This document shows, piece by piece, positions 1 through 64,000 of a DNA stretch of 64,000 nt. Source of the stretch: Actinomadura sp. NAK00032 (GTDB taxonomy: Bacteria; Actinomycetota; Actinomycetes; Streptosporangiales; Streptosporangiaceae). The position numbers and the translations under genes were made by a program. Below the pieces are notes generated by a model that had not been told where the DNA came from, ran no database searches, and worked only from the letters and a program-made list of their open reading frames with translations. The stretch spans positions 6,014,001 through 6,078,000 of the forward strand of contig NZ_CP054932.1 in NCBI RefSeq assembly GCF_013364275.1. Reading direction: 5' to 3'. Each line of letters begins with the position of its first letter. Within the stretch, counting starts at the first letter, position 1.

Positions 1-437
1 AGGATGTGGTGGTTGGTGAACACCATGCGGTGCAGGTCGTCCGCCATCTTGATGAGCATGAACCGCAGCAGCGGCGGCTTCGCCATGTCGAACGGCCGGG
101 CGCGTTCGGCGCCGGCCAGCTCGCGGGCCCTGGCCTCGCGGTCGGGGCCGGGCAGGGCGGACAGGTCCTCCTCCCGCCAGGGCAGCCGCACCGCGCGGTG
201 CACGACCTGGACCGGCGACCCCTCCTTGCGCTGCCGGAACCCGGCCCGCAGGTTCGCGTGCCGGCGCAGCAGCGTCTCCGCCGCGGCCTTCAGCGCGGCG
301 GCGTCGAGCGGGCCGCGCAGGTCGAGCACGATCTGCGCCGTGTAGACGTCGTGGCCGGTGTCGTAGAGGGCGTGGAAGAACAGGCCCTGCTGCAACGGGG
401 ACAGCGGAAGGATGTCCTCTAGCTGCGACTTGCTCAA
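1..437 (-). CDS. NRPS subunit, partial: N-terminal condensation domain
   Basis: This is the start of a third NRPS subunit; the rest lies beyond the left edge. The visible 145 residues are the first third of a condensation domain. It opens with the [13 protein letters not shown] motif, contains [15 protein letters not shown], and is cut inside the HHxxxDG active-site motif (HHIL is visible). The opening motif matches the C domains that follow epimerases elsewhere in this cluster, so it should be a DCL-type domain accepting a D-Thr-ended peptide from the previous subunit. I chose TTG at 437: it overlaps the TGA of the upstream gene by 4 bp and has GGGAG about six bases before it. An in-frame ATG at 449 is possible but has no ribosome site. 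Confidence 0.88.
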
Positions 438-3400
438 TCCAGCTCCCATTCACCGTCGAGCTCGGCGGCGAGCTCGTCGATCTCGTCCTGGCTGACGTCC
501 ACCAGGGACAGGTCGGACGGGGTGAACCCGCCGACGGGGCCGTCCGCGGCGCCGCCGGTGACGTGCGCGACCAGGCCGCGCAGCGCCGCGTACCAGCGGC
601 CGGCGAGGTCCTCGATGTCGGCGGCGTCGAACAGGCCGCCGGCCCAGGTCCAGGTCGCGGACAGCTCGGGTCCGCCCGGCAGGTCGCGGGTGTGCGCGTT
701 GACCTCGATGGCGTGGACGAGGCCGAGCGCGGCGTCCTGCCCGCTGCCGAGGGCGTCGCTCTCGGCCGGTCCGGCCGGTGCCCAGTCGGTGGCCTCGGGC
801 GCGGCGGTGCGGCCGAGGTAGTTGAACGCGAGCTGCGGGTGCGCGCCGCGCAGCCGCTCGCCGGCCGCCGGGTTGAGGTGGCGCAGCAGCCCGTACCCGA
901 TGCCGTTGTCGGGGACCTCGCGGAGCTGCTCCTTGACCCGCTTGAGGGCGGTGCCGACGGCCTGGCCGCCCTCGCGGACGTCGGCGGGCTCGACCCACCC
1001 GGCGTCCAGCCGCACCGGGTAGAGGGAGGTGAACCAGCCGGCGGTGCGCGACAGGTCGACGCCGGGGACGACCTCCTCGCGGCCGTGCCCTTCGAGGTCG
1101 ATGAGGACGGCCGTCTCGTCGCAGGTGCCGCGCTCGCGCCGCCACTCGGCGGCGGCGAGGGCGAGGCCGGTGAGCAGCACGTCGTTGACGCGCCCGTGGA
1201 AGGCGGCGGGGACCTCGGTGAGCAGGGGGCCGGTCACGTCGGTGGGCAGGCCGAGGGTGAGGTGCCGCGCCGTCCCGAACGTGTCGGCGGCCGGGTCGAG
1301 CGGGCGGGCGCCGAGGACCGGGTCGGGGGTGGCGAGGACGTCCTCCCAGAGCGGCAGCTCCGCGGTGCGGGCGGGGTCGGACGCCTCGGCGGCGAGGCGC
1401 TGCGCCCAGCGGCGGAACGAGGTCGGGACGGGTTCGAGGGTCCCGCCGGCCCACGCGGTGACGAGGTCGGGCAGCAGGATCCGCCACGACACCCCGTCCA
1501 CGACGAGGTGGTGGAGGGTGAGGAGGAGCCGCCCGGAGGCGCCGGGGCCGGCGTCGAACCAGACGAGCTGCGCCATCGTCCCGGCGGCGGGGTCGAGGCG
1601 GCGGCGCGCCGCCTCCGCCCCGGCGGCGAGGGCCGCGCGGAACGCCCCGGTGTCCAGGCCCGCGACGTCCACGCGGCGGACGAGCGGCGCGGCGTCGACC
1701 GTGCCGGGCTCGGCGACCTCGAACTCGTCGCCGGCCACGCGGAGGCGGAGCATGTCGTGGTGGTCGAGGACGGTCTGGAGCGCCCTGGCCAGGTCGTCCA
1801 GGCCGAGGCCGGGCGGGACCTGGAGGAGCATCCGCTGGCTGTAGCCGTCCACGGGGCCGTCCAGCTCCTGGAACCAGCGCATGATCGGGGTCGCGGGGAC
1901 GCGTCCGATGCCCGCGCCGGGCGCCTCGGCCTCGGCCTCCTCGCCTTCCCCGGCGGGGCGGGCGGTGGCGGCGAGCTCCTCGACGGTCTGGTGCTGGAAC
2001 ACATCGCGCGGGGTGATCACCAGGCCCGACTGGCGGGCGCGGGAGACCAGCTGGATCGCGATGATCGAGTCACCGCCGAGGTCGAAGAACCCGTCGTCGA
2101 TCCCGACCCGCTCCAGGCCGAGCACCTCGGCGAACAGCCGGGAGAGGGTCTCCTCCTGCGGAGTGCGCGCGGTGCGGGACGACACCTTCGCGGCGAAGTC
2201 GGGCGCGGGCAGCGCCCTGCGGTCGAGTTTCCCGTTGGACGTCAGCGGGAGCGCGTCCAGCTCGACGACGGCCGCCGGGACCATGTAGTCGGGCAGCTCC
2301 CGGCCAGCGAAGCGGCGCAGGTCGGCGGCGTCGATCCCGTTGGCGACGACATAGGCGACGAGGCGGTCGTCGCGGACCACCACGGCCGCGTCCTTGACCG
2401 CGTCGTGCCTGGTCAGGACGGCCTGGACCTCGCCCAGCTCGATCCGGAAGCCGCGCAGCTGCACCTGCTGGTCGGCGCGGCCGAGGTATTCGAGGGCGCC
2501 GTCGCGGCGCCAGCGGCCGAGGTCGCCCGTACGGTACATGCGGGTGCCGGGCGCGCCGTGCGGGTCGGCGACGAACCGCTCCGCCGACAGTCCCGGCCGG
2601 TTCAGGTACCCGCGCGCCAAGCCCGCGCCCGCCACGTACAGCTCACCGACGACGCCTGCCGGAACGGGCTGGAGGCGGTGGTCGAGGACGTAGACCCGCA
2701 GGTCGGGGATGCCGACGCCGATGATGCTGCCGGGGGCGGTGGCGGCGTGGACGCGGTCGAGAGCGATGTACGAGACGTGCACCGTGGTCTCGGTGATGCC
2801 GTACATGTTGACGAGCGTCGGGGTGTTCTCGGGGTGGCGGGAGTACCAGTCCTCCAGCCGGCCGAGGTCGAGGGCTTCGCCGCCGAAGACGATGTAGCGG
2901 AGCGCCAGATCGGTGCCGGGGTTGTCCCGGTCGGCGGCCATCAACTGGTAGAACGCGGACGGAGTCTGGTTGAGGACGGTCACTCGCTCCGCCGCCAGCA
3001 GGGCGAGGAAGTCGTCAGGCGACCGGGAGGTCAGGTACGGGACGACGACGAGGCGACCGCCGTAGAGCAGCGGCCCCCACAGCTCCCAGACGGAGAAGTC
3101 GAAGGCGTAGGAGTGGAACAGCGTCCAGACATCGTCAGGGCCGAAGCCGAACCACTCCTCCGTCGAGCGCAGCAGCCGCACCACGTTCTGATGCGGGATC
3201 ACCACGCCCTTCGGACGGCCCGTCGAACCCGACGTGTAGATCACGTATGCCGGATGGTCCGGCGAGACGGCCACGCCGGGATTGGTGTCGGGTCGTCCGG
3301 TGGCGTCGAGGTCGTCCGGGCGGAGGGTCAGGACGGGGCGTGCGTCGTCCACCATGTACGCGATGCGGTCTTCCGGATAGTCCGGGTCGATCGGCACATA

Positions 3401-6400
3401 CGCCGCGCCCGCCTTCAAGACCGCCAGGATCGCCACGACGAGATCAGCCGAGCGCGGCAGCGCCAGCGCCACGAACTGCTCAGGCCCGACCCCCTGCTCG
3501 ATGAGCCGGTGCGCCAGCCGGTTCGCGCGCGCGTTCACCTCGGCGTACGTCCACGACACGCCCTCGAACGTCACCGCCGGAGCGTCCGGACGCGCCGCCG
3601 CCTGCGCCTCGAACAGCGCCGGGATCGTCGCGCGCCCGACGTCGGCGCCCTTGCCGCCGGCCCAGCGGCGCAGCAGGGTGCGGCGCTCGCTCCGGTCGAG
3701 GATCTCGGCGGTGGTGACGGGCGCCTCGGGGTCGGCGACCAGTTCGCGGAGGAGGCGTTCGAAGCGGTCGGCGATGGAGACGGCCGTGGCCGGGTCGAAG
3801 AGGTCTAGGGCGTATTCGAGGCCGGCGTCGATGCCGCCGGGCGCGCCGCCGTCGCCGTGCCGTTCCTCCAGGTAGAGGGACAGGTCGTACTTGGCGGCGC
3901 CCGAGCCGAGGGGAAGGGGGCCGCCGGTGAGCCCGTCCATCTCCAGCCGCGCCTCCGGGTTGTTCTGGAACGACAGGGCGACCTGGAACAGCGGGTGCCG
4001 GGCCATCGACCGCGCCGGGTTGAGCACCTCGACGAGCCGCTCGAACGGCAGGTCCTGGTGCGCGTAGGCGGCGAGGTCGGTCTCCTTGACCCGCCCGATG
4101 AGGTCCCGGAACGAGGGGTCCCCGGAGGTGTCGGTACGCAGGACGAGCATGTTCACGAACATGCCGACCAGGTCGTCCAGCGCCTCGTCCGTGCGGCCCG
4201 CGATCGGCGAGCCGATCGGCACGTCCGTCCCCGCGCCGAGCCGGGTCAGCAGCGCGGCGTAGGCGGCCTGCATGACCATGAACAGGGTCGCGCCGTTCTC
4301 GCGGGCGAGGGCCAGGAGCGCGGCGTGCAGGTCGGCGTCCAGCTCGAAGGTGTGCGTCCCGCCCCGGTAGGACGCCTCCGGCGGGCGCGGCCGGTCGGTC
4401 GGGAGCGAGAGCTCTTCCGGCAGCCCGGCCAGGGCGTCCCGCCAGTAGGCGATCTGCCGCGAGATCAGGCTCCCGGGGTCGTCCTCGGACCCGAACAGCT
4501 CGCGCTGCCAGAGCGTGTAGTCGGCGTACTGGACGGGCAGCGGCGCCCACTGCGGCTCCCGCCCCTCCGCGCGGGCGGCGTAGGCGAGGATCACGTCGCG
4601 GGCGAGCGGCGCCATCGACCAGCCGTCCGACGCGATGTGGTGCAGGACGAGCATCAGGACGTGCGCGCCGCCGCCGAGGGCGAACAGGCGGGCGCGCAGC
4701 GGCGGCTCCACCGACAGGTCGAAGCCGCGCCCGGCCTCGGCGGCCAGCGCCGCCGGGAGCGCGGCCTCCCCGGTCTCGGTGACGTCGAGCCGGGGGCGCG
4801 CGGCGGCCGGTTCGAGGACGAGCTGCCGGGCGGTCCCGGACCCGTCCGGGAAGATCGTGCGGAGCGGCTCGTGCCGCGCCGCCACGTCGGCGAGCGCGGC
4901 GCGGAGCGCGTCCAGGTCGAGGGCGCCGTCGAGCCGCAGCGCGACCGGCATGGTGAACGTCGCGGACGGGCCCTCGAACCGGTTGAGGAACCAGAGCCGC
5001 TGCTGCGCGTGCGACAGCGGCACGACGCCGGGCCGCTCGGCCCGCACCAGCGGCGGCCGCACGCCGCCCCCGGCGTCCGCGCCGGCGAGGCGTTCGGCGA
5101 GGCCGGCGGGGGTCGGCGCCTCGAACAGCGCCCGGACGGGCAGTTCGGCGCCGAGCGCGGACCGGATCCGGCCGGCCAGCCGGGTCGCGGTGAGCGAGTC
5201 GCCGCCGAGGTCGAAGAACCCGTCGTCCACGCCGACCCGCGGCACGCCGAGGACCTCGGCGAACAGCCCGCAGAGGATCTCCTCGCGCGGGGTGCGCGGG
5301 GCGCGGGACCCGGCGGCGGAGGCGTCGGGGGCGGGCAGCGCGGCGCGGTCGAGCTTGCCGTTCACGGTCAGCGGCAGCGCGTCCAGGACGGTGAACGACG
5401 GGACCATGTAGTCGGGCAGCCGCTCGGCCGCGTACCGGCGGACGGCGGCGGCGTCGACGTCCGGCCCGACGAGGTAGGCGGCGAGGCGCCGGTCGCCGGG
5501 CCGGTCCTCGCGGACGACCACGGCGGCGTGGGCGACGCCCGCGCACCCGGCGAGGACGTTCTCGATCTCGCCGGGCTCCACCCGGAACCCGCGGATCTTC
5601 ACCTGGTCGTCGGCGCGGCCGAGGTAGGCGATCGTGCCGTCCGGGCGCCACCGGGCCAGGTCGCCGGTCCGGTACATGCGGTCGCCGGGCGCGCCGAACG
5701 GGTCGGCGACGAACCGCTCGGCGGACAGGCCGGGCCGGTCGAGGTACCCGCGCGCGAGCTGGACGCCCGCCAGGTACAGCTCGCCGGGGACCCCGGCCGG
5801 GGCCGGCTGGAGCGCGGCGTCCAGCACGTAGGCGCGGGTGTTGCGGTAGGGGCCGCCGATGGACGGGTGCTCGCTGCGCGCGACCACCTGGTTCATGGTG
5901 TCGATGGTCGACTCGGTGGGCCCGTAGAAGTTGCGTGCGGTGACACCGGGGATCGCGCGGAGTTCGGCCCACAGCTTCTCGCCGACGGCCTCCCCGCCGA
6001 GGAGGAGGTGCGAGGGCAGGTGGCGCCCGTCGGCGTCCAGCAGCCCGGCGTCGCGGAGCGAGGTGAAGTGCGACGGGGTGGTGTTCACCAGGTCGATCCG
6101 CGCGCGCGCCACGTAGTCGGTATACGCCTCGACGTCGCGGCGGGTGTCGTCGTCGATGAGGTGCAGCTCGTGGCCGTACATCATCCAGAGCAGGCCCATC
6201 CAGGACGTGTCGAACGAGAACGACGCCAGGTGCGCGAACCGCATCCGGCGCCCGCCGGCGGCCTGGATCGCCGGGTCGATGAACGCGTCCCGGTGCGCCT
6301 CGAAGTAGTTGAGCACGCCCACGTGCGGGACGGTCACGCCCTTGGGCCGTCCGGTGGACCCCGAGGTGTAGATGACGTAGGCGGCGTTGTCCGGCCGCAG

Positions 6401-8134
6401 CGCCCGCACCCGCTCGCCGTCGGCCGGGTCGTGCGCGGGCCGCCCGCTCGCGTCCGGGAAGTCGGAGGCGGTGATCGTCAGGGCGGGGCGGGCGTCGGAC
6501 AGCATGGAGGCGATGCGGTCGGACGGGTACTCGGGGTCGATCGGCACATACGCGGCGCCCGCCTTCAGCACGCCGAGGATCGCCACGACGATCTCGGGCG
6601 TGCGCGGCAGGACGAGCGCGACGCGGTCCTCGGGGCCGATCCCCCGCGCGATCAGCTCGTGGGCGAGCCGGTTGGCGCGCTCGTTCAGCTCCGCGTAGGT
6701 CAGCCGCGCGCCGCCGCAGACGAGCGCCACCTCGGACGGGGTGCGCGCGGCCTGCGGCTCGAACAGCGCGGGCAAGGTGCCGGACGGGATGCCGCCCGCC
6801 GTGTCGTTCCACCGCTCCAGCCGGGACCGCTCGTCCTCCCCCGCGAGGTCCACGGCGCCGATCAGGCGGCCGGAGTCCTCGGCGAACGCCTCCAGGACGC
6901 GGCGGATCCGGGCGAGGATCGCCGCCACGGCCTCCTGCTCGTAGACGTCCGGCCGGTAGTGCAGGCGCAGCGACAGCCGCTCGCCGGGCAGGGCGACGAA
7001 CGACAAGGGGAAGTGGGTCGCGTCATAGGAGTCGACTGCGGCGACGCGGACGCCGTTGAGGGAGCCGTCCATCGAGGACGGGTCGAACGGGTAGTTCTCC
7101 AGCACCGTCATCGTGTCGAACAGGGCGCCGCCGCCGTGGCCCGCCGCGCGCTGGATGTCGGTGAGGCCGAGGTGGTGGTGGGCGAGGAGTTCGGTCTGCT
7201 CGTCCTGGAGGCGCTCCATGAGGGCGCCGAGCGGCTCCTCCATCCGGTAGCGGACGCGGACGGGCAGCGTGTTGATGAACAGGCCGATCATCTGCTCGAT
7301 ACCGGGCAGCTCCGGCGGGCGGCCGGACACGGTCGAGCCGAACACCACGTCGTCGCGGCCGAGCAGCCGGCCGAGGACGAGCCCCCAGGCGCCCTGGAGG
7401 ACGGTGCTCAGCGTGACGCCGTGGCGGCGGGCCGCGCGGGTGAGGCGCCGGGTCGTCCGCTCGTCCAGACCGGTGACGGTCGGCCGCGGGGGCTGCGGCG
7501 CGCGGCCGACGGCCTCCGGCGCGACGAGGCTGGGCTCGTCCACCCCGGCGAGCGCGCGGCGCCACGCCTCCTCGGCGGCGGCGCGGTCCTGCTTCGCGAG
7601 CCACGCCAGGTAGTTCTTGTACGGGGTGACGCGCGGCATCCCCGTGTCGTGGCCGCCCTGCATGTAGAGCAGGAACAGTTCGGTCGCGAGGACCGGCGTG
7701 GACCACCCGTCCAGCAGGATGTGGTGGTTCGTCAGGATCAGCCGGGACCGTTCCGGCCCCATCCGGACGAGCACGAACCGCAGCAGCGGCGGCGCGGTCA
7801 TGTCGAAGCCGCGCGCCCGCTCCCGCGCGACGACGGCGTCGGCCTCCGCGCCGGACGCGGTGACCTCCTCCCACGGCAGCTCGACCGTGCGCGGGATCAC
7901 CTGGACGGGGCGCGACAGGTCCTCGTGCCAGAACGCGGCGCGCAGGTTCGCGTGCCTGCGCAGCAGCGTCCCGGCGGCGGTGCGCAGCGCCCCCGCGTCC
8001 AGGGGCCCCTCCAGATCGAGGACGAGCTGCGCCGTGTAGACGTCCGCGTCGCCCGCGTCGAAGAGCGCATGGAAGAAGAAACCCTGCTGCAGGGGCGACA
8101 GGGGCAGGATGTCCTCAAGGTCCCCCCGGTTCAC
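434..8134 (-). CDS. NRPS subunit B: C-A-T / C-A-T-E (modules 4 and 5)
   Basis: A 2566-residue NRPS with two modules. Approximate layout: C4 1-435 (HHILLDGWS near 140), A4 450-935, T4 950-1020 (GGDSLTAT), C5 1035-1465 (HHIASDGWS), A5 1490-1965, T5 1985-2055 (GGDSIIAIQ), E5 2070-2530 ([13 protein letters not shown]). A4 pocket residues read D-T-M-N-L-G-F-I-D; the acidic last residue suggests a polar or basic substrate, but I do not recognise the code. A5 reads D-F-W-N-V-G-M-V-H, the known threonine code with one conservative change, so module 5 should add Thr and epimerise it. C4 follows an epimerase and looks DCL; C5 follows none and has the [16 protein letters not shown] start of LCL domains. 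The GTG start overlaps the upstream TGA (GTGA), with GGAGG eight bases before it, so the two subunits are translationally coupled. There is no thioesterase. Confidence 0.93.
1928..3640 (-). repeat. Near-identical module segment, copy 1 (A5-T5)
   Basis: The DNA for most of A5, all of T5 and the T-E linker is nearly identical to 9555-11266 (A3-T3). Long stretches match base for base, for example around the T-domain GGDSII codons and the motif around 3180-3240. Divergence rises in the middle, near the A8 region. Both copies have the threonine code. This pattern indicates recent duplication or ongoing gene conversion between modules 3 and 5. Boundaries are by eye and approximate. Confidence 0.8.
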
Positions 8135-11100
8135 GATTTCTGCCTCCAAGCGGTCTGCAGCTTGTCGATCTCGCTCTGGTCCAGGTCCACGAGCAGGTCG
8201 GACGGGGTGAAGCCGGCGGCGTCGCCGGCGGCGGCGTCCGCGGCGAGGGCGCGCAGCGCGGTGAACCAGCCCTCGGCCAGCTCCCGGACGTCGGCGGGCT
8301 CCAGCAGGCCGCCCGGCCACGTCCAGGTCGCCGACAGCACGGGCCCGCCGGGCAGGTCGCGGGTGACGGCGTTGATCTCCAGGACATGCGCCACCGGCAT
8401 CGCCGGGTCCTCGCCGGCGGGCAGTTCCTCGGCGGCGAGCGTCCAGTCGCCGCCCGCGTCCCCGGCGTCGACGCGGCCGAGGTAGTTGAACGCGATCTGC
8501 GGGGGCGGGACGGCGGCCAGCTCCTCGGCGGCCTCGCCGCCGCCGTAGCGGAGCAGGCCGTAGCCGATGCCGCCGTCCGGGACGGCGCGGAGCTGCTCCT
8601 TCACCGCCTTGAGCGCGGCGGCGCCGGTCGCGCTGCCCGCGTCCAGCCGGACCGGGTGGATGGAGGTGAACCAGCCGGCGGTGCGGGACACCTCGGCGCC
8701 GGGGACCACGTCCTCGCGGCCGTGCCCTTCGAGGTCGACGAGGACGCCGGTGCCGCGCCCGCCATGGCGCCGGCGCCACTGGGCGACGGCGAGCGCGAGG
8801 CCGGTGAGCAGCACGTCGTTGACCCGGCCGTGGAACGAGGCCGGGACGTCGGTGAGCAGCGGCCCGGTCACGTCGGCGGGCAGGTCGAGGGCGACCGACC
8901 GGGCGCGGGCCGCGATGTCCACGCGCGGGTCGAGCGGCCGCTTCGCGAGGTTCTGCGGGGGGCCGTCGATGATGTCGAGCCAGTCCTCCAGCTCGTCCTC
9001 GTCCCGCTCGGCGGCGGTGAGCTTCTGCGCCCAGCGGCGGAACGACGTCGGGACGGGTTCGAGGGTCCCGCCGGCCCACGCGGTGACGAGGTCGGGCAGC
9101 AGGATCCGCCACGACACCCCGTCCACGACCAGGTGGTGCAGGACGAGGAGGACGCGGCCCTGGTCGCGGCCCGCGTCGAACCAGACGAGCTGCGCCACCG
9201 TCCCGGCGGCCGGGTCGAGGCGGTCGCGGGCGGCGGTGGCCTGCTCGGTGATGACGGACTGGAGCTTGTCGGCGTCCATGCCCGCGACGTCCACCCGCGT
9301 CACCAGGGCGGCCGCGTCGCACGAGCCGGGCGGCCGGACGACGGGCTGCCAGCCGTCCAGGCGGAGGCGGAGCATGTCGTGGTGGTCCAGGAGCGTCTGG
9401 AGCGCGGCGGTCAGCCGTTCGGCGCCGAGGTCCGGCGGGGTGCGCAGGAGCGTCGACTGGTGGAAGCCGCCGATCAGCGCGGTGTCGCCGCCGACGCGCT
9501 CGCGCAGCCACGCCACGATCGGGGTGACCGGGACGGGGCCGACGCCGGTGCCGGGGGCCTCGGCCTCGACCTCCTCGCCTTCGGCGGCGGGGCGGGCGGT
9601 GGCGGCGAGCTCCTCGACGGTCTGGTGCTGGAACACATCGCGCGGCGTGATGACCAGGCCCGACTGGCGGGCGCGGGAGACCAGCTGGATCGCGATGATC
9701 GAGTCGCCGCCGAGGTCGAAGAACCCGTCGTCGATCCCGACCCGCTCCAGGCCGAGCACCTCGGCGAACAGCCGGGAGAGGGTCTCCTCCTGCGGAGTGC
9801 GCGCGGTGCGGGACGACACCTTCGCGGCGAAGTCGGGCGCGGGCAGCGCCCTGCGGTCGAGCTTGCCGTTGACGGTGAGCGGGAGGGCGTCCAGCTCGAC
9901 GATCACGGCGGGGACCATGTAGTCGGGCAGCTCCTTGCCCGCGAAGCGGCGCAGGTCGGACGAGTCGACGCCCGAGCCGGCGACGTAGGCGACGAGGCGG
10001 TCGTCGCGGACGACCACGGCGACGTCGGAGACGGCGTCGTGGCGGGCGAGGGCCGACTCGATCTCGCCCAGCTCGATCCGGAAGCCGCGCAGCTGCACCT
10101 GCTGGTCGCTGCGGCCGAGGTATTCGAGGCGGCCGTCGTCCAGCCGGCGGCCGAGGTCGCCTGTCCGGTACATGCGGGTGCCGGGCGCGCCGTGCGGGTC
10201 GGCGACGAACCGCTCCGCCGACAGTCCCGGCCGGTTCAGGTACCCGCGCGCCAAGCCCGCGCCCGCCACGTACAGCTCACCGATCACTCCGGGCGGCACG
10301 GGCTGAAGGCGGTCATCGAGGACATAGACCCGCAGGTCGGGGATGCCGACGCCGATGACGCTGCCGGGCGCGGTCGCCGCGTAGGCACGGTCGAGCGCGA
10401 CGTACGAGACGTGCACCGTGGTCTCGGTGATGCCGTACATGTTGACGAGCGTCGGGGCGTTCTCGGGGTGCCGGGAGTACCAGTCCTCCAGGCGCCCCAG
10501 TTCCAGTGCCTCGCCGCCGAACACGATGTAGCGGAGCGCCAGATCGCTGCCCGGGTTGTCCCGGTCGGCGGCCATCAGCTGGTAGAAAGCCGACGGAGTC
10601 TGGTTGAGGACGGTCACCTTCTCGGCGGCCAGGAGAGACAGGAACTCCTCCGGCGACCGCGAGGTCAGGTACGGGACGACGACGAGACGCCCGCCGTACA
10701 GCAGCGGCCCCCACAGCTCCCAGACCGAGAAGTCGAAGGCGTAGGAGTGGAACAGCGTCCAGACGTCGTCCGGACCGAAGCCGAACCACTCCTCCGTCGA
10801 GCGCAGCAGCCGCACCACGTTCTGATGCGGGATCACCACACCCTTCGGACGCCCCGTCGAACCCGACGTGTAGATCACGTACGCCGGATGGTCCGGCGAG
10901 ACCGAGACATCGAGGTCGGCGTCGTCGTAGGCTTCCGCGTCCAGGTCCTCCGGGCGGAGGGTCAGGACGGGACGCGCGTCGTCCACCATGTACGCGATCC
11001 GGTCCTGGGGGTAATCCGGGTCGATCGGCACATACGCCGCGCCCGCCTTCAGCACCGCCAGGATCGCCACGACGAGATCGGCCGAGCGCGGCAGCGCCAG

Positions 11101-14100
11101 CGCCACGAACTGCTCAGGCCCAACCCCCTGCTCGACCAGCTTGCGCGCCAGCCGGTTCGCTCGCGCGTTCACCTCGGCATACGTCCACGACACGCCCTCG
11201 AACGTCACCGCCGGAGCGTCCGGACGCGCCGCGGCCTGCGCCTCGAACAGCGCCGGGATCGTCGCCCGCTCCGCCGCACCGGCGCCGCCACCGGCCCATT
11301 CGCCGAGGATCAGCGACCGCTCCTCCGGCGCCAGGACGTCGGCGCGGCCGATGGGCGCGTCCGGGTCGGCGAGGAGCGCGGACAGGTACCGCTCGAACCG
11401 CTCGACGAGCCGCCGCGCGGTGGCCGGGTCGTACAGGTCGAGGGCGTACTCCAGCTCGCCGTCGAACCCGTCCTCCCGCTCGGTGAGGATCATCAGCAGG
11501 TCGAACCGGGACGCGCTGGCGGCGAGGGGCTCCAGCTCGGCGGTGAAGCCGGGCATCTCCAGCCGCGCCTCCGGGTTGTTCTGGAACGTCAGCCCGATCT
11601 GGAACAGCGGGTGCCGGGCCAGGTGGCGCGGCGGGTTCAGCACCTCGACGAGCCGCTCGAACGGGACGTCCTGGTGCGCGTAGGCGGCGAGGTCGGTCTC
11701 CTTCACACGCCCGATGAGGTCCCGGAACGAAGGGTCTCCAGAGGTGTCGGTACGGAAGACGAGCATGTTCACGAACATGCCGACCAGGTCGTCCAGCGCC
11801 TCGTCCGTGCGGCCCGCGATCGGCGAGCCGATCGGCACGTCCGTCCCCGCGCCGAGCCGGGTCAGCAGCGCGGCGAACGCGGCCTGGGCGACCATGAACG
11901 GGCTCGCGCCGGTCTCCCGCGCGATGCCCAGCAGGGCGGCGTGCACGTCGCCGCCGAGCCGGAACCGCTCGGTCGCGCCCCGGTAGGACGCCTCCGCAGG
12001 GCGCGGCCGGTCGGCCGGGAGCGGCAGCTCCTCCGGCAGCCCGGCCAGGGCGTCCCGCCAGTAGGCGATCTGCCGCGAGACCAGGCTGTCCGGGTCGTCC
12101 TCGGAGCCGAGCAGTTCCTGCTGCCAGAGCGTGTAGTCGGCGTACTGGACGGGCAGCGGCACCCAGTCCGGCGCCGTGCCGCCCGCGCGGGCCGCGTAGG
12201 CGGTGATGAAGTCGCGGGCGAGCGGCGCCATCGACCAGCCGTCGCCGCCGACGTGGTGCAGCAGGAGCAGCGCGACGTGCTCGTCCGGGGCGATCCGGAA
12301 CAGGTGGGTGCGCAGCGGCGGCTCGGCGGTGATGTCGAACGCGTACCCGGCGGCCATGGCGAGCCGGGCCGGGAGCTGCGCGCCGGTGGTCTCGGCGACC
12401 TCCAGCTCGGGGCGGGCGGCGGCCGGGTCCAGGATGGTCTGGCGCGGCACTCCCCCGGCGTCCGGCAGGACGGTGCGGAGCGTCTCGTGCCGGTCCACCA
12501 GGTCGCCGATCGCGGCGCGGAGCGCGTCCGCGTCCAGGGGGCCGCGGATGCGCAGCGCGACCGGCATGTTGTAGGTCGCGGACGGCCCCTCGAACTTGTT
12601 GAGGAACCACTGCCGCTGCTGCGCGTAGGAGAGCGGGAGGACGGCGGGCCGCTCGCGGGGCTCCAGCTGCGGTCGGCCGGACGCCGCGCCCTCCAGCTCG
12701 GCGACGCGCGCGGCGAGGCCGGCGACGGTGGGCGCCTCGAACAGGGCGCGGACGGGCAGCTCGACGCCGAGGGCCCGGCGGATCCGGGTCGCGACCCGCA
12801 TGGCGACGAGCGAGTCCCCGCCCAGCTCGAAGAAGTCGTCGTCGATGCCGAGCGCGTCGATCCCGAGCAGGGCGGCGACGATGCCGGCGACGGCGGCCTC
12901 GCGGGCGTCGCGCGGGGCCCGGTAGGCGGTGCCGGGGCCGGCCTGCTCCGGCTTGGGCAGCGCCTTGGTGTCGACCTTCCCGTTGGGGGTGAGCGGCAGC
13001 TCGTCCAGGACGACCACGGCGGAGGGCACCATCGACTCGGGCAGGTTCTCCCGGACGTGGGCGCGCAGCTCCTCGGGGTCGAGGTCGGCGCCGGGGGCGG
13101 CGACGACGTAGGCGACCAGGCGGCTGCCGCCCGGCGCGGCGCCCCGCCGGGCGGCGGGCGTTCCGGGACCGCTGAGCGCGGCCAGCACGTCGCGCACATC
13201 ACCCGCGCCGGGCAGCGCGATGTCGCCGACGGGGCGGTCCGGGTCGGTGACGAGGGTCTGGACGAGTTCGTCCAGCAGCGCGGTCAGCCGCTCGGCGGTG
13301 GCGCGGCCGAAGACGTCGGGCCGGTACTCCAGCCGGAGCCGGAGCCGCTCGCCCGGCACGGCGAGCAGGGTCAGCGGGTAGTGGGTGGCGTCGACCAGGT
13401 CGGCGCCCGCCAGCCGGACCCCGTCGAACGCGGCCTCCAGCAGCGCGGCGTCCAGCGGGTAGTTCTCGAACACCGTCATGGTGTCGAAGAGCGGGCCGGT
13501 GCCCGCGGCCCGCTGGATCTCGCCGAGGCCGAGGTGGTGGTGGGCGAACAGCCGGGACTGCTCGTCCTGGAGGCGGCCGAGGCCGTCCATGAGGGTCTCG
13601 GCGGCGTCGAGGCGGACCCGGACCGGCAGCGTGTTGATGAACAGCCCGATCATCTGCTCGGATCCGGGCAGCTCGGGCGGCCGGCCGGAGACGGTGGCGC
13701 CGAACACCACGTCGTCGCGGCCGGTGAGCCGCGCGAGCAGCAGCCCCCACAGCCCCTGCACGACGGTGTTCGGGGTCAGGCCGTGGCTCCGCGCCCGCGC
13801 GGACAGGCCGTCCGACAGGTCTTCGGGCAGGTCGAGGACGACGTGCTCGGGCAGGACGGGCGGCCGGTCGGCGGCGGCCGGGGCCAGCACGGTCGGTTCG
13901 GCGAGGCCCTCCAGGGCCGTGCGCCACGCGTCGCGGGCGGCGTCGCCGTCCTGGGCGTCCAGCCAGGCCAGGTGCTCCTTGTAGGGGGCGGTGCGCGGCG
14001 GCTGCTCGCCGGTGTAGAGGGCGAGGAGTTCACCGGCCAGCACCGGGATGGACCAGCCGTCCAGGACGATGTGGTGGGCGGTGAGCAGGAGCCGGTGACG

Positions 14101-17100
14101 GCCGGGGCCGAGGCGGAGCAGCGCGAAGCGCAGCAGCGGCGGGCGTCCGAGGTCGAACGGGCGGGACCGCTCGGCGGTCATGGCCTCCCGGACCTGCGCG
14201 TCCGGCGCGCCGCCGAGGTCGGTCTCCCGCCAGGGCGCCTCCGCCTCGCCGAGGACGATCTGCACCGGGGTGCCGTCGCCGGTCTGGGCGAACGCGGCGC
14301 GCAGTCCGGGGTGCCGGTCGACGAGGCCCTGCCCGGCCGCGCGCAGGGCGGCGGTGTCGAGCGGGCCTTCGAAGTCGAGGACGAGCTGGGCGGTGTAGAC
14401 GTCGGAGCCGGAGTCGAGCAGCGCGTGGAAGAAGAAGCCCTGCTGGAGCGGTGAGAGCGGCCAGAGGTCGGCCAGCCCCGGACGGGCGGCCGCGACCTCG
14501 GCGACCTCGGTCCGGGTCAGCGGGACCAGCGGGAAGTCGGAGGGGGTGTGCCCGCCCCCGCCCGCCGCGACGTGCGCGGCGATGCCCCGCAGCGCCTCGA
14601 ACCAGTTGTCGGCCAGTTCCCGGACGTCCGCGGCGTCCAGGATCTTCGCGGCCCACGTCCAGGTGGCCGACAGGCGGGGCCCGGCGGCCGAGTCCCGCGC
14701 GACCGCGTCGATCTCCACGGTGTGGGCGAGCGGCATGGCGGCGTCGCCGCCGCCGTCCAGGGCGCCGGCCTCGGCGGCGATGCTCCAGTCGCCGGAGGTG
14801 TCCTCGACCCGGCCGAGGTAGTTGACGACGATCTGCGGCGCGGGCAAGGCGGCGAGTTCCCGGCCGGTCTCCTCGTTCAGGTGGCGGAGCAGGCCGTAGC
14901 CGAGGCCGTTGTCCGGCAGCGTCCGGAGCCGCTCCTTGGCGTTGCGGACGGCCTCGCCCGCCGCCGGTCCGCCCGCGCGGACCTCGTCCCACGCCGCGTC
15001 GCCCGCGTCGCCCGCGTCGAGTCGGACGGGGAACATGCTGGTGAACCAGCCGACCGTCCGCGACAGGTCGAGGGCCGCGGCGCCCGGGGACGCGGGCAGG
15101 TCCTCGCGGCCGTGGCCTTCCAGGTCCACCAGGACGGCGGAGTCGCGGAGGGCGACGCCCCGGCGGCGGCGCCATTCGGTCACCGCGAGGGCCAGTCCGG
15201 CGAGCAGGACGTCGTTGACGCGGCCGTGGAACGCGGCGGGCACGCCGGTCAGCAGCGCCGATGTGGTGGCCTCGTCCAGTTCCAGGGTGAGGCTGCCGGC
15301 GGTGGCCCGGGTGTCCTGGGCGGGGTCGAGGGGGCGGTCGCCGAGGAGGGCGTCCCCGGTCCGCAGCATCTCGGTCCACAGGCCGAGTTCGGCGGTCCGC
15401 CGCGCGGTGGCGGCCTCCTCGGCGAGCCGCTGCGCCCAGCGGCGGAACGACGTGCCGGCGGGGTCGAGCCGGGCGGGCTCTCCGGTGGTGCTCGCCGCCC
15501 AGGCGGTGACGAGGTCGGGCAGCAGGATCCGCCAGGACACGCCGTCCACGACCAGGTGGTGCAGCACGACCAGCAGCCGGCCGGGCGCCTGCGCGCCCGC
15601 GTCCAGCCACACGAGCTGCGCCATCGTCCCGGACGCGGGGTCCAGGCGGCCGCGCGCGAGGCCGGCCTGCGCCGCGACGGTCTCCGCCAGGGCGGCGTCG
15701 TCCGCTCCGGCGACGTCGACCCGGTGGACGCACGCGGCGGCGTCGACGGTGCCGGGCGCGGTGATCCGCGGGTCGCCGCCGGCGGGGACGGTCATCCGGA
15801 GGGCGTCGTGGTGGTCGAGGACGGCCTGCAGCGCGCGGGTCAGGCGGTCGGTGCCCAGGCCGGGCGGGGTGCGCAGCAGGACGCTCTGGCTGAAGCCGCC
15901 GCTCGGGCCGCCGAGGCCGCGCAGCCACCGCATGATCGGGGTGGCGGGGAACGCGCCCACGCCCGCGTCCGACTCCTCGGCGGTGCCGTCCGCCCCGGTG
16001 CCGGCGGGCAGCGCCACCTGGGCGAGGGCCTCCACGGTCGGGTACCGGAAGACCTCCCGCGGCGACAGCACCAGGCCGGCCCGCCGCGCCCGCGACACCA
16101 GCCGCATCGCGATGATCGAGTCGCCGCCGAGGTCGAAGAAGCCGTCGTCGATCCCGACCCGGGCGACGCCCAGCACCTCGGCGAACAGGTCCGCCAGCAG
16201 CGCCTCGGCGGGGGTGCGCGGCGCGCGGCCCGACGCCCGCGCCGCGAAGTCGGGGGCGGGCAGCGCCGCCCGGTCGAGCTTGCCGCTCGGGTTCAGCGGC
16301 AGCGCGTCCAACGGCACCACCGCCGCCGGGACCATGTACGCGGGCAGCGTCTCGGCGGCGAACCGGCGCAGCTCGCCGGGGTCGACCGGGCCGGACGGGA
16401 CGACGTAGGCGATCAGCCGCGGGGTGCCCGGCTGGTCCTCCCGGGGCACCACGACCGCCTGGCCCACCGCGGGGTGCCGGGCGAGCGCGGTCTCGATCTC
16501 GCCCGGCTCGATGCGGAAGCCGCGGATCTTCACCTGGTGGTCGAGGCGGCCCAGGTACTCGATCTGCCCGGCGCCGTTCCAGCGGGCGAGGTCGCCGGTG
16601 CGGTACATCCGCTCGCCGGGCGCGCCGAACGGGCAGGCGACGAACCGCTCGGCGGTGAGCGCGGACCGGTCCAGGTAGCCGCGGGCCAGGCCCGCGCCCG
16701 CCAGGTACAGCTCGCCGGGCACGCCGGCGGGGACGGGCCGGAGCGCGGCGTCCAGCACGTAGGCGCGGGTGTTGGCGATCGGGCCGCCGATCGGGGCGCG
16801 GCCGGCGGCGTTGCCGTCGTCGAACCAGGCCGTCGCGTAGACGGTCGCCTCGGTGGGGCCGTAGATGTTGGCGATGCGGGCGTCCGGCAGCAGGGCCCGC
16901 AGATCGTGGACGAGCTTGGCGGGCAGCGCCTCGCCGGCGAGGACGACGTCGCCCGCCTCCAGCGCCGGGGCCCCCGTCGCCAGCAGCGCCGACACCGCCG
17001 ACGGCACGCCGCTGACCAGCGTCCCGGACCAGCCGCCGCGCTCGGCGACCTCCAGCAGGTCCCGGACGACCTCGATGTGGCCGCCCATGGTGAGCGGCGT

Positions 17101-19089
17101 CAGCCACTCGAACACCGACACGTCGAAGTTCAGCGACGTGGAGAACAGGACGCGGGCGAGCCGGCCGGGGCCGAAGTCCCGCTCCGCCCACGCGCACAGG
17201 TCGGCGGCGCCGGCGTGGGAGACGACGACGCCCTTCGGACGTCCCGTGGAACCGGAGGTGTAGATGACGTAGGCGGCGTCGGCCGGGTGCAGCGGGCGGA
17301 CCCGGTCGGCGTCGGTCACGGCCGCGCCGGCGGTGTCGCCACCGGGCGGGGCGGCGAGGGAGGACGGGTCGAGTTCCAGGCGCGGCGCCGCGCCGGGCAG
17401 GTCGGCGCCCGGGGTCGTGATGACGCAGGCCGGGGACGCGTCGTCCAGCATGAACGCGATGCGGTCCGGCGGGTAGGCGAGGTCGACCGGCTGGTAGGCC
17501 GCGCCCGACTTCAGCACGGCGAGCGCCGCGACGACCAGGTTCTCGTCGCGCGGCAGGGCGAGGGCGACGAAGTCGCCGGGGCCGGCGCCGCGGGCGATCA
17601 GCCGGCGGGCGAGGCGGCCGGCGCGCTCGTCCAGCTCCCGGTAGGTGAGGGTCGTGCCGGCGTGCGTGACGGCGGGCGCGTCCGGGGTGCGGGCGGCCTG
17701 CGCCTCGAACAGCTCCGGGACGACGGCGGGCGCGACCGGCAGCGCCGTGTCGTTCCACGCGTGCAGGACGCGGGACCGCTCGGCGGCGTCCAGCAGCTCC
17801 ACGTCGCGGAGCGGGGTCGCCGGGTCCACCTCCCCGAGCGTCCGCATGAAGCGCAGGTAGCGGTGCAGGTGCGCGGCGACCTCGTCCTCGGTGTAGAGGT
17901 CCGGGTGGGCCTCGAAGTCGACGCGCAGCCCGGCGCCGTCGAAGTTGTCGTAGACGTTGATGGACAGGTCGTCGACGGGCCCGGTCGTGACGGCGTGCAT
18001 CCGCGCCGGCAGGCCCGCGAAGTCCAGCCGGTAGTCGAACGCCATGATGTTGATGACGGGCCCGTACAGCCGGTGCCGCTCGCCCAGCAGCTTCAGGTCG
18101 CGGACCAGGTCGTCGCGGCGGTAGCGCTGGTGCCGCAGCGCCCGCGCGGTCGCGCGGGTCGCGGCGCGGACCAGGTCGTCCACCGTCATGTCCGGGGCGA
18201 CGCGGACCCGCAGCGGCAGGATCGTCGACATCATCGCCGGGGTCCGCATCGCCAGCCGGGTGGTGCGGCCGGTGACGGCGAGGCCGAGGATCACGTCCTC
18301 GGCGCCGGTCATCCGCGCCACGTACGCGGCGGTCGCGGCGATCGCGAGGCCCGGGGTCGCGGTGCGCAGCCGGCGGGCGCCCGCCGCGAGCGCGGCGCTC
18401 TCCGCCGGCGGGACGACGCCGATCATGCTCCGGTAGTCGGCGGTGGGCTCGGCGGTGCCCTCGGCCAGCGACACCGCCGCCGGGCGGTCGGCGAACCGCT
18501 CGGTCCAGTAGGCGCGGTCCCGCTCGAACCTCTCCGACGCCCGGTAGGCCTCCTCCTCGGCGAGCAGCGCCCGGTAGTCGCCCAGCTCCGCCGGGACGTA
18601 CGCGCCGCCGGCGGACAGCGAAGTGTAGATCTCGGCGGCGCGGCGGCTGACCATCGGGCCGCTGAAGCCGTCCTGGATGATGTGGTGCGCGCGGATGAAC
18701 CAGCGGTGCAGGTCCGGCGCGAGCCGCAGCAGGGCGGTGCTGAACAGCCGCTCGCCGTCCAGCGGCAGCGGTTCGGCCATGCGCGCGCGCATCCACGCGC
18801 GCGCGGCGGCGTCCGGGTCGGGCTCGCCGGACAGGTCCACGAGCGGGACCGACACGGAGGCGTCCGGGTCGAGGATCTGGCGGACGGCCCCGTCCGCCTC
18901 CACGAGCCGCGCGTTCATCGCGAGGCCCTCGTGCGCGCCGAGCCGCGCGACGCGGTCGAACAGCGCGTGGTCGAGCGGTCCCTCGATCTCGATGTACTGC
19001 GCGATGTGAATCGGCGTTTCCGGCGCCAGCTGCTGCGCGTACCAGACGCTCTGCTGAGCGGCCGAAAGGGGAACGTACTCGGTGGGCAT
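8131..19089 (-). CDS. NRPS subunit A: C-A-T-E / C-(A tail)-T / C-A-T-E (modules 1-3)
   Basis: A 3652-residue NRPS with three modules. Module 1: C1 1-430 ([10 protein letters not shown]), A1 445-945, T1 960-1040, E1 1055-1500. Module 2: C2 1515-1945 (HHIVLDGWS), a remnant A tail about 1985-2050, T2 2060-2130 (GGDSLVAMR). Module 3: C3 2145-2570 (HHVGGDGWS), A3 2600-3080, T3 3100-3165, E3 3185-3630. C1 resembles EntF/DhbF-type starter C domains ([23 protein letters not shown]), which take an aryl or other cap. The A1 code reads D-V-F-S-V-A-I-V-Y, substrate not recognised. A3 reads D-F-W-N-V-G-M-V-H, threonine. Module 2 has no A1-A8 motifs: the sequence passes from the C domain through a 35-residue linker to [14 protein letters not shown] and the A10 motif LTPNGKVD. 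It must be loaded in trans, most likely by the protein at 19540-21084. ATG at 19089 is preferred over TTG at 19092; the ribosome site (GGGAAAG) is weak. Confidence 0.93.
9555..11266 (-). repeat. Near-identical module segment, copy 2 (A3-T3)
   Basis: Partner of the segment at 1928-3640. The predicted T-domain and linker proteins are almost residue-identical ([18 protein letters not shown] through [16 protein letters not shown]). The C domains just upstream of each copy also share exact DNA stretches, for example 11784-11875 with 4169-4258. The E domains downstream are clearly related but more diverged. Confidence 0.8.
12955..13130 (-). other. Remnant adenylation C-terminal sub-domain in module 2 (A10 only)
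   Basis: This stretch encodes about 58 residues between C2 and T2 of the NRPS. It reads RLVAYVV, then [20 protein letters not shown], then [12 protein letters not shown]. In intact A domains of this cluster the same order follows the A8 motif by some 25 residues. It carries the A10 lysine needed for adenylation. All upstream A motifs (A1 to A8) are missing, with no frameshift and no stop. The free-standing A protein at 19540-21084 stops just before the equivalent point, so the two pieces add up to one domain. Confidence 0.85.
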
Positions 19090-19092
19090 CAA

Positions 19093-19539
19093 GCGGCACT
19101 TTCCCGGTCGAAGGGGGTTTCCTTTACGCCCGGCATCGGCACCGGCCGGGCACCGGCGGGCGGAAATTCAAAAAGCATGACCACAGAACTGATCGGGCTT
19201 GCCCCGTCCCCTTTCACCCCGAGCCTGCGCCGGGAACGCGATCGGCCCGCACTTTCCCGGAGTCAACGCCCTGTGTTCCCGCCAATACAGAGCGCCGCCG
19301 CTTTCCGCGCTCGACCGGAACCGCCCTCGACCCGTGTTCTACTCAGGAGTAGCGAGGTCACAGTCAACCAGCCTGTCACATGCCTCGCAATCCCCTCATA
19401 AGTAGAAGTTGGCCGGTCGCATTGCTAACGGGAGTGACAAAACGGCGGCCGCGCGCCGCGGGTCGCCACCGCCGCGACGCTCATCGGATGACAAAGGTTG
19501 ACAACCGGATCGGCCCACACCGGTCACCCAGTGTGATCG
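19093..19539. promoter_or_regulatory. 447-bp gene-free region upstream of the NRPS genes
   Basis: This gap separates the free-standing A gene from the NRPS operon; both are transcribed leftwards. I see no coding sequence and no lost A-domain tail in any leftward frame. It is less GC-rich than its surroundings around 19320-19440, as expected for a promoter. A weak leftward candidate is TTAGCA (19428-19423) and TACTTA (19404-19399), 18 bases apart. An inverted repeat lies at 19339-19352. I looked for an IdeR/DmdR iron box (TTAGGTTAGGCTCACCTAA-like) and found none. Confidence 0.5.
19339..19352. promoter_or_regulatory. Inverted repeat CTACTC-AG-GAGTAG, candidate operator
   Basis: Perfect 6-bp arms around a 2-bp centre, about 250 bp upstream of the NRPS start and downstream of the candidate -35/-10 pair. 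Its size and symmetry fit a dimeric regulator site. The regulator is not evident in the window. Confidence 0.4.
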
Positions 19540-21084
19540 TCAGCGGGCCGGGTACTCGTGCACGACCACCGCGGCGGCGCGCACCCCGGGGTGCCGCTGC
19601 AGGACGGCCTCGATCTCGCCCAGCTCCATCCGCACCCCGGCGATCTTGACCTGCCGGTCGACGCGCCCGAGGTACTGCAGGGTGGGCCGGTCCTCGCCGC
19701 CGGCGCCCGCCGGGAGCAGCTTGACCGCGTCGCCCGTCCGGTACAGCCGGCCCGTCGGGGACGCGGGGTCGAACGGGTCGCGGTAGAACGCCTCGCGGGT
19801 CCGCTCGTCGTTGCCGAGGTAGCCGCGCCCGACGACGACCCCGCCGACGAACAGCTCGCCGGTCTCGCCGACGTCGCAGGCCGTCCAGGCGCCCTCGTCC
19901 TCGCGCAGCACGTACAGGCGCGCGTTGACGACGGGGGTGCCGATCGGGAGGCGCAGGAGCTTCAGGTCGCCGGCCGTCACGGTGTGGTGGGTGACGTCGT
20001 CGGAGCACTCGGTGGGGCCGTAGGCGTTGAGGAGCCGGGCGTGCGGCATGGCCTCCAGCCAGCGGCGCGACAGCTCGGCGGGCAGCTCCTCGCCCGTGGC
20101 GATCATCCAGCGCAACCCCGCCAATGACCGTTGCCGGGGGGTCGTCCCCCCGGAATGAGACGAGCCGGGGGCGAGGTCGTCGAGGAGGTGCCTGACCATG
20201 GTGGGGACGAGCTCGACGACCGTGATGCCCTGCTCGTCCACGGCGCGGGCGAACGCGGCCGGGTCGTGCCCGACCTCGTCGCCGATCACGTCGACCCGGC
20301 CGCCGACCAGCAGCGGGCACAGCATCTGCCAGATCGAGATGTCGAAGCCGAGCGGGGCGGTGAAGGCGACGGCGTCCGCGCCGGTCAGCTCCAGGTCGAC
20401 GATCTTCGCCCAGAGGTGGTTGAGCATGCCCTGGTGCTCGACGACGGCGCCCTTCGGCCGGCCCGTCGACCCGGAGGTGAACAGCACGTACCGGGGCTGG
20501 TCGGGGGCGGTGAGGCGGGGCTCGCCCGGCCAGGGCGCCAGGCCGCGCGCGGCGGCCGCGTCGAGGACCCGGCAGCCTGCCTCCGCGGCGCCCGCGAGCA
20601 GGGCCGGGGCGGTGCGCGGGCCGTCCACCGCGACCAGCACGGACGCGCCCGCCTGGCCGAGGACGTCGCGGACGCGCCCGGCGGGCCACGTCTCGTCCGC
20701 CGGCACGTACAGGGCGCCGACCAGCTCGATCGCCAGGAACGCGGCGATGACCTCGGCGCGGCGGCCGCCGCCGACGCCGACGACGGTGCCCGGCTCGACG
20801 CCCTCGGCCGCCAGCAGCGCGGCGAGCCGGCGGGCCTCGGCGGCCAGGTCGCCATAGGAGAGCGTGCGGCGCCCGTCGGCGACCGCCGACCGGTCCCGCT
20901 CGGCGGCGAACCGCTCCACCCGCGTGATGACCGGGTCGCCCAGGTCGACCTCCAGGTCGCGGAGCATCCCGTGCCGGGCGGCCAGCTCCCGGGCCCGCCC
21001 GGCCTCGGCCGCGGGCACGTCCAGGGCGGGCAGCCCGGCCGTGGGCAGCAGCCGGTCCGCGGCGGGTCCGCGAGCAGTCATCAT
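19540..21084 (-). CDS. Free-standing NRPS adenylation protein lacking the A10 tail
   Basis: A 514-residue adenylation protein with no C or T domain. Visible motifs: [11 protein letters not shown] near 210 (A3), AYGPTE (A5), GELFVGG (A6), YRTGD (A7) and GRVDRQVKIAGVRMELGEIE (A8). It ends about 20 residues after A8 with VVVHEYPAR and a stop; the C-terminal 80-100 residues with A10 Lys are absent. Pocket residues read D-I-W-E-I-T-A-D-D, with three acidic side chains (Glu at 278, Asp at 330 and 331, GrsA numbering), consistent with an extra amine in the substrate such as Dap. The missing tail is present in module 2 of the NRPS, so I infer a split A domain working in trans. ATG at 21084, or the next ATG at 21081, has GGAG upstream. 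A hairpin-derived 14-residue insert (GSSHSGGTTPRQRS) sits between A4 and A5. Confidence 0.88.
   Translation of the reverse strand: MMTARGPAADRLLPTAGLPALDVPAAEAGRARELAARHGMLRDLEVDLGDPVITRVERFAAERDRSAVADGRRTLSYGDLAAEARRLAALLAAEGVEPGTVVGVGGGRRAEVIAAFLAIELVGALYVPADETWPAGRVRDVLGQAGASVLVAVDGPRTAPALLAGAAEAGCRVLDAAAARGLAPWPGEPRLTAPDQPRYVLFTSGSTGRPKGAVVEHQGMLNHLWAKIVDLELTGADAVAFTAPLGFDISIWQMLCPLLVGGRVDVIGDEVGHDPAAFARAVDEQGITVVELVPTMVRHLLDDLAPGSSHSGGTTPRQRSLAGLRWMIATGEELPAELSRRWLEAMPHARLLNAYGPTECSDDVTHHTVTAGDLKLLRLPIGTPVVNARLYVLREDEGAWTACDVGETGELFVGGVVVGRGYLGNDERTREAFYRDPFDPASPTGRLYRTGDAVKLLPAGAGGEDRPTLQYLGRVDRQVKIAGVRMELGEIEAVLQRHPGVRAAAVVVHEYPAR
20134..20153. repeat. GC hairpin inside the free-standing A gene
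   Basis: Perfect 8-bp arms CCGGGGGG and CCCCCCGG around TCGT. It codes for part of a low-complexity stretch (SSHSGGTTPRQ) that ordinary A domains lack at this point. A similar hairpin (GGGGGG-TCCG-CCTCCC) occurs in the gap at 55347-55368. It may be a small palindromic repeat inserted in frame. Confidence 0.55.
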
Positions 21085-21106
21085 TACTCTCCGTGATGTA
21101 GAACCA

Positions 21107-21134
21107 CTCCGCTGTAACAGCAATACAAGCGGAG
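21107..21134. promoter_or_regulatory. Inverted repeat in the divergent A-gene / Dap promoter region
   Basis: Arms CTCCGCT (21107-21113) and AGCGGAG (21128-21134) are separated by an AT-richer 14-bp centre. It lies 24 bases upstream of the A gene and 180 bases upstream of the Dap synthase gene. It could be an operator shared by the divergent units, or a hairpin in the A-gene leader. Confidence 0.4.
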
Positions 21135-21317
21135 CCATAGCTTATGTCCGGCACCTGCCAGAAGCATCTCGCATTCCAACCTACCAACGAGTAATCAGGG
21201 GGTTGCGACGGCAACTTGCTCGCAGGTACGGTGAGGCTCCGCATGGCTCTGGCGTGAAGCCCGGCGGCGAACTCGGGGGAAGATGAGGGAATTGTTTCTT
21301 CATTTGAGGGTGGACGC

Positions 21318-22295
21318 GTGCCGATAATCACCTCGCCGCAGGAATTCAACGTCGACGACCTTTACGTCGATCTGCGGGCCGTTATCAAGCGGCCGCTCTA
21401 CCTTAAATGCGAGGGCTTCAATTTCGCCGGCTCGGTCAAGCTGAAGGCGGCCGCCGCGATGGTCGAGGCGGCCGAGCGCGACGGCGCGCTCACCGCGGGC
21501 TCGGTGATCGTCGAGTCGTCGTCCGGCAACCTCGGGATCGCGCTCAGCCTCATCGCCGCGAGCCGCGGCCTGCGGTTCGTCTGCGTGACCGACCCGCGCT
21601 GCAACGCCGCGTCGATGCGGGTCATGCGGGCGCTCGGCGCCGAGGTCCGGGTCGTCTCCGACCGGGACGCCAACGGCGGCTACCTCGGCGGCCGGATCGC
21701 CTACGTCCGGAACCTGTGCGAATCCGACGAGCGGTACGTGTGGCTGAACCAGTACGCCAACCGCAACAACTGGCTGGCGCACTACCGCGGGACCGCGCCG
21801 GCGATCGACCGGGAGTTCCCGGACCTGGAGGTTCTCTTCGTCGGCGCCGGCACCACGGGCACCCTGATGGGCTGCGCCCGCTACTTCCGCGAGCACCGGC
21901 GCCCCGTCACGATCGTGGCGGTCGACGCGGTCGGCTCCGTCACCTTCGGCGGCATCCCGGAGCGGCGCATGGTGCCGGGCCTCGGCACCAGCAGCAGGCC
22001 CGCGCTCGTGGACGAGTCGTTCATCGACGACGTCGTGCACGTCGCCGAGCCCGACACCATCCGGACCGTGCACGCGCTCGCCGCCCGCGGGTTCCTGTTC
22101 GGCGGCTCCACCGGCACCGTCGTGTCCGGCGCGTCCCGCTGGCTGGACGCCAAGTACCCCGGCGAGGACCCGGTCGCCGTGGCGATCGCCCCCGACCTCG
22201 GCGAACGCTACCTGGACTCCATCTACGCGGAGGGCTGGGTGCGCGAGCACTTCGGCGACCTGCCCGCCGAACCCGCCGGTATCCTCGGCGACTGA
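21318..22295 (+). CDS. sbnA: SbnA-like N-(2-amino-2-carboxyethyl)-L-glutamate synthase
   Basis: A 325-residue PLP enzyme of the cysteine-synthase fold. In staphyloferrin B biosynthesis SbnA joins O-phospho-L-serine and L-glutamate to give ACEGA, the precursor of L-2,3-diaminopropionate (Dap). The PLP lysine is K41 in GSVKLK; SSSGNLG is the phosphate/substrate loop. The length suits SbnA and its VioB-type relatives rather than a primary cysteine synthase, and the SbnB-like partner follows after 28 bases. The GTG start has GAGGGTGG upstream. The gene is divergent from the adenylation gene, which suggests shared control and that Dap is a peptide building block. Dap from this pair can also feed other molecules, so the assignment to this peptide is an inference. 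Confidence 0.9.
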   Translation: MPIITSPQEFNVDDLYVDLRAVIKRPLYLKCEGFNFAGSVKLKAAAAMVEAAERDGALTAGSVIVESSSGNLGIALSLIAASRGLRFVCVTDPRCNAASMRVMRALGAEVRVVSDRDANGGYLGGRIAYVRNLCESDERYVWLNQYANRNNWLAHYRGTAPAIDREFPDLEVLFVGAGTTGTLMGCARYFREHRRPVTIVAVDAVGSVTFGGIPERRMVPGLGTSSRPALVDESFIDDVVHVAEPDTIRTVHALAARGFLFGGSTGTVVSGASRWLDAKYPGEDPVAVAIAPDLGERYLDSIYAEGWVREHFGDLPAEPAGILGD

Positions 22296-22323
22296 TCATC
22301 GAGAAAAGACGGAGTTTCCCACC

Positions 22324-23349
22324 ATGACGCAGGTTCCGGCATTCGCCGTGGTCTCCGGTGCCCAGGTCCACGAGGCCGTCGCCGGGCGCGAGGAGCAGGT
22401 CACCCGGATGGTCGAGGCGGCCTACCGGCTGCACGGCGAGGGGCTGACCGTCAACCCCGACTCCTACTTCCTGCGGTTCCCGGACCGCCCGTCCGACCGG
22501 ATCATCGCCCTGCCCGCCTCGGTCAAGGGCGACGTCGGCGTGCACGGCATCAAGTGGATCTCCAGCTTCCCCGGCAACGTCGCGGACGGCATCCCGCGGG
22601 CCTCGGCCGTGCTGGTCCTCAACGACGCCGACACCGGCTACCCGTTCGCGTGCCTGGAGAGCTCGATCATCTCCGCGGCCCGCACCGCCGCCTCCGCCGC
22701 GCTCGCCGCCGCCACCCTCGCCGACGCCCGCGGCGACCGGCCCCGCCGCGTCGGCTTCATCGGGGTCGGCCTCATCGCCCGCTACCTCCACACCTACCTG
22801 GCGGGCAACGGCTTCGCCTTCGACGAGCTGGGCGTCCACGACCTCTCCCGCGAGCACGCCGAGGGGTTCCAGGAGTACCTGGAGCGCTCGGAGAAGGGCG
22901 AGATCACGATCCACGACTCGGCGGAGTCGCTGATCCGCGCGTCCGACCTGATCGTCTTCGCGACGGTCGCCGGCGAGCCGCACGTCCACGACCCGGCCTG
23001 GTTCGCGCACAACCCGCTCGTGCTGCACGTGTCGCTGCGCGACCTCTCCCCCGAGATCATCCTGTCGTCCTACAACGTCGTGGACGACGTCGAGCACTGC
23101 ATGAAGGCCAACACGTCCCCGCACCTGGCCGAGCAGAAGGTCGGCAACCGCGACTTCGTCGCCGGCACCCTCTACGACGTCCTCACCGGCACGACGGCCC
23201 CGCCCGCCGACAAGCCCGTGGTCTTCTCCCCCTTCGGCCTGGGCGTCTTGGACCTGGCGGTGGCGAAGTACGTCTACGACCAGGTCGAGTCCGCGGGCAC
23301 CCTGCACACGGTCCCCGACTTCTTCCACGAGCTGAAGCGCTACGGCTGA
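22324..23349 (+). CDS. sbnB: SbnB-like ACEGA dehydrogenase (Dap synthase)
   Basis: A 341-residue member of the ornithine cyclodeaminase/mu-crystallin family. SbnB oxidatively cleaves ACEGA with NAD to release 2-oxoglutarate and L-Dap. The Rossmann motif is GFIGVGLIARYL; the N-terminal half has the family pattern GIKWISSFPGN and SAVLVLNDADTGYPFACLES. The pairing with an SbnA-like gene is diagnostic, since ornithine cyclodeaminase alone would make proline. The start has GGAG ten bases upstream. Its last 10 bases overlap the 3' end of the convergent NUDIX gene, which marks the right border of the Dap operon. Confidence 0.9.
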   Translation: MTQVPAFAVVSGAQVHEAVAGREEQVTRMVEAAYRLHGEGLTVNPDSYFLRFPDRPSDRIIALPASVKGDVGVHGIKWISSFPGNVADGIPRASAVLVLNDADTGYPFACLESSIISAARTAASAALAAATLADARGDRPRRVGFIGVGLIARYLHTYLAGNGFAFDELGVHDLSREHAEGFQEYLERSEKGEITIHDSAESLIRASDLIVFATVAGEPHVHDPAWFAHNPLVLHVSLRDLSPEIILSSYNVVDDVEHCMKANTSPHLAEQKVGNRDFVAGTLYDVLTGTTAPPADKPVVFSPFGLGVLDLAVAKYVYDQVESAGTLHTVPDFFHELKRYG

Positions 23350-23828
23350 CCCAGGCCCGCGGCCTCCACCGGCGGGGCCAAGACCATCACGCGGTCACAG
23401 GCCATGTTGGCCTTGGCGCCCATGTAGGAGCCCGCGCCGGGCCACCCGGCGCGGGCCAGTTCCACGAACCGCTCGGTGAACCCCAGCGCCACCAGGCCGC
23501 CGAGCGGCACGAACCTCACCGCGCGGATCTCCCTGGTGTCGCCGCCGGCGATGTCCCCGGCCGTCCCGCCGAGCCGGCGGGCCTCGAAGGTGATGTGCAG
23601 GACGTGGGCGCCCGCGTCCGGCAGGTGGTCGCAGACGTAGAGCAGCCGTCCGGCCTCGACGTCCAGGCCGGTCTCCTCGCGCATCTCCCGGACCAGGGCG
23701 TCCGCCAGCGGCTCGCCCTCCTCGACCTTCCCGCCGGGCAGCGACCACGACCGCCCGGTACCGGTGTCCTGGTCGAGCAGCAGCACCCGCCCGTCCTCGA
23801 CGAGGATCCCGGTGACCCGAACCAGCAT
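23340..23828 (-). CDS. NUDIX hydrolase
   Basis: A 162-residue NUDIX protein. The NUDIX box runs GKVEEGEPLADALVREMREE followed by TGL and has all the canonical Gly, Glu and Arg positions. These enzymes hydrolyse nucleoside diphosphates linked to another group; the substrate cannot be read from the box. It is convergent with the Dap operon and overlaps it by 10 bp. It lies 37 bases beyond the end of the leftward oxidoreductase gene at 23866-24786 and may be co-transcribed with it. Nothing links it to peptide synthesis. Confidence 0.85.
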   Translation of the reverse strand: MLVRVTGILVEDGRVLLLDQDTGTGRSWSLPGGKVEEGEPLADALVREMREETGLDVEAGRLLYVCDHLPDAGAHVLHITFEARRLGGTAGDIAGGDTREIRAVRFVPLGGLVALGFTERFVELARAGWPGAGSYMGAKANMACDRVMVLAPPVEAAGLGQP

Positions 23829-23865
23829 CCCCGCAACCTACCGAAGCACGACTCCCGGCGGCGCG

Positions 23866-24786
23866 TCAGACCTCGATGACGACCTTGCCGGGGACGCCCC
23901 GCCGCTTGGCCTCGAACGCCTCCCGGGTCTCGGCCAGCGGGTACACGGCGCCGACATGGGCGCGGAGCCGGCCGGCCCCGGCCCGCTCGGCGATCTCGGC
24001 GAGCTGGCCGCGGTCGGGTTCGACGATGAAGTAGACGGCGCGGCCGTCCGGCGGCTCGACCGGCGGCGGGGCCGTGATCGAGACCAATGTGCCGCCGGGC
24101 TTGATCCGGCTCGCGGAGCGGGCGAGCAGGTCGCCGCCGATGGTGTCGAAGATGACGTCGACGGGCTCGACGGCGTCCTCGAAGCGCTCGCTCTCCAGGT
24201 CGACGAAGGCGTGCGCGCCCATCCGCCTCGCGACGTCGGCGGCGCCGGCCCGGCCGGTGGCGATGACGTGCGCGCCCGCGTCGCGGGCCAGCTGGACGGC
24301 CAGGCTGCCGGTGCCGCCGCCCCCGCCGTGCACGACGACCGTCCGCCCCGCGCGCAGGCCGCCGTGGACGAACAGCGCCTGCCAGCACGTCAGGCCGGCG
24401 AGCGGCAGCGCGGCCGCCTCGGTGAAGGACAGCGACCCGGGAATCGGCGCGAGGTTGCGCGCCTCGACGGCGACGTACTCGGCCGCCGCGCCGTCGCGGT
24501 GCCAGTCGGTCAGCCCGAACACGCGGTCGCCCACGGCGAACCCGGCGGTGCCGTAGGCGACCTCGGCGACCACGCCGGCGACGTCGTGGGCGGGGACCGA
24601 CGGCGTCCGGTCGCGCCCAGCCCGGTCGACCCACGTGCCGGGCCAGTCGAGTTCGTCGGGGACGAACCCCGCGGCGCGCACCTGCACGACGACGTCGCCC
24701 GTGGCCGCGTAGGGCCGCGGCGCGTCCTCCACGACCAGGCCCTCGCCCTCACCGTCGGCGCTCTTGTGTATGCGTACAGCTCTCAT
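23866..24786 (-). CDS. NADP-dependent quinone-oxidoreductase-like MDR enzyme
   Basis: A 306-residue zinc-free medium-chain dehydrogenase/reductase. The N-terminal GroES-like half has VPAHDVAGVVAEV; the nucleotide-binding half has VVVHGGGGGTGSLAVQLA. The zinc-ligand cysteines of alcohol dehydrogenases are absent, which favours the quinone oxidoreductase/enoyl reductase branch. The substrate is unknown. The ATG has GGGAGG six bases upstream. The 291-bp region to its right (24787-25077) holds no recognisable gene and should carry its promoter. Confidence 0.83.
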   Translation of the reverse strand: MRAVRIHKSADGEGEGLVVEDAPRPYAATGDVVVQVRAAGFVPDELDWPGTWVDRAGRDRTPSVPAHDVAGVVAEVAYGTAGFAVGDRVFGLTDWHRDGAAAEYVAVEARNLAPIPGSLSFTEAAALPLAGLTCWQALFVHGGLRAGRTVVVHGGGGGTGSLAVQLARDAGAHVIATGRAGAADVARRMGAHAFVDLESERFEDAVEPVDVIFDTIGGDLLARSASRIKPGGTLVSITAPPPVEPPDGRAVYFIVEPDRGQLAEIAERAGAGRLRAHVGAVYPLAETREAFEAKRRGVPGKVVIEV

Positions 24787-25077
24787 GAATGACCTCCCTG
24801 GAGACGGCTTCCCCAGGAAGACGACATTGCACGGGGGCGTGTGACAGGCGGGCCGGCGCGGGCCCGGCGGGACGTCCGCCGGCGGCTCGGGCGAAGCCGG
24901 AGGTGTTCAGCTCCACCCCGATCGGCTCCGGCAGGGGAAGGGACTCGCCGATGCGGCCTGTGAGCAGAGCGCCACATTTCGCATACAGATCGTGGTTCCC
25001 GAGCGGTGCATGTCCAGCCTGCGGCTCCTGCCCCTCGCAGGGCAGATAGAACGGGGCCGAATGGGCACGGTCTGGTT

Positions 25078-25320
25078 ATGGATGAGCGAGATGTCGGGCG
25101 TGGGGACGTCCAGGAGCTGTCGGACTTCGAGCTGGTCGTGTACGAGACCGTGGCGGAGATCGACAAGGAGCGCGGCGCGGCCGACTTCGACACGATCGGG
25201 GCGCTGGTCGAGGCGCCCGAGGAGGATCTGTGGGCCGCGCTCGGCCACCTGGTGTCGATCAACCACCTGCACTCGACCAGCGAGGGCTACGTGCTCGGGC
25301 CGCACGACTGGGCGCCCTGA
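25078..25320 (+). CDS. Small winged-helix-like hypothetical protein
   Basis: An 80-residue acidic protein (starting MDERDVG) with no named family that I recognise. The pattern ELVVYETVAEI, FDTIGALVEAPEEDLWAALGHLV and a short turn ending YVLGP looks like a compact winged-helix fold. It could bind nucleic acid or be a small interaction module. The start is uncertain: ATG at 25078 has only a weak ribosome site. A longer reading from 25006 adds a proline/arginine-rich leader that looks non-coding. Confidence 0.6.
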   Translation: MDERDVGRGDVQELSDFELVVYETVAEIDKERGAADFDTIGALVEAPEEDLWAALGHLVSINHLHSTSEGYVLGPHDWAP

Positions 25321-25413
25321 CCGTCCCGCTGGATGGGAACGGCGGTGAGCCGGACCGGCGGCGCGCGGCACCATGGGCCGGTACGACTGGGACGCGCGTG
25401 GGAGGCCGCCGGA

Positions 25414-26511
25414 ATGAAGCTCGTCGTCACCGAGGAACAGCGGGAGCTGCGGGACGCGCTGCGGCGCTTCTTCGCCGACCGGTCCCCCGCCGCCGAGGTG
25501 CGGCGCCTCATGGAGACGGCCGCGGGCTACGACCCCAAGGTGTGGGCGCAGATGGCCGAGCAGCTCGGGCTGCAGGGCCTCGCGATCGCCGAGGAGCACG
25601 GCGGCGCCGGGTTCGGGGTGCGGGAGCTCGCCGTCGTGTTCGAGGAGATGGGGCGGGCGGTCGTGTGCGCCCCGTTCCTCGCGACGATCACCGCGGCGGC
25701 GGCGCTGGAGGCCGGCGAGGGCGGGCACGACCTGCTGGCCGGCATCGCGGACGGCTCCGCCATCGCGACGCTGGCGGTGGCCGAGGACGGCGGGTCCTGG
25801 GACCCCGGCGACGTGGCGGCCGTGTTCGAGGACGGCCTGCTCAGCGGCACCAAGAGCTTCGTCCTGGACGGGCACATCGCCGATGTGGTCCTGGTCGCGG
25901 CGCGGGACGCCGACGGCGTCGGGGTCTACGCCGTGGAGGACGTCTCGCGGCTCGTCCGGACGCCGGTCGTGACGCTCGACCAGACGCGCAAGCTGGCCCG
26001 GATCGCGTTCGACGGCGTCCCGGCGCGGAAGGTCGGCGGGCGGGAGGCGCTGCTCAGGGCGCTGGACATCGCGGCCGTCGCGCTGGCCGCCGAGCAGCTC
26101 GGCGGCGCGCAGCGGACCCTGGACATGACGGTCGAGTACGCGAAGGTCCGGCACCAGTTCGGCCGCCCGATCGGGTCGTTCCAGGCGATCAAGCACCGGT
26201 GCGCGGACATGTTCGTGCTGGTGGAGTCGGCGCGGTCGGCGGTGCTGAACGCGGCGGCCGCCGCCGACGAGGCCCCGGAGGAGCTGCCGGCCGCGGCCGC
26301 GCTGGCGAAGGCGTACTGCTCGGACGCCTACTTCCACACGGCGGGCGAGGCGATCCAGCTGCACGGCGGCATCGGCTTCACCTGGGAGCACGACGCGCAC
26401 CTGTACTTCAAGCGCGCCCAGGGGTCGCGGCAGCTGTTCGGCGCGCCGGACCGGCACCGCGAGCGGCTCGCCGCCCTCGCCGGGCTCACGGGTGCAGCCG
26501 CAACCCCTTGA
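25414..26511 (+). CDS. Acyl-CoA dehydrogenase family protein
   Basis: A 365-residue acyl-CoA dehydrogenase-fold flavoprotein. Recognisable parts: N-terminal helical domain (VTEEQRELRDALRRFF), middle strand domain with a poor FAD/substrate loop (SAIATLAVAEDGGS), and C-terminal helices with VRHQFGRPIGSFQAIKHRCAD and QLHGGIGFTWEHDAHLYFKRA. The usual GGTxEI end motif with the catalytic glutamate is absent, and the middle domain is short. This is typical of the smaller partner subunits of actinobacterial FadE pairs. The ATG has GGGAGG eight bases upstream. Its end overlaps the convergent DUF2000 gene by 26 bp. Confidence 0.82.
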   Translation: MKLVVTEEQRELRDALRRFFADRSPAAEVRRLMETAAGYDPKVWAQMAEQLGLQGLAIAEEHGGAGFGVRELAVVFEEMGRAVVCAPFLATITAAAALEAGEGGHDLLAGIADGSAIATLAVAEDGGSWDPGDVAAVFEDGLLSGTKSFVLDGHIADVVLVAARDADGVGVYAVEDVSRLVRTPVVTLDQTRKLARIAFDGVPARKVGGREALLRALDIAAVALAAEQLGGAQRTLDMTVEYAKVRHQFGRPIGSFQAIKHRCADMFVLVESARSAVLNAAAAADEAPEELPAAAALAKAYCSDAYFHTAGEAIQLHGGIGFTWEHDAHLYFKRAQGSRQLFGAPDRHRERLAALAGLTGAAATP

Positions 26512-26896
26512 GCACCTTGTCCACGCCGTTCCTCGGGCCGTGGACGGCGAACCCGACCAGGGGCATCTCCTCGGCGGTGACGGCGCGGACGGTCGCGCGG
26601 TTGGCCTCGTCGTGGCCGGTCTTGAACATGTCCTCGATGTAGACGGCGATGTCCATCCCGCGGGCGAGGGCGCGCGCGTGGGACTGCGCGATCGCGGCCG
26701 TGTCCGCCTCGTAGACCAGCACGGGCTGCCGGAACATCGCCAGGTACGGGTTGCCGGACGCGTCCTCGTACGGCTCGCCGATCACGCCGGGCACGCCGCC
26801 CGCCACGGCGCTGGCGAGGAACGCGGTCACGTTGAGCCGCTGCCACGCGGCCAGGTCGTCCCGGACCACGATCCCGATCTTGGTGTCGAAACGCAT
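26486..26896 (-). CDS. DUF2000 family protein
   Basis: A 136-residue protein matching the DUF2000 pattern (MRFDTKIGIVVRDDLAAW, NVTAFLASAVA, IGEPYEDASGNPYLAMFRQP, KTGHDEANRATVRAV). The family has a peptidyl-tRNA-hydrolase-like fold and unknown function. The ATG at 26896 begins the conserved domain directly. It is divergent from an AraC-type regulator, with 63 bp between the starts; this pairing is common in actinomycetes and suggests that the AraC protein controls it. Confidence 0.8.
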   Translation of the reverse strand: MRFDTKIGIVVRDDLAAWQRLNVTAFLASAVAGGVPGVIGEPYEDASGNPYLAMFRQPVLVYEADTAAIAQSHARALARGMDIAVYIEDMFKTGHDEANRATVRAVTAEEMPLVGFAVHGPRNGVDKVLKGLRLHP

Positions 26897-26959
26897 GCCG
26901 GACAGGGTGCCGCGCCGGGCGGCGGCCCGTCTTGAACGCTCGTGCGCGACACTGGACGT

Positions 26960-27760
26960 GTGGACTGGAGCAGGTACTGGCGGTCGCCCGACCGCCCCCT
27001 GGAGGCGATGCACGCCCACTTCGAGCGGCACGTCTACCACCGGCACAGCCACGAGACGTACTCGTTCGGCGTGACCGAGGACGGCTACCAGGCGTTCCGC
27101 TGCCGGGGCGGCGCGCACACCAGCGCGGCAGGGATGGTCATCGCGTTCAACCCCGACGACCCGCACGACGGCCACGCCGCCGACGAGCTGGGCTTCACCT
27201 ACCGGATCGTGCACATCGGCCCAGAACTGGTCGCGGACGTCCTGGCCGACATGGCGGGACGTCCGGCCGGGCTCCCGCTGTTCGGCTCCCCCGTCGTCGA
27301 CGACCCCGTCCTGGCGCGGAACCTGCGCGGCCTGCACGCGGCCCTCCTCGGCGGGGCGACGGCGCTGCGCCGGGACGAGCTGCTGACCGCGACGGTCGGC
27401 GCGATGGTCGCGCGGGCCGCCACCCGGCGGTCGCGCGTGTCGGCGGCCGGCGGCTTCGCGGAGCGGGCCAGGCGGCGCCTGGAGGAGGCGTACCTGGACG
27501 ACGTCGGCGCCGACGCGCTGGCCGAGGCGGCGGGATGCAGCCGGTTCGCGCTGTACCGGGCGTTCCGGCGGGAGTACGGGATGGCGCCGAGCGACTACCA
27601 GCGCCAGCTCCGGCTGCGCGCCGCGCGCCGCCACCTCGCCCGGGGCGAGGCCGCCGGGGACGTCGCGGCCCGCACCGGCTTCGCCGACCAGAGCCATCTG
27701 ACACGCTGGTTCGTGCGCTGCTACGGCATGACGCCGGGCCGCTTCCAGCGTGGCGGTTGA
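26960..27760 (+). CDS. AraC-family transcriptional regulator
   Basis: A 266-residue regulator. The N-terminal cupin-like sensor domain has HVYHRHSHETYSFGVTEDG and FNPDDPHDGHAA, probable ligand or metal histidines. The C-terminal pair of helix-turn-helix motifs covers about 170-266 (LAEAAGCSRFALYRAFRREYG, and AARTGFADQSHLTRWF with YGMTPGRFQ). I chose GTG at 26960 (VDWSRYW) because it begins the conserved block; GTG at 26942 is an alternative. It probably regulates the divergent DUF2000 gene and itself. Confidence 0.87.
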   Translation: MDWSRYWRSPDRPLEAMHAHFERHVYHRHSHETYSFGVTEDGYQAFRCRGGAHTSAAGMVIAFNPDDPHDGHAADELGFTYRIVHIGPELVADVLADMAGRPAGLPLFGSPVVDDPVLARNLRGLHAALLGGATALRRDELLTATVGAMVARAATRRSRVSAAGGFAERARRRLEEAYLDDVGADALAEAAGCSRFALYRAFRREYGMAPSDYQRQLRLRAARRHLARGEAAGDVAARTGFADQSHLTRWFVRCYGMTPGRFQRGG

Positions 27761-27795
27761 GGCCGGTTGAGCCTGGTTGGGGAAGAATGCCCGCC

Positions 27796-28794
27796 ATGAA
27801 ACGGGCGAGCGGGGCGATGTTCGGGCTGGCGTACGGCGACTCCCTGGGGGCGCCGACCGAGTTCCTCACCATGAAGCAGATCCACCGGCGCTTCGGCGAC
27901 CACGCGCCCACTCAGCTCAACGGCGACCCGGCGCTCGTCACCGACGACACGCAGATGGCGATCGCGGTCGGCCTGGCCCTGCTGGACGCCCTGGCGAATC
28001 CGCCGTTCACGCCCGACCTGATCATCCCGATGTGGCGGCGCCGCTTCGTCGACTGGCTCAACAGCCCCGACAACAACCGCGCGCCCGGCAACACGTGCCT
28101 GCGCGCGTGCCGGAACCTGGAGGCCGGGCGGCCCTGGGTGAAGGCCACGGTGGCGGGTTCCAAGGGCTGCGGCGCCAACATGCGCGTCGCGCCGGTGGGC
28201 CTGGCGCCCGGCCTGACCGACGAGACCCGCGCCGGGGCGTCCCAGCTCCAGGCCGCCCTCACCCACGGCCACCCGACGGGGCTGGCGGCGAGTGAGCTGA
28301 CCGCGTTCGCCGTGCGGTGGCTGGCCGACGGCATGGCCCCCGCCGACCTGCCGGCGGCGCTGCGCGCCCGCTGCCACGAGCAGCGCACGACCTACCACGG
28401 GCGCTGGCTCAGCAACCTGTGGCAGCAGCCGGGGATGGACGCCCCGGAGACGTTCATCGCGCGCGGCTGGGACGAGTGCCTGGCCGTCCTCGACCGGCTG
28501 GACGAGGCCGTCGCGCGCGGCGACCGGGCGTCCGACCCCTGCGGGATCACCGGCGCGGGCTGGATCGCGGAGGAGGCGCTCGCGACCGGTCTGCTGTGCT
28601 TCCTGCTGTTCCCGGACGAGCCGGTCGAGGCGATCTGGCGCGGCGCCGCCAGCTCCGGCGACTCCGACTCGATCGCCTGCCTGGCCGGCGCCTTCGCGGG
28701 CGCGCACCTCGGGCTGGACGCCTGGCCGGACGAGTGGCGCTCCCGCATCGAGTACGCCGACGCCCTGGCGAAGATCGGCGAGGCCTGGGACTGA
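27796..28794 (+). CDS. ADP-ribosylglycohydrolase family protein
   Basis: A 332-residue ADP-ribosylglycohydrolase. These enzymes use two magnesium ions to remove ADP-ribose from proteins or small molecules. The metal-binding motifs are GDSLGAPTEF near 12, TDDTQMA near 50, and SSGDSDSIACLAGAFAGAHLG near 290. GSKGCGANMRVAPVGL is the family core loop. The target is unknown, and no ADP-ribosyltransferase is visible nearby. ATG at 27796 has GGGGAA about ten bases before it; an in-frame ATG lies at 27787. Confidence 0.88.
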   Translation: MKRASGAMFGLAYGDSLGAPTEFLTMKQIHRRFGDHAPTQLNGDPALVTDDTQMAIAVGLALLDALANPPFTPDLIIPMWRRRFVDWLNSPDNNRAPGNTCLRACRNLEAGRPWVKATVAGSKGCGANMRVAPVGLAPGLTDETRAGASQLQAALTHGHPTGLAASELTAFAVRWLADGMAPADLPAALRARCHEQRTTYHGRWLSNLWQQPGMDAPETFIARGWDECLAVLDRLDEAVARGDRASDPCGITGAGWIAEEALATGLLCFLLFPDEPVEAIWRGAASSGDSDSIACLAGAFAGAHLGLDAWPDEWRSRIEYADALAKIGEAWD

Positions 28795-28809
28795 CCCCGC
28801 CGGGGCGGT

Positions 28810-29229
28810 TCAGGAGGCGGACCAGCCCGTCCAGGCGTCGATCGTCACGGCGATGACCGGGCCCTCGGGCGGGCGGTCGCGGTACTGGGCGTAGCGGTCC
28901 GCGAGCAGCGCGACGGGCTCGGCCATGCGCGCCGGGTCGTCGACGACGGCGGCGCGGCCGTCCACCCGGACCCACCACAGGCGGTCCCAGTCGTCCTCGT
29001 AGTGGTCGGCCAGCAGCGCGACGCGCGGGTTGGCGCGGATGTTGGCGAGCCGCCGCAGGTCGCGGCTGCTCTTGGGCTTGTGGTCGACGGCCGTGTAGAC
29101 GGCGCCCCGGTGCACGGCGAAGGTCACCGGGACCAGGTGGGGTCGCGCGTCCTCCCCCACGGTCGCCAGGCGCGCGACGGGGGCGGTCGCCAGCAGCCGG
29201 CGCGCCTCGTCCGGTGGAAGCTTCGGCAC
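28810..29229 (-). CDS. PPOX-class F420-dependent oxidoreductase
   Basis: A 139-residue split-barrel flavin/F420-binding protein. The sequence APVARLATVGEDARPHLVPVTF and HKPKSSRDLRRLANIRANPRVALLADHYEDDWDRLWWVRVDG matches the Rv2074-like subgroup, whose mycobacterial member reduces biliverdin with F420H2. The reaction here is not proven. GTG at 29229 follows GAGGGG closely, so the start is slightly uncertain. It is the downstream gene of a leftward pair with the crotonase, 18 bases apart. Confidence 0.84.
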   Translation of the reverse strand: MPKLPPDEARRLLATAPVARLATVGEDARPHLVPVTFAVHRGAVYTAVDHKPKSSRDLRRLANIRANPRVALLADHYEDDWDRLWWVRVDGRAAVVDDPARMAEPVALLADRYAQYRDRPPEGPVIAVTIDAWTGWSAS

Positions 29230-29247
29230 CCCCTCAGCCTGCCACGT

Positions 29248-30051
29248 TCAGTCCGCGAAGTCCGGCGGGCGGTGCTCCTTGCGGGCCTTGATCGCCTCTT
29301 CGAAGTTGCGGGTGGTGAGGCGGACGTACAGCTGGGCGAGGCCCTCCTGGCCCATGTGCGCGTCCAGGCTCGCGGCGTCCAGGCTCGACCACAGCATCCG
29401 CTTCGTCAGCTCCACGCCGGGGCGGCTGAACGCGGCGATCCGCTCGGCGAGGTCGTAGCAGGAGTCGAGGAGCTTGTCGCCGGGGACGACGCGCGACAGC
29501 AGCCCGATGCGCTCGGCCTCGGCGGCGTCGACGTCCCGGCCGGACAGCATCAGCTCGAAGGCGCGGGACGCGCCGATCGCGCGCGGCAGCAGGTAGCTGA
29601 GGCCGAGCTCGCTCGCGGTGAGGCCGTTGTTGATCCCGGCGGCGCGAAAGAGCGCGGTGTCGGAGCCGAGCCGGATGTCGGCGGCCAGCGACAGGCAGAG
29701 CCCGCCGCCGATCGCCGGGCCGTTGACCGCCGCGATCACCGGCTGGTGGACGCGGCGCATCGCCCGGACCACGTCGTCCAGCAGCTCCATGGAGCGCAGC
29801 GCGATCGTCGGCAGCGTCAGCCCGTCGATGCCGGGGATGTTCCCGGGGTTCTCCAGGTCGGCGCCCGAGCAGAAGCCGCGCCCGGCGCCGGTGACGACGA
29901 CGGCGCGGGTGTCGTTGTCGCGGCCCACCTCTTCGAGGGCCTCGCGGAACGGGACCATCACGTCGAAGGCCATCGCGTTCATGCGCTCGGGCCGGTTGAG
30001 CGTGATGAGGGTGATGTGCGGGCGCGGCTTGTCGATCAGGACGAAGGGCAA
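29248..30051 (-). CDS. Enoyl-CoA hydratase/isomerase family protein
   Basis: A 267-residue crotonase. The oxyanion-hole segments are GAGRGFCSGADL and NGPAIGGGLCL; the SELGLSYLLPRAIG segment carries one of the two usual catalytic glutamates. The other glutamate position (CEL in classical hydratases) is occupied by cysteine in GGGLCL. It may therefore act as an isomerase or another crotonase-type enzyme rather than a standard hydratase. TTG at 30051 has GGGAGG upstream. A perfect palindrome lies 19 bases upstream, so it is probably under local repressor control. Confidence 0.85.
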   Translation of the reverse strand: MPFVLIDKPRPHITLITLNRPERMNAMAFDVMVPFREALEEVGRDNDTRAVVVTGAGRGFCSGADLENPGNIPGIDGLTLPTIALRSMELLDDVVRAMRRVHQPVIAAVNGPAIGGGLCLSLAADIRLGSDTALFRAAGINNGLTASELGLSYLLPRAIGASRAFELMLSGRDVDAAEAERIGLLSRVVPGDKLLDSCYDLAERIAAFSRPGVELTKRMLWSSLDAASLDAHMGQEGLAQLYVRLTTRNFEEAIKARKEHRPPDFAD

Positions 30052-30069
30052 AGCGGGCCTCCCGGAGAC

Positions 30070-30089
30070 AACCTAACAAGCGTTAGGTT
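30070..30089. promoter_or_regulatory. Palindromic operator upstream of the crotonase gene
   Basis: Perfect 8-bp arms AACCTAAC (30070-30077) and GTTAGGTT (30082-30089) around AAGC. It lies 19 bases before the crotonase start and overlaps the stop of the upstream aldolase gene. The geometry fits a TetR-type repressor of acyl-CoA metabolism genes; no such regulator gene is adjacent. Confidence 0.65.
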
Positions 30090-30730
30090 ACACGCGGGAA
30101 CTCCGGCGGCGTGAGGCCGCGCTCGACCACCGCCGCCAGCTCCTCGTCGCTCAGGATCCGCGGCTCCCCGATCGTCCTGGCCCGCACGTAGACGCCGCAC
30201 AGCCATTCGAGGAGGCGCGCGTTCTCGAACGCCTCGTCCAGGTCGCGGCCGATGGTGACGCCGCCGTGGTTGGCCATCAGCGCGGCGCGCTTGCCGCCCG
30301 CCATGGCCTTCCGGACGTTCTCCGCCAGTTCGGGCGTCCCGTAGGTGGCGTACTCGGCGACCTTCACCACACCGCCCAGCAGCAGGGTGTTGTAGTGGAT
30401 CGGCGGCAGCTCGGTCATGGTCGTCGCGACCACGGCGCCGTAGGTCGAGTGGGTGTGCACGATCGCCGCCGCGGGGGTCGCCTCGTAGAGCGCGAGGTGC
30501 ATGGGCGTCTCCGACGACGGCGCCGCCTCCCCCTCCACGAGCTGCGCGGACAGGTTCACCACCGGGCAGTCGGCGGGCTCCATCCGGTCGAGCATCATCC
30601 CGCCGGGCGTGACCGCGACGAGGTCGCCCGAGCGGACGCTGACGTTGCCCGACGCGCCCGTCACGAGGCCGGTCTCGGCCAGCCGCCGGCCGATCGCGCA
30701 GATCCGGTGCCGTTCGTCCCTCAACAACAT
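30083..30730 (-). CDS. Class II aldolase/adducin family protein
   Basis: A 215-residue class II aldolase of the L-fuculose/ribulose-phosphate type, a zinc enzyme that splits or epimerises sugar phosphates. The zinc histidines are in VHTHSTYG; SSETPMHLALY supplies the acid residue, and GASGNVSVR is the phosphate-binding start. The ATG has GAGAGG nine bases upstream. It is divergent from a PfkB sugar kinase with only 70 bp between them, so kinase and aldolase may act in succession on one sugar. The substrate is unknown. Confidence 0.85.
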   Translation of the reverse strand: MLLRDERHRICAIGRRLAETGLVTGASGNVSVRSGDLVAVTPGGMMLDRMEPADCPVVNLSAQLVEGEAAPSSETPMHLALYEATPAAAIVHTHSTYGAVVATTMTELPPIHYNTLLLGGVVKVAEYATYGTPELAENVRKAMAGGKRAALMANHGGVTIGRDLDEAFENARLLEWLCGVYVRARTIGEPRILSDEELAAVVERGLTPPEFPRVT

Positions 30731-30800
30731 GCGAATACCTCTCACGTTCCTGGGCCGCATTGCGTACGCTACGGCCCTGACGATCATTAAGGGGCCCGTC

Positions 30801-31718
30801 ATGACCGTTGTCACCGTGGGCGCGCACATTGTGGACGTGCTCGCCCGGCCCGTCGAGGGCATCCCGGACGGGCAGGACACCGTCGTCGTCGAGCAGATCC
30901 GCGCCACCGCCGCGGGCGCCGCCGCCGGGACCGCCGTGGCGCTCGCCCGGCTCGGCAACGACGTCATCTCGGTCGGCGCCATCGGCGACGACGACCTCGG
31001 CGACCTGCTCGTGGCGATCATGACACGGAACGGGGTGGACGCGACCGGGCTCGTCCGGCGGACCGCCGACCAGACCAGCGCGTCGGTCCTGCCGATCCGG
31101 CCGGACGGCGGGCGGCCGAGCTTCCACGTCCCCGGCGCGAACCTGACCCTCACCACCGGCGCGGTCGGGCCCGGCCTGCTCGGCGCGGCGGGCTTCGTGC
31201 ACCTCGGCGGGCCGGACGTCACGTTCGGGCTGAACGACCCGGCCTTCTTCGAGATGCTCGCCGCCGCCCGCCGCACCGGCACCGTCGTCACGATGGACCT
31301 GCTGTCCAACCTGCCCGACCTGCTGGCGGGCGCCGCCGCGTTCCTCCCGTACGTCGACCACTTCCTGCCGAACGAGGAGCAGGCCGCCGCGATGACCGGG
31401 GAGCAGGACCCGGAGAAGGCCGCCGCCGCGCTGCTCGGCCAGGGCCCGCGCACGGTGGTCGTCACGCTCGGCGCGGAGGGCAGCCTCGTCGCGACCGCCG
31501 GCGGCGTGCACCGGCTGCCCGCGCTGCCGGTCGAGGTCGTCGACACGACCGGCTGCGGTGACGCGTACTGCGCCGGGTTCATCACCGGGCTCGCGCACGG
31601 CGAGGACGTCCCGGAGGCGGCGCGCTGGGGCACGGCCGCGGCGGCGACCGTCGCCCAGGGGCTCGGCTCCGACGCGTGCCTCACCGGCCTGGACGCGGTC
31701 CTCGCCCTGCTGGACTGA
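30801..31718 (+). CDS. PfkB-family carbohydrate kinase
   Basis: A 305-residue ribokinase-like enzyme. The N-terminal GAHIVDVLARPV and AAAGAAAGTAVALARLG form the sugar-binding part; VDTTGCGDAYCAGF near the C-terminus holds the ATP site and catalytic aspartate. It phosphorylates a sugar or nucleoside not identifiable from sequence. It is divergent from the class II aldolase. Its stop codon lies in the first copy of the downstream 10-bp tandem repeat. Confidence 0.86.
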   Translation: MTVVTVGAHIVDVLARPVEGIPDGQDTVVVEQIRATAAGAAAGTAVALARLGNDVISVGAIGDDDLGDLLVAIMTRNGVDATGLVRRTADQTSASVLPIRPDGGRPSFHVPGANLTLTTGAVGPGLLGAAGFVHLGGPDVTFGLNDPAFFEMLAAARRTGTVVTMDLLSNLPDLLAGAAAFLPYVDHFLPNEEQAAAMTGEQDPEKAAAALLGQGPRTVVVTLGAEGSLVATAGGVHRLPALPVEVVDTTGCGDAYCAGFITGLAHGEDVPEAARWGTAAAATVAQGLGSDACLTGLDAVLALLD

Positions 31719-31794
31719 CGCGGACTGACGCGGACTGACGCGGACTGACGCGGACTGACGCGGACTGACGCGGACTGACGCGGACTGACGCGGA
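31711..31794. repeat. 10-bp tandem repeat (CGGACTGACG)n between convergent genes
   Basis: Seven perfect copies (31721-31790) follow one with a single mismatch (TGGACTGACG, 31711-31720), and a partial CGGA follows. The kinase stop codon is in the first copy and the acyl-CoA synthetase stop is just past the last. Each unit contains TGA on the plus strand, so the 10-bp period places stops in all three rightward frames. The minus strand has no stop in the array. Such arrays vary in copy number by slippage. Confidence 0.95.
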
Positions 31795-31799
31795 CCGGC

Positions 31800-33350
31800 T
31801 CAGATCTTCTGCTCCCGGCCCGCCCAGTACGGGTCGCGGAGCAGCCGCTTGTAGAGCTTGCCGGTCGGCGTCCTCGGCATCTCCTCGACGAAGTCGACCG
31901 ACCGGGGCGCCTTGTACCCGGCGAGCGACGCGCGCACGTGCTCGACCAGCTCCGCGGCGAGCGCCTCGGACGGCGCGGCGCCGTCGGCGAGCTCGACGGC
32001 GGCCTTCACCTGCTCGCCGAACTCCTCGTCCGGGACGCCGAACACCGCCACGTCCCGGACGGCCGGATGGGTGATCAGCACCCCCTCGATCTCGGCCGGG
32101 TAGATGTTCACCCCGCCGCTGATGATCATGTCGATGGCGCGGTCGGCGAGGAACAGGTAGCCGTCCTCGTCGAGGTAGCCGACGTCGCCGGTGGTGAACA
32201 GGCCGTCGCCGCGGTGCACCGAGCGGGTCTTCTCCTCGTCGCCCCAGTACTCGACGTCGTCGCCGCTGGTGTAGCGGAAGTAGATCCGGCCGCGCTCGCC
32301 CGGCGCGGCGGGCTCGCCGTCCTCGCGCAGGACGCGGACCTCGGTCGTCGGCAGCGGCAGGCCGACGCTGCCGGGCTTCTTCAGCCACTCCTCGGCGGTG
32401 ATGACGCTGTTCACCGACGCCTCGGTGGAGCCGTAGTACTCGTGCACGACCGGCCCCAGCCAGTCGATCATCTGCCGCTTGACCTCGGGCGAGCAGGGCG
32501 CGGCGCCGTGCCAGACCGCCGCGAGGCTCGACCCGTCGAAGGCCGCGCGGGCCTGCTCGTCCAGCCGCAGCAGCCGGACGAACTGGGTCGGGACGAGGTG
32601 CACGTTCGTGACGGCGTGCTCGTCGATGAGCCGCAGCGCCGCGGCCGGGTCGAAGTCGCGCCGCATCACCACCGACCGGCCCCTGAGCAGGAACACCAGC
32701 GACCACAGCCACTGCGCCGAGTGGTACACCGGGCCGACGAGCAGCGACCGGCCGTCCGGCGGGATGCGCAGGACCTCGGCGAACACGTCGCCGATCAGGC
32801 TCGCCGTCTCGATCGGGGCGCCGGCGCCGAGCTGCTTGCGGCTCACGCCCTTCGGGCGCCCGGTGGTGCCCGAGGTGTAGAACATCGGGAAGCCCATCAG
32901 CGGGTCGGCGATCTCCTCCCGCTCCCCGGTCGCGAGGAACTCCCCGTACGGGGTGAAGCCCTCGACGGGGCCGCCGAACGCGACGCGCGCGGCCAGGTCG
33001 AGGCCCGCGGACGCCTCGCGGGCGGTGCCGCCGAACGCGTCCTCGGAGAACAGGGCGCGGGCGCCCGAGTCGGTCAGGACGTAGCGCAGCTCGTCGGCCG
33101 TCCAGTGCCAGTTCACCATGACGTACCGGAGGCCGATGTGGCCGGCGGCGCACATCAGCTCGAAGTACTCGCGCCGGTTCCCGGAGTGGATCGCGATCGC
33201 GTCGCCGGCGCCCAGGCCCAGCCCGCGCAGCGCGTCCGCCAGCCGGCCGGTCCTGGCGTCCAGCTCCCGCCACGTGGTGCTTCCGTGCTCGTCGGTGATG
33301 GCGGGTTCGTCCGGCTTGGCGTCGGCGTACGGGCGGAGCAGTGCGGCCAT
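31800..33350 (-). CDS. Acyl-CoA synthetase (AMP-forming)
   Basis: A 516-residue acyl-CoA synthetase of the ANL superfamily, which makes an acyl-AMP and then acyl-CoA. The AMP-binding motif is YTSGTTGRPKGVS, the A5-like motif YYGSTEASVNS, the hinge region DMIISGGVNIYPAEIE, and the C-terminal lysine motif PRTPTGKLYKR. The HSAQWLW segment is typical of the actinobacterial FadD/long-chain subgroup. The acyl substrate is unknown. It lies downstream of the ACT-domain gene with a 69-bp gap. Confidence 0.86.
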   Translation of the reverse strand: MAALLRPYADAKPDEPAITDEHGSTTWRELDARTGRLADALRGLGLGAGDAIAIHSGNRREYFELMCAAGHIGLRYVMVNWHWTADELRYVLTDSGARALFSEDAFGGTAREASAGLDLAARVAFGGPVEGFTPYGEFLATGEREEIADPLMGFPMFYTSGTTGRPKGVSRKQLGAGAPIETASLIGDVFAEVLRIPPDGRSLLVGPVYHSAQWLWSLVFLLRGRSVVMRRDFDPAAALRLIDEHAVTNVHLVPTQFVRLLRLDEQARAAFDGSSLAAVWHGAAPCSPEVKRQMIDWLGPVVHEYYGSTEASVNSVITAEEWLKKPGSVGLPLPTTEVRVLREDGEPAAPGERGRIYFRYTSGDDVEYWGDEEKTRSVHRGDGLFTTGDVGYLDEDGYLFLADRAIDMIISGGVNIYPAEIEGVLITHPAVRDVAVFGVPDEEFGEQVKAAVELADGAAPSEALAAELVEHVRASLAGYKAPRSVDFVEEMPRTPTGKLYKRLLRDPYWAGREQKI

Positions 33351-33419
33351 CGGCCACCTCCTGGAGCGCGACAGGGCCCTGTTCTGCGACTCTAGGACCG
33401 CTTCGCCCGAAAGGCCAGG

Positions 33420-34064
33420 TCAGGACGCGGACTGCCCGGCGGGCGCCCCGTACAGCACGGCGTCCGCGGCGCCCGCGAGCTGCTCCAGCCGGTACACCTC
33501 GGTGCGGTGGAACGGCGGCGCGCCCGTGCGGGCGGCGACCAGCGCGACCGCGCCTAGGGCGAGCGGGCACACCGCGTACTGGGTGCCGTCCGGCGCGGTG
33601 AACGCGCGCGGCCGCAGCGGCTCCAGGTCGGGCAGGGCGGCCCCCGGCACGCCGCCGACGCTGGCGTGCACGAGCAGCATCGCGCCCTCCCCGGCCGGCT
33701 CGGCGAGCCCCGCCCAGTCGGCGCTGAGCAGGGCCGGGACGGCGTCGGCGAGGATCTCCATGCCGCGCTCGGGGACCGCCGCGACCTGCCCGATCACGGC
33801 CGCGTCCGGGAAGGCGCCCTGCGGCTCCAGCGTCGGCCAGATCCCGACGACGTCCACCCCGGCGACCGAGCCGAGGCCCTCCACCAGCCGCTCGATGCCC
33901 GCGCCCGCGGGCCAGGCGACGGTGAAGTCGTCCATCGCCCGGCCGGCGCCGCGCTCCAGCACCGCCATCTGCACGACGTCGGCGCCCGCCGCGCCGAGGA
34001 TGCGGGCCACCTGCCCGAGCGCCCCCGGCCGGTCCGGGAGCCGCACGCGTATCCGCAGCAACAT
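33420..34064 (-). CDS. ACT-domain protein
   Basis: A 214-residue protein. The first 75 residues form an ACT domain (LLRIRVRLPDRPGALGQVARILGAAGADVVQM), a small-ligand sensor usually for amino acids. The second half, with MLLVHASVGG and DGTQYAVCPLALGAVALVAARTG, has no domain I can name. ATG at 34064 has GGAGG five bases upstream; GTG at 34070 overlaps that site and is less likely. It is divergent from the GrpE/Hsp70 operon. Confidence 0.75.
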   Translation of the reverse strand: MLLRIRVRLPDRPGALGQVARILGAAGADVVQMAVLERGAGRAMDDFTVAWPAGAGIERLVEGLGSVAGVDVVGIWPTLEPQGAFPDAAVIGQVAAVPERGMEILADAVPALLSADWAGLAEPAGEGAMLLVHASVGGVPGAALPDLEPLRPRAFTAPDGTQYAVCPLALGAVALVAARTGAPPFHRTEVYRLEQLAGAADAVLYGAPAGQSAS

Positions 34065-34084
34065 CGCCACCTCCAGTGTCCATG

Positions 34085-34100
34085 CGAGACCTCAGTCTCG
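34085..34100. promoter_or_regulatory. Inverted repeat CGAGAC-CTCA-GTCTCG
   Basis: Perfect 6-bp arms in the 196-bp gap between the ACT-domain gene and the GrpE gene, 21 bases before the ACT-gene start. It is a possible operator. I looked here for the HspR box (CTTGAGT-N7-ACTCAAG) that controls ordinary actinomycete dnaK operons and did not find it. Confidence 0.4.
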
Positions 34101-34260
34101 GTGACGGCCGTTTCCCCGGTGTTACCCCCACGTGTCGGCCGGAGAAAGAGAAGCGGCAAGAGTCGGTGCTGGAATGACGGGCACGCGTCAAACTAGAGTC
34201 CAGACAAGGTCATCGTCAGGCCTGTCGTACGCACGCCGTCCAGCATTAAGGTAACTGCAC

Positions 34261-34959
34261 GTGTCGAGGGACGGGGAACCCCCAGTCAACGATGGCTCCG
34301 GGGCCGGGCCGGAGCAGGCCTCCGGCGGGGACGGGGACGAGGGCGCGGCCTTCCGCGCCGGCGTCCGGGACGCCCTGGCCGGGCTCGCCGCGCGGCTCGA
34401 CCGCGAGCACGAGCGGGCGGCGCACCGCGAGGCGGTGATCGACCGGCTGCACGAGGAGAACCAGCGGCTGCGGCGCGGGGAGCTGCAGCACCTGCTGGAG
34501 CCCGTCCGCACCGCGCTGTACCGGGTGCACGACCAGGCGCGCCGCGAGTCCGGCCGGCTCGCCGCGCCGGGCCCCGCCGAAGCCCCCGACCCCGGCCAGA
34601 CCGCGCTGCTGCTGGCGGCGCTCGCCGACGACGTCGCGGACGCGCTGGCGCGGCTCGGCGTCGAGCGGTTCACGGTCGAGCCCGGCGCCCCCTACGACGC
34701 CTCCCGGCACCGCCCGGTCGCGGTCACGCCCGTCGCCGACCCGCTGGCCGACGGCACCGTCACCGCCGTCCAGTCCGACGGCTTCGAGCAGGGCGGCAAG
34801 GTGCTGCGCAAGGCGGCGGTCAGCGTCGGCAAGCTCGACCAGGGCGCCGGCGGCGCCGGCGAGAAGGACCTGGAGCCCGCCGGCAGGGCCGCCCAGGCGG
34901 GCCGCGACGGGGCGGAGCGCGGCGAGACGATGAACTCAGGACTCGGGACCGACAGGTGA
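34261..34959 (+). CDS. grpE: GrpE-like nucleotide exchange factor
   Basis: A 232-residue GrpE homologue. Residues about 30-75 form a charged coiled coil (EHERAAHREAVIDRLHEENQRLRRGEL). The C-terminal beta part is typical of GrpE: RFTVEPGAPYDASRHRPVAVTPVADPLADGTV and GFEQGGKVLRKAAVSVGK. It should release ADP from the Hsp70 encoded seven bases downstream. It is diverged from housekeeping GrpE, with a longer low-complexity N-terminus and a disordered tail. GTG at 34261 has AAGG nine bases before it. It is the first gene of a six-gene operon that runs to 44119. Confidence 0.82.
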   Translation: MSRDGEPPVNDGSGAGPEQASGGDGDEGAAFRAGVRDALAGLAARLDREHERAAHREAVIDRLHEENQRLRRGELQHLLEPVRTALYRVHDQARRESGRLAAPGPAEAPDPGQTALLLAALADDVADALARLGVERFTVEPGAPYDASRHRPVAVTPVADPLADGTVTAVQSDGFEQGGKVLRKAAVSVGKLDQGAGGAGEKDLEPAGRAAQAGRDGAERGETMNSGLGTDR

Positions 34960-34966
34960 GAGGGAC

Positions 34967-36550
34967 ATGGCTGTCTACGGGATCGACCTCGGAACCACGT
35001 ACTCCTGCATTGCCTCCATCGACGACGTGGGGCGGCCCTCGGTCCTGCGGAACCTGGAGGGCACCGACACCACGCCGTCCGTCGTCTTCTTCGAGAGCGG
35101 CGAGAACGTCGTCGTCGGCGCCACCGCGAAGGACACCGCGGTCCTGGAGCCCGACAACGTCGTCAGCCTGATCAAGCGGGACATGGGCCGCGACGTGACG
35201 CGGCCCGTCCACGGGATCGACTTCACCCCGGAGGAGGTGTCGGCGTTCATCCTGCTGAAGCTCGCGACGGACGCGCGCACCACCACCGGTGAGGACGCCC
35301 GCGACGTCGTCATCACCGTGCCCGCCTACTTCGGCGCGGCCGAGCGCGACGCGACCCGCAAGGCGGGCCGGATCGCCGGGCTGAACGTCATCGACATCGT
35401 GTCCGAGCCGATCGCCGCCGCGATCACCTACGGCGTGCTGAACCCCGAGCAGGACCGCACGATCCTGGTCTACGACCTCGGCGGCGGCACGTTCGACACC
35501 ACCGTCATCACGCTGCGCGACGGCCACATCGAGGTGGTGTGCACCGACGGCGACCACGAGCTCGGCGGCGCCGACTGGGACGCGCGGCTGGTGGAGCACC
35601 TCGCCGAGCGGTTCCGCGAGGAGCACCCCGACGCGGGCGACCCGCTCGACGACAAGCAGACCGAGCAGCAGCTCCGCCGCGACGCCGAGGACGCCAAGAA
35701 GGCCCTCACCACCCGCACGTCCCAGACGGTGCGGGTGATGCACGCCGGGCGGGTCGCGGCGGTCGAGGTGACGCGGGAGAAGCTGGAGGAGCTGACCAAG
35801 GACCTCCTCGACCGCACCGTGGAGATCACCGGCCGGACGCTGTCGACGGCCGCCGACAAGGGCGTGGACGACTACGACGACCTCGTGCTCGTCGGCGGGT
35901 CCACGAAGATGCCGGTGGTCGCGGCGCGGCTGCAGACCGAGCTCGGCCTGTCCCCCCGCCTCCAGGACCCCGACCTCGCGGTCGCCAAGGGCGCCGCCCT
36001 GTACGCGTTCGAGGAGACCTACCGGCGGCTCGTCCGGGAGGGCGCCGCCGACCGCGCCGAGGAGATGGCGAGCCGGGCGGGCCTGTCCGCCGAGCAGCAG
36101 AAGCAGATCGCCGGGCGGCAGATCAAGACGGTCGCCTCGCACGCGTTCGGCATCGTCGTGGTCGACCGGGAGAGCGGCGCCGAGACCGTCGCGCACCTCG
36201 TGCACGCCAACGACGCGCTGCCCGCCGCGAAGACCGAGGACTTCTTCACCGTCTACGACGACCAGGCGTCCGCCGACATCCGGGTGATGGAGCAGGCCGG
36301 CGTCGTCGAGTCCGCCGACCTGATCGACAACACCGAGATCGCGACCGGGGAGATCCGCGTCCCGCCGGGCAAGAAGGCGGGCTGGCCGATCGGCGTCACG
36401 TTCGCGCTCGACTCCTCCGGGCTGCTGAACGTCACGGCCGTGGAGAAGGAGACCGGCGAGCGGCTGGAGCTGAAGGTGGACGTCGGCGGCATGTCGGAGG
36501 AGGAGGTCGAGCGGTCCCGCAAGGCCCTCTCCCGGGTCCAGGTGAGCTGA
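34967..36550 (+). CDS. Short Hsp70-family chaperone
   Basis: A 527-residue Hsp70. The nucleotide-binding domain is complete: GIDLGTTYSC at 5, VYDLGGGTFDTT near 167, VLVGGSTKMP near 308. A beta-type substrate domain follows (about 390-510). The C-terminal helical lid of DnaK (normally reaching 600-640) is missing, and the usual hydrophobic interdomain linker (DVLLLDV) is replaced by KTVASHAFGIVVV. The protein is therefore probably a specialised Hsp70. The start has GAGAGGGAC directly before ATG. No J-domain gene is present; the next gene lacks an HPD motif. The GTPase genes downstream suggest that the chaperone acts on, or is regulated by, that system. Confidence 0.88.
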   Translation: MAVYGIDLGTTYSCIASIDDVGRPSVLRNLEGTDTTPSVVFFESGENVVVGATAKDTAVLEPDNVVSLIKRDMGRDVTRPVHGIDFTPEEVSAFILLKLATDARTTTGEDARDVVITVPAYFGAAERDATRKAGRIAGLNVIDIVSEPIAAAITYGVLNPEQDRTILVYDLGGGTFDTTVITLRDGHIEVVCTDGDHELGGADWDARLVEHLAERFREEHPDAGDPLDDKQTEQQLRRDAEDAKKALTTRTSQTVRVMHAGRVAAVEVTREKLEELTKDLLDRTVEITGRTLSTAADKGVDDYDDLVLVGGSTKMPVVAARLQTELGLSPRLQDPDLAVAKGAALYAFEETYRRLVREGAADRAEEMASRAGLSAEQQKQIAGRQIKTVASHAFGIVVVDRESGAETVAHLVHANDALPAAKTEDFFTVYDDQASADIRVMEQAGVVESADLIDNTEIATGEIRVPPGKKAGWPIGVTFALDSSGLLNVTAVEKETGERLELKVDVGGMSEEEVERSRKALSRVQVS

Positions 36551-36578
36551 GCGGCCGGCCGGCCGCCCGGAGGCGCCC

Positions 36579-39182
36579 GTGACGTTCGACGACGACTACC
36601 GGCGGGACGTGCTGGAGCCCGCCCGGGCGGCGGGCGACCAGCCGCCCGAGGACCTGCGCGTCCGCTACGCGCTGGACGAGCCGCTCACGGCCGCGGGCGT
36701 GCCGGCGCGGGTGAAGCAGGTGCGGCAGTGCTGGCGGCGGGCCCGCGGGCAGCTGAAGTACCGCAAGCTGATCGACCGGCTGGAGGCCGAGCACCGCGAG
36801 CTGGCGCCGCTGTTCGCCGCCGCCGAGCGCGGCGACCCGCACCCGCTGGAGCAGCGGCTGCGCGGCGGCGCCGAGCGCACCGAGCGGCGCCGCGGCGACG
36901 CCCGCGCCCGCCTCGCCGACGCCGCCGGGGCACTGCGGATGGCGGCGCCCGCCGAGCTGGAGGGCATCGCCCGCACCGGCGGCGTGCCCCGCGCGCAGCT
37001 CGCCGAGCTGGCCGCCGCCGACGGCATCGAGATCCGCGAACCCGACCCGCTGCCGTCCGCCGCGCCCTACCCGGCGTACCGGAAGGTGCGCGAGTCGCTG
37101 GACGTGCTCGGCAACCGGCACCTGGCCGACTTCCTGTTCGGCGCGCGGCTGACCGGCCCGATCCGCGTCCTGGACGGGTTCGCCGCGCCGGGCGGCGCCC
37201 TGCGCCTGGACCGGGACGCCGTCGCGGCGGCCGGCGCCGAGTGGGCGCGCCGCGGCCGCGACACGAGCACCACCCACGCCGACACCGTCCTCGCCGCGCT
37301 CCGCTCGGACGCCGACCCGCACGCCCTGCTGCTGTTCGACGTGGCCGACCGGCTGCGCGAGCGGCTCCGGCAGCGGGCCTCGGAGCGGGCGCTGCTCCGG
37401 CACGCGGTCGAGGACCTCGGCATCGACCGGGGCGACGCGCGCCGGCTGGTGTTCGCGCTCGTGCGGGAGAGCGGCCCGGCCGCCGCCGGCGGGCCCGCGG
37501 GCCGGCTGCGCGCCCTGCTCGACGCGGGCGACGTCCACGCCGCCGCCGAACTCGCCGACGCGGCGAAGATCCCGCTGCCCGGCCCCGGCGGGGAGCCGCC
37601 GGAGGAGGAGGCGCTCGCCGCCGAGGCCCGGCACCGGCTCGACACCGCCCTGCGCCTCCGCGAGACCGCCGCCGCCGAACCCGACCCCGACCGCGCCTTC
37701 CGGCTGCTCGCCGACGCGCTGCGCCTCGTCCGGGACCTGCCCGGCGCCGAGCACCACCAGCGCCGCCTCCCGCCCCGTCCGGTCCCCGCCCTCCACGCTG
37801 ACGCCGACGCCGGTTCGGCGGGCGCCGCGGTGAAGCTGTCGTGGGAGGCGTCGCCCTCCACCGCCGGTGAGATCTCGTACCACGTGGTGCGGCGGGTCGG
37901 GCGGGCGCCGCGCGACGTGCGCGACGGGGAGGCCGTCGGGGGAGCGCTGGACGAGCGCCCGCCGGTGAACGTCCCCGTGTACTACGGGGTGTTCGCGGTG
38001 CGGGGCGAGGGCGTCGCGGCGCCCGCGGCGGCGGGGCCCGTCGTGGTGCGGCCGGAGGCCGGGGACGTCGCGCTGACCGGCGGGGACGGGCAGGTCACCG
38101 GGCGGTGGCGGTGCCCGGCGGAGGCGGCGCGGGTCGTCGTCCTGCGGGACGGGCGGGCCGTGCCGGCGGGCCGGGACGGGTTCCGCGAGCGGGTGCCCAA
38201 CGGGCGGACCCTCCACTACCTGGTGTGCGCCGTCTACCTGGACGCGGCGGGCCGCGAGGTCATGACGGACGGGGTGCGCGCCTCGGTCACGCCGACCGCG
38301 CCGCCCGAGCCCGTGTACGAGCTGAGCGCGGCGGCCGACGACGCCGATCCGGGGCTGGTGCGGGTCCGGTTCGCGCCGCCCGCGCACGGGGCGGTGGAGC
38401 TGGTGCTGTCGGACGGTCCGCCGCCGTGGCCGCGCAGCGCGGTCGTCCCGCTGGAGGAGGTGCGGCGGGAGACGCGGCGGCTGGCGTGCACCCCGGTCCC
38501 CGGCGGGCTGGACGTGCGGCCCGGCGCGGGCGGGTGGCTGCTCGCGGTGACGGTCGCGGAGGGCACCGCCGCCGTCGGCGCCTACCACCGGCACGTGAAC
38601 CTGCCGCCGCCGCGCCGGCTGGTCGCCGAACGGCGCGGCGCGTACGTGCACGTCGGGTTCGACTGGCCGGCCGACGTCACCGAGGTCGACCTCGGGTACT
38701 CGGTCGCCGGCGACGAGCGCTCGGAGGTGGTGACCCGCGCCGCCTACGACACGCAGGGCGGCATCCGCGTCCCCGCCCCCGAGGACGCGGCCGTCGCGCT
38801 GTCGGTCGCCGCGGCCGGGATGGTCGGCGGCGCGCGGGTGACCGGGCCTGCGGTGACCGCCGCGCTCGCGGCCCGCGCGGTCGTCCACTACGACGTACGG
38901 CGGTCGGGGCCGCCGTGGCGGCGGTCGCTGACGATCCGGCTCACCGCGTCCCGGCCGCTGCGGGTGGCGCGGCTGTCGCTGGTGCTGCGCGCCGGGCGGG
39001 TCATGCCGCACCGCCCCGGCGACGGCGACACGCTCGGCGCGTGGGAGCAGGTGCCCGTGCCGGGCGAGCTGTCGCTGGCGGCGCCGGCGGCGTCCGGCCC
39101 GTACTGGCTGCGCTGCTTCGCCGACGACGACGGCGTCGAGCTGAGCGACCCGCCCGTCCGCCGGCTGCAGGTCTCGGGATGA
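36579..39182 (+). CDS. Large protein with helical N-terminus and Fn3-like domains
   Basis: An 867-residue protein with no enzymatic motif that I can see. Residues 1-400 are helical, alanine/arginine-rich and probably contain repeats (KYRKLIDRLEAEHRELAPLF, RHAVEDLGIDRGDARRLV). From about 405 onward come fibronectin-III-like beta sandwiches (VKLSWEASPSTAGEISYHVVRR; ANLPPPRRLVAERRGAYVHVGFDW-like strands), perhaps four. As I recall, Streptomyces SaeA-type proteins have this C-terminal layout. There is no signal peptide or membrane segment, so it is probably cytoplasmic and scaffold-like. GTG start with GGAGG upstream; the stop overlaps the next ATG (ATGA), which shows translational coupling to the GTPase. 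Confidence 0.7.
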   Translation: MTFDDDYRRDVLEPARAAGDQPPEDLRVRYALDEPLTAAGVPARVKQVRQCWRRARGQLKYRKLIDRLEAEHRELAPLFAAAERGDPHPLEQRLRGGAERTERRRGDARARLADAAGALRMAAPAELEGIARTGGVPRAQLAELAAADGIEIREPDPLPSAAPYPAYRKVRESLDVLGNRHLADFLFGARLTGPIRVLDGFAAPGGALRLDRDAVAAAGAEWARRGRDTSTTHADTVLAALRSDADPHALLLFDVADRLRERLRQRASERALLRHAVEDLGIDRGDARRLVFALVRESGPAAAGGPAGRLRALLDAGDVHAAAELADAAKIPLPGPGGEPPEEEALAAEARHRLDTALRLRETAAAEPDPDRAFRLLADALRLVRDLPGAEHHQRRLPPRPVPALHADADAGSAGAAVKLSWEASPSTAGEISYHVVRRVGRAPRDVRDGEAVGGALDERPPVNVPVYYGVFAVRGEGVAAPAAAGPVVVRPEAGDVALTGGDGQVTGRWRCPAEAARVVVLRDGRAVPAGRDGFRERVPNGRTLHYLVCAVYLDAAGREVMTDGVRASVTPTAPPEPVYELSAAADDADPGLVRVRFAPPAHGAVELVLSDGPPPWPRSAVVPLEEVRRETRRLACTPVPGGLDVRPGAGGWLLAVTVAEGTAAVGAYHRHVNLPPPRRLVAERRGAYVHVGFDWPADVTEVDLGYSVAGDERSEVVTRAAYDTQGGIRVPAPEDAAVALSVAAAGMVGGARVTGPAVTAALAARAVVHYDVRRSGPPWRRSLTIRLTASRPLRVARLSLVLRAGRVMPHRPGDGDTLGAWEQVPVPGELSLAAPAASGPYWLRCFADDDGVELSDPPVRRLQVSG

Positions 39183-40417
39183 CGCGGCCGCTGGCCCGGG
39201 CCGGGTTCCCCGGGGTGCCGTCCAGGCAGGGCGTCACCTGCCCCTACTGCTTCGCGCAGGTGGCGCCGCAGCGGGTGCTGTTCCGGTGCCGCGGGCAGGT
39301 GGGGCGCCGGCAGGGCTGCGCGCCGGTGCTGGACGAGGCCCTCGCCGCGTACACCGGCTCGACGGCGGGCGCGTCGCTGCCGCCGGTGTTCGCCGCGTCC
39401 GGGCGCAAGGGCCGCGCGGACTGCCCCGACTGCGGGCTGCCGACCGGCAACCGGGCCTGCCCGGAGTGCCACAACCCGCTGCCGTCGGCGTACTGCGACT
39501 CGCCGGGCCGCATCGTCGCGCTGGTCGGGGCGAAGAACGCCGGGAAGAGCACCTACATCGCGGTGCTGCTGCACGAGCTGATGAACCGGGTCGGGACGGA
39601 GCTGGACGCCTCGCTCGTGGCGTGCGACGACCGGACGATCGAGCGGTACAAGCGCGACTTCGCCCGGCCGCTGCTGGAGGAGCGGCGGCTGCTGCCGACG
39701 ACGGCGAGCGCCGCGACCGGGCCGCGCGAGCCGCTGGTGTACCTGCTCACGCGGACGCGGCGGGGCCGCTTCGCGCGGCCGCGCAACGACTCGCTGGCGC
39801 TGGTGCTGTTCGACACCGCCGGCGAGGACCTGCGCAGCCGGGAGGCCACCGACCTGCACCTGCGCTACCTGGAGGCCGCCGACGCGGTCATCTTCCTGGT
39901 CGACCCGCTGGAGCTGCCGGGCGCGCGGGCCGGCGTGCTGGACGCGGTGCCGGGGCCCCGCGCGGCGGCGGACGACCCCGACAGCGAGCCGCTCAACATC
40001 ATCGCGCGGGTCACCGAGGCGCTGCGGCAGCGGCACGGCACCCGGCCGGGCGCGCCGCTGCCGGTGCCGGTCGCGGTGGCGCTCACCAAGATCGACGTGC
40101 TGCGGCCGGGGCTGCTGCGGCAGTCGGCGCTGCACCGGTCGCGGTCCGGGCAGGGCGTCCTGGACCTCGACGACAGGGACGCGGTGGACGAGCAGGTCCG
40201 GGCGCTGCTGCACGACTGGCAGGCGGGGCAGCTCGACACCTACCTCGGGCAGCAGTACGCCGACCACGCGCTGTTCGGCCTGTCGGCGCTCGGCGGCGTC
40301 CCCGAGCGGGGCCGGGTCGGCGCGGGCGGCGTCCGCCCCTACCGCGCCGAAGACCCGCTGCTCTGGCTGCTGTACCGGTTCGGGATGCTGGACGGCGTCC
40401 GCCCCGGAGGTGGGTAG
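39179..40417 (+). CDS. Zinc-ribbon GTPase (double-GTPase family)
   Basis: A 412-residue protein. Two zinc-ribbon halves occupy 21-105 (CPYC at 21, CPDCG at 82, CPECH at 94). A GTPase domain follows with P-loop GAKNAGKST at 117, a switch II DTAGEDLRS near 215 and TKID near 300 for guanine recognition. It belongs to the bacterial TRAFAC-type double-GTPase families that occur with GAP1 proteins in predicted conflict or signalling systems. No membrane segment is seen, in contrast to its partner at 42398. The start overlaps the preceding gene by 4 bp and the stop overlaps the next GTG by 1 bp. Confidence 0.82.
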   Translation: MTRPLARAGFPGVPSRQGVTCPYCFAQVAPQRVLFRCRGQVGRRQGCAPVLDEALAAYTGSTAGASLPPVFAASGRKGRADCPDCGLPTGNRACPECHNPLPSAYCDSPGRIVALVGAKNAGKSTYIAVLLHELMNRVGTELDASLVACDDRTIERYKRDFARPLLEERRLLPTTASAATGPREPLVYLLTRTRRGRFARPRNDSLALVLFDTAGEDLRSREATDLHLRYLEAADAVIFLVDPLELPGARAGVLDAVPGPRAAADDPDSEPLNIIARVTEALRQRHGTRPGAPLPVPVAVALTKIDVLRPGLLRQSALHRSRSGQGVLDLDDRDAVDEQVRALLHDWQAGQLDTYLGQQYADHALFGLSALGGVPERGRVGAGGVRPYRAEDPLLWLLYRFGMLDGVRPGGG

Positions 40418-42393
40418 TGGCCTGGCAGCTGCACTACACCTCGGCGCGGCGCGGGCCGACCGGCCGGGCCGGGTTCCAGTTCGTCGCGGAGACGCCCGGC
40501 CTGCCGGACGGGGTCCGGGCGGGCGTGACGCCGTACCTGTCGTACCGGCCGCCGCCGGACGCGCCGCCCTCCCCCGACGACGCCGAGCTGGGCCTGTTCC
40601 CGGTGTCGCTGCTGTACGACCGGGTCGACGGCCGCCCGCTGCTGCTGCGCTGCCGCTACCTCGGCCGCGACTACTCGGGCCGGTACGGCAACTTCTTCGC
40701 GCACGCGGTGGTGGCCGAGCCCGACGAGCTGGAGGGGATGCGGCCCGCCGAGCTGTGGCGGGCCGCGCACTGGGCGCACGCCCCCGCGCCGGAGGCCGTC
40801 CTGGACCCGGTGGACGAGCTGGCCCCGGGCGCCGCGCTCGATCCCGAGGCCCTCGCCGCGTGGCTCCCCGCGTCCGGCCCGGACGACCCGTACGCGCTGC
40901 TCGCCGGGCTGGTGGACGCGGTCGCGGGCGTGCTGGCCCGCGGGCACGGGCGCGTCGTGCTCGTCGCCGACGACGTCGAGCTGGTCGCGCGGTGGATCGC
41001 GGTGGTGTCGTACTCGCTGCCGGTCGCGGCGGCGGCGCGGCTGTCGTTCGTCACCTACACCGCCGACCCGGACGGCGCGGCGCAGCGCCTGGTCGGCACG
41101 ACGCCGGCGGTCTGGGCCGGCGTGCGGCACCACGCTCCGCACGCGTCCGCGTTCGACCTGCGGGCGGGCGGCGCGGACGGGACGGCGAGCCGGTTCGCGC
41201 GGACCGTCGCGGACTGCTGGCGCGGCGCCGACTTCGGCGGCCTCGACGCGCTCGGCGAGCTGGCGCCCCTGGACGACCCCGCGCGGGAGGGCGCCGCCGC
41301 GCTGCTGGCGCTGTGCCGGGGCGACGCGGACGTGACCGCCGCGGAGCAGGGCGCGGCGGCGGAGCTGCTGGCGCGGCGCGGGCCCGCGATCCCCGGCTGG
41401 GTGTGGCGCGACCTCGTGCCGGGCGTCCCGTCCATGGGGCCGGGCCTGGCGCTCGCCGTGCACGAGCACGCCCCCGCCGCACTGCGGGACGCGGTGCTGG
41501 ACGGGGTGGTCGCCGGGCTCGCGGCGGGGCGGGCGGCCGCGCTCACCCCGGACCACTGCGACCTGCTGTACCGGCACGCCGAGCGGCTGCGCACGGTGCC
41601 CGACGCGGCGGTCACGGTGCTGACGTCGGTGGCCCGCCGCCATCCGGGGCGCCGCATCGCGGTGACGGGCGAGCTGCTGCGGCTGGAGTGCGACGGCCTC
41701 GACGACGTGCTCCGCGAGGTGTGGGAGGCGCCGCCGTCCGCCGGCGAGTGCACCGACCTGCTGGACGCGCACGGCCCGCATCCCGCGCTGGCGGGCCTGC
41801 CGTCCCGCACGTTCACGCGGCTGGCCTTCCCCGGCGGGGAGCGGCTGACCGAGACCGCGGCGCTGCGGCTCGCCGAGCGGGTCCGGGAGGTCATGCCGGA
41901 CGGCCGCGCCGGGCGCGACGCCGCCGTGGTGAAGGCGTACGCGGCGGCCGTGACGGCCGATCCCGGACGCGCGGCCGGCGCCCTGGCCGAGATCGCGGCG
42001 GACGGCGGCGCGTCCCGGCAGCTCGCCGGGGAGGCGTTCACCGGGGCGGCGCGGCGGCTGGCCGCGCGGCCGCCGCGGTTCCGGGCGGAGCTGCTCGCGG
42101 CGCTGCCCGCGCCCGTCCGCGCCCGGGTCGCCGAGCGGTGGACCGCCGAGCTGGCGGGCCGCGCGCGGGGCGGGCGGGGCCCGCTGCTGGGCCGCGAGAT
42201 GGAGCAGCGCAACGACCTGGTCGAGGTGGTGCTGCGGCTGCGCGAGCGCGGCGTCGCCGAGCCGTCCCTGGAGGCGTGGGCGCGGGCGGCGGCGGGGCGC
42301 TGGCTCGCCGGCCGGCAGCTCGACGCGCGGCTGTCGCGCAGCCCCGAGCTGCGCGCCGCGCTCCGCGACCTCCTCGCCGAAGGCGGGGGGTGA
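40417..42393 (+). CDS. GAP1-like GTPase-associated protein
   Basis: A 658-residue protein resembling GTPase-associated protein 1. The N-terminal domain (WQLHYTSARRG, then FQFVAETPGLPDGV, LLYDRVDGRPLLLRCRYLGRDYSGRYGNFFAHAVV) is the conserved GAP1 signature. The middle part (LARGHGRVVLVADDVELVARWIAVVSYSLPVAAAARLSFVTYTADP) is a second conserved block, and the rest is helical. The role is unknown; the constant association with GTPases suggests a regulator or effector adaptor. GTG start with GGAGG six bases upstream, overlapping the preceding TAG by one base, between two GTPase genes. Confidence 0.8.
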   Translation: MAWQLHYTSARRGPTGRAGFQFVAETPGLPDGVRAGVTPYLSYRPPPDAPPSPDDAELGLFPVSLLYDRVDGRPLLLRCRYLGRDYSGRYGNFFAHAVVAEPDELEGMRPAELWRAAHWAHAPAPEAVLDPVDELAPGAALDPEALAAWLPASGPDDPYALLAGLVDAVAGVLARGHGRVVLVADDVELVARWIAVVSYSLPVAAAARLSFVTYTADPDGAAQRLVGTTPAVWAGVRHHAPHASAFDLRAGGADGTASRFARTVADCWRGADFGGLDALGELAPLDDPAREGAAALLALCRGDADVTAAEQGAAAELLARRGPAIPGWVWRDLVPGVPSMGPGLALAVHEHAPAALRDAVLDGVVAGLAAGRAAALTPDHCDLLYRHAERLRTVPDAAVTVLTSVARRHPGRRIAVTGELLRLECDGLDDVLREVWEAPPSAGECTDLLDAHGPHPALAGLPSRTFTRLAFPGGERLTETAALRLAERVREVMPDGRAGRDAAVVKAYAAAVTADPGRAAGALAEIAADGGASRQLAGEAFTGAARRLAARPPRFRAELLAALPAPVRARVAERWTAELAGRARGGRGPLLGREMEQRNDLVEVVLRLRERGVAEPSLEAWARAAAGRWLAGRQLDARLSRSPELRAALRDLLAEGGG

Positions 42394-42397
42394 CCGC

Positions 42398-44119
42398 GTG
42401 CATCCGATCCTCGTGCTGCTGCTGATCGCCGTGTGGCTGGCCGCCATGTGGCTCGGGTTCATGTACGTGTTCCCGGTGCTGTTCGCCGCCACGCTCGTCG
42501 TCGCCGGGGCCGCCGCGCTCGGGGTGTACTACCTGCACGCGTGCCGGACGCTGGCGCCGTCCAGCCTGGAGGGCCCGTCGCCGGTCGCCGCGCCGGACAC
42601 CGCGTACCGGCACTACCTGCTCGGCCAGGTGTGGCGCGACTGGTGGACCATCAGCCGGACGGTCGTCCCGCAGGTGTACCGGACGGCCCGCGCCATCGTC
42701 ACGCGGCTGACGCGGACGCTGCTCGGCGGCCCGTGGGGGTTCTTCGTCTTCCCGGTGTGGCTGGCGCTGTGCGCGGGCATCGTCGCCGCGGCCGTGCCCG
42801 CGTCGGTGTTCGTGCTGGCGCTGACCCTGCTGTACGGGATCGTCGCGGCGGTGGGGCTCGCGGTGTGGCTGGCGTGCGTGCTCGTCCTCGCGGCGGTGGA
42901 GCGCGGCTTCATGATGTACGGGCGGATCCTGCAGACCTGCCCGCACCCGTTCTGCTACGAGCGGATCGGCCTGCCGGAGTACGAGTGCCCGGGATGCGGG
43001 GCGCGGCACCGGCGCCTGTCGCCCGGCGCGGGCGGCGCGTTCCGGAACGTGTGCCGGTGCGGGGCGCGGCTGCCCACCACCGTCCCGCTCGGGCGGTTCC
43101 GGCTCGCCGCGTACTGCCCGCACTGCGGCGGGCGGCTGCCGGAGCGGATCGGGCGGGTCCGGGTGGAGCCGCTGCCGTTCGTCGGCGGGCCGGCGGCGGG
43201 CAAGACGACGTTCATGGTCCTCGGCATCCGGGCGCTGCACGCGCGGGCCCGCGCCGGCCACGGGCGGCTCGCCTTCGTGGAGCAGCGGCACGCGCAGGCG
43301 TACGCGGGGGCGATCCGCGAGTTCCAGCGCGGCGGGCGGCTCGCCAAGACGGGCCCCGAACTGCCCCTCGCCACCATGGTGGACGTCGAGCTGCCGGGGC
43401 GCGCGCGGCGCATCCTCTACCTGTTCGACCCCGCCGGCGAGCACTACACGGGCGCGACGGAGGTCGAGTCGCTGCGCTACCTCGACCACAGCGAGGCGCT
43501 GCTGTTCATCGTCGACCCGTTCGCCCTCCCCCACCTGCGCCGCACGCTGACCGGCGACGAGCGCGAGTTCGTCGACCACGCCGCCGTGTCCTCGGAGGAG
43601 GACCCCGCCGACACCCTGCAGCGGGTGCTGAACGACCTGCGCTCGCGTCCCGACCAGGGGCGGCAGAAGCGGGTCGCCGTCGTCGTCACCAAGACCGACC
43701 TGCTGGTCCGCACCGAGGTCGGCCGCTGCCTCGGCGAGGGCACCGACCTGCGCGAGTGGCTCGGGCGCGTCGGCCTCGGCAACACCGTCCGCACGCTGGA
43801 CCAGGTCGCCGCGCAGGTGCGGTACTTCGCGTCCGGGCTCGCCACCGACCCGGCGGACGTCGCCGGCCTGCTCGGCTGGGTGACCGGGCTCGGCCCCGCC
43901 GGGGCGGCGGACGGCGACGCGCCGCTCACCGACGCGCCGCAGGACCCGCCGGGCACCGCGCCGCTGCGCGCCCCCTGGCCGGTGCGGGGGCGCGGCGCGG
44001 GCCGCGTCCCCGTCGGCTACCAGGTGGGGCGCTGGGCCGTGCTGGCGGGGGTGTCGGCGCTGACCGTCGCCACCGTCACCGGGGCGGCCGTCGCCGCCGC
44101 CGAGCGCTTCCCGTTCTGA
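42398..44119 (+). CDS. Membrane-anchored zinc-ribbon GTPase (double-GTPase family)
   Basis: A 573-residue protein. Hydrophobic segments lie at about 3-20, 22-46, 111-135 and 136-160, with another near 543-565 at the C-terminus. A cysteine-rich zinc ribbon follows (CPHPFC, CPGCG, CRCG, CPHCGG, about 180-245). The GTPase domain has P-loop GGPAAGKTT near 262, switch II FDPAGEHY near 345 and TKTD near 430. It is the second of two GTPases in this operon and the only membrane-bound member, so it may anchor the system at the cell membrane. It starts with GTG four bases after the GAP1 stop and is the last gene of the operon. Confidence 0.83.
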   Translation: MHPILVLLLIAVWLAAMWLGFMYVFPVLFAATLVVAGAAALGVYYLHACRTLAPSSLEGPSPVAAPDTAYRHYLLGQVWRDWWTISRTVVPQVYRTARAIVTRLTRTLLGGPWGFFVFPVWLALCAGIVAAAVPASVFVLALTLLYGIVAAVGLAVWLACVLVLAAVERGFMMYGRILQTCPHPFCYERIGLPEYECPGCGARHRRLSPGAGGAFRNVCRCGARLPTTVPLGRFRLAAYCPHCGGRLPERIGRVRVEPLPFVGGPAAGKTTFMVLGIRALHARARAGHGRLAFVEQRHAQAYAGAIREFQRGGRLAKTGPELPLATMVDVELPGRARRILYLFDPAGEHYTGATEVESLRYLDHSEALLFIVDPFALPHLRRTLTGDEREFVDHAAVSSEEDPADTLQRVLNDLRSRPDQGRQKRVAVVVTKTDLLVRTEVGRCLGEGTDLREWLGRVGLGNTVRTLDQVAAQVRYFASGLATDPADVAGLLGWVTGLGPAGAADGDAPLTDAPQDPPGTAPLRAPWPVRGRGAGRVPVGYQVGRWAVLAGVSALTVATVTGAAVAAAERFPF

Positions 44120-44187
44120 GCCGCCGATGCCGGTGTGACGCACCCCACCTCCTGACATGGAAGATAACGGACCGTCATCGGCTTGAC

Positions 44188-44201
44188 GCCTTTCGGAAGG
44201 C
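44188..44201. other. Small hairpin before the nitroreductase gene
   Basis: GCCTT-TCGG-AAGGC, perfect 5-bp arms with a stable tetraloop, in the 105-bp gap after the GTPase operon. It could be a weak terminator or a leader structure; there is no T-run. TTGAC just before it resembles a -35, but no -10 is clear. Confidence 0.3.
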
Positions 44202-44224
44202 ATCCCCGCTCCGAAAGGCACTCC

Positions 44225-44836
44225 ATGACGACGCCCGCGCCCGAGGCGCTGCTCGCGCTCGACACCGCGGCCCAGGACCTGCTGTTCCGCGAGGCCCGCA
44301 CCGCGAACACCTTCAGCACCGAACCCGTCGGCGAGGACCAGCTCCGCGCCGTGTACGACCTGGTCAAATGGGCGCCGACGGCGATGAACATGCAGCCGCT
44401 GCGGATCGTGGCGGTGCGCAGCCCGCGGGGCAAGGAGCGGCTGGCGCCGCTGATGAGCGAGGGGAACCGCGCGAAGACCGCCGCCGCGCCGCTGACGCTG
44501 ATCGCCGCCGCCGACGAGGACTTCCACGAGCACCTGCCGGTCACGTTCCCGCACCGGGAGGGCGCCCGCGAGGCGATGGCGGGCAACCCGAAGCGGCCCG
44601 AGCTGGCCCGGTTCAACGCCACCCTCCAGCTCGGCTACCTGATCCTCGGCATCCGCGCCGCCGGGCTCGCCGCCGGGCCGATGACCGGGTTCGACGCGGA
44701 CGCGGTCGAGAAGGAGTTCTTCCCGCAGGGCGACGTCCGGCCGATCGCCATGATCAACGTGGGCCGGCCCGGCCCGGACGCGTGGTTCGCCCGCAACCCC
44801 CGGCTCGACTACGAGAACGTCGTCACCACCGTCTGA
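44225..44836 (+). CDS. RutE/HadB-like nitroreductase
   Basis: A 203-residue nitroreductase-fold FMN protein. The family marks are LFREARTANTFSTEPV, LVKWAPTAMNMQPLRIV and YLILGIRAAGLAAGPMTGFD. The closest named role is malonic semialdehyde reductase (RutE), which works in uracil breakdown; other Rut genes are not present, so this function is only suggested by similarity. ATG at 44225 has AAAGG upstream. It is convergent with the TetR gene. Confidence 0.82.
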   Translation: MTTPAPEALLALDTAAQDLLFREARTANTFSTEPVGEDQLRAVYDLVKWAPTAMNMQPLRIVAVRSPRGKERLAPLMSEGNRAKTAAAPLTLIAAADEDFHEHLPVTFPHREGAREAMAGNPKRPELARFNATLQLGYLILGIRAAGLAAGPMTGFDADAVEKEFFPQGDVRPIAMINVGRPGPDAWFARNPRLDYENVVTTV

Positions 44837-44857
44837 GCCCCGAGCCCGCCGCCGGCG

Positions 44858-45502
44858 CTAGGCGGGCGGCGGGGCCACCAGCGCGGCGAGGACGAAGCCG
44901 GCGACCTCCTCCGCCAGCCGCTCCGCCGTCTTCGGGCCGTCCGGCCGGTACCAGGCGGGCATCTGGTTCACCATGCCGAGCGCGACGATCGTCGCGGTCT
45001 CGGCGGGCGTGGCGTCGCTGAACACGCCGCTGCGCTGGCCCTGCTCGATCAGGCCGCGGAACGTCTCGTGGTAGCGGCGGCGGTCCGCGCGGAGCGCGCG
45101 CATCCGGGCGTCGTCCAGCCGGTCCTTCTCGCGGGCGAACACCTTCGCCTCGTCGATGTGCTCGGCGGTGCTGCGGATCAGCCCGGTCAGCACCCCCCGG
45201 ACCGCCTCGCGCGGCGGCAGCCCGCGGGCCAGCACGGCACCCATGTCGCCGAGCTGGCGGGCGATCAGCGAGTGGTAGATCTCGTAGAGGAGATCGTCCT
45301 TGGAGTCGAAGTAGTGGTAGAGCGCGCCCTTGGTGACCTCGGCCGCCTCGACGATTTCCTGGACGGGCGTCCCGTCGAAGCCGCGCTCGGCGAACAGCCG
45401 GAGCGCGGCGGCCAGGATCCGCCGCTCGACCGCGCTCTGCCGCACGGGCGCGGCCGACTCCGGCACCCGTGCGGCGCCGGGCGCCTGCTCTGTGTCCGCC
45501 AA
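44858..45502 (-). CDS. TetR-family repressor of the phosphotriesterase gene
   Basis: A 214-residue TetR regulator. The DNA-binding domain is residues 25-75 (RILAAALRLFAERGFDG, VQEIVEAAEVTKGALYHYF). The C-terminal ligand domain has no named class that I can assign. TTG at 45502 has a strong AAGGAGGTG site; the GTG inside that site is unlikely. It is divergent from the phosphotriesterase gene with a perfect 14-bp palindrome between them, so it should repress that gene and itself. Confidence 0.87.
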   Translation of the reverse strand: MADTEQAPGAARVPESAAPVRQSAVERRILAAALRLFAERGFDGTPVQEIVEAAEVTKGALYHYFDSKDDLLYEIYHSLIARQLGDMGAVLARGLPPREAVRGVLTGLIRSTAEHIDEAKVFAREKDRLDDARMRALRADRRRYHETFRGLIEQGQRSGVFSDATPAETATIVALGMVNQMPAWYRPDGPKTAERLAEEVAGFVLAALVAPPPA

Positions 45503-45529
45503 GGGGGGCACCTCCTTCGGAGCGGGGCA

Positions 45530-45558
45530 TTGACGCGGACGCGTCCCACGTCTTAGCT
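45530..45558 (+). promoter_or_regulatory. Sigma70-like promoter for the phosphotriesterase gene
   Basis: TTGACG (45530-45535) and TAGCTT (45553-45558) with a 17-bp spacer. The predicted start site would fall near 45565, at the edge of the palindromic operator. Confidence 0.6.
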
Positions 45559-45565
45559 TGCCAGA

Positions 45566-45579
45566 AACCGACCGGTCGG
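45566..45579. promoter_or_regulatory. Perfect 14-bp TetR operator
   Basis: ACCGACCGGTCGGT is an uninterrupted palindrome placed just downstream of the -10, between the tetR and phosphotriesterase starts. A repressor bound here would block the rightward promoter. Confidence 0.75.
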
Positions 45580-45622
45580 TATGCGCTCCGGTGGGCGCGC
45601 AGGCCCAGCGCAGGGAGAGCCG

Positions 45623-46603
45623 ATGCCCGCAGTAGAGACCGTCCGCGGCCCCGTCGACGTCACCGGCCTGGGCCCCACCCTCATGCACGAGCACGTCTTC
45701 GTCCTCGGCACCGAGAACGTCGAGAACTACGGCGCGGGTGACTGGTGGGACGAGGAGGAGAAGGTCGCCGACGCGGTCGCCAAGCTCCGGGAGCTCGCCG
45801 CGCGCGGCATCCGCACGATCGCCGACCCGACCGTCTGGGGCCTCGGCCGCTACATCCCGCGCATCCAGCGCATCGCCGCGGCGGTCCCCGACCTCGACAT
45901 CATCGTCGCGACGGGCATCTACACCTACCACGACATCCCGTTCCAGTTCCTGCACCGGGGCCCCGGGACGCTGGTGGACGACGGCCCCGACCCGATGATC
46001 GCCGACTTCACCCGGGACCTGACCGAGGGCATCGCCGGGACGGGCGTCAAGGCCGCGTTCCTCAAGTGCGCCGTGGACTCCCCCGGCCTCACCCCGGGCG
46101 TCGAGCGCATCCTGCGGGCCGTCGCGGCCACGCACCGCGAGACCGGCGCGCCGATCACCGTCCACACCGAGAGCTCGGTCCACGCGGGCCGCGAGGTCGT
46201 GGACGTCCTGCGGGGGGAGGGCGTGGACCTCGCCAAGGTCGTCATCGGGCACGCCGGCGACAGCAACGACCTCGACTACCTGATGGAGCTGGCCGACACC
46301 GGCGCGATCCTCGGCATGGACCGGTTCGGCCTCGACATCATCAACCCGACCGGGAACCGGGTCACCACCGTCGCGGCGCTGTGCGGGCGGGGGTACGCCG
46401 ACCGGATGGTCCTCAGCCACGACGCGAGCTGCTTCATCGACTGGTTCGGCCCCGACCCGGCGACCGTCCCGGCGATGCAGCCGAACTGGAACTACCGGCA
46501 CATCAGCGACGACGTGCTGCCCGCGCTGCGCGCCGCGGGCGTCACCGAGGCCCAGCTCGACCAGATGCTGGTCGGCAACCCGCGGCGCTACTTCACCCGC
46601 TGA
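45623..46603 (+). CDS. Phosphotriesterase-family hydrolase (lactonase-like)
   Basis: A 326-residue TIM-barrel metal hydrolase of the phosphotriesterase family. The two-metal site is complete: H22 and H24 in MHEH, the probable carboxylated K148 in FLKCAVD, H181 in VHTESS, H210 in GHAGD, and D267 in LSHDASC. Relatives hydrolyse lactones, esters or organophosphates. The physiological substrate is unknown, and the ligand of the divergent TetR protein might be related to it. The ATG has GGGAGAG upstream. Confidence 0.88.
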   Translation: MPAVETVRGPVDVTGLGPTLMHEHVFVLGTENVENYGAGDWWDEEEKVADAVAKLRELAARGIRTIADPTVWGLGRYIPRIQRIAAAVPDLDIIVATGIYTYHDIPFQFLHRGPGTLVDDGPDPMIADFTRDLTEGIAGTGVKAAFLKCAVDSPGLTPGVERILRAVAATHRETGAPITVHTESSVHAGREVVDVLRGEGVDLAKVVIGHAGDSNDLDYLMELADTGAILGMDRFGLDIINPTGNRVTTVAALCGRGYADRMVLSHDASCFIDWFGPDPATVPAMQPNWNYRHISDDVLPALRAAGVTEAQLDQMLVGNPRRYFTR

Positions 46604-46691
46604 CCGGCGACACGGCGCCACCTCCTCCACTTTTCGGACTATTTCCCCGGTATCGGGAATCATTGGGGGATCTGCGGGAGGAGGCACCGAG

Positions 46692-47777
46692 GTGAGCGAA
46701 GACCCCGTGCGTCGCGGCGCCCGCGCCGCGGTTCCGATGCTCCTGGCCGCGCTCCTGGCCCTGCTCGCGCCGGGCTGCCGGGTGATGGAGAACGGCGGGC
46801 CGGAGGACGTCCCCGCGCCCGTCACGACCGCGGCGGCCAAGCCGTCCAAGCCCAGCGGCCGGCGGCCCGGCGTGGTCAACATCGAGACCGAGCAGGAACT
46901 GAACGGCACCCGCGCCGCCGGCACCGGCATCGTGCTCACCGCGGCCGGCCTCGTGCTGACCAACAACCACGTGATCCGCGGCGCCACCGCGATCAAGGGC
47001 ACCGACACCGACAACCGCCGCACCTACCGGGCCGAGGTCGTCGGCTACGACCGGGCCGGCGACATCGCGGTGATCCGGCTGACCGGCGCGGCCCGGCTGA
47101 AGACCGCCGCGTTCGGCTCCGCCGCCGGGGTGGACGTCGGCGACGTCGTCACCGCCGTCGGCAACGCGGGCGGCAAGGGCGGGAACCCCACCGTGGTCAC
47201 CGGCAAGGTCACCGGGCTGGAGCAGTCCGTCACCGCCCGCGACGACACCAACGGCACCTCCGAGCGGCTCACCGGGCTGATCGAGACCAACGCGCCGATC
47301 AAGCCGGGCGACTCCGGCGGCCCGCTGCTGGACACCCGCGGCAAGGTCATCGGCGTCAACACCGCCGCGTCCGCGGGCCTGTCGACGCGGGGCGCGACGC
47401 CCGCGAAGGAGCACCGCGGCTACGCCATCCCGTCCGACCGGGCGCTGGAGATCGCCCGGCAGATCCAGCGCGGCCAGGCGTCCTCGACCGTGCACATCGG
47501 GCGGACGGCCATGCTCGGCGTCAAGGTCCGCTCCAACGGCCGCTCCCCCGGCGCGCTCGTCGCCGAGGTCGTGCCCGGCACCCCGGCCGAGGCGGCGGGC
47601 ATCCCGGTCGGCGCCGCCATCGTCACCTTCGGCGACGACGCCGTGGACGCCCCGTCCACGCTCACCTCCCTGATGCTCGGCCGCCACCCGGGCGACTCCG
47701 TCCGCGTCGAGTGGACGACCAAGCAGGGCGCCCGCACGCAGGCCACCCTCCGGCTGGCGGAAGGGCCGCCCCAATAG
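46692..47777 (+). CDS. HtrA-like serine protease, probable lipoprotein
   Basis: A 361-residue trypsin-like protease with a PDZ domain. The N-terminus has a charged start, a hydrophobic stretch and LLAPGC with C29, an imperfect lipobox. A Pro/Lys-rich linker follows. The catalytic triad is H93 (TNNHVI), D124 (GDIAVIRL) and S208 (GDSGGPL). The PDZ domain is about 268-358 (LGVKVRSN, GTPAEAAGIPVGAAIVTFGDDAV). It probably acts outside the membrane in protein quality control. GTG start with GGAGG upstream. Confidence 0.87.
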   Translation: MSEDPVRRGARAAVPMLLAALLALLAPGCRVMENGGPEDVPAPVTTAAAKPSKPSGRRPGVVNIETEQELNGTRAAGTGIVLTAAGLVLTNNHVIRGATAIKGTDTDNRRTYRAEVVGYDRAGDIAVIRLTGAARLKTAAFGSAAGVDVGDVVTAVGNAGGKGGNPTVVTGKVTGLEQSVTARDDTNGTSERLTGLIETNAPIKPGDSGGPLLDTRGKVIGVNTAASAGLSTRGATPAKEHRGYAIPSDRALEIARQIQRGQASSTVHIGRTAMLGVKVRSNGRSPGALVAEVVPGTPAEAAGIPVGAAIVTFGDDAVDAPSTLTSLMLGRHPGDSVRVEWTTKQGARTQATLRLAEGPPQ

Positions 47778-47833
47778 CGGCGCCCGCCGTGCGACAGTGG
47801 AGGCAGCCGCCTACCCCGAGGATGTGTTGCCCC

Positions 47834-50110
47834 ATGACGCGCAAGGCGCCCGCCGATGACTTCGACGATTCGGGTCTCGACGTCACGAAGCCGAAGACGT
47901 GGGCGGCGGGCGTGCCCGGGGTCACGGCCGCGCTGCGCCAGTCGTACGCGCAGATGGGCGCCGGGCGGACGGCGCTGACGCTGCTGCGCGTCAACCAGAA
48001 GCAGGGGTTCGACTGCCCGGGGTGCGCGTGGCCGGAGGGCGACCACCGGCACATCGCCGAGTTCTGCGAGAACGGCGCGAAGGCCGTCGCGGAGGAGGCG
48101 ACGACGCGGCGCGTGACCCGCGAGTTCTTCGCCCGGCACACCGTCGCGGAGCTGGCCGGGCGCTCCGACCACTGGCTCGGGCAGCAGGGCCGGCTCACCG
48201 AGCCGATGGTGAAGCGGGCCGGGTCCGCGCACTACGAGCCCATCGGGTGGGACGAGGCGATCGGGCTGCTGGCGTCCGAGCTGACCGCACTCGGCTCCCC
48301 GGACGAGGCCGTCTTCTACACCTCGGGCCGGACGAGCAACGAGGCCGCGTTCGCCTACCAGCTGTTCGCCCGCGCGTTCGGCACCAACAACATGCCGGAC
48401 TGCAGCAACATGTGCCACGAGTCGTCCGGGTCCGCGCTGAGCGAGACGATCGGCATCGGCAAGGGCTCGGTCCTCCTCGACGACCTCTACCAGGCCGACC
48501 TGATCTTCGTCGTCGGCCAGAACCCGGGGACCAACCATCCCCGGATGCTGTCGGCGCTGGAGAGGGCCAAGAAGGAGGGCGCCCGCGTCGTCGCGGTGAA
48601 CCCGCTGCCCGAGGCGGGGCTGATGCGGTTCAAGAACCCGCAGCGGCCGGCCGGGGTCACCGGGAAGGGCACCGTCCTCGCCGACCGGTTCCTGCAGATC
48701 CGGCTCAACGGCGACCTGGCGCTGTTCCAGGCGCTCAACCGGCTGCTCCTCGAATCGGACGCCCCCGGCGCCCTCGACCGGGAGTTCCTCGACGCCCACG
48801 CGCACGGGTTCGCGGCGTTCCGCGAGCACGCCCTCGCCCTGGACTGGGACGACGTCCTGGAGGCGACCGGCCTCACCCGCGGCGAGATCGCCGCGACGCT
48901 CGGCGACGTCCTCGCCGCGAAGAAGATCATCGTGTGCTGGGCGATGGGCCTCACCCAGCACCGCAACTCGGTGCCGACGATCCGGGAGATCGTCAACTTC
49001 CTGCTGCTGCGCGGCAACATCGGCCGCCCCGGCGCGGGCGTCTGCCCGGTGCGCGGCCACTCCAACGTGCAGGGCGACCGGACGATGGGCATCTGGGAGA
49101 AGCCGAAGCCCGCGTTCCTGGACGCCCTCGCCGCCGAGTTCGGCTTCGAGCCGCCGCGCGAGCACGGCCTGGACACCGTGGACGCGATCCGCGCCATGCG
49201 CGACGGCCGGGCCCGGCTGTTCCTCGGCATGGGCGGCAACTTCGTCCGCGCCACCCCCGACTCGGCCGTCACCGAGGCGGCGCTGCGCGGGTGCCGGCTG
49301 ACCGCGCAGGTGTCCACCAAGCTCAACCGGTCGCACGCGGTGACGGGCGAGCTGGCGCTGATCCTGCCGACGCTCGGCCGCACCGAGCGCGACGTGCAGG
49401 CGTCCGGGCCGCAGTTCGTGTCCGTCGAGGACTCGATGGGCATGGTCCACGCGTCCCGGGGGCGGCTGGCACCGGCGTCCGGGCACCTGCTGTCGGAGGT
49501 CTCCATCGTGTGCCGCCTCGCGAAGGCCGCGCTCCCCGGCTCCGCCATCGGCTGGGACGCCATGGAGTGCGACTACGACGTGATCCGCGACCACGTCTCC
49601 CGCGTCGTCCCCGGCTTCGCCGGCTACAACGCCCGCGTCCGGGAGCCGGGCGGCTTCACCCTCCCCCACGCGCCCCGCGACGAGCGGAGGTTCCCCACCG
49701 CGACCGGCAAGGCCAATCTGACGGTCAACGAGCTGGAGGTGCTGCGGGTCCCCGAGGGGCGCCTGCTCCTGCAGACCGTCCGCAGCCACGACCAGTACAA
49801 CACCACCATCTACGGCCTCGACGACCGCTACCGGGGCGTCAAGGCGGGACGCCGCGTCGTCTTCGTCAACCCCGACGACCTGTCCGCCCTCGGCGTCGCC
49901 GACGGCGCGACGGTCGACCTGGTCTCCGAATGGTCGGACGGCACCGAGCGCCGCGCCCCCGCCTTCCGCGTCGTCTCCTACCCCACCGCCCGCGGCTGCG
50001 CCGCCGCCTACTTCCCGGAGACCAACGTCCTCGTCCCCCTCGACAGCACCGCCGAGGTCAGCAACACCCCCACCTCCAAGTCCGTCGTCGTCCGCCTCGA
50101 ACCGGCGTGA
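47834..50110 (+). CDS. FdhF/YdeP-type molybdopterin oxidoreductase
   Basis: A 758-residue molybdopterin enzyme of the YdeP/formate-dehydrogenase-alpha-like family. The N-terminal signature is NQKQGFDCPGCAWPEGDHRHIAEFCENGAKAVAEE (C61, C64). Further family marks are YTSGRTSNEAAFAYQLFARAFGTNNMPDCSNMCHESSG, the GQNPGTNHPRM pocket and CPVRGHSNVQGDRTMGI. Length and order are normal for the family. Some relatives contribute to acid resistance, but the reaction is unknown. No electron-transfer partner or FdhD gene is beside it. ATG at 47834 is preferred; an ATG at 47822 sits on the purine-rich site. Confidence 0.86.
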   Translation: MTRKAPADDFDDSGLDVTKPKTWAAGVPGVTAALRQSYAQMGAGRTALTLLRVNQKQGFDCPGCAWPEGDHRHIAEFCENGAKAVAEEATTRRVTREFFARHTVAELAGRSDHWLGQQGRLTEPMVKRAGSAHYEPIGWDEAIGLLASELTALGSPDEAVFYTSGRTSNEAAFAYQLFARAFGTNNMPDCSNMCHESSGSALSETIGIGKGSVLLDDLYQADLIFVVGQNPGTNHPRMLSALERAKKEGARVVAVNPLPEAGLMRFKNPQRPAGVTGKGTVLADRFLQIRLNGDLALFQALNRLLLESDAPGALDREFLDAHAHGFAAFREHALALDWDDVLEATGLTRGEIAATLGDVLAAKKIIVCWAMGLTQHRNSVPTIREIVNFLLLRGNIGRPGAGVCPVRGHSNVQGDRTMGIWEKPKPAFLDALAAEFGFEPPREHGLDTVDAIRAMRDGRARLFLGMGGNFVRATPDSAVTEAALRGCRLTAQVSTKLNRSHAVTGELALILPTLGRTERDVQASGPQFVSVEDSMGMVHASRGRLAPASGHLLSEVSIVCRLAKAALPGSAIGWDAMECDYDVIRDHVSRVVPGFAGYNARVREPGGFTLPHAPRDERRFPTATGKANLTVNELEVLRVPEGRLLLQTVRSHDQYNTTIYGLDDRYRGVKAGRRVVFVNPDDLSALGVADGATVDLVSEWSDGTERRAPAFRVVSYPTARGCAAAYFPETNVLVPLDSTAEVSNTPTSKSVVVRLEPA

Positions 50111-50166
50111 CCCGACCGTGCCGCGCGCGGGTCGCGGGGCGGGCGGGAGCGGTTTAGGCTTCGGGC

Positions 50167-50817
50167 ATGACGAACCTGCCCGAGCAGTCGGGGATGTCCG
50201 GAGCTCCGGAGATGCGGGCCGGCGACGCCGATCGGGAGCAGGTCGCGCGGGTGCTGCGCGACGCGGCCGGCGACGGGCGGCTCACCCTGGCCGAACTCGA
50301 CGAGCGGCTCGACGCGGTGTACGCGGCGAAGACCTACGGGGAGCTGGCGCCGCTCACCCGCGACCTGCCGGCGGCGGGCACGTCCGCGCCGGCGGTGCCG
50401 CCGCACGGGGCCGACTGGCGGCCGGTGGCGAGCGCGCCGTCCTGGAAGATCGGCATCGGCGTGATGAGCGGGTTCCTGCGCTCGGGCGTGTGGAACGTCC
50501 CCGCCAAGTTCACCGCGTTCGCGTTCTGGGGCGGCGGCAAGATCGACCTGCGCGAGGCCCGGTTCGCCGAGGGGGTGGTGACGATCCGCGCGCTGGCGAT
50601 CATGGGCGGGGTCGAGATCATCGCCCCGGACGACATCACCGTGCACGTCAAGGGCCTCGGCATCATGGGCGGGTTCGACCAGCGGGCGAGCGGCCCGGGG
50701 GCGCCGGGCTCGCCGACGGTCGTGGTGAAGGGGTTCGCGTTCTGGGGCGGCGTCGGGGTGAAGCGCCGCAAGCGCCGCGCGGACAAGCGGCGCGAGGAAC
50801 TCGGCCAGGGCGAGTAG
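50167..50817 (+). CDS. DUF1707 and LiaF-like domain protein
   Basis: A 216-residue protein. Residues 15-70 form a DUF1707 domain (MRAGDADREQVARVLRDAAGDGRLTLAELDERL, with YAAKTYGELAPLTRDLP). The C-terminal half has repeated glycine-rich strands (FAFWGGGKIDLREARF, ALAIMGGVEIIAP, GLGIMGGF) like the LiaF C-terminal domain linked to cell-envelope stress. There is no transmembrane segment, unlike many family members. It stands alone between the molybdopterin gene and a convergent TetR gene. Confidence 0.83.
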   Translation: MTNLPEQSGMSGAPEMRAGDADREQVARVLRDAAGDGRLTLAELDERLDAVYAAKTYGELAPLTRDLPAAGTSAPAVPPHGADWRPVASAPSWKIGIGVMSGFLRSGVWNVPAKFTAFAFWGGGKIDLREARFAEGVVTIRALAIMGGVEIIAPDDITVHVKGLGIMGGFDQRASGPGAPGSPTVVVKGFAFWGGVGVKRRKRRADKRREELGQGE

Positions 50818-50850
50818 CCGCCGGCCTTCTCGCCGCCCCCCGGGAAACCG

Positions 50851-51585
50851 TCAGCGCGTCCCGGCGGCGACGCGGTCGAGCCATTCGGCGAGCAGCGCCG
50901 CCTCGGTCGCGGTCAGCTCGGGCGGCGGGGCCGCCGCCAGCGCGGTGCGCAGCGCCACGGCGCGGGACGCGACCGCGCCGTCGCCCGGCGCCCCGTCCGG
51001 GACGTCCGGGACGGTGATCGCGGCCAGCACCGCCTCCCGGGTGCGGACGGACAGCTCCGCGTCGCCCTGCCGGTCCGCTCGCCGGTCCGCTTGCCGGTCC
51101 GCGCCGCCGGAGACGACCGCGAGCGTGACCCCGACCCCGGCGGCGTGGATCATCCGGACGGCGGTCGCGACGGGGACGCGCAGCCGCCCGGCGCGGGCGA
51201 CGGCCTCGACCAGGCCGGTCAGGATGCGGTCCGCCTCCGCCGCGACGGGCGGCGTGCGGGCCGTGCCGTACATCAGCGTGTAGAACGCGGGGTTGGTGCG
51301 GCCGAACTCGACGTGCAGGTCCCAGCCGCGGCGCAGGTCCTCGACGGGGTCGCCGGTGGGCGGCTGGGCGCGCTTGCTCGCCAGGTACTGCTCGAACCCG
51401 TGCGCGGCGACGGCGTCGAACAGGCCGCGCTTGTCGCCGAAGTGGTGGTACAGGGTCGGCGCCCCGACCCCGGCGGCGGCGCACACGGCACGGGTCGAGA
51501 CCGGTTCGCCGCCCGCCTCGGCGAGCAGCCCGGCGGCCGCGCGGACGATCCGGTCCCGCGTGTCGAGGTCCTTCTGCGCAGTCAC
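50851..51585 (-). CDS. TetR-family regulator
   Basis: A 244-residue TetR regulator. The HTH domain covers residues 10-58 (RIVRAAAGLLAEAGGEP, RAVCAAAGVGAPTLYHHFGDK). Between 150 and 165 there is a short repeat (ADRQADRRADRQ) caused by tandem GCCGGTCCGC-like DNA near 51070-51100, probably an unstructured loop. GTG at 51585 abuts a 12-bp palindrome. It is divergent from the zinc alcohol dehydrogenase and probably controls it. Confidence 0.84.
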   Translation of the reverse strand: MTAQKDLDTRDRIVRAAAGLLAEAGGEPVSTRAVCAAAGVGAPTLYHHFGDKRGLFDAVAAHGFEQYLASKRAQPPTGDPVEDLRRGWDLHVEFGRTNPAFYTLMYGTARTPPVAAEADRILTGLVEAVARAGRLRVPVATAVRMIHAAGVGVTLAVVSGGADRQADRRADRQGDAELSVRTREAVLAAITVPDVPDGAPGDGAVASRAVALRTALAAAPPPELTATEAALLAEWLDRVAAGTR

Positions 51586-51597
51586 AACATCGATGTT
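51586..51597. promoter_or_regulatory. 12-bp palindrome AACATCGATGTT at the tetR start
   Basis: A perfect palindrome immediately upstream of the GTG of the TetR gene, in the 121-bp divergent gap. The gap also has AT-rich elements (TATACA, TATAGT) suited to promoters. It is a candidate autoregulatory operator. Confidence 0.5.
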
Positions 51598-51706
51598 ACA
51601 GAAATTTTGGCACCACCGCTATACATCTCCTGTAGCGCGGCTATAGTCTCGACTGTATCGCTGATTAGGCGGCAGCTCGCCGCCGCTACCGAGAGGGGAT
51701 GCGCTC

Positions 51707-52720
51707 ATGCGCAGCGCCGTTCTGCCCGCCGCGGGCAAGCCACTGGAGATCGTCGAGCGCGAGGCGCCCGAGCCGGGCCCCGGCGAGATCCTGGTCCGGG
51801 TCACCGCGTGCGGGATGTGCTTCTCCGAGGTCAACCACCTGCGCGGCCACTACCCGTTCGGGATGTTCCCGACCGTCCCCGGGCACGAGATCAGCGGCGT
51901 CGTCGCCGCGCTCGGCGAGGGCGTCGACTGGCCCGCCGTCGGCACCCCCGTCGGGACGGGCTGGATCCACGGCTCCTGCGGCCACTGCGACCAGTGCGTG
52001 CGCGGTGACCAGATCCTGTGCACCGGTGCGCCCAAGCGCGTCACGGGCGTCAACACCGACGGCGGCTACGCCGAGTACTTCGTCGGCCGCGCCGGATTCG
52101 TCACCCCGCTGCCGGACGGCCTGGACCCGGTCGCCGGCGCCCCGCTGATGTGCGCCGGGATCACCGCGTTCAACGGGCTCCGGCGCGCGGGCGCGGTCGC
52201 CGGGTCGCGGGTCGCCGTGCTCGGCACCGGCGGCGTCGGCACGATGGCCCTGCGGTTCGCCGCCGCGATGGGCGCCCGCGTCGCCGTGGTCTCCCGGTCG
52301 CGCCGCGCCGAGCGGGAGGCGCGCCGCTTCGGCGCCGAGCTGTTCGTGCCGACCGGCGAGCAGGACCCGGCCGAGGCCCTGCGCGCCTGGGGCGGCGCGG
52401 ACGTGGTGGTCAACACCGCCCCCGACACCGCGACCGGCCTCGCCGCGTTCGGCGGCCTGCGCCCCGACGGCACCCTGCTCTACCTCGGCATGGGCGCCGA
52501 GAACGTCAGCGTGCCGCCGGCCGCCCTGGTGATGGGCCGGCTGCGGGTGATGGGCGTGCCGTCCGGGTCGCCGCACGACCTGCGCGACACGCTCGACTTC
52601 GCGGTGGCGCACGGGATCGTCCCCGAGGTCGCGCCGGTCCCGCTGGAGGAGGCGCCGCGCGTGCTGGCCGCGATGGACGAGGGCGCCCACCACGGCCGGG
52701 CGGTCATCACCTTCGGGTGA
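51707..52720 (+). CDS. Zinc-dependent alcohol dehydrogenase
   Basis: A 337-residue medium-chain dehydrogenase with both zinc sites. The catalytic zinc ligands lie in CGMCFSEVNHLRGH and PGHE; the structural zinc has four cysteines in CGHCDQCVRGDQILC. The NAD(P) fold has VAVLGTGGVGTMALRFAA. The substrate is unknown. The ATG has GAGAGGGG upstream. Its last 14 bases overlap the convergent amidase gene. Confidence 0.88.
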   Translation: MRSAVLPAAGKPLEIVEREAPEPGPGEILVRVTACGMCFSEVNHLRGHYPFGMFPTVPGHEISGVVAALGEGVDWPAVGTPVGTGWIHGSCGHCDQCVRGDQILCTGAPKRVTGVNTDGGYAEYFVGRAGFVTPLPDGLDPVAGAPLMCAGITAFNGLRRAGAVAGSRVAVLGTGGVGTMALRFAAAMGARVAVVSRSRRAEREARRFGAELFVPTGEQDPAEALRAWGGADVVVNTAPDTATGLAAFGGLRPDGTLLYLGMGAENVSVPPAALVMGRLRVMGVPSGSPHDLRDTLDFAVAHGIVPEVAPVPLEEAPRVLAAMDEGAHHGRAVITFG

Positions 52721-54104
52721 ACCGGCGCCAGGGGCGCGCCTTCTCGAAGGCGGCGCAGGCCGTCATGACCAGGGCGTCGGCGTGCCGGGCGCCGACCACC
52801 TGGAGGCCGATGGGCAGGCCGTCCGCGGTGAAGCCGCACGGCAGGCTCGCGGCCGGCTGCTGGGTCATGTTGAACGGGTAGGTGAACGGGGTCCAGCCCG
52901 TCCAGCGCGGGGACGGCGAGCCCGCCGGGGCCTCCCGGCCCGCCTCGAACGCGGCGATCGGCATCGTCGGGGTGAGCAGCAGGTCGTAGCGCTCGTGGAA
53001 CAGGCCCATGCGGCGGCCGAGCTCCATCCGGCGGGCGGTGGCGGTGAGGTACTCGACGGCCGAGTACCGCGCGCCCTGCTCGCAGATCTCCCGCAGGCCC
53101 GGGTCGAGCCGTGCCCGCTCCGCCACGGACAGGTGCTCGACGACCTTCGCCGCGCCCGCGAACCAGAGCACCTCGAACTCGCCGGCGGGGTCGCCGCCGA
53201 GCCCCGGGTCGGCCTGCTCGACCTTGGCGCCCAGCTCGGTGAAGACCTCCGCGGCGGCCGCGACGGACGCGGCCACCTCCGGGTCGACCCGCGCGAAGCC
53301 GAGGTCGGGGCTGTAGGCGACGCGCAGCCCGGTCAGGTCGTCCGCGCCGGCGTCGGCGAACGGGACGTCCGGGGGCGGCAGCGCCGACCAGTCGCGGCCG
53401 TCGGGGCCGCACACCGCGTCCAGCAGCAGCGCCGCGTCGGCCACGGTGTTCGTCATCGGGCCGGTGTGCGCGAGCGTTCCGAACGGGCTCGCCGGGTAGT
53501 GCGGGATGCGGCCGTAGGTCGGCTTGATGGTGAAGGTGCCGGTGAACGAGGCCGGGATGCGCACCGAGCCGCCGCCGTCGGTGCCGAGCGCGAGCGGCGC
53601 CATGCCCGCCGCGACGGCCGCCGCCGCCCCGCCGCTGGACCCGCCCGGCGTGCGGGACGGGTCCCACGGGTTGCGGGTGACGCCGGTGAGCGGGTTGTCG
53701 GTCACGCCCTTCCACGCGAACTCCGGCGTGGTGGTCTTGCCGGCGAACACCGCGCCCTGCTCGCGCAGCCGCGCCACGGCCGGGGAGTCCTCGTCCCAGG
53801 GGCCCGCGGGGTCGATCGTCGTGGAGCCGCGCAGCGTCGGCCAGCCGCGGGTGAGCAGGACGTCCTTGATGGAGACGGGCACGCCGTCGAGCGGGCCGAG
53901 CGTCGCGCCGCGGCGCCACCGGTCGGCGGCCGCCCGCGCCATGTCGAGCGTCGTCTCCTCGTCGACGAGGCAGTAGGCGTTCAGCCCCGGATCGTCGCGC
54001 GCGATCCGGGCCAGGACCGCCTCGGCGGCCTCGACCGGGGAGAGCGTCCCGGCCCGGTACTCCGCCAGCAGTTCGGTCGCGGTCAGGTCGGCCGCGTCGG
54101 CCAT
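52707..54104 (-). CDS. Amidase (amidase signature family)
   Basis: A 465-residue amidase. The Ser-cis-Ser-Lys triad is visible: Lys in VSIKDVLL, Ser in TPGGSSGGAAAAVAAG, and the second Ser in DGGGSVRIPAS. It hydrolyses an amide to an acid and ammonia or amine. It starts two bases after the stop of the hydroxyacid dehydrogenase, so the two form an operon. ATG at 54104 has AAGGGGG five bases upstream. It is not GatA, as no gatB or gatC is present and it sits in a catabolic setting. Confidence 0.88.
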   Translation of the reverse strand: MADAADLTATELLAEYRAGTLSPVEAAEAVLARIARDDPGLNAYCLVDEETTLDMARAAADRWRRGATLGPLDGVPVSIKDVLLTRGWPTLRGSTTIDPAGPWDEDSPAVARLREQGAVFAGKTTTPEFAWKGVTDNPLTGVTRNPWDPSRTPGGSSGGAAAAVAAGMAPLALGTDGGGSVRIPASFTGTFTIKPTYGRIPHYPASPFGTLAHTGPMTNTVADAALLLDAVCGPDGRDWSALPPPDVPFADAGADDLTGLRVAYSPDLGFARVDPEVAASVAAAAEVFTELGAKVEQADPGLGGDPAGEFEVLWFAGAAKVVEHLSVAERARLDPGLREICEQGARYSAVEYLTATARRMELGRRMGLFHERYDLLLTPTMPIAAFEAGREAPAGSPSPRWTGWTPFTYPFNMTQQPAASLPCGFTADGLPIGLQVVGARHADALVMTACAAFEKARPWRRFTRR

Positions 54105-54106
54105 GG

Positions 54107-55129
54107 CTACCCCCTTCGCTCGATGCCGGGACCCTGCCCGGTGCCGGAACCCACGTAGCCGAGCCGCTTGTCGACGACGTTGCGCAGCGGGCGCCCCGCC
54201 GCGAAGCGGCCGAGGTTGTCGGTGAACAGCCGGACGAGCTCGTCCCGCCAGCCGATGACGTCGCCGGACATGTGCGGGGACACGATGACGTTCGGCAGCT
54301 CCCACAGCGGGGAGGACGGCGGGAGCGGCTCGTCCTCGAAGACGTCCAGCGCGGCGCCCGCGATCCGGCCCGCGCGCAGCGCCTTGACGAGGTCGGGCTC
54401 GGCGACCAGCGCGCCCCGGCCCACGTTGATCAGCCGCGCCGACGGGCGCATCCGGTCCAGCGCCGCGGCGTCGATCATGCCGCGCGTCCGCGCGGTGAGC
54501 GGCGCCGCGAGCACGACGTAGTCGGCGGCGGCGAGCGCCGCGTCCAGCCGCTCCATCGGGACGACGGTGCCGAGGTCGGGATCGGCGTCGCGGGCGGTGC
54601 GGCCCGCGCCGGTGACGGCGAGCCCGGCGGCGGCCAGCCGGCGGCCGATGGCGCGGCCGATCGGCCCGGTGCCGACCACGAGCGCGCGGGCGCCGTCGAT
54701 CCGCTCGGTCTCGCGGTGCCGCCAACGCCGCTCGCCCTGGAGCCGGACGGTCGTGTGCAGGTCCTTGGCGAAGGTGAGCACCAGGCCGAGGACGTACTCG
54801 GCGATCGGCTCGTCGAAAATCCCTCGCGAGTTGGTGACAACCGTGTCCCCCTCGACGAGCGCCGGGAACAGCAGCCGGTCGACGCCGGCGCTCGCGATGT
54901 GCACCCACCGGGGGCCGCCCGCGGCCGGCCACGCGCCCGCGAGCGCGTCGGAGAGGAAGTCCCACATGAAGACGGCGTCGGCGCCGGGAAGCGCCTGCGC
55001 CAGGGCGTTCTCGCGGACGTACCGGACGCGGGCGAGCCGCTCCGCCGCCGCCATCCCGCGCGGCTCGGCGTCGCCCACGAGGACCACCACGTCGGGCGGC
55101 GCACCCGGTGCGGGCTGGACAGGCTCCAT
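54107..55129 (-). CDS. D-2-hydroxyacid dehydrogenase
   Basis: A 340-residue NAD-dependent D-isomer 2-hydroxyacid dehydrogenase. The NAD motif is VVGTGPIGRAIGRRL. The catalytic residues are Arg in LINVGRGALV, Glu in ALDVFEDEPLP and His in VIVSPHMSGD. It interconverts a 2-keto acid and a D-2-hydroxy acid; the substrate is unknown. ATG at 55129 has GGAAG eight bases upstream; GTG at 55138 is less likely. It is divergent from the DUF3830 gene cluster across a 301-bp control region. Confidence 0.87.
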   Translation of the reverse strand: MEPVQPAPGAPPDVVVLVGDAEPRGMAAAERLARVRYVRENALAQALPGADAVFMWDFLSDALAGAWPAAGGPRWVHIASAGVDRLLFPALVEGDTVVTNSRGIFDEPIAEYVLGLVLTFAKDLHTTVRLQGERRWRHRETERIDGARALVVGTGPIGRAIGRRLAAAGLAVTGAGRTARDADPDLGTVVPMERLDAALAAADYVVLAAPLTARTRGMIDAAALDRMRPSARLINVGRGALVAEPDLVKALRAGRIAGAALDVFEDEPLPPSSPLWELPNVIVSPHMSGDVIGWRDELVRLFTDNLGRFAAGRPLRNVVDKRLGYVGSGTGQGPGIERRG

Positions 55130-55181
55130 CGGCGTCACTTCCGGATCGGCGGAGTTTACGTGAAGGCAACTCGCGGAGGCA

Positions 55182-55209
55182 TTGACACGCTAGGAAGGGT
55201 TCGTAGGAT
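55182..55209 (+). promoter_or_regulatory. Sigma70-like promoter of the DUF3830 cluster
   Basis: TTGACA (55182-55187) and TAGGAT (55204-55209) with a 16-bp spacer. It reads rightwards towards the gene at 55431. The GntR-type palindrome starts inside the -10. Confidence 0.65.
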
Positions 55210-55220
55210 TGTCAACAATC
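55207..55220. promoter_or_regulatory. GntR-type operator 1: GATTGT-CA-ACAATC
   Basis: Perfect 6-bp arms around CA. The same core recurs at 58320-58335. It overlaps the -10 of the rightward promoter and lies 78 bases upstream of the leftward dehydrogenase, so it may control both directions. The likely protein is the GntR regulator encoded at 57590-58255. Confidence 0.75.
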
Positions 55221-55346
55221 AGCGCGATGGACCGCGGCCCCGGTTCACCGCACTGGAACGTGTGCTGCAAGACCGTCGCAACCGCTGCCCATGCACAGGC
55301 CAGGACGGATCCCAGAGCGCTCTGACTAGACCCTCGTTCGCGGGGG

Positions 55347-55368
55347 TGTGGGGGGTCCGCCTCCCACA
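55347..55368. other. Hairpin in the DUF3830 leader region
   Basis: Arms TGTGGGGGG and CCTCCCACA (one G-T mismatch) around TCCG. It lies about 130 bases downstream of the predicted transcription start and 60 bases before the DUF3830 start. It could attenuate transcription or be a dispersed palindromic repeat; the core resembles the hairpin at 20134-20153. Confidence 0.4.
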
Positions 55369-55430
55369 AACATGGAGAGTCCTTCGGGTGGCGACGCTCT
55401 CGCCAACCCCTGTTCACGGGGAGGTCCAGC

Positions 55431-55925
55431 ATGCCCAAGCTCATGACCATCACCCTGGAGCGTCGCGGCGTCTCGTGCGTCGCGGAGCTGCTGGAGAAGG
55501 ACGCGCCGCGGACCTGCGAGGCGGTATGGCGAGCCCTGCCCCTCGGGGGCGAGGCGTACCACGCCAAGTACGCCCGCAACGAGGTGTACACGATGGTCGA
55601 ACGGTTCTCCGAGGACGAGGTCGGCCTGGAGAACCCCACCGTCACCCCCATCCCGGGCGACGTCGTCCACTTCTCCTTCCCGGGCGGGATGCTCGACCGC
55701 AAGTTCAAGGAGGAGAAGAACATCCACGCGCTGCCCGGCGTGATCGACCTCGCGATCTTCTACGGCCGCAACAACCTGCTGCTCAACGGGGACGTCGGCT
55801 GGGTGCCCGGCAACGTGTACGCGACGATCGTCGACGGGCTCGACCGGATGGCGGAGGCGTGCAACGACGTCTGGCGATCCGGCGGTGTCGGCGAGCGCCT
55901 CGTCTACCGCCGCGCCGAGTCCTAG
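55431..55925 (+). CDS. DUF3830 family protein
   Basis: A 164-residue protein of the DUF3830 family, predicted to have a cyclophilin-like beta barrel. Visible family features are VAELLEKDAPRTCEAVW, YHAKYARNEVYTMVERF, GDVVHFSFPGGM and IDLAIFYGRNNLLLNGDVGWVPGNVYATI. Its function is unknown; the neighbours suggest a role in breaking down a small acid or amide. The ATG has GGGGAGG upstream. The next gene begins four bases after its stop. Confidence 0.82.
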   Translation: MPKLMTITLERRGVSCVAELLEKDAPRTCEAVWRALPLGGEAYHAKYARNEVYTMVERFSEDEVGLENPTVTPIPGDVVHFSFPGGMLDRKFKEEKNIHALPGVIDLAIFYGRNNLLLNGDVGWVPGNVYATIVDGLDRMAEACNDVWRSGGVGERLVYRRAES

Positions 55926-55929
55926 AGCG

Positions 55930-56703
55930 GTGGCCTCGCAGATGACATTCGACCCCACGCTGGTCGTCGGCCCCGAGCTGCTGGCCCAGCACGGCATCGG
56001 GGTGGTCGCGCCGTTCGACTTCGCGCTCGACCGCGAGCTGTGGCGGTGGACGCCCGACGACGTCTCGCTCTTCATGACCCGGCTGCCGTACGTCCCGGTG
56101 CCGGTCACCGTCGAGATGGCGTCCGCGCTGTCCGACCAGTCGATCGTCCGGCAGGCGACCCGGGACGTCCTCGCCCCCGAGCCGCTCGCCGTCGCCTACG
56201 CCTGCGCGTCCGGCAGCTTCATCCGCGGCAAGGCGGGCGAGCTGGAGCTGCACCAGACGATGGTGTCGGCCGGCGCGCCGGTGTCGACGACGACCTCGGG
56301 CGCGCTGGTGGAGTCGCTGCGGCTGCTGAACATCTCGCGCATCGCGGTCGTCACGCCGTACATCGACGCGGTCACCGAGCGGCTCGTGTCGTTCCTCGCC
56401 GAGTACGGCATCGAGGTGGTGTCGTCGGTGGGGATGGGGCTGCTCAGCCACATCTGGAAGGTCGGCTACGGCGAGATCGTGGCGGCGGTGTCGACGGTGG
56501 ACGCCCCCGAGGCCGAGGCCGTCTTCATCAGCTGCACGAACGTGCCGACCTACGACATCATCGCGCCGCTGGAGCAGATGATCCGCAAGCCGGTGCTGAC
56601 CGCCAACCAGGTGACGATGTGCTCGGCGCTGCGCGCGATGGGCCGCTCCGCGGCCGGTCCCGGGCAGTCGCTGGCGCAGCTCGCGCCGTCCACGGCGGCG
56701 TGA
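55930..56703 (+). CDS. Maleate isomerase/arylmalonate decarboxylase-like protein 1
   Basis: A 257-residue member of the Asp/Glu racemase superfamily. Two conserved cysteine segments are present: AYACASGSFIRG and ISCTNVPTYD, the usual pair for two-cysteine proton transfer. Family members isomerise maleate, racemise amino acids or decarboxylate arylmalonates. GTG at 55930 is the first start after the DUF3830 stop; ATG at 55942 is an alternative. A second, diverged homologue follows at once, so the two may form a heterodimer. Confidence 0.8.
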   Translation: MASQMTFDPTLVVGPELLAQHGIGVVAPFDFALDRELWRWTPDDVSLFMTRLPYVPVPVTVEMASALSDQSIVRQATRDVLAPEPLAVAYACASGSFIRGKAGELELHQTMVSAGAPVSTTTSGALVESLRLLNISRIAVVTPYIDAVTERLVSFLAEYGIEVVSSVGMGLLSHIWKVGYGEIVAAVSTVDAPEAEAVFISCTNVPTYDIIAPLEQMIRKPVLTANQVTMCSALRAMGRSAAGPGQSLAQLAPSTAA

Positions 56704-56747
56704 CCGCCATGGGGTCCAAGATCGGCGAAGGTAGGGTTGGCGGGCAT

Positions 56748-57572
56748 ATGCGGCAGAACACGGTGAGCGCCGGATTCCTGTACCCGGGATACAGCGCCGA
56801 GGACGACTACCCCGCGATCGAGCGCGCCCTGCGCGGCTCGGGGCCCGGCGGGGTCGCCCTGCCGGTCGTCCACACGCTGATGCGCGAGGACGCGCACCGC
56901 GTCGACGCGCTGCTGGACATCGGGGGCGACGACGTGCTGGGCGAGGGGGCCCGCACGCTGCGCGGCATGGGCGTCCAGGCCGCGGTCTGGGCCTGCACCA
57001 GCGGGAGCTTCGTGTTCGGCTGGGACGGCGCCGCGCGGCAGGTCGAGGGCGTGCGCGCGGCGGCGGGCGTGCCCGCGTCCAGCACGTCGTTCGCGTTCGT
57101 GCACGCGGCGGCGGCGCTCGGGCTGACCCGGGTCGCGGTCGCCGCGACCTACCCGGCCGACGTCGCCGAGCGGTTCGTGTCCTTCCTCGCGCACGCCGGC
57201 GTCGAGGTGGTGGCGCTGTCCTGCCGGGGCATCGTCACCGCCGCCGAGGTCGGCACCCTCGGGCGCGAGGAGGTGCTGGCCTTCGTCGCGGCGAACGACC
57301 ATCCGGACGCCGAGGCGGTGCTGGTGCCCGACACCGCGCTGCACACCGTGTCCTGGCTCGACGAGCTGGAGGCGCGGGTGGGCAAGCCGGTGCTGACCGC
57401 GAACCAGGTGAGCGTGTGGGAGGGGCTGCGGCTCGCGTCCGGCCCCCGGGGGCTCGCGCCGCGCACCGGGCTGGGCCGGCTGTTCGCCGTGCCCGCCGAC
57501 GTCTCCGCCGTCCCCGCCGGCCAGGGGGCCGGGCAGGGAGCCGGGCAGGGACGACATACCTGGCAGCTATGA
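56748..57572 (+). CDS. Maleate isomerase/arylmalonate decarboxylase-like protein 2
   Basis: A 274-residue homologue of the preceding protein. It opens with AGFLYPGYSAEDDYPAIE. The first cysteine is kept (VWACTSGSFVFG), but at the second cysteine position it reads VLVPDTALHTVSW, with aspartate-threonine in place of Cys-Thr. One catalytic residue therefore appears to be lost. This suggests either a decarboxylase-like half-site chemistry or a non-catalytic partner. The C-terminus has a GQGAGQGAGQG repeat. The start is uncertain: GTG at 56700 (overlapping the previous stop) and ATG at 56709 are in frame. Confidence 0.75.
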   Translation: MRQNTVSAGFLYPGYSAEDDYPAIERALRGSGPGGVALPVVHTLMREDAHRVDALLDIGGDDVLGEGARTLRGMGVQAAVWACTSGSFVFGWDGAARQVEGVRAAAGVPASSTSFAFVHAAAALGLTRVAVAATYPADVAERFVSFLAHAGVEVVALSCRGIVTAAEVGTLGREEVLAFVAANDHPDAEAVLVPDTALHTVSWLDELEARVGKPVLTANQVSVWEGLRLASGPRGLAPRTGLGRLFAVPADVSAVPAGQGAGQGAGQGRHTWQL

Positions 57573-57589
57573 CGAAAGGGGCCCGCGGC

Positions 57590-58255
57590 ATGGGCCGATT
57601 GGGTGAGCTGGAACCTGTCCCCCGCAAGTCCACCGTCGAGATCGTCTCCGACGAGCTGCGCGAGGCGATCATGTACGGGTCGCTGGAGCCCGGCGCGCAG
57701 CTCGGCGAGGCCGAGCTCGCCGGGCGCCTCGGCATCAGCCGCGGCCCGCTGCGCGAGGCGATGCAGCGGCTCGTCCAGGAGGGGCTGCTGGTCAGCGAGC
57801 CGCACCGCGGGCTGTTCGTGATCACGCTGGACGAGGGCGACGTCGAGGACGTCTACCTGGCCCGGCTCGCGATCGAGCGGGAGGCGTGCCGGCTGATCAT
57901 GGCGCGCAACCGCGGCGAGGCGGTGGCCCGGCTCACCGACGCCCTGGACGCCCTCGTCGAGGCGGCGCAGCAGCGCGACCGGGTCGCGATGAGCGACGCC
58001 GACCAGGCGTTCCACGAGGTGCTGGTCAGCTCGTCCGGCAGCCCCCGGCTGGAGCGGATGGCGCACACCCTGCTGGTGGAGACCCGGATGTGCCTGAACG
58101 CGCTCCAGGACACCTACCCCGAGCCGTCCGACCTGGTCGAGGAGCACCGGCGGCTGGTCGACGCGATCGGCGACGGCGAGGAGGAGCGGCTGCTCGTCCT
58201 CATCGAGGAGCACATGACCGACTCGATCCAGCGGCTGCGCGCCTCCCGGCCGTAG
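57590..58255 (+). CDS. GntR-family (FadR subgroup) regulator
   Basis: A 221-residue regulator. The winged-helix domain is residues 10-75 (VSDELREAIMYGSLEPGAQLGEAELAGRLGISRGPLREAM). The C-terminal all-helical FCD ligand domain has DQAFHEVLV and EHRRLVDAI with the metal-type histidines. ATG at 57590 has AAAGGGG upstream; ATG at 57569 overlaps the previous stop (ATGA) and is an alternative. It lies inside the locus flanked by two matching palindromes and is probably its repressor, responding to a carboxylate pathway compound. Confidence 0.87.
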   Translation: MGRLGELEPVPRKSTVEIVSDELREAIMYGSLEPGAQLGEAELAGRLGISRGPLREAMQRLVQEGLLVSEPHRGLFVITLDEGDVEDVYLARLAIEREACRLIMARNRGEAVARLTDALDALVEAAQQRDRVAMSDADQAFHEVLVSSSGSPRLERMAHTLLVETRMCLNALQDTYPEPSDLVEEHRRLVDAIGDGEEERLLVLIEEHMTDSIQRLRASRP

Positions 58256-58288
58256 CCCCGAGGAGGACACCCCCAGGACACCGCCCCC

Positions 58289-58317
58289 TGGACACCGGCC
58301 CCGGGGGCACCTAGATT
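58289..58317 (+). promoter_or_regulatory. Sigma70-like promoter of the aminotransferase gene
   Basis: TGGACA (58289-58294) and TAGATT (58312-58317) with a 17-bp spacer. The palindromic operator begins two bases further on, over the predicted transcription start. Confidence 0.6.
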
Positions 58318-58319
58318 GC

Positions 58320-58335
58320 AGATTGTCGACAATCT
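58320..58335. promoter_or_regulatory. GntR-type operator 2: perfect 16-bp palindrome
   Basis: AGATTGTCGACAATCT is fully symmetric. It shares the core ATTGTC-ACAAT pattern with the site at 55207-55220. An extra half-site (AGATTG) lies immediately upstream, overlapping the -10. Confidence 0.8.
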
Positions 58336-58350
58336 ACCGGAGGGACGCGC

Positions 58351-59604
58351 ATGGCGACGCTGTCACCCCTGCTCAAGCAGGCCACACCCGTCCTGGCCGA
58401 ACGCGGCGAGGGCGTCTACCTCTACGACACCGAGGGCCGCCGGCACCTGGACTTCACCGCGGGCATCGGCGTCACCAACACCGGCCACTGCCACCCGCGC
58501 GTGGTGGAGGCGGCGCGGAGGCAGGTCGGGACGCTCATCCACGGGCAGTACACGACCGTCATGCACGAACCCCTGCTGCGGCTCGTCGAGGCGCTCGGCG
58601 ACGTCCTGCCGGACGGCCTGGACTCGCTGTTCTTCCTCAACAGCGGCAGCGAGGCCGTCGAGGCGTCCATCCGGCTCGCGCGGCACGCCACCGGGCGGCA
58701 GAACATCGTCGTCTTCCACGGCTCCTTCCACGGCCGGACGATGGGCGCCGCCGCGCTCACCACGGCCGGCACCAAGTTCCGCGCCGGCATCGGGCCGCTG
58801 ATGCCGGGCGCCGCCATCGCGCCGTTCCCGCAGGCCTACCGGTACGGGTGGGACGAGGAGGAGGCCACCCGGTTCGCGCTGCGCGAGCTGGACTACCTGC
58901 TCGCCACCGCGAGCCCCGCGTCCGACACGGCCGCGTTCGTCGTCGAGCCCGTGCTCGGCGAGGGCGGCTACATCCCGGCGCCGCCCGCGTTCCTGGAGGG
59001 GCTGCGCGAGCGCGCCGACCGGCACGGCATCCTGCTCATCATGGACGAGGTGCAGACCGGGTTCGGGCGGACCGGCCGGTTCTGGGGCCACCAGCACGCG
59101 GCCGCGCTGCCCGACGTCCTCATCACCGCCAAGGGGCTGGCCAGCGGGTTCCCGCTGTCGGCGATCGCGGCGCCGACCGCGCTGATGGAGAAGGCGCGGC
59201 CGGGCTCGCAGGGCGGCACCTACGGCGGCAACGCGGTCGCCTGCGCCGCCGCGCTCGCGACGCTCGAGGTCATCGCCGAGGAGGGCCTCGTCGGCAACGC
59301 CGAGCGGCAGGGCGCGCGGCTGAACGACGGGCTGCGCAAGGTCGCCGCCGACCATCCGGAGATCGGCGACGTGCGCGGGCTCGGGCTGATGCAGGCCAGC
59401 GAGTTCACCGGGGCGGACGGCGAGCCCGACGCCGCCGCCGCCCAGCGGGCGCACAAGGCCGCGGCCGAGCACGGCCTGCTGCTGCTGACCTGCGGCGCGT
59501 ACGGCAACGTCGTCCGGATGATCCCGCCGCTGATCGTGACCGAGGCGCAGGTCGACGACGCCCTCGCGCTCTGGTCGCGGGCCGTGGCGGACGCCGTCGG
59601 CTGA
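58351..59604 (+). CDS. Class III PLP aminotransferase
   Basis: A 417-residue class III aminotransferase of the 4-aminobutyrate/ornithine type. The PLP lysine is K261 (ITAKGLASG); D232 in MDEVQTGFGRTG contacts the pyridine nitrogen; NSGSEAVEASIRLAR binds the phosphate. It transfers an omega- or alpha-amino group, with the substrate not readable. The ATG has GGAGG upstream. A promoter and the second GntR operator lie directly before it, which makes it a regulon member rather than read-through only. Confidence 0.88.
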   Translation: MATLSPLLKQATPVLAERGEGVYLYDTEGRRHLDFTAGIGVTNTGHCHPRVVEAARRQVGTLIHGQYTTVMHEPLLRLVEALGDVLPDGLDSLFFLNSGSEAVEASIRLARHATGRQNIVVFHGSFHGRTMGAAALTTAGTKFRAGIGPLMPGAAIAPFPQAYRYGWDEEEATRFALRELDYLLATASPASDTAAFVVEPVLGEGGYIPAPPAFLEGLRERADRHGILLIMDEVQTGFGRTGRFWGHQHAAALPDVLITAKGLASGFPLSAIAAPTALMEKARPGSQGGTYGGNAVACAAALATLEVIAEEGLVGNAERQGARLNDGLRKVAADHPEIGDVRGLGLMQASEFTGADGEPDAAAAQRAHKAAAEHGLLLLTCGAYGNVVRMIPPLIVTEAQVDDALALWSRAVADAVG

Positions 59605-59611
59605 CCGCCCG

Positions 59612-59641
59612 GCGGGGGGCGGGCGGCCGCCCGCCCCCCGC
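59612..59641. terminator. 30-bp perfect GC palindrome after the aminotransferase
   Basis: Fifteen bases on each side of the centre at 59626/59627 pair perfectly, and every base is G or C. It starts eight bases after the aminotransferase stop. The position fits a transcription terminator or mRNA stabiliser, although no T-run follows; actinomycete terminators often lack one. Confidence 0.6.
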
Positions 59642-59665
59642 TCCGCCGCCCGCCGGCCTCCTGTT

Positions 59666-59684
59666 AGATTCCGAATCTGATTCG
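59666..59684. promoter_or_regulatory. Overlapping inverted repeats before the acyl-CoA dehydrogenase
   Basis: AGATTC-C-GAATCT (59666-59678) and CGAAT-CTG-ATTCG (59672-59684) share a half-site, giving a direct/inverted array. TTAGATT at its left end resembles a -10. It is 18 bases before the start codon and is a candidate operator distinct from the ATTGTC sites. Confidence 0.55.
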
Positions 59685-59701
59685 ACATCTTGGAGGCGGC
59701 G

Positions 59702-60841
59702 TTGCGTCCCTGGCACACCCCCGAGCGCGCGGAGCTGCGCCGGCTCGTCCGCGACTTCACCGCGCGGGAGATCGTCCCGCACCTGCCCGCGTGGGAGGAC
59801 GCCGGCGAGCTCCCCCGGGAGCTGCACGCGCGGGCCGCCGCGGCGGGGCTGCTCGGCGCCGGGTTCCCGGAGAAGGCCGGCGGGTCCGGCGGCGAGCTGT
59901 TCGACGCGCTGATCGTCGCCGAGGAGATCATCCAGGCGGGCGGCTCCGGCGGGGTCGTCGCGTCGCTGTTCACGCACGGGATCGCGCTGCCGCACATCAT
60001 CGCGTCCGGCGACGACGCGCTGGTCGACCGGTTCGCCCGGCCGGTGCTCGCGGGCGAGGCGATCGGCGCGCTCGGCGTCACCGAGCCCGGCACCGGGTCG
60101 GACGTGGCGGGCATCCGCACCACCGCCGTCCGCGACGGCGACCACTACGTCGTCAACGGCGCCAAGCTGTTCATCACCTCGGGCGTGCGCGCGGACTTCG
60201 TCACCACCGCGGTGCGGACGGGCGGCCCCGGTTTCGACGGCATCTCGCTGCTGGTCATCGAGAAGGGCGCGCCGGGCTTCACCGTGTCGCGGCCGCTGCG
60301 CAAGATGGGCTGGCTCTGCTCCGACACGGCGGAGCTGTCGTTCAGCGACGTCCGGGTGCCGGCCGCGAACCTGGTCGGCGCGGAGAACACCGGGTTCCTG
60401 CAGATCGTGCAGAACTTCGTGACCGAGCGGCTCTCGCTCGCCGTCCAGGCGTACGCGACGGCGCAGCGCTGCCTGGACCTCACGCTCGGCTGGGTCCGCG
60501 AGCGCGACACCTTCGGCCGCCCGCTCGCGTCCCGCCAGCTCGTCCGGCACAAGATCGCCGAGATGGCCCGGCAGACGGACGTGGCCCGCACCTACGTCCG
60601 CGCGGTCGCCGAGCGGCACGCCGCGGGCGAGGACGTGCTCACCGAGACCGCCTACGCCAAGAACACCGCCGTCCTCGCCTGCGAGCACGTCGTGCACGAG
60701 GCGGTCCAGCTGCACGGCGGCATGGGCTACATGCGCGAGTCGGAGGTCGAGCGCCACTACCGCGACGCCCGCATCCTCGGCATCGGCGGCGGCACCAACG
60801 AGATCATGAACGAGATCGCGGCCAAGCGCCTCGGCCTCTAG
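59702..60841 (+). CDS. Acyl-CoA dehydrogenase
   Basis: A 379-residue acyl-CoA dehydrogenase of normal length. The FAD/substrate motif is LGVTEPGTGSDVAGI; the middle region has NGAKLFITSG; the C-terminal LHGGMGYMRESEVERHYRDARILGIGGGTNEIM has the GGTxEI motif with the catalytic glutamate. TTG at 59702 has GGAGG five bases before it. It may oxidise an acyl-CoA produced after transamination and decarboxylation in the neighbouring pathway, but its separate operator suggests independent control. Confidence 0.88.
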   Translation: MRPWHTPERAELRRLVRDFTAREIVPHLPAWEDAGELPRELHARAAAAGLLGAGFPEKAGGSGGELFDALIVAEEIIQAGGSGGVVASLFTHGIALPHIIASGDDALVDRFARPVLAGEAIGALGVTEPGTGSDVAGIRTTAVRDGDHYVVNGAKLFITSGVRADFVTTAVRTGGPGFDGISLLVIEKGAPGFTVSRPLRKMGWLCSDTAELSFSDVRVPAANLVGAENTGFLQIVQNFVTERLSLAVQAYATAQRCLDLTLGWVRERDTFGRPLASRQLVRHKIAEMARQTDVARTYVRAVAERHAAGEDVLTETAYAKNTAVLACEHVVHEAVQLHGGMGYMRESEVERHYRDARILGIGGGTNEIMNEIAAKRLGL

Positions 60842-60899
60842 CGGGGAGCGGCGCCCGGCGGGGAGAGGGTCCGCCGGGCGCCGCCGCGCGGGGGGCGGG

Positions 60900-61757
60900 T
60901 CAGCCGAGCGGGTTGCCGCAGTCGATGGGCCAGTACGGGCCCCAGATGTCGAGCGAGTTCAGCACGAACTTGATCGCCACCGGGTCGAAGGCGATGCCGA
61001 CGTGCGCGTTGGTGTCGTTCGCGCACTTGTCCTGGAGCAGGACGTTCTGCGCGTTCGACTCGTTGAGGAACGCCGAGGTGTAGGGCGTGACGACCTCGTC
61101 GTACTTGGTGGCCAGCACGATGTAGGACGGGCCGGGCACCGTGTCGCCGCCCGCGTTGAGGTCCTTCAGGAAGTCGGAGCCGGTGATCTGCTGCCCGGCG
61201 GCGGGCGCGGCCTTCACCACCGCCTGCGTGATGCCGAGCAGGCTGCCGAGCGCCACCAGCCCGGACAGGTTCGTGCCGTGGTTGGACGGGACGAGCCCGA
61301 TCAGCTTGTTGACCTTCGCGGCCCCGCCCAGGGACTTGATGTAGTACCGGGGCATCATGCCGCCCTGCGAGTGCCCGACCATGTCGACCTTGGACGCACC
61401 GGTCGAGGCGAGCACCTTGTCGACGAACGCCGACAGCTGCCCGGCCGATGTCGGAATGTCGCCGATCCCCTGAATGGGACCGTCCTTCGGGCCGCCGTAA
61501 TTGAGGGCGTAGACGCAGTATCCGGCCTTCTTCAGCGCCGGGGAGAGCTTCTGCCAGTTGAACGCCATGTTCTCGAACGTGCCGTGCACGAGCACGACCG
61601 GCCGGGGGTGCCAGAACGACGGCTTGCAGTTCCAGTCGTTGGCACCGTCCGGGCTGGTCTCGGCGTGCGCGGCGGGCGCGACCATGCCGGCCGCGCCGAG
61701 GGCGGCGGCCGCCGCCGCGGCCGTGACCGCCCAGGTACGGAGTCGTCGGAAACGCAT
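60900..61757 (-). CDS. Secreted alpha/beta-hydrolase lipase
   Basis: A 285-residue exported lipase/esterase of the class 2 lipase type. The signal peptide runs from MRFRRLRTW through an alanine-rich core to PAAHA, with probable cleavage after AHA. HPRPVVLVHGTF holds the oxyanion region, GHSQGGMM the nucleophile serine; an aspartate in TKYDEVVTPY and histidine in AHVGIAF complete a likely triad. Two cysteine pairs may form disulfides outside the cell. ATG at 61757 has GGGAGAA upstream; an ATG at 61772 is in frame. Confidence 0.88.
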   Translation of the reverse strand: MRFRRLRTWAVTAAAAAAALGAAGMVAPAAHAETSPDGANDWNCKPSFWHPRPVVLVHGTFENMAFNWQKLSPALKKAGYCVYALNYGGPKDGPIQGIGDIPTSAGQLSAFVDKVLASTGASKVDMVGHSQGGMMPRYYIKSLGGAAKVNKLIGLVPSNHGTNLSGLVALGSLLGITQAVVKAAPAAGQQITGSDFLKDLNAGGDTVPGPSYIVLATKYDEVVTPYTSAFLNESNAQNVLLQDKCANDTNAHVGIAFDPVAIKFVLNSLDIWGPYWPIDCGNPLG

Positions 61758-61854
61758 GGGCTTCTCCCTCATGAGGGCACGGCGAAAAGAGGCCGCGGCC
61801 CGGCGCCTTTCGCCCGGCCCGGCCGTTCATCGCCGTGATGACCGGGGTGGAGTT

Positions 61855-61893
61855 CCCACAAGGTACGGCCGCCTCGGGGCCCGGTCTTGTGGG
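61855..61893. promoter_or_regulatory. Inverted repeat upstream of the lipase gene
   Basis: CCCACAAG (61855-61862) and CTTGTGGG (61886-61893) with a 23-bp loop, in the 218-bp gap between the TetR gene stop and the lipase start. It could be a terminator for the TetR transcript or a regulatory structure for the lipase. Confidence 0.35.
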
Positions 61894-61975
61894 CGGGCCT
61901 CCGGTTGTCGGGGAGAAATTGTCAGCCGACTCACAAGCAGGCCGGGCATGCCGCCCGCCCTGCGGCCGGGACCGG

Positions 61976-62632
61976 TCAGCCGCGGGCGAGCCCGTCGACG
62001 AGCGCGCGCAGGCCGTCGAGGTAGGTGTCCCGCTCGGTCAGCGGCCCCCAGCGTTCGGCGACCTCCGCCAGCCTCGGCAGCTCCGTGCCGTCCAGCTCGG
62101 CGAAGACGCGCTCGCGGTAGGTGGGCCGGTCGTCGCCGGCGCGGCGGCGGGCCGCCGCCGACCGGACGATGATCTCGCCGGCGGTGTAGTACCAGATCGC
62201 CCGGTACCCGTGGACGGCCCGTTCGGGGCTCAGCCCGAGCTCGGCCAGGCCCGCCAGGATCTGGTCCACGAACCACAGCGCCGACGTCGCCATCAGGTCG
62301 TCGGCGGTGAGCACCTCGACGATCCACGGGCAGGCCGCGAGCGCCTCGCGGATCGCCGCCGCCATGGCGACCACGCGTTCGCGCGGGTCGGCCGGGACGG
62401 CGGGGCGGCGCAGCGTCCGCGCGGCGTAGTCGTCCAGCAGCAGCAGGAGCAGCTCCTCCTTGTCGCGGACGTGGTGGTACAGCGCCATGGGGGTGCTGCC
62501 GACCTCCCCCGCGAGCCGGCGCATCGTCAGCTTCCCGACGCCCTCCTCGTCCACGATCCGGCGGGCGGCGTCGAGGATCTCCGCGCGGGAGATGCGGGGC
62601 GGCCGGCCCCGCTGGGCGGACTGTCGCGGCAT
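61976..62632 (-). CDS. TetR-family repressor of the MFS gene
   Basis: A 218-residue TetR regulator. The HTH domain is residues 12-60 (SRAEILDAARRIVDEEGVGKLTMRRLAGEVGSTPMALYHHVRDKEEL, the arrangement of tetracycline-type repressors), followed by a TetR_C-like ligand domain. The ATG at 62632 follows GGGGG closely. It is divergent from an MFS exporter with 54 bp between starts and a palindrome in between, the classic layout of a drug-efflux pair. Confidence 0.86.
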   Translation of the reverse strand: MPRQSAQRGRPPRISRAEILDAARRIVDEEGVGKLTMRRLAGEVGSTPMALYHHVRDKEELLLLLLDDYAARTLRRPAVPADPRERVVAMAAAIREALAACPWIVEVLTADDLMATSALWFVDQILAGLAELGLSPERAVHGYRAIWYYTAGEIIVRSAAARRRAGDDRPTYRERVFAELDGTELPRLAEVAERWGPLTERDTYLDGLRALVDGLARG

Positions 62633-62650
62633 GCCCCCATCATCGCGGGC

Positions 62651-62699
62651 TCGACACGGCGCGGCATCTCGGGCTATTTTTCTTACATGTACAAAAATA
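62651..62699 (+). promoter_or_regulatory. Promoter and TetR operator of the MFS gene
   Basis: TCGACA (62651-62656) and TATTTT (62675-62680) are spaced 18 bp and predict a start near 62686. The operator is an interrupted palindrome: TATTTTT (62675-62681), a TACATGTA centre (62684-62691) and AAAAATA (62693-62699), the left arm offset by one base. It covers the -10, the transcription start and the ATG. Confidence 0.65.
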
Positions 62700-64000
62700 C
62701 TCGGGGGCGACCCGGGGTGGTGCTCGCGGCCGCGTCCGTCGCACAGTTCGTCGTCGCCCTGGACATGGCGGTGGTCAACGTCGCACTGCCCGCGATCCGG
62801 GCCGGCCTCGGCTTCGCGCCGGTCGGCCTGGCCTGGGTCGTGCACGTCTACGCGCTCACCTTCGGCGGGTTCCTGCTGCTCGGCGGCCGGGCCGGCGACC
62901 TGTACGGGCGGCGCCGGCTGTTCACCGCCGGCCTCGTCGTCTTCGGACTGTGCTCCCTCGCCGGCGGCCTCGCCCAGGCGCCCTGGCAGCTCGTCGCCGC
63001 CCGCGCCGGGCAGGGCCTCGGCGCCGCGGCGGTCGCGCCGGCCGCCCTCGCCCTGCTCACCACGACCTTCGAGGGCCGCGCCCGCGTCCGCGCGCTCGGC
63101 GTCTGGAGCGCGGTGAACGCGGCGGGCGGCGCCCTCGGCGTCCTCGCCGGCGGGCTGCTGACCGAGTACGCGGGCTGGCGCTGGGTGATGCTGGTCAACC
63201 TGCCCATCGTCGCGGCGGCCCTGGCGCTCGTCCCGGCGGGCGTGCCCGCGGCGGCGGGCACCGCCGCGCGGGACCGGCTGGACGTCCTCGGCGCGGTCCT
63301 CGCGACCGGCGGCATCGGGCTGCTGGTGGTCGGCGTCGTCCGCACCGACACGCTCGGCTGGACGTCCCCGGCGACGCTCGGCACCCTCGCGGCGGCGGCC
63401 GTGCTCCTCGCGGCGTTCGCCTTCGCCGAGTCCCGGTCCGCGTCGCCGCTCGTCCGCCTCGGCCTGCTGCGCGGCCGCTGGGTGGCGGGCGCGAACGTCA
63501 TCGTGTTCCTCGCCGCCGCCGGCCAGTTCTCCGCCTTCTACTTCGTGTCGCTCTACCTGCAGGAGGTGCTCGGGATGGGGGCGGCCGCGACCGGCGCCGC
63601 GTTCCTGCCCTTCTCCCTCGGGCTGGTCGCCGGCACCGTGGCCGCCACCCGCATCACCTCGGCCCGCTCCCCGCGCGCGGCGCTGATCCCCGGCGGGCTG
63701 CTCGGCGCGGCGGGCCTCGGCTGGTTCGCGTTCATCAGCCCGGGCGGCGGGTTCCTCACCGACGTCCTCGGCCCGTCCCTGCTCTGCAGCGTCGGCACCG
63801 GCCTCGTGCTCGCCCCGGTCACCGTCGCGGCCACCACCGGCGTCGCGCCCCGTGAGGCGGGGATGGCCTCGGGCCTGGTCAACAGCTCCCGCCAGCTCGG
63901 CGGCTGCGTCGGGTTGGCGGCCCTCGCCACCGTCGCCGCCCACCGCACCGGCGGCGCCGCGACCGCGTCCGCGCTGAACGACGGCTACGCCCTGAGCCTC
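62687..64000 (+). CDS. MFS drug exporter, DHA2-type, partial
   Basis: The visible 438 residues belong to a 14-helix DHA2-type MFS transporter (EmrB/QacA-like), cut by the right edge. Family motifs: AQFVVALDMAVVNVALPAI in helix 1, GGRAGDLYGRRRLF (motif A) after helix 2, and GPLGG-like ALGVLAGGLLTEYAGWRW (motif C region) in helix 5. Hydrophobic segments repeat regularly to the end. ATG at 62687 would make the transcript leaderless; GTG at 62717 is an alternative start. The divergent TetR gene suggests induction by the exported compound. Confidence 0.86.
   Translation, partial: MYKNTRGRPGVVLAAASVAQFVVALDMAVVNVALPAIRAGLGFAPVGLAWVVHVYALTFGGFLLLGGRAGDLYGRRRLFTAGLVVFGLCSLAGGLAQAPWQLVAARAGQGLGAAAVAPAALALLTTTFEGRARVRALGVWSAVNAAGGALGVLAGGLLTEYAGWRWVMLVNLPIVAAALALVPAGVPAAAGTAARDRLDVLGAVLATGGIGLLVVGVVRTDTLGWTSPATLGTLAAAAVLLAAFAFAESRSASPLVRLGLLRGRWVAGANVIVFLAAAGQFSAFYFVSLYLQEVLGMGAAATGAAFLPFSLGLVAGTVAATRITSARSPRAALIPGGLLGAAGLGWFAFISPGGGFLTDVLGPSLLCSVGTGLVLAPVTVAATTGVAPREAGMASGLVNSSRQLGGCVGLAALATVAAHRTGGAATASALNDGYALSL

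Follow-up and report, generated by a model that had tools for sequence, protein, structure and literature searches.

Within a window of 64,000 nucleotides from the soil bacterium Actinomadura sp. NAK00032 (the whole stretch of DNA analysed, whose numbering is used below), a stand-alone adenylation (A) protein lies beside two genes for L-2,3-diaminopropionate (L-Dap) synthesis and near a line of nonribosomal peptide synthetase (NRPS) genes, the second module of which contains no A core. The question raised by this arrangement is how that module obtains its residue, and which residue it is. The features that bear on it are as follows.

3–449, minus strand: N-terminal part of NRPS3 (C-A-T-TE), which continues to the left of the window
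434–8134, minus strand: NRPS2, C-A-T-C-A-T-E
8131–19092, minus strand: NRPS1, C-A-T-E / C-[half-Asub]-T / C-A-T-E
12697–12906, minus strand: PCP2, the putative carrier for the activated residue
12949–13137, minus strand: acceptor half-Asub of module 2 (RLVAYVV ... LPESMVP ... NGKVD), between C2 and PCP2 and without an A core
12976–12978, minus strand: codon of the A10 lysine, NRPS1 residue 2039, invariant in a 30-row alignment
13033–13035, minus strand: codon of Ser2020 in A9 (LPESMVP), where the ordinary cis A domains that were read have an aromatic residue
13222–14460, minus strand: condensation domain C2 of NRPS1 module 2
19540–21138, minus strand: putative trans adenylation core, with motifs A3-A8 and the first half of Asub, C-terminus ...VRAAAVVVHEYPAR, without A9/A10
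19540–19671, minus strand: first half of Asub, the tail of the core that runs from LGRVDRQVK to its stop codon
21318–22295, plus strand: SbnA, PLP enzyme of L-Dap synthesis (family TIGR03945)
22324–23349, plus strand: SbnB, NAD-dependent partner enzyme of L-Dap synthesis (family TIGR03944)

The core gene is upstream of the NRPS line and on the same strand. By domain order the line reads C-A-T-E / C-[half-Asub]-T / C-A-T-E / C-A-T / C-A-T-E / C-A-T-TE, in which the E domains are assigned by position because Pfam scores C and E domains both as "Condensation". NRPS3 extends about 3.5 kb past the window to its TE domain, and beyond it are an MbtH-like match (G000:C1:6010374-6010529), a GNAT protein and a thioesterase.

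SbnA and SbnB both score above the curated equivalog cut-offs of their families (383.2 bits against 349.95 for TIGR03945 and 423.9 against 326.9 for TIGR03944), in agreement with the original prediction that Dap supply genes are present, and SbnA is the only protein in the whole genome above the TIGR03945 cut-off. The two genes are transcribed divergently from the stand-alone A protein, and by family membership their products would make L-Dap. We fetched 52 SbnA-anchored stretches from 48 genomes; these were picked by SbnA, so that SbnA stands beside the core there by construction. A lone core is present in 46 of the 52, and SbnB is also found in 44 of those 46. The six without a lone core include two in which the core is cut by a contig end (L080, L084) and four with none beside SbnA (L085, L087, L088, L089). 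A core-anchored scan makes the same count where the core selected the loci (80 loci, 60 with a lone core) and finds SbnA in 55 of the 60 and SbnA together with SbnB in 53. The core is cut by a contig end in two of the five lone-core loci without SbnA (L127, L142); the lone cores of the other three (L128, L152, L153) are complete, yet no SbnA or SbnB is found within the stretch.

Alignment to a fragment of GrsA gives the core the pocket code D266 I267 W270 E309 I346 T348 A372 D380 D381, or DIWEITADD, exactly the pocket previously read by eye. Of the core matches in the fetched stretches, 101 score above 550 bits, counting duplicates across collections; their codes are DIWEITADD (85), DIWELTADD (14), DIWEVTADD (1) and DIWEINADD (1). 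A search of solved structures with the pocket region returns four PvdL entries first and then SulM A3 with bound Dap. The codes read off these alignments are DIWELTADD for PvdL A3 and DVWEMNADD for SulM A3, which are one and three residues, respectively, from that of the core. W239, E278, D330 and D331 (GrsA numbering) are common to all three. Because the core, PvdL A3 and SulM A3 all share the acidic trio, this trio, as read from their sequences, marks a diamino acid and does not separate Dap from L-2,4-diaminobutyrate (Dab). In the available text on sulfazecin (PMC11298585), SulM A3 (PDB 9n1u) resembles the protein here in activating Dap, in its acidic E, D, D and in lying beside Dap genes (sulG/sulH); it differs in its pocket code and in acting in cis. 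PvdL A3 of pyoverdine (PDB 9up2), the best solved-chain match for the pocket region, differs in being part of a larger cis module construct, and PvdL incorporates Glu, D-Tyr and L-Dab according to the accessible part of PMC6206403, an order from which A3, following E2, would be the Dab site. A survey (PMC12283262, in the text available) puts the identity of two Dap codes to Dab codes at 80%. The earlier proposal that the acidic pocket would hold Dap was thus right as to a diamino acid, in which the pocket matches PvdL and SulM A3, and went too far in singling out Dap, since the PvdL A3 code is nearer.

It could accordingly be asked whether the A domain is split in the way described below and yet activates Dab or another small diamino acid. 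In favour are the single-residue distance from PvdL A3 (three from Dap-bound SulM A3) and a Dab transaminase encoded in the genome (G000:C1:3504858, 472 bits against a cut-off of 401.6). That gene, however, is 2.5 Mb away, the class-III aminotransferase within the window (58351–59604) falls under both Dab transaminase cut-offs (280 against 671 and 249.5 against 401.6), and SbnA and SbnB accompany 53 of 60 lone cores that were found through the core itself. We consider a Dab-type substrate unlikely and prefer Dap because SbnA and SbnB adjoin the core.

The A protein is recognizably an NRPS adenylation core (PF00501, E 2.5e-74; TIGR01733, 350.3 bits against a cut-off of 317.4), and it is incomplete. 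Its chain stops about 43 residues past the start of A8, and A9, A10 and the catalytic lysine are missing; set against the acceptor, its C-terminal letters are ...QVKIAGVRMELGEIEAVLQRHPGVRAAAVVVHEYPAR. Pfam finds AMP-binding only in it, with neither AMP-binding_C nor PP-binding. The A3, A5, A6, A7 and A8 patterns are each present in 45 of 46 core sequences, the exception (L043) being an NRPS fragment, and the A10 lysine motif of a same-chain A domain (GK[VILT]D past A8) occurs in none of the 45 complete cores. The point of truncation is also regular, in that 42 of these 45 end 41–46 residues from the start of LGRVDRQVK (the other three tails are 52, 55 and 74 residues), and a search for Asub in every frame past the core stop found none. 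The tail has a pN/pS of 0.09 (mean pairwise, uncorrected; 45 homologues). At the other end of the gene, the alignment shared by 20 homologous frames begins at M(M)xARGP and most rows have no methionine upstream; for this reason the start codon is probably at 21084 and not at 21138, and GTG or TTG starts might also be used.

The missing part is found in module 2 of NRPS1. Pfam reports three AMP-binding_C domains in NRPS1 against two AMP-binding domains, and the surplus AMP-binding_C is the half-subdomain of module 2. This module had been taken as A-less; it does indeed have no A core, but the A9-A10 half of the small subdomain is still present, and the module is better written C-[half-Asub]-PCP. 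Joined end to end, the core tail and the acceptor amount to a single Asub, with the cut behind the segment ending in VVVHE. Since the core is without A9-A10 and module 2 carries them, the two would be one A domain divided between a trans core and a cis lid, and the lysine at NRPS1 residue 2039 would complete the active site of the trans core. The only Pfam domains in NRPS1 are C, AMP-binding, PP-binding and AMP-binding_C, so there is no methyltransferase insertion at the break. The pN/pS values (mean pairwise, uncorrected) are 0.37 for the acceptor half (40 sequences) and 0.33 for PCP2 (38 sequences); a value for the cis domains compares paralogues and is left aside.

AlphaFold2 models, both from shallow alignments, were made of the two parts. 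That of the core has a mean pLDDT of 75.6 and a pTM of 0.80, and Foldseek places it among NRPS A domains, with a PvdL A3 structure as the top match and SulM A3 at ranks 12 and 14. In the isolated core the pLDDT blocks are 32–48 from residue 491 and the tail (495–532) is mostly below 50, as are some other short stretches, part of them near the pocket. The acceptor model has a pTM of 0.43, with a mean pLDDT of 83–93 for the half-Asub block over residues 31–80 and lower values for linker and carrier. A low-confidence core tail and a well-predicted half-Asub fit a tail that needs a partner, as far as models from such shallow alignments can be read.

The split is conserved. A single acceptor accompanies the lone core in 40 of the 46 SbnA-anchored lone-core stretches; of the remaining six, four stop short of module 2 (L043, L076, L079, L081) and two contain no acceptor in the stretch (L082, L083). 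In the core-anchored set an acceptor lies within the stretch in 43 of the 60 lone-core loci. A frameshift, misassembly or fission error in one genome, which we would in any event rate as vanishingly improbable, is ruled out by this recurrence of the same split in many separate assemblies. Across the genus the core profile matched 56 of 65 genomes, of which we set aside two (G035, G053) with the core in frames of 660 and 664 residues; they are taken as one-chain relatives because of that frame length, the 660-residue L156 holding core plus Asub. An acceptor of at least 268 bits is found in 51 of the 54 remaining lone-core genomes and in 0 of the 11 others (Fisher p 4e-10, a value that ignores shared descent), and the acceptor profile at a threshold of 1e-55 gave no match in those 11. 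The next acceptor match listed below 268 bits, at 215 bits, belongs to a second system of G039. Draft contigs end at the site in two of the three lone-core genomes that lack such an acceptor (G013, G034), and the third, A. litoris (G011), has one of 198 bits. The link between the A protein and module 2 proposed earlier is thereby strengthened, core and acceptor co-occurring across the genus, and most Actinomadura species in the search have the split. When 394 genomes were drawn evenly from the class, six matched the core profile at 1e-130. Three of these matches sit in long frames and three in short ones, the short frames coming from two Actinomadura and from one other genus in which the frame includes one TGA; the lone core is therefore rare outside this group.

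There is a precedent for an A domain in two pieces. In the accessible text of the corallorazine study (PMC11342130), Crz1.2 alone is inactive and is active with Crz2, which carries A9-A10; its authors see activity only on mixing and call this, to their knowledge, the first experimental report. Crz1/Crz2 thus shows that a break between A8 and A9 can leave an A domain able to work in two pieces, and the arrangement here is alike in its two genes, its break between A8 and A9 and the position of A9-A10 on a pathway partner. The Crz break, as described there, differs in that it separates neighbouring genes at the site of an N-methyltransferase insertion, and its partner starts with A9-A10 and continues as T-TD, whereas here the core is missing inside an internal module, no methyltransferase insert is present and the core gene lies beside substrate supply genes.

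A more conventional trans-acting A enzyme would adenylate the amino acid and load PCP2 without help, the half-Asub being a vestige or a mere docking patch. Stand-alone A enzymes that serve modules without an A domain of their own are described for WS9326A (Cal22/Cal23; PMC7539972) and for albicidin, ramoplanin and enduracidin (PMC8949500, in the parts available), and A. litoris (L177) has a C-PCP without any Asub, so that some carriers may load without one, or be dead. The known partners in these accounts, however, are A-PCP (A-T) didomains and not bare cores; Cal22/Cal23 are such didomains, an acceptor half-subdomain does not figure in the available description of them, and the core here has by Pfam neither a PCP of its own nor a complete A domain. 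Capreomycin CmnI/CmnA-A1 is similar to our case in that L-Dap is loaded in trans onto an A-less module, with an MbtH-like protein involved, and different in that the trans A is a whole domain of another module and CmnI is a T-C protein for which the accessible text of PMC12400406 describes no Asub piece. Also against a self-sufficient core are the absence of A10 from all 45 complete cores, the inactivity of Crz1.2 without A9-A10, and the lysine, which the half-Asub, under purifying selection, keeps in 56 of 56 distinct acceptors. We regard this explanation as quite improbable.

We think it likely, from the sequence comparisons, that one adenylation domain is split within its small subdomain between the trans core and the module 2 half, and that it activates Dap and loads PCP2. 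The sequences themselves show the complementary halves, how these are conserved and that they co-occur; reassembly into one domain, Dap as the residue and the loading of PCP2 are the proposed part. SbnA and SbnB would supply L-Dap. The Dap pocket, the ATP site and the A8 hinge would belong to the stand-alone core along with the first half of Asub, and the second half, with A9 and the A10 lysine, to NRPS1 module 2, where it is held between C2 and PCP2. The core would dock on module 2 by completing the Asub sheet, and because of this a competent enzyme would exist only on the module; the joined domain would adenylate Dap and then load PCP2. Docking and catalysis would be one event, since the docked halves form the working domain, and the link between core and module is probably physical and not only metabolic, because the A protein is incomplete without the half-subdomain.

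The open-access literature searched (titles and starts of abstracts) names no Actinomadura split A domain, and corallorazine Crz1/Crz2 was the only functional split A domain found in print there. A search of it for pocket codes gave nothing. Kutzneride KtzH/KtzN, which reportedly pair a truncated A domain with a trans partner, could be an earlier precedent. The sequences suggest that the core split off from inside an internal module is a second, genus-wide case, and the different topology of this second case points to the A8-A9 loop as a natural site for such a cut. An internal module could then receive its core in trans by way of a dock of about 60 residues, which would offer a route to change one peptide residue without cutting the megasynthase, and modules otherwise annotated as A-less would be marked in their sequence by the absence of a core together with a small A9 residue.

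That mark was examined in 88 acceptors, 56 of them distinct (a second row of L077, with a 436-residue gap, was left out; 88 of 89 kept). NGK is retained in all 56; at the A9 position 40 have S, 12 have A, 2 have P, and T and Q occur once each. Among 165 cis domains, collected with a pattern that excluded one-chain relatives of the core, 153 were readable and A9 is aromatic in all 153 (Y 122, H 28, F 3; 12 unreadable). Most acceptors have NGKVDT or NGKVDV and most cis domains NGKLDR. A tree built from the roughly 60 residues of the C-terminal half groups the 56 acceptors in a single clade, with support 0.963, that includes 0 of the 153 cis domains and 0 of 8 one-chain relatives. Acceptors are not the sole carriers of a small A9 residue, which is present in all eight one-chain relatives read and in L165, a KSB1 MAG domain unrelated to the core that has A8 and breaks the rule. 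A count in all frames gives 62 small-A9 sites without and 165 aromatic sites with an A8 match; off this diagonal are nine small-A9 sites with A8 (the eight one-chain relatives and L165) and 47 aromatic sites without an A8 match, mostly QVQL- or QLKV-type A8 motifs missed by the pattern, with other arrangements at two sites in L179 and at single sites in L184 (start cut) and L191. We note that L169 (Aminicenantes) falls in the small-A9, no-A8 class.

The same A family exists in one-chain form in Streptomyces (L148–L151, L154) and Actinomadura (L156), where the chain is longer by about 15 residues at the split point. Two further one-chain relatives, L155 and L157, lack such a long insert, and the loop at this point therefore tolerates change. 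The two halves need not share an ancestral domain, because the acceptor halves are no nearer to the one-chain relatives (47%) than to cis domains (52%). Dead-core remnants are present in Nonomuraea (L174, L182, L188), Actinomadura sp. OS1-43 (L187) and A. litoris (L177), as parts of A6-A7 with A8 gone or as an A core without a P-loop, and by eye the half from RLVAYVV onward is intact in these modules. It is possible, though we hold the idea with some doubt, that the half-Asub is a portable dock, such that one Dap core serves any module with a small A9 residue, usually with NGKVDT/V, and that docks replaced whole A domains several times in actinobacteria (Actinomadura and relatives, Streptomyces, Nonomuraea and more than one A. 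litoris module). If true, nature would here be using split-domain complementation to load a single residue at selected positions. The Streptomyces, Nonomuraea and A. litoris genomes in question also have lone cores, with the code DIWELTADD, one residue from that of the core in the window, and each presumably serves those modules, the same gene cluster being established in part of the cases. In the Streptomyces modules L172, L183 and L184 the core is wholly gone.

The family of the window's stand-alone A core (pocket code DIWEITADD) has further members of both the split and the joined kind. Second lone cores, more distant (54-57% identity), with the code DIWELTADD and likewise ending after A8, are found in two Actinomadura stretches:

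L152:9863-11329, second lone core, A. oligospora
L153:9878-11401, second lone core, A. nitritigenes

Neither SbnA nor SbnB was found within either stretch, and the NRPS adjoining the A. nitritigenes core has one module with a mere core fragment ahead of Asub. In five Streptomyces stretches (L148, L149, L150, L151 and L154) core and Asub form one chain; these relatives have the same pocket code, are adjoined by distant SbnA-like and SbnB-like genes, and carry an insertion in the loop between A8 and A9 that is the split point in other members. The A enzymes of L158 and L160 have the pocket VVWQITADD, in which another residue stands in place of the alpha-amine-binding Asp, a pattern that may indicate a beta-amino acid as substrate.

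A single NRPS region of A. litoris (L177, G099:C18:43000-55861) contains three modules whose A cores are decayed to differing extents, all of which retain the acceptor half-Asub, as well as one C-PCP from which Asub is wholly absent; these modules possibly represent a series of A-domain loss within one assembly line. Outside the actinobacteria, an Aminicenantes MAG (L169:1-9603) encodes a small-A9 half-Asub with no A8 match upstream by pattern count, which could be an unrelated second instance of the split arrangement, or else a pattern miss.

Pocket codes were also read for further A domains of the window's NRPS line:

11220-10078, A domain
3586-2444, A domain
6724-5582, A domain
17682-16513, A domain

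Two of the four have DFWNVGMVH, a threonine-like code, and the others DTWNLGFID and DVFSVAIVY; that of NRPS3 is DAYFLGMTY.

Elsewhere in the window lie two adjoining genes:

34967-36550, DnaK-like protein, 527 aa
34261-34959, short GrpE-like protein

The pair is followed by an 867-aa protein with no Pfam match at 1e-8, and by a protein with a double-GTPase domain.
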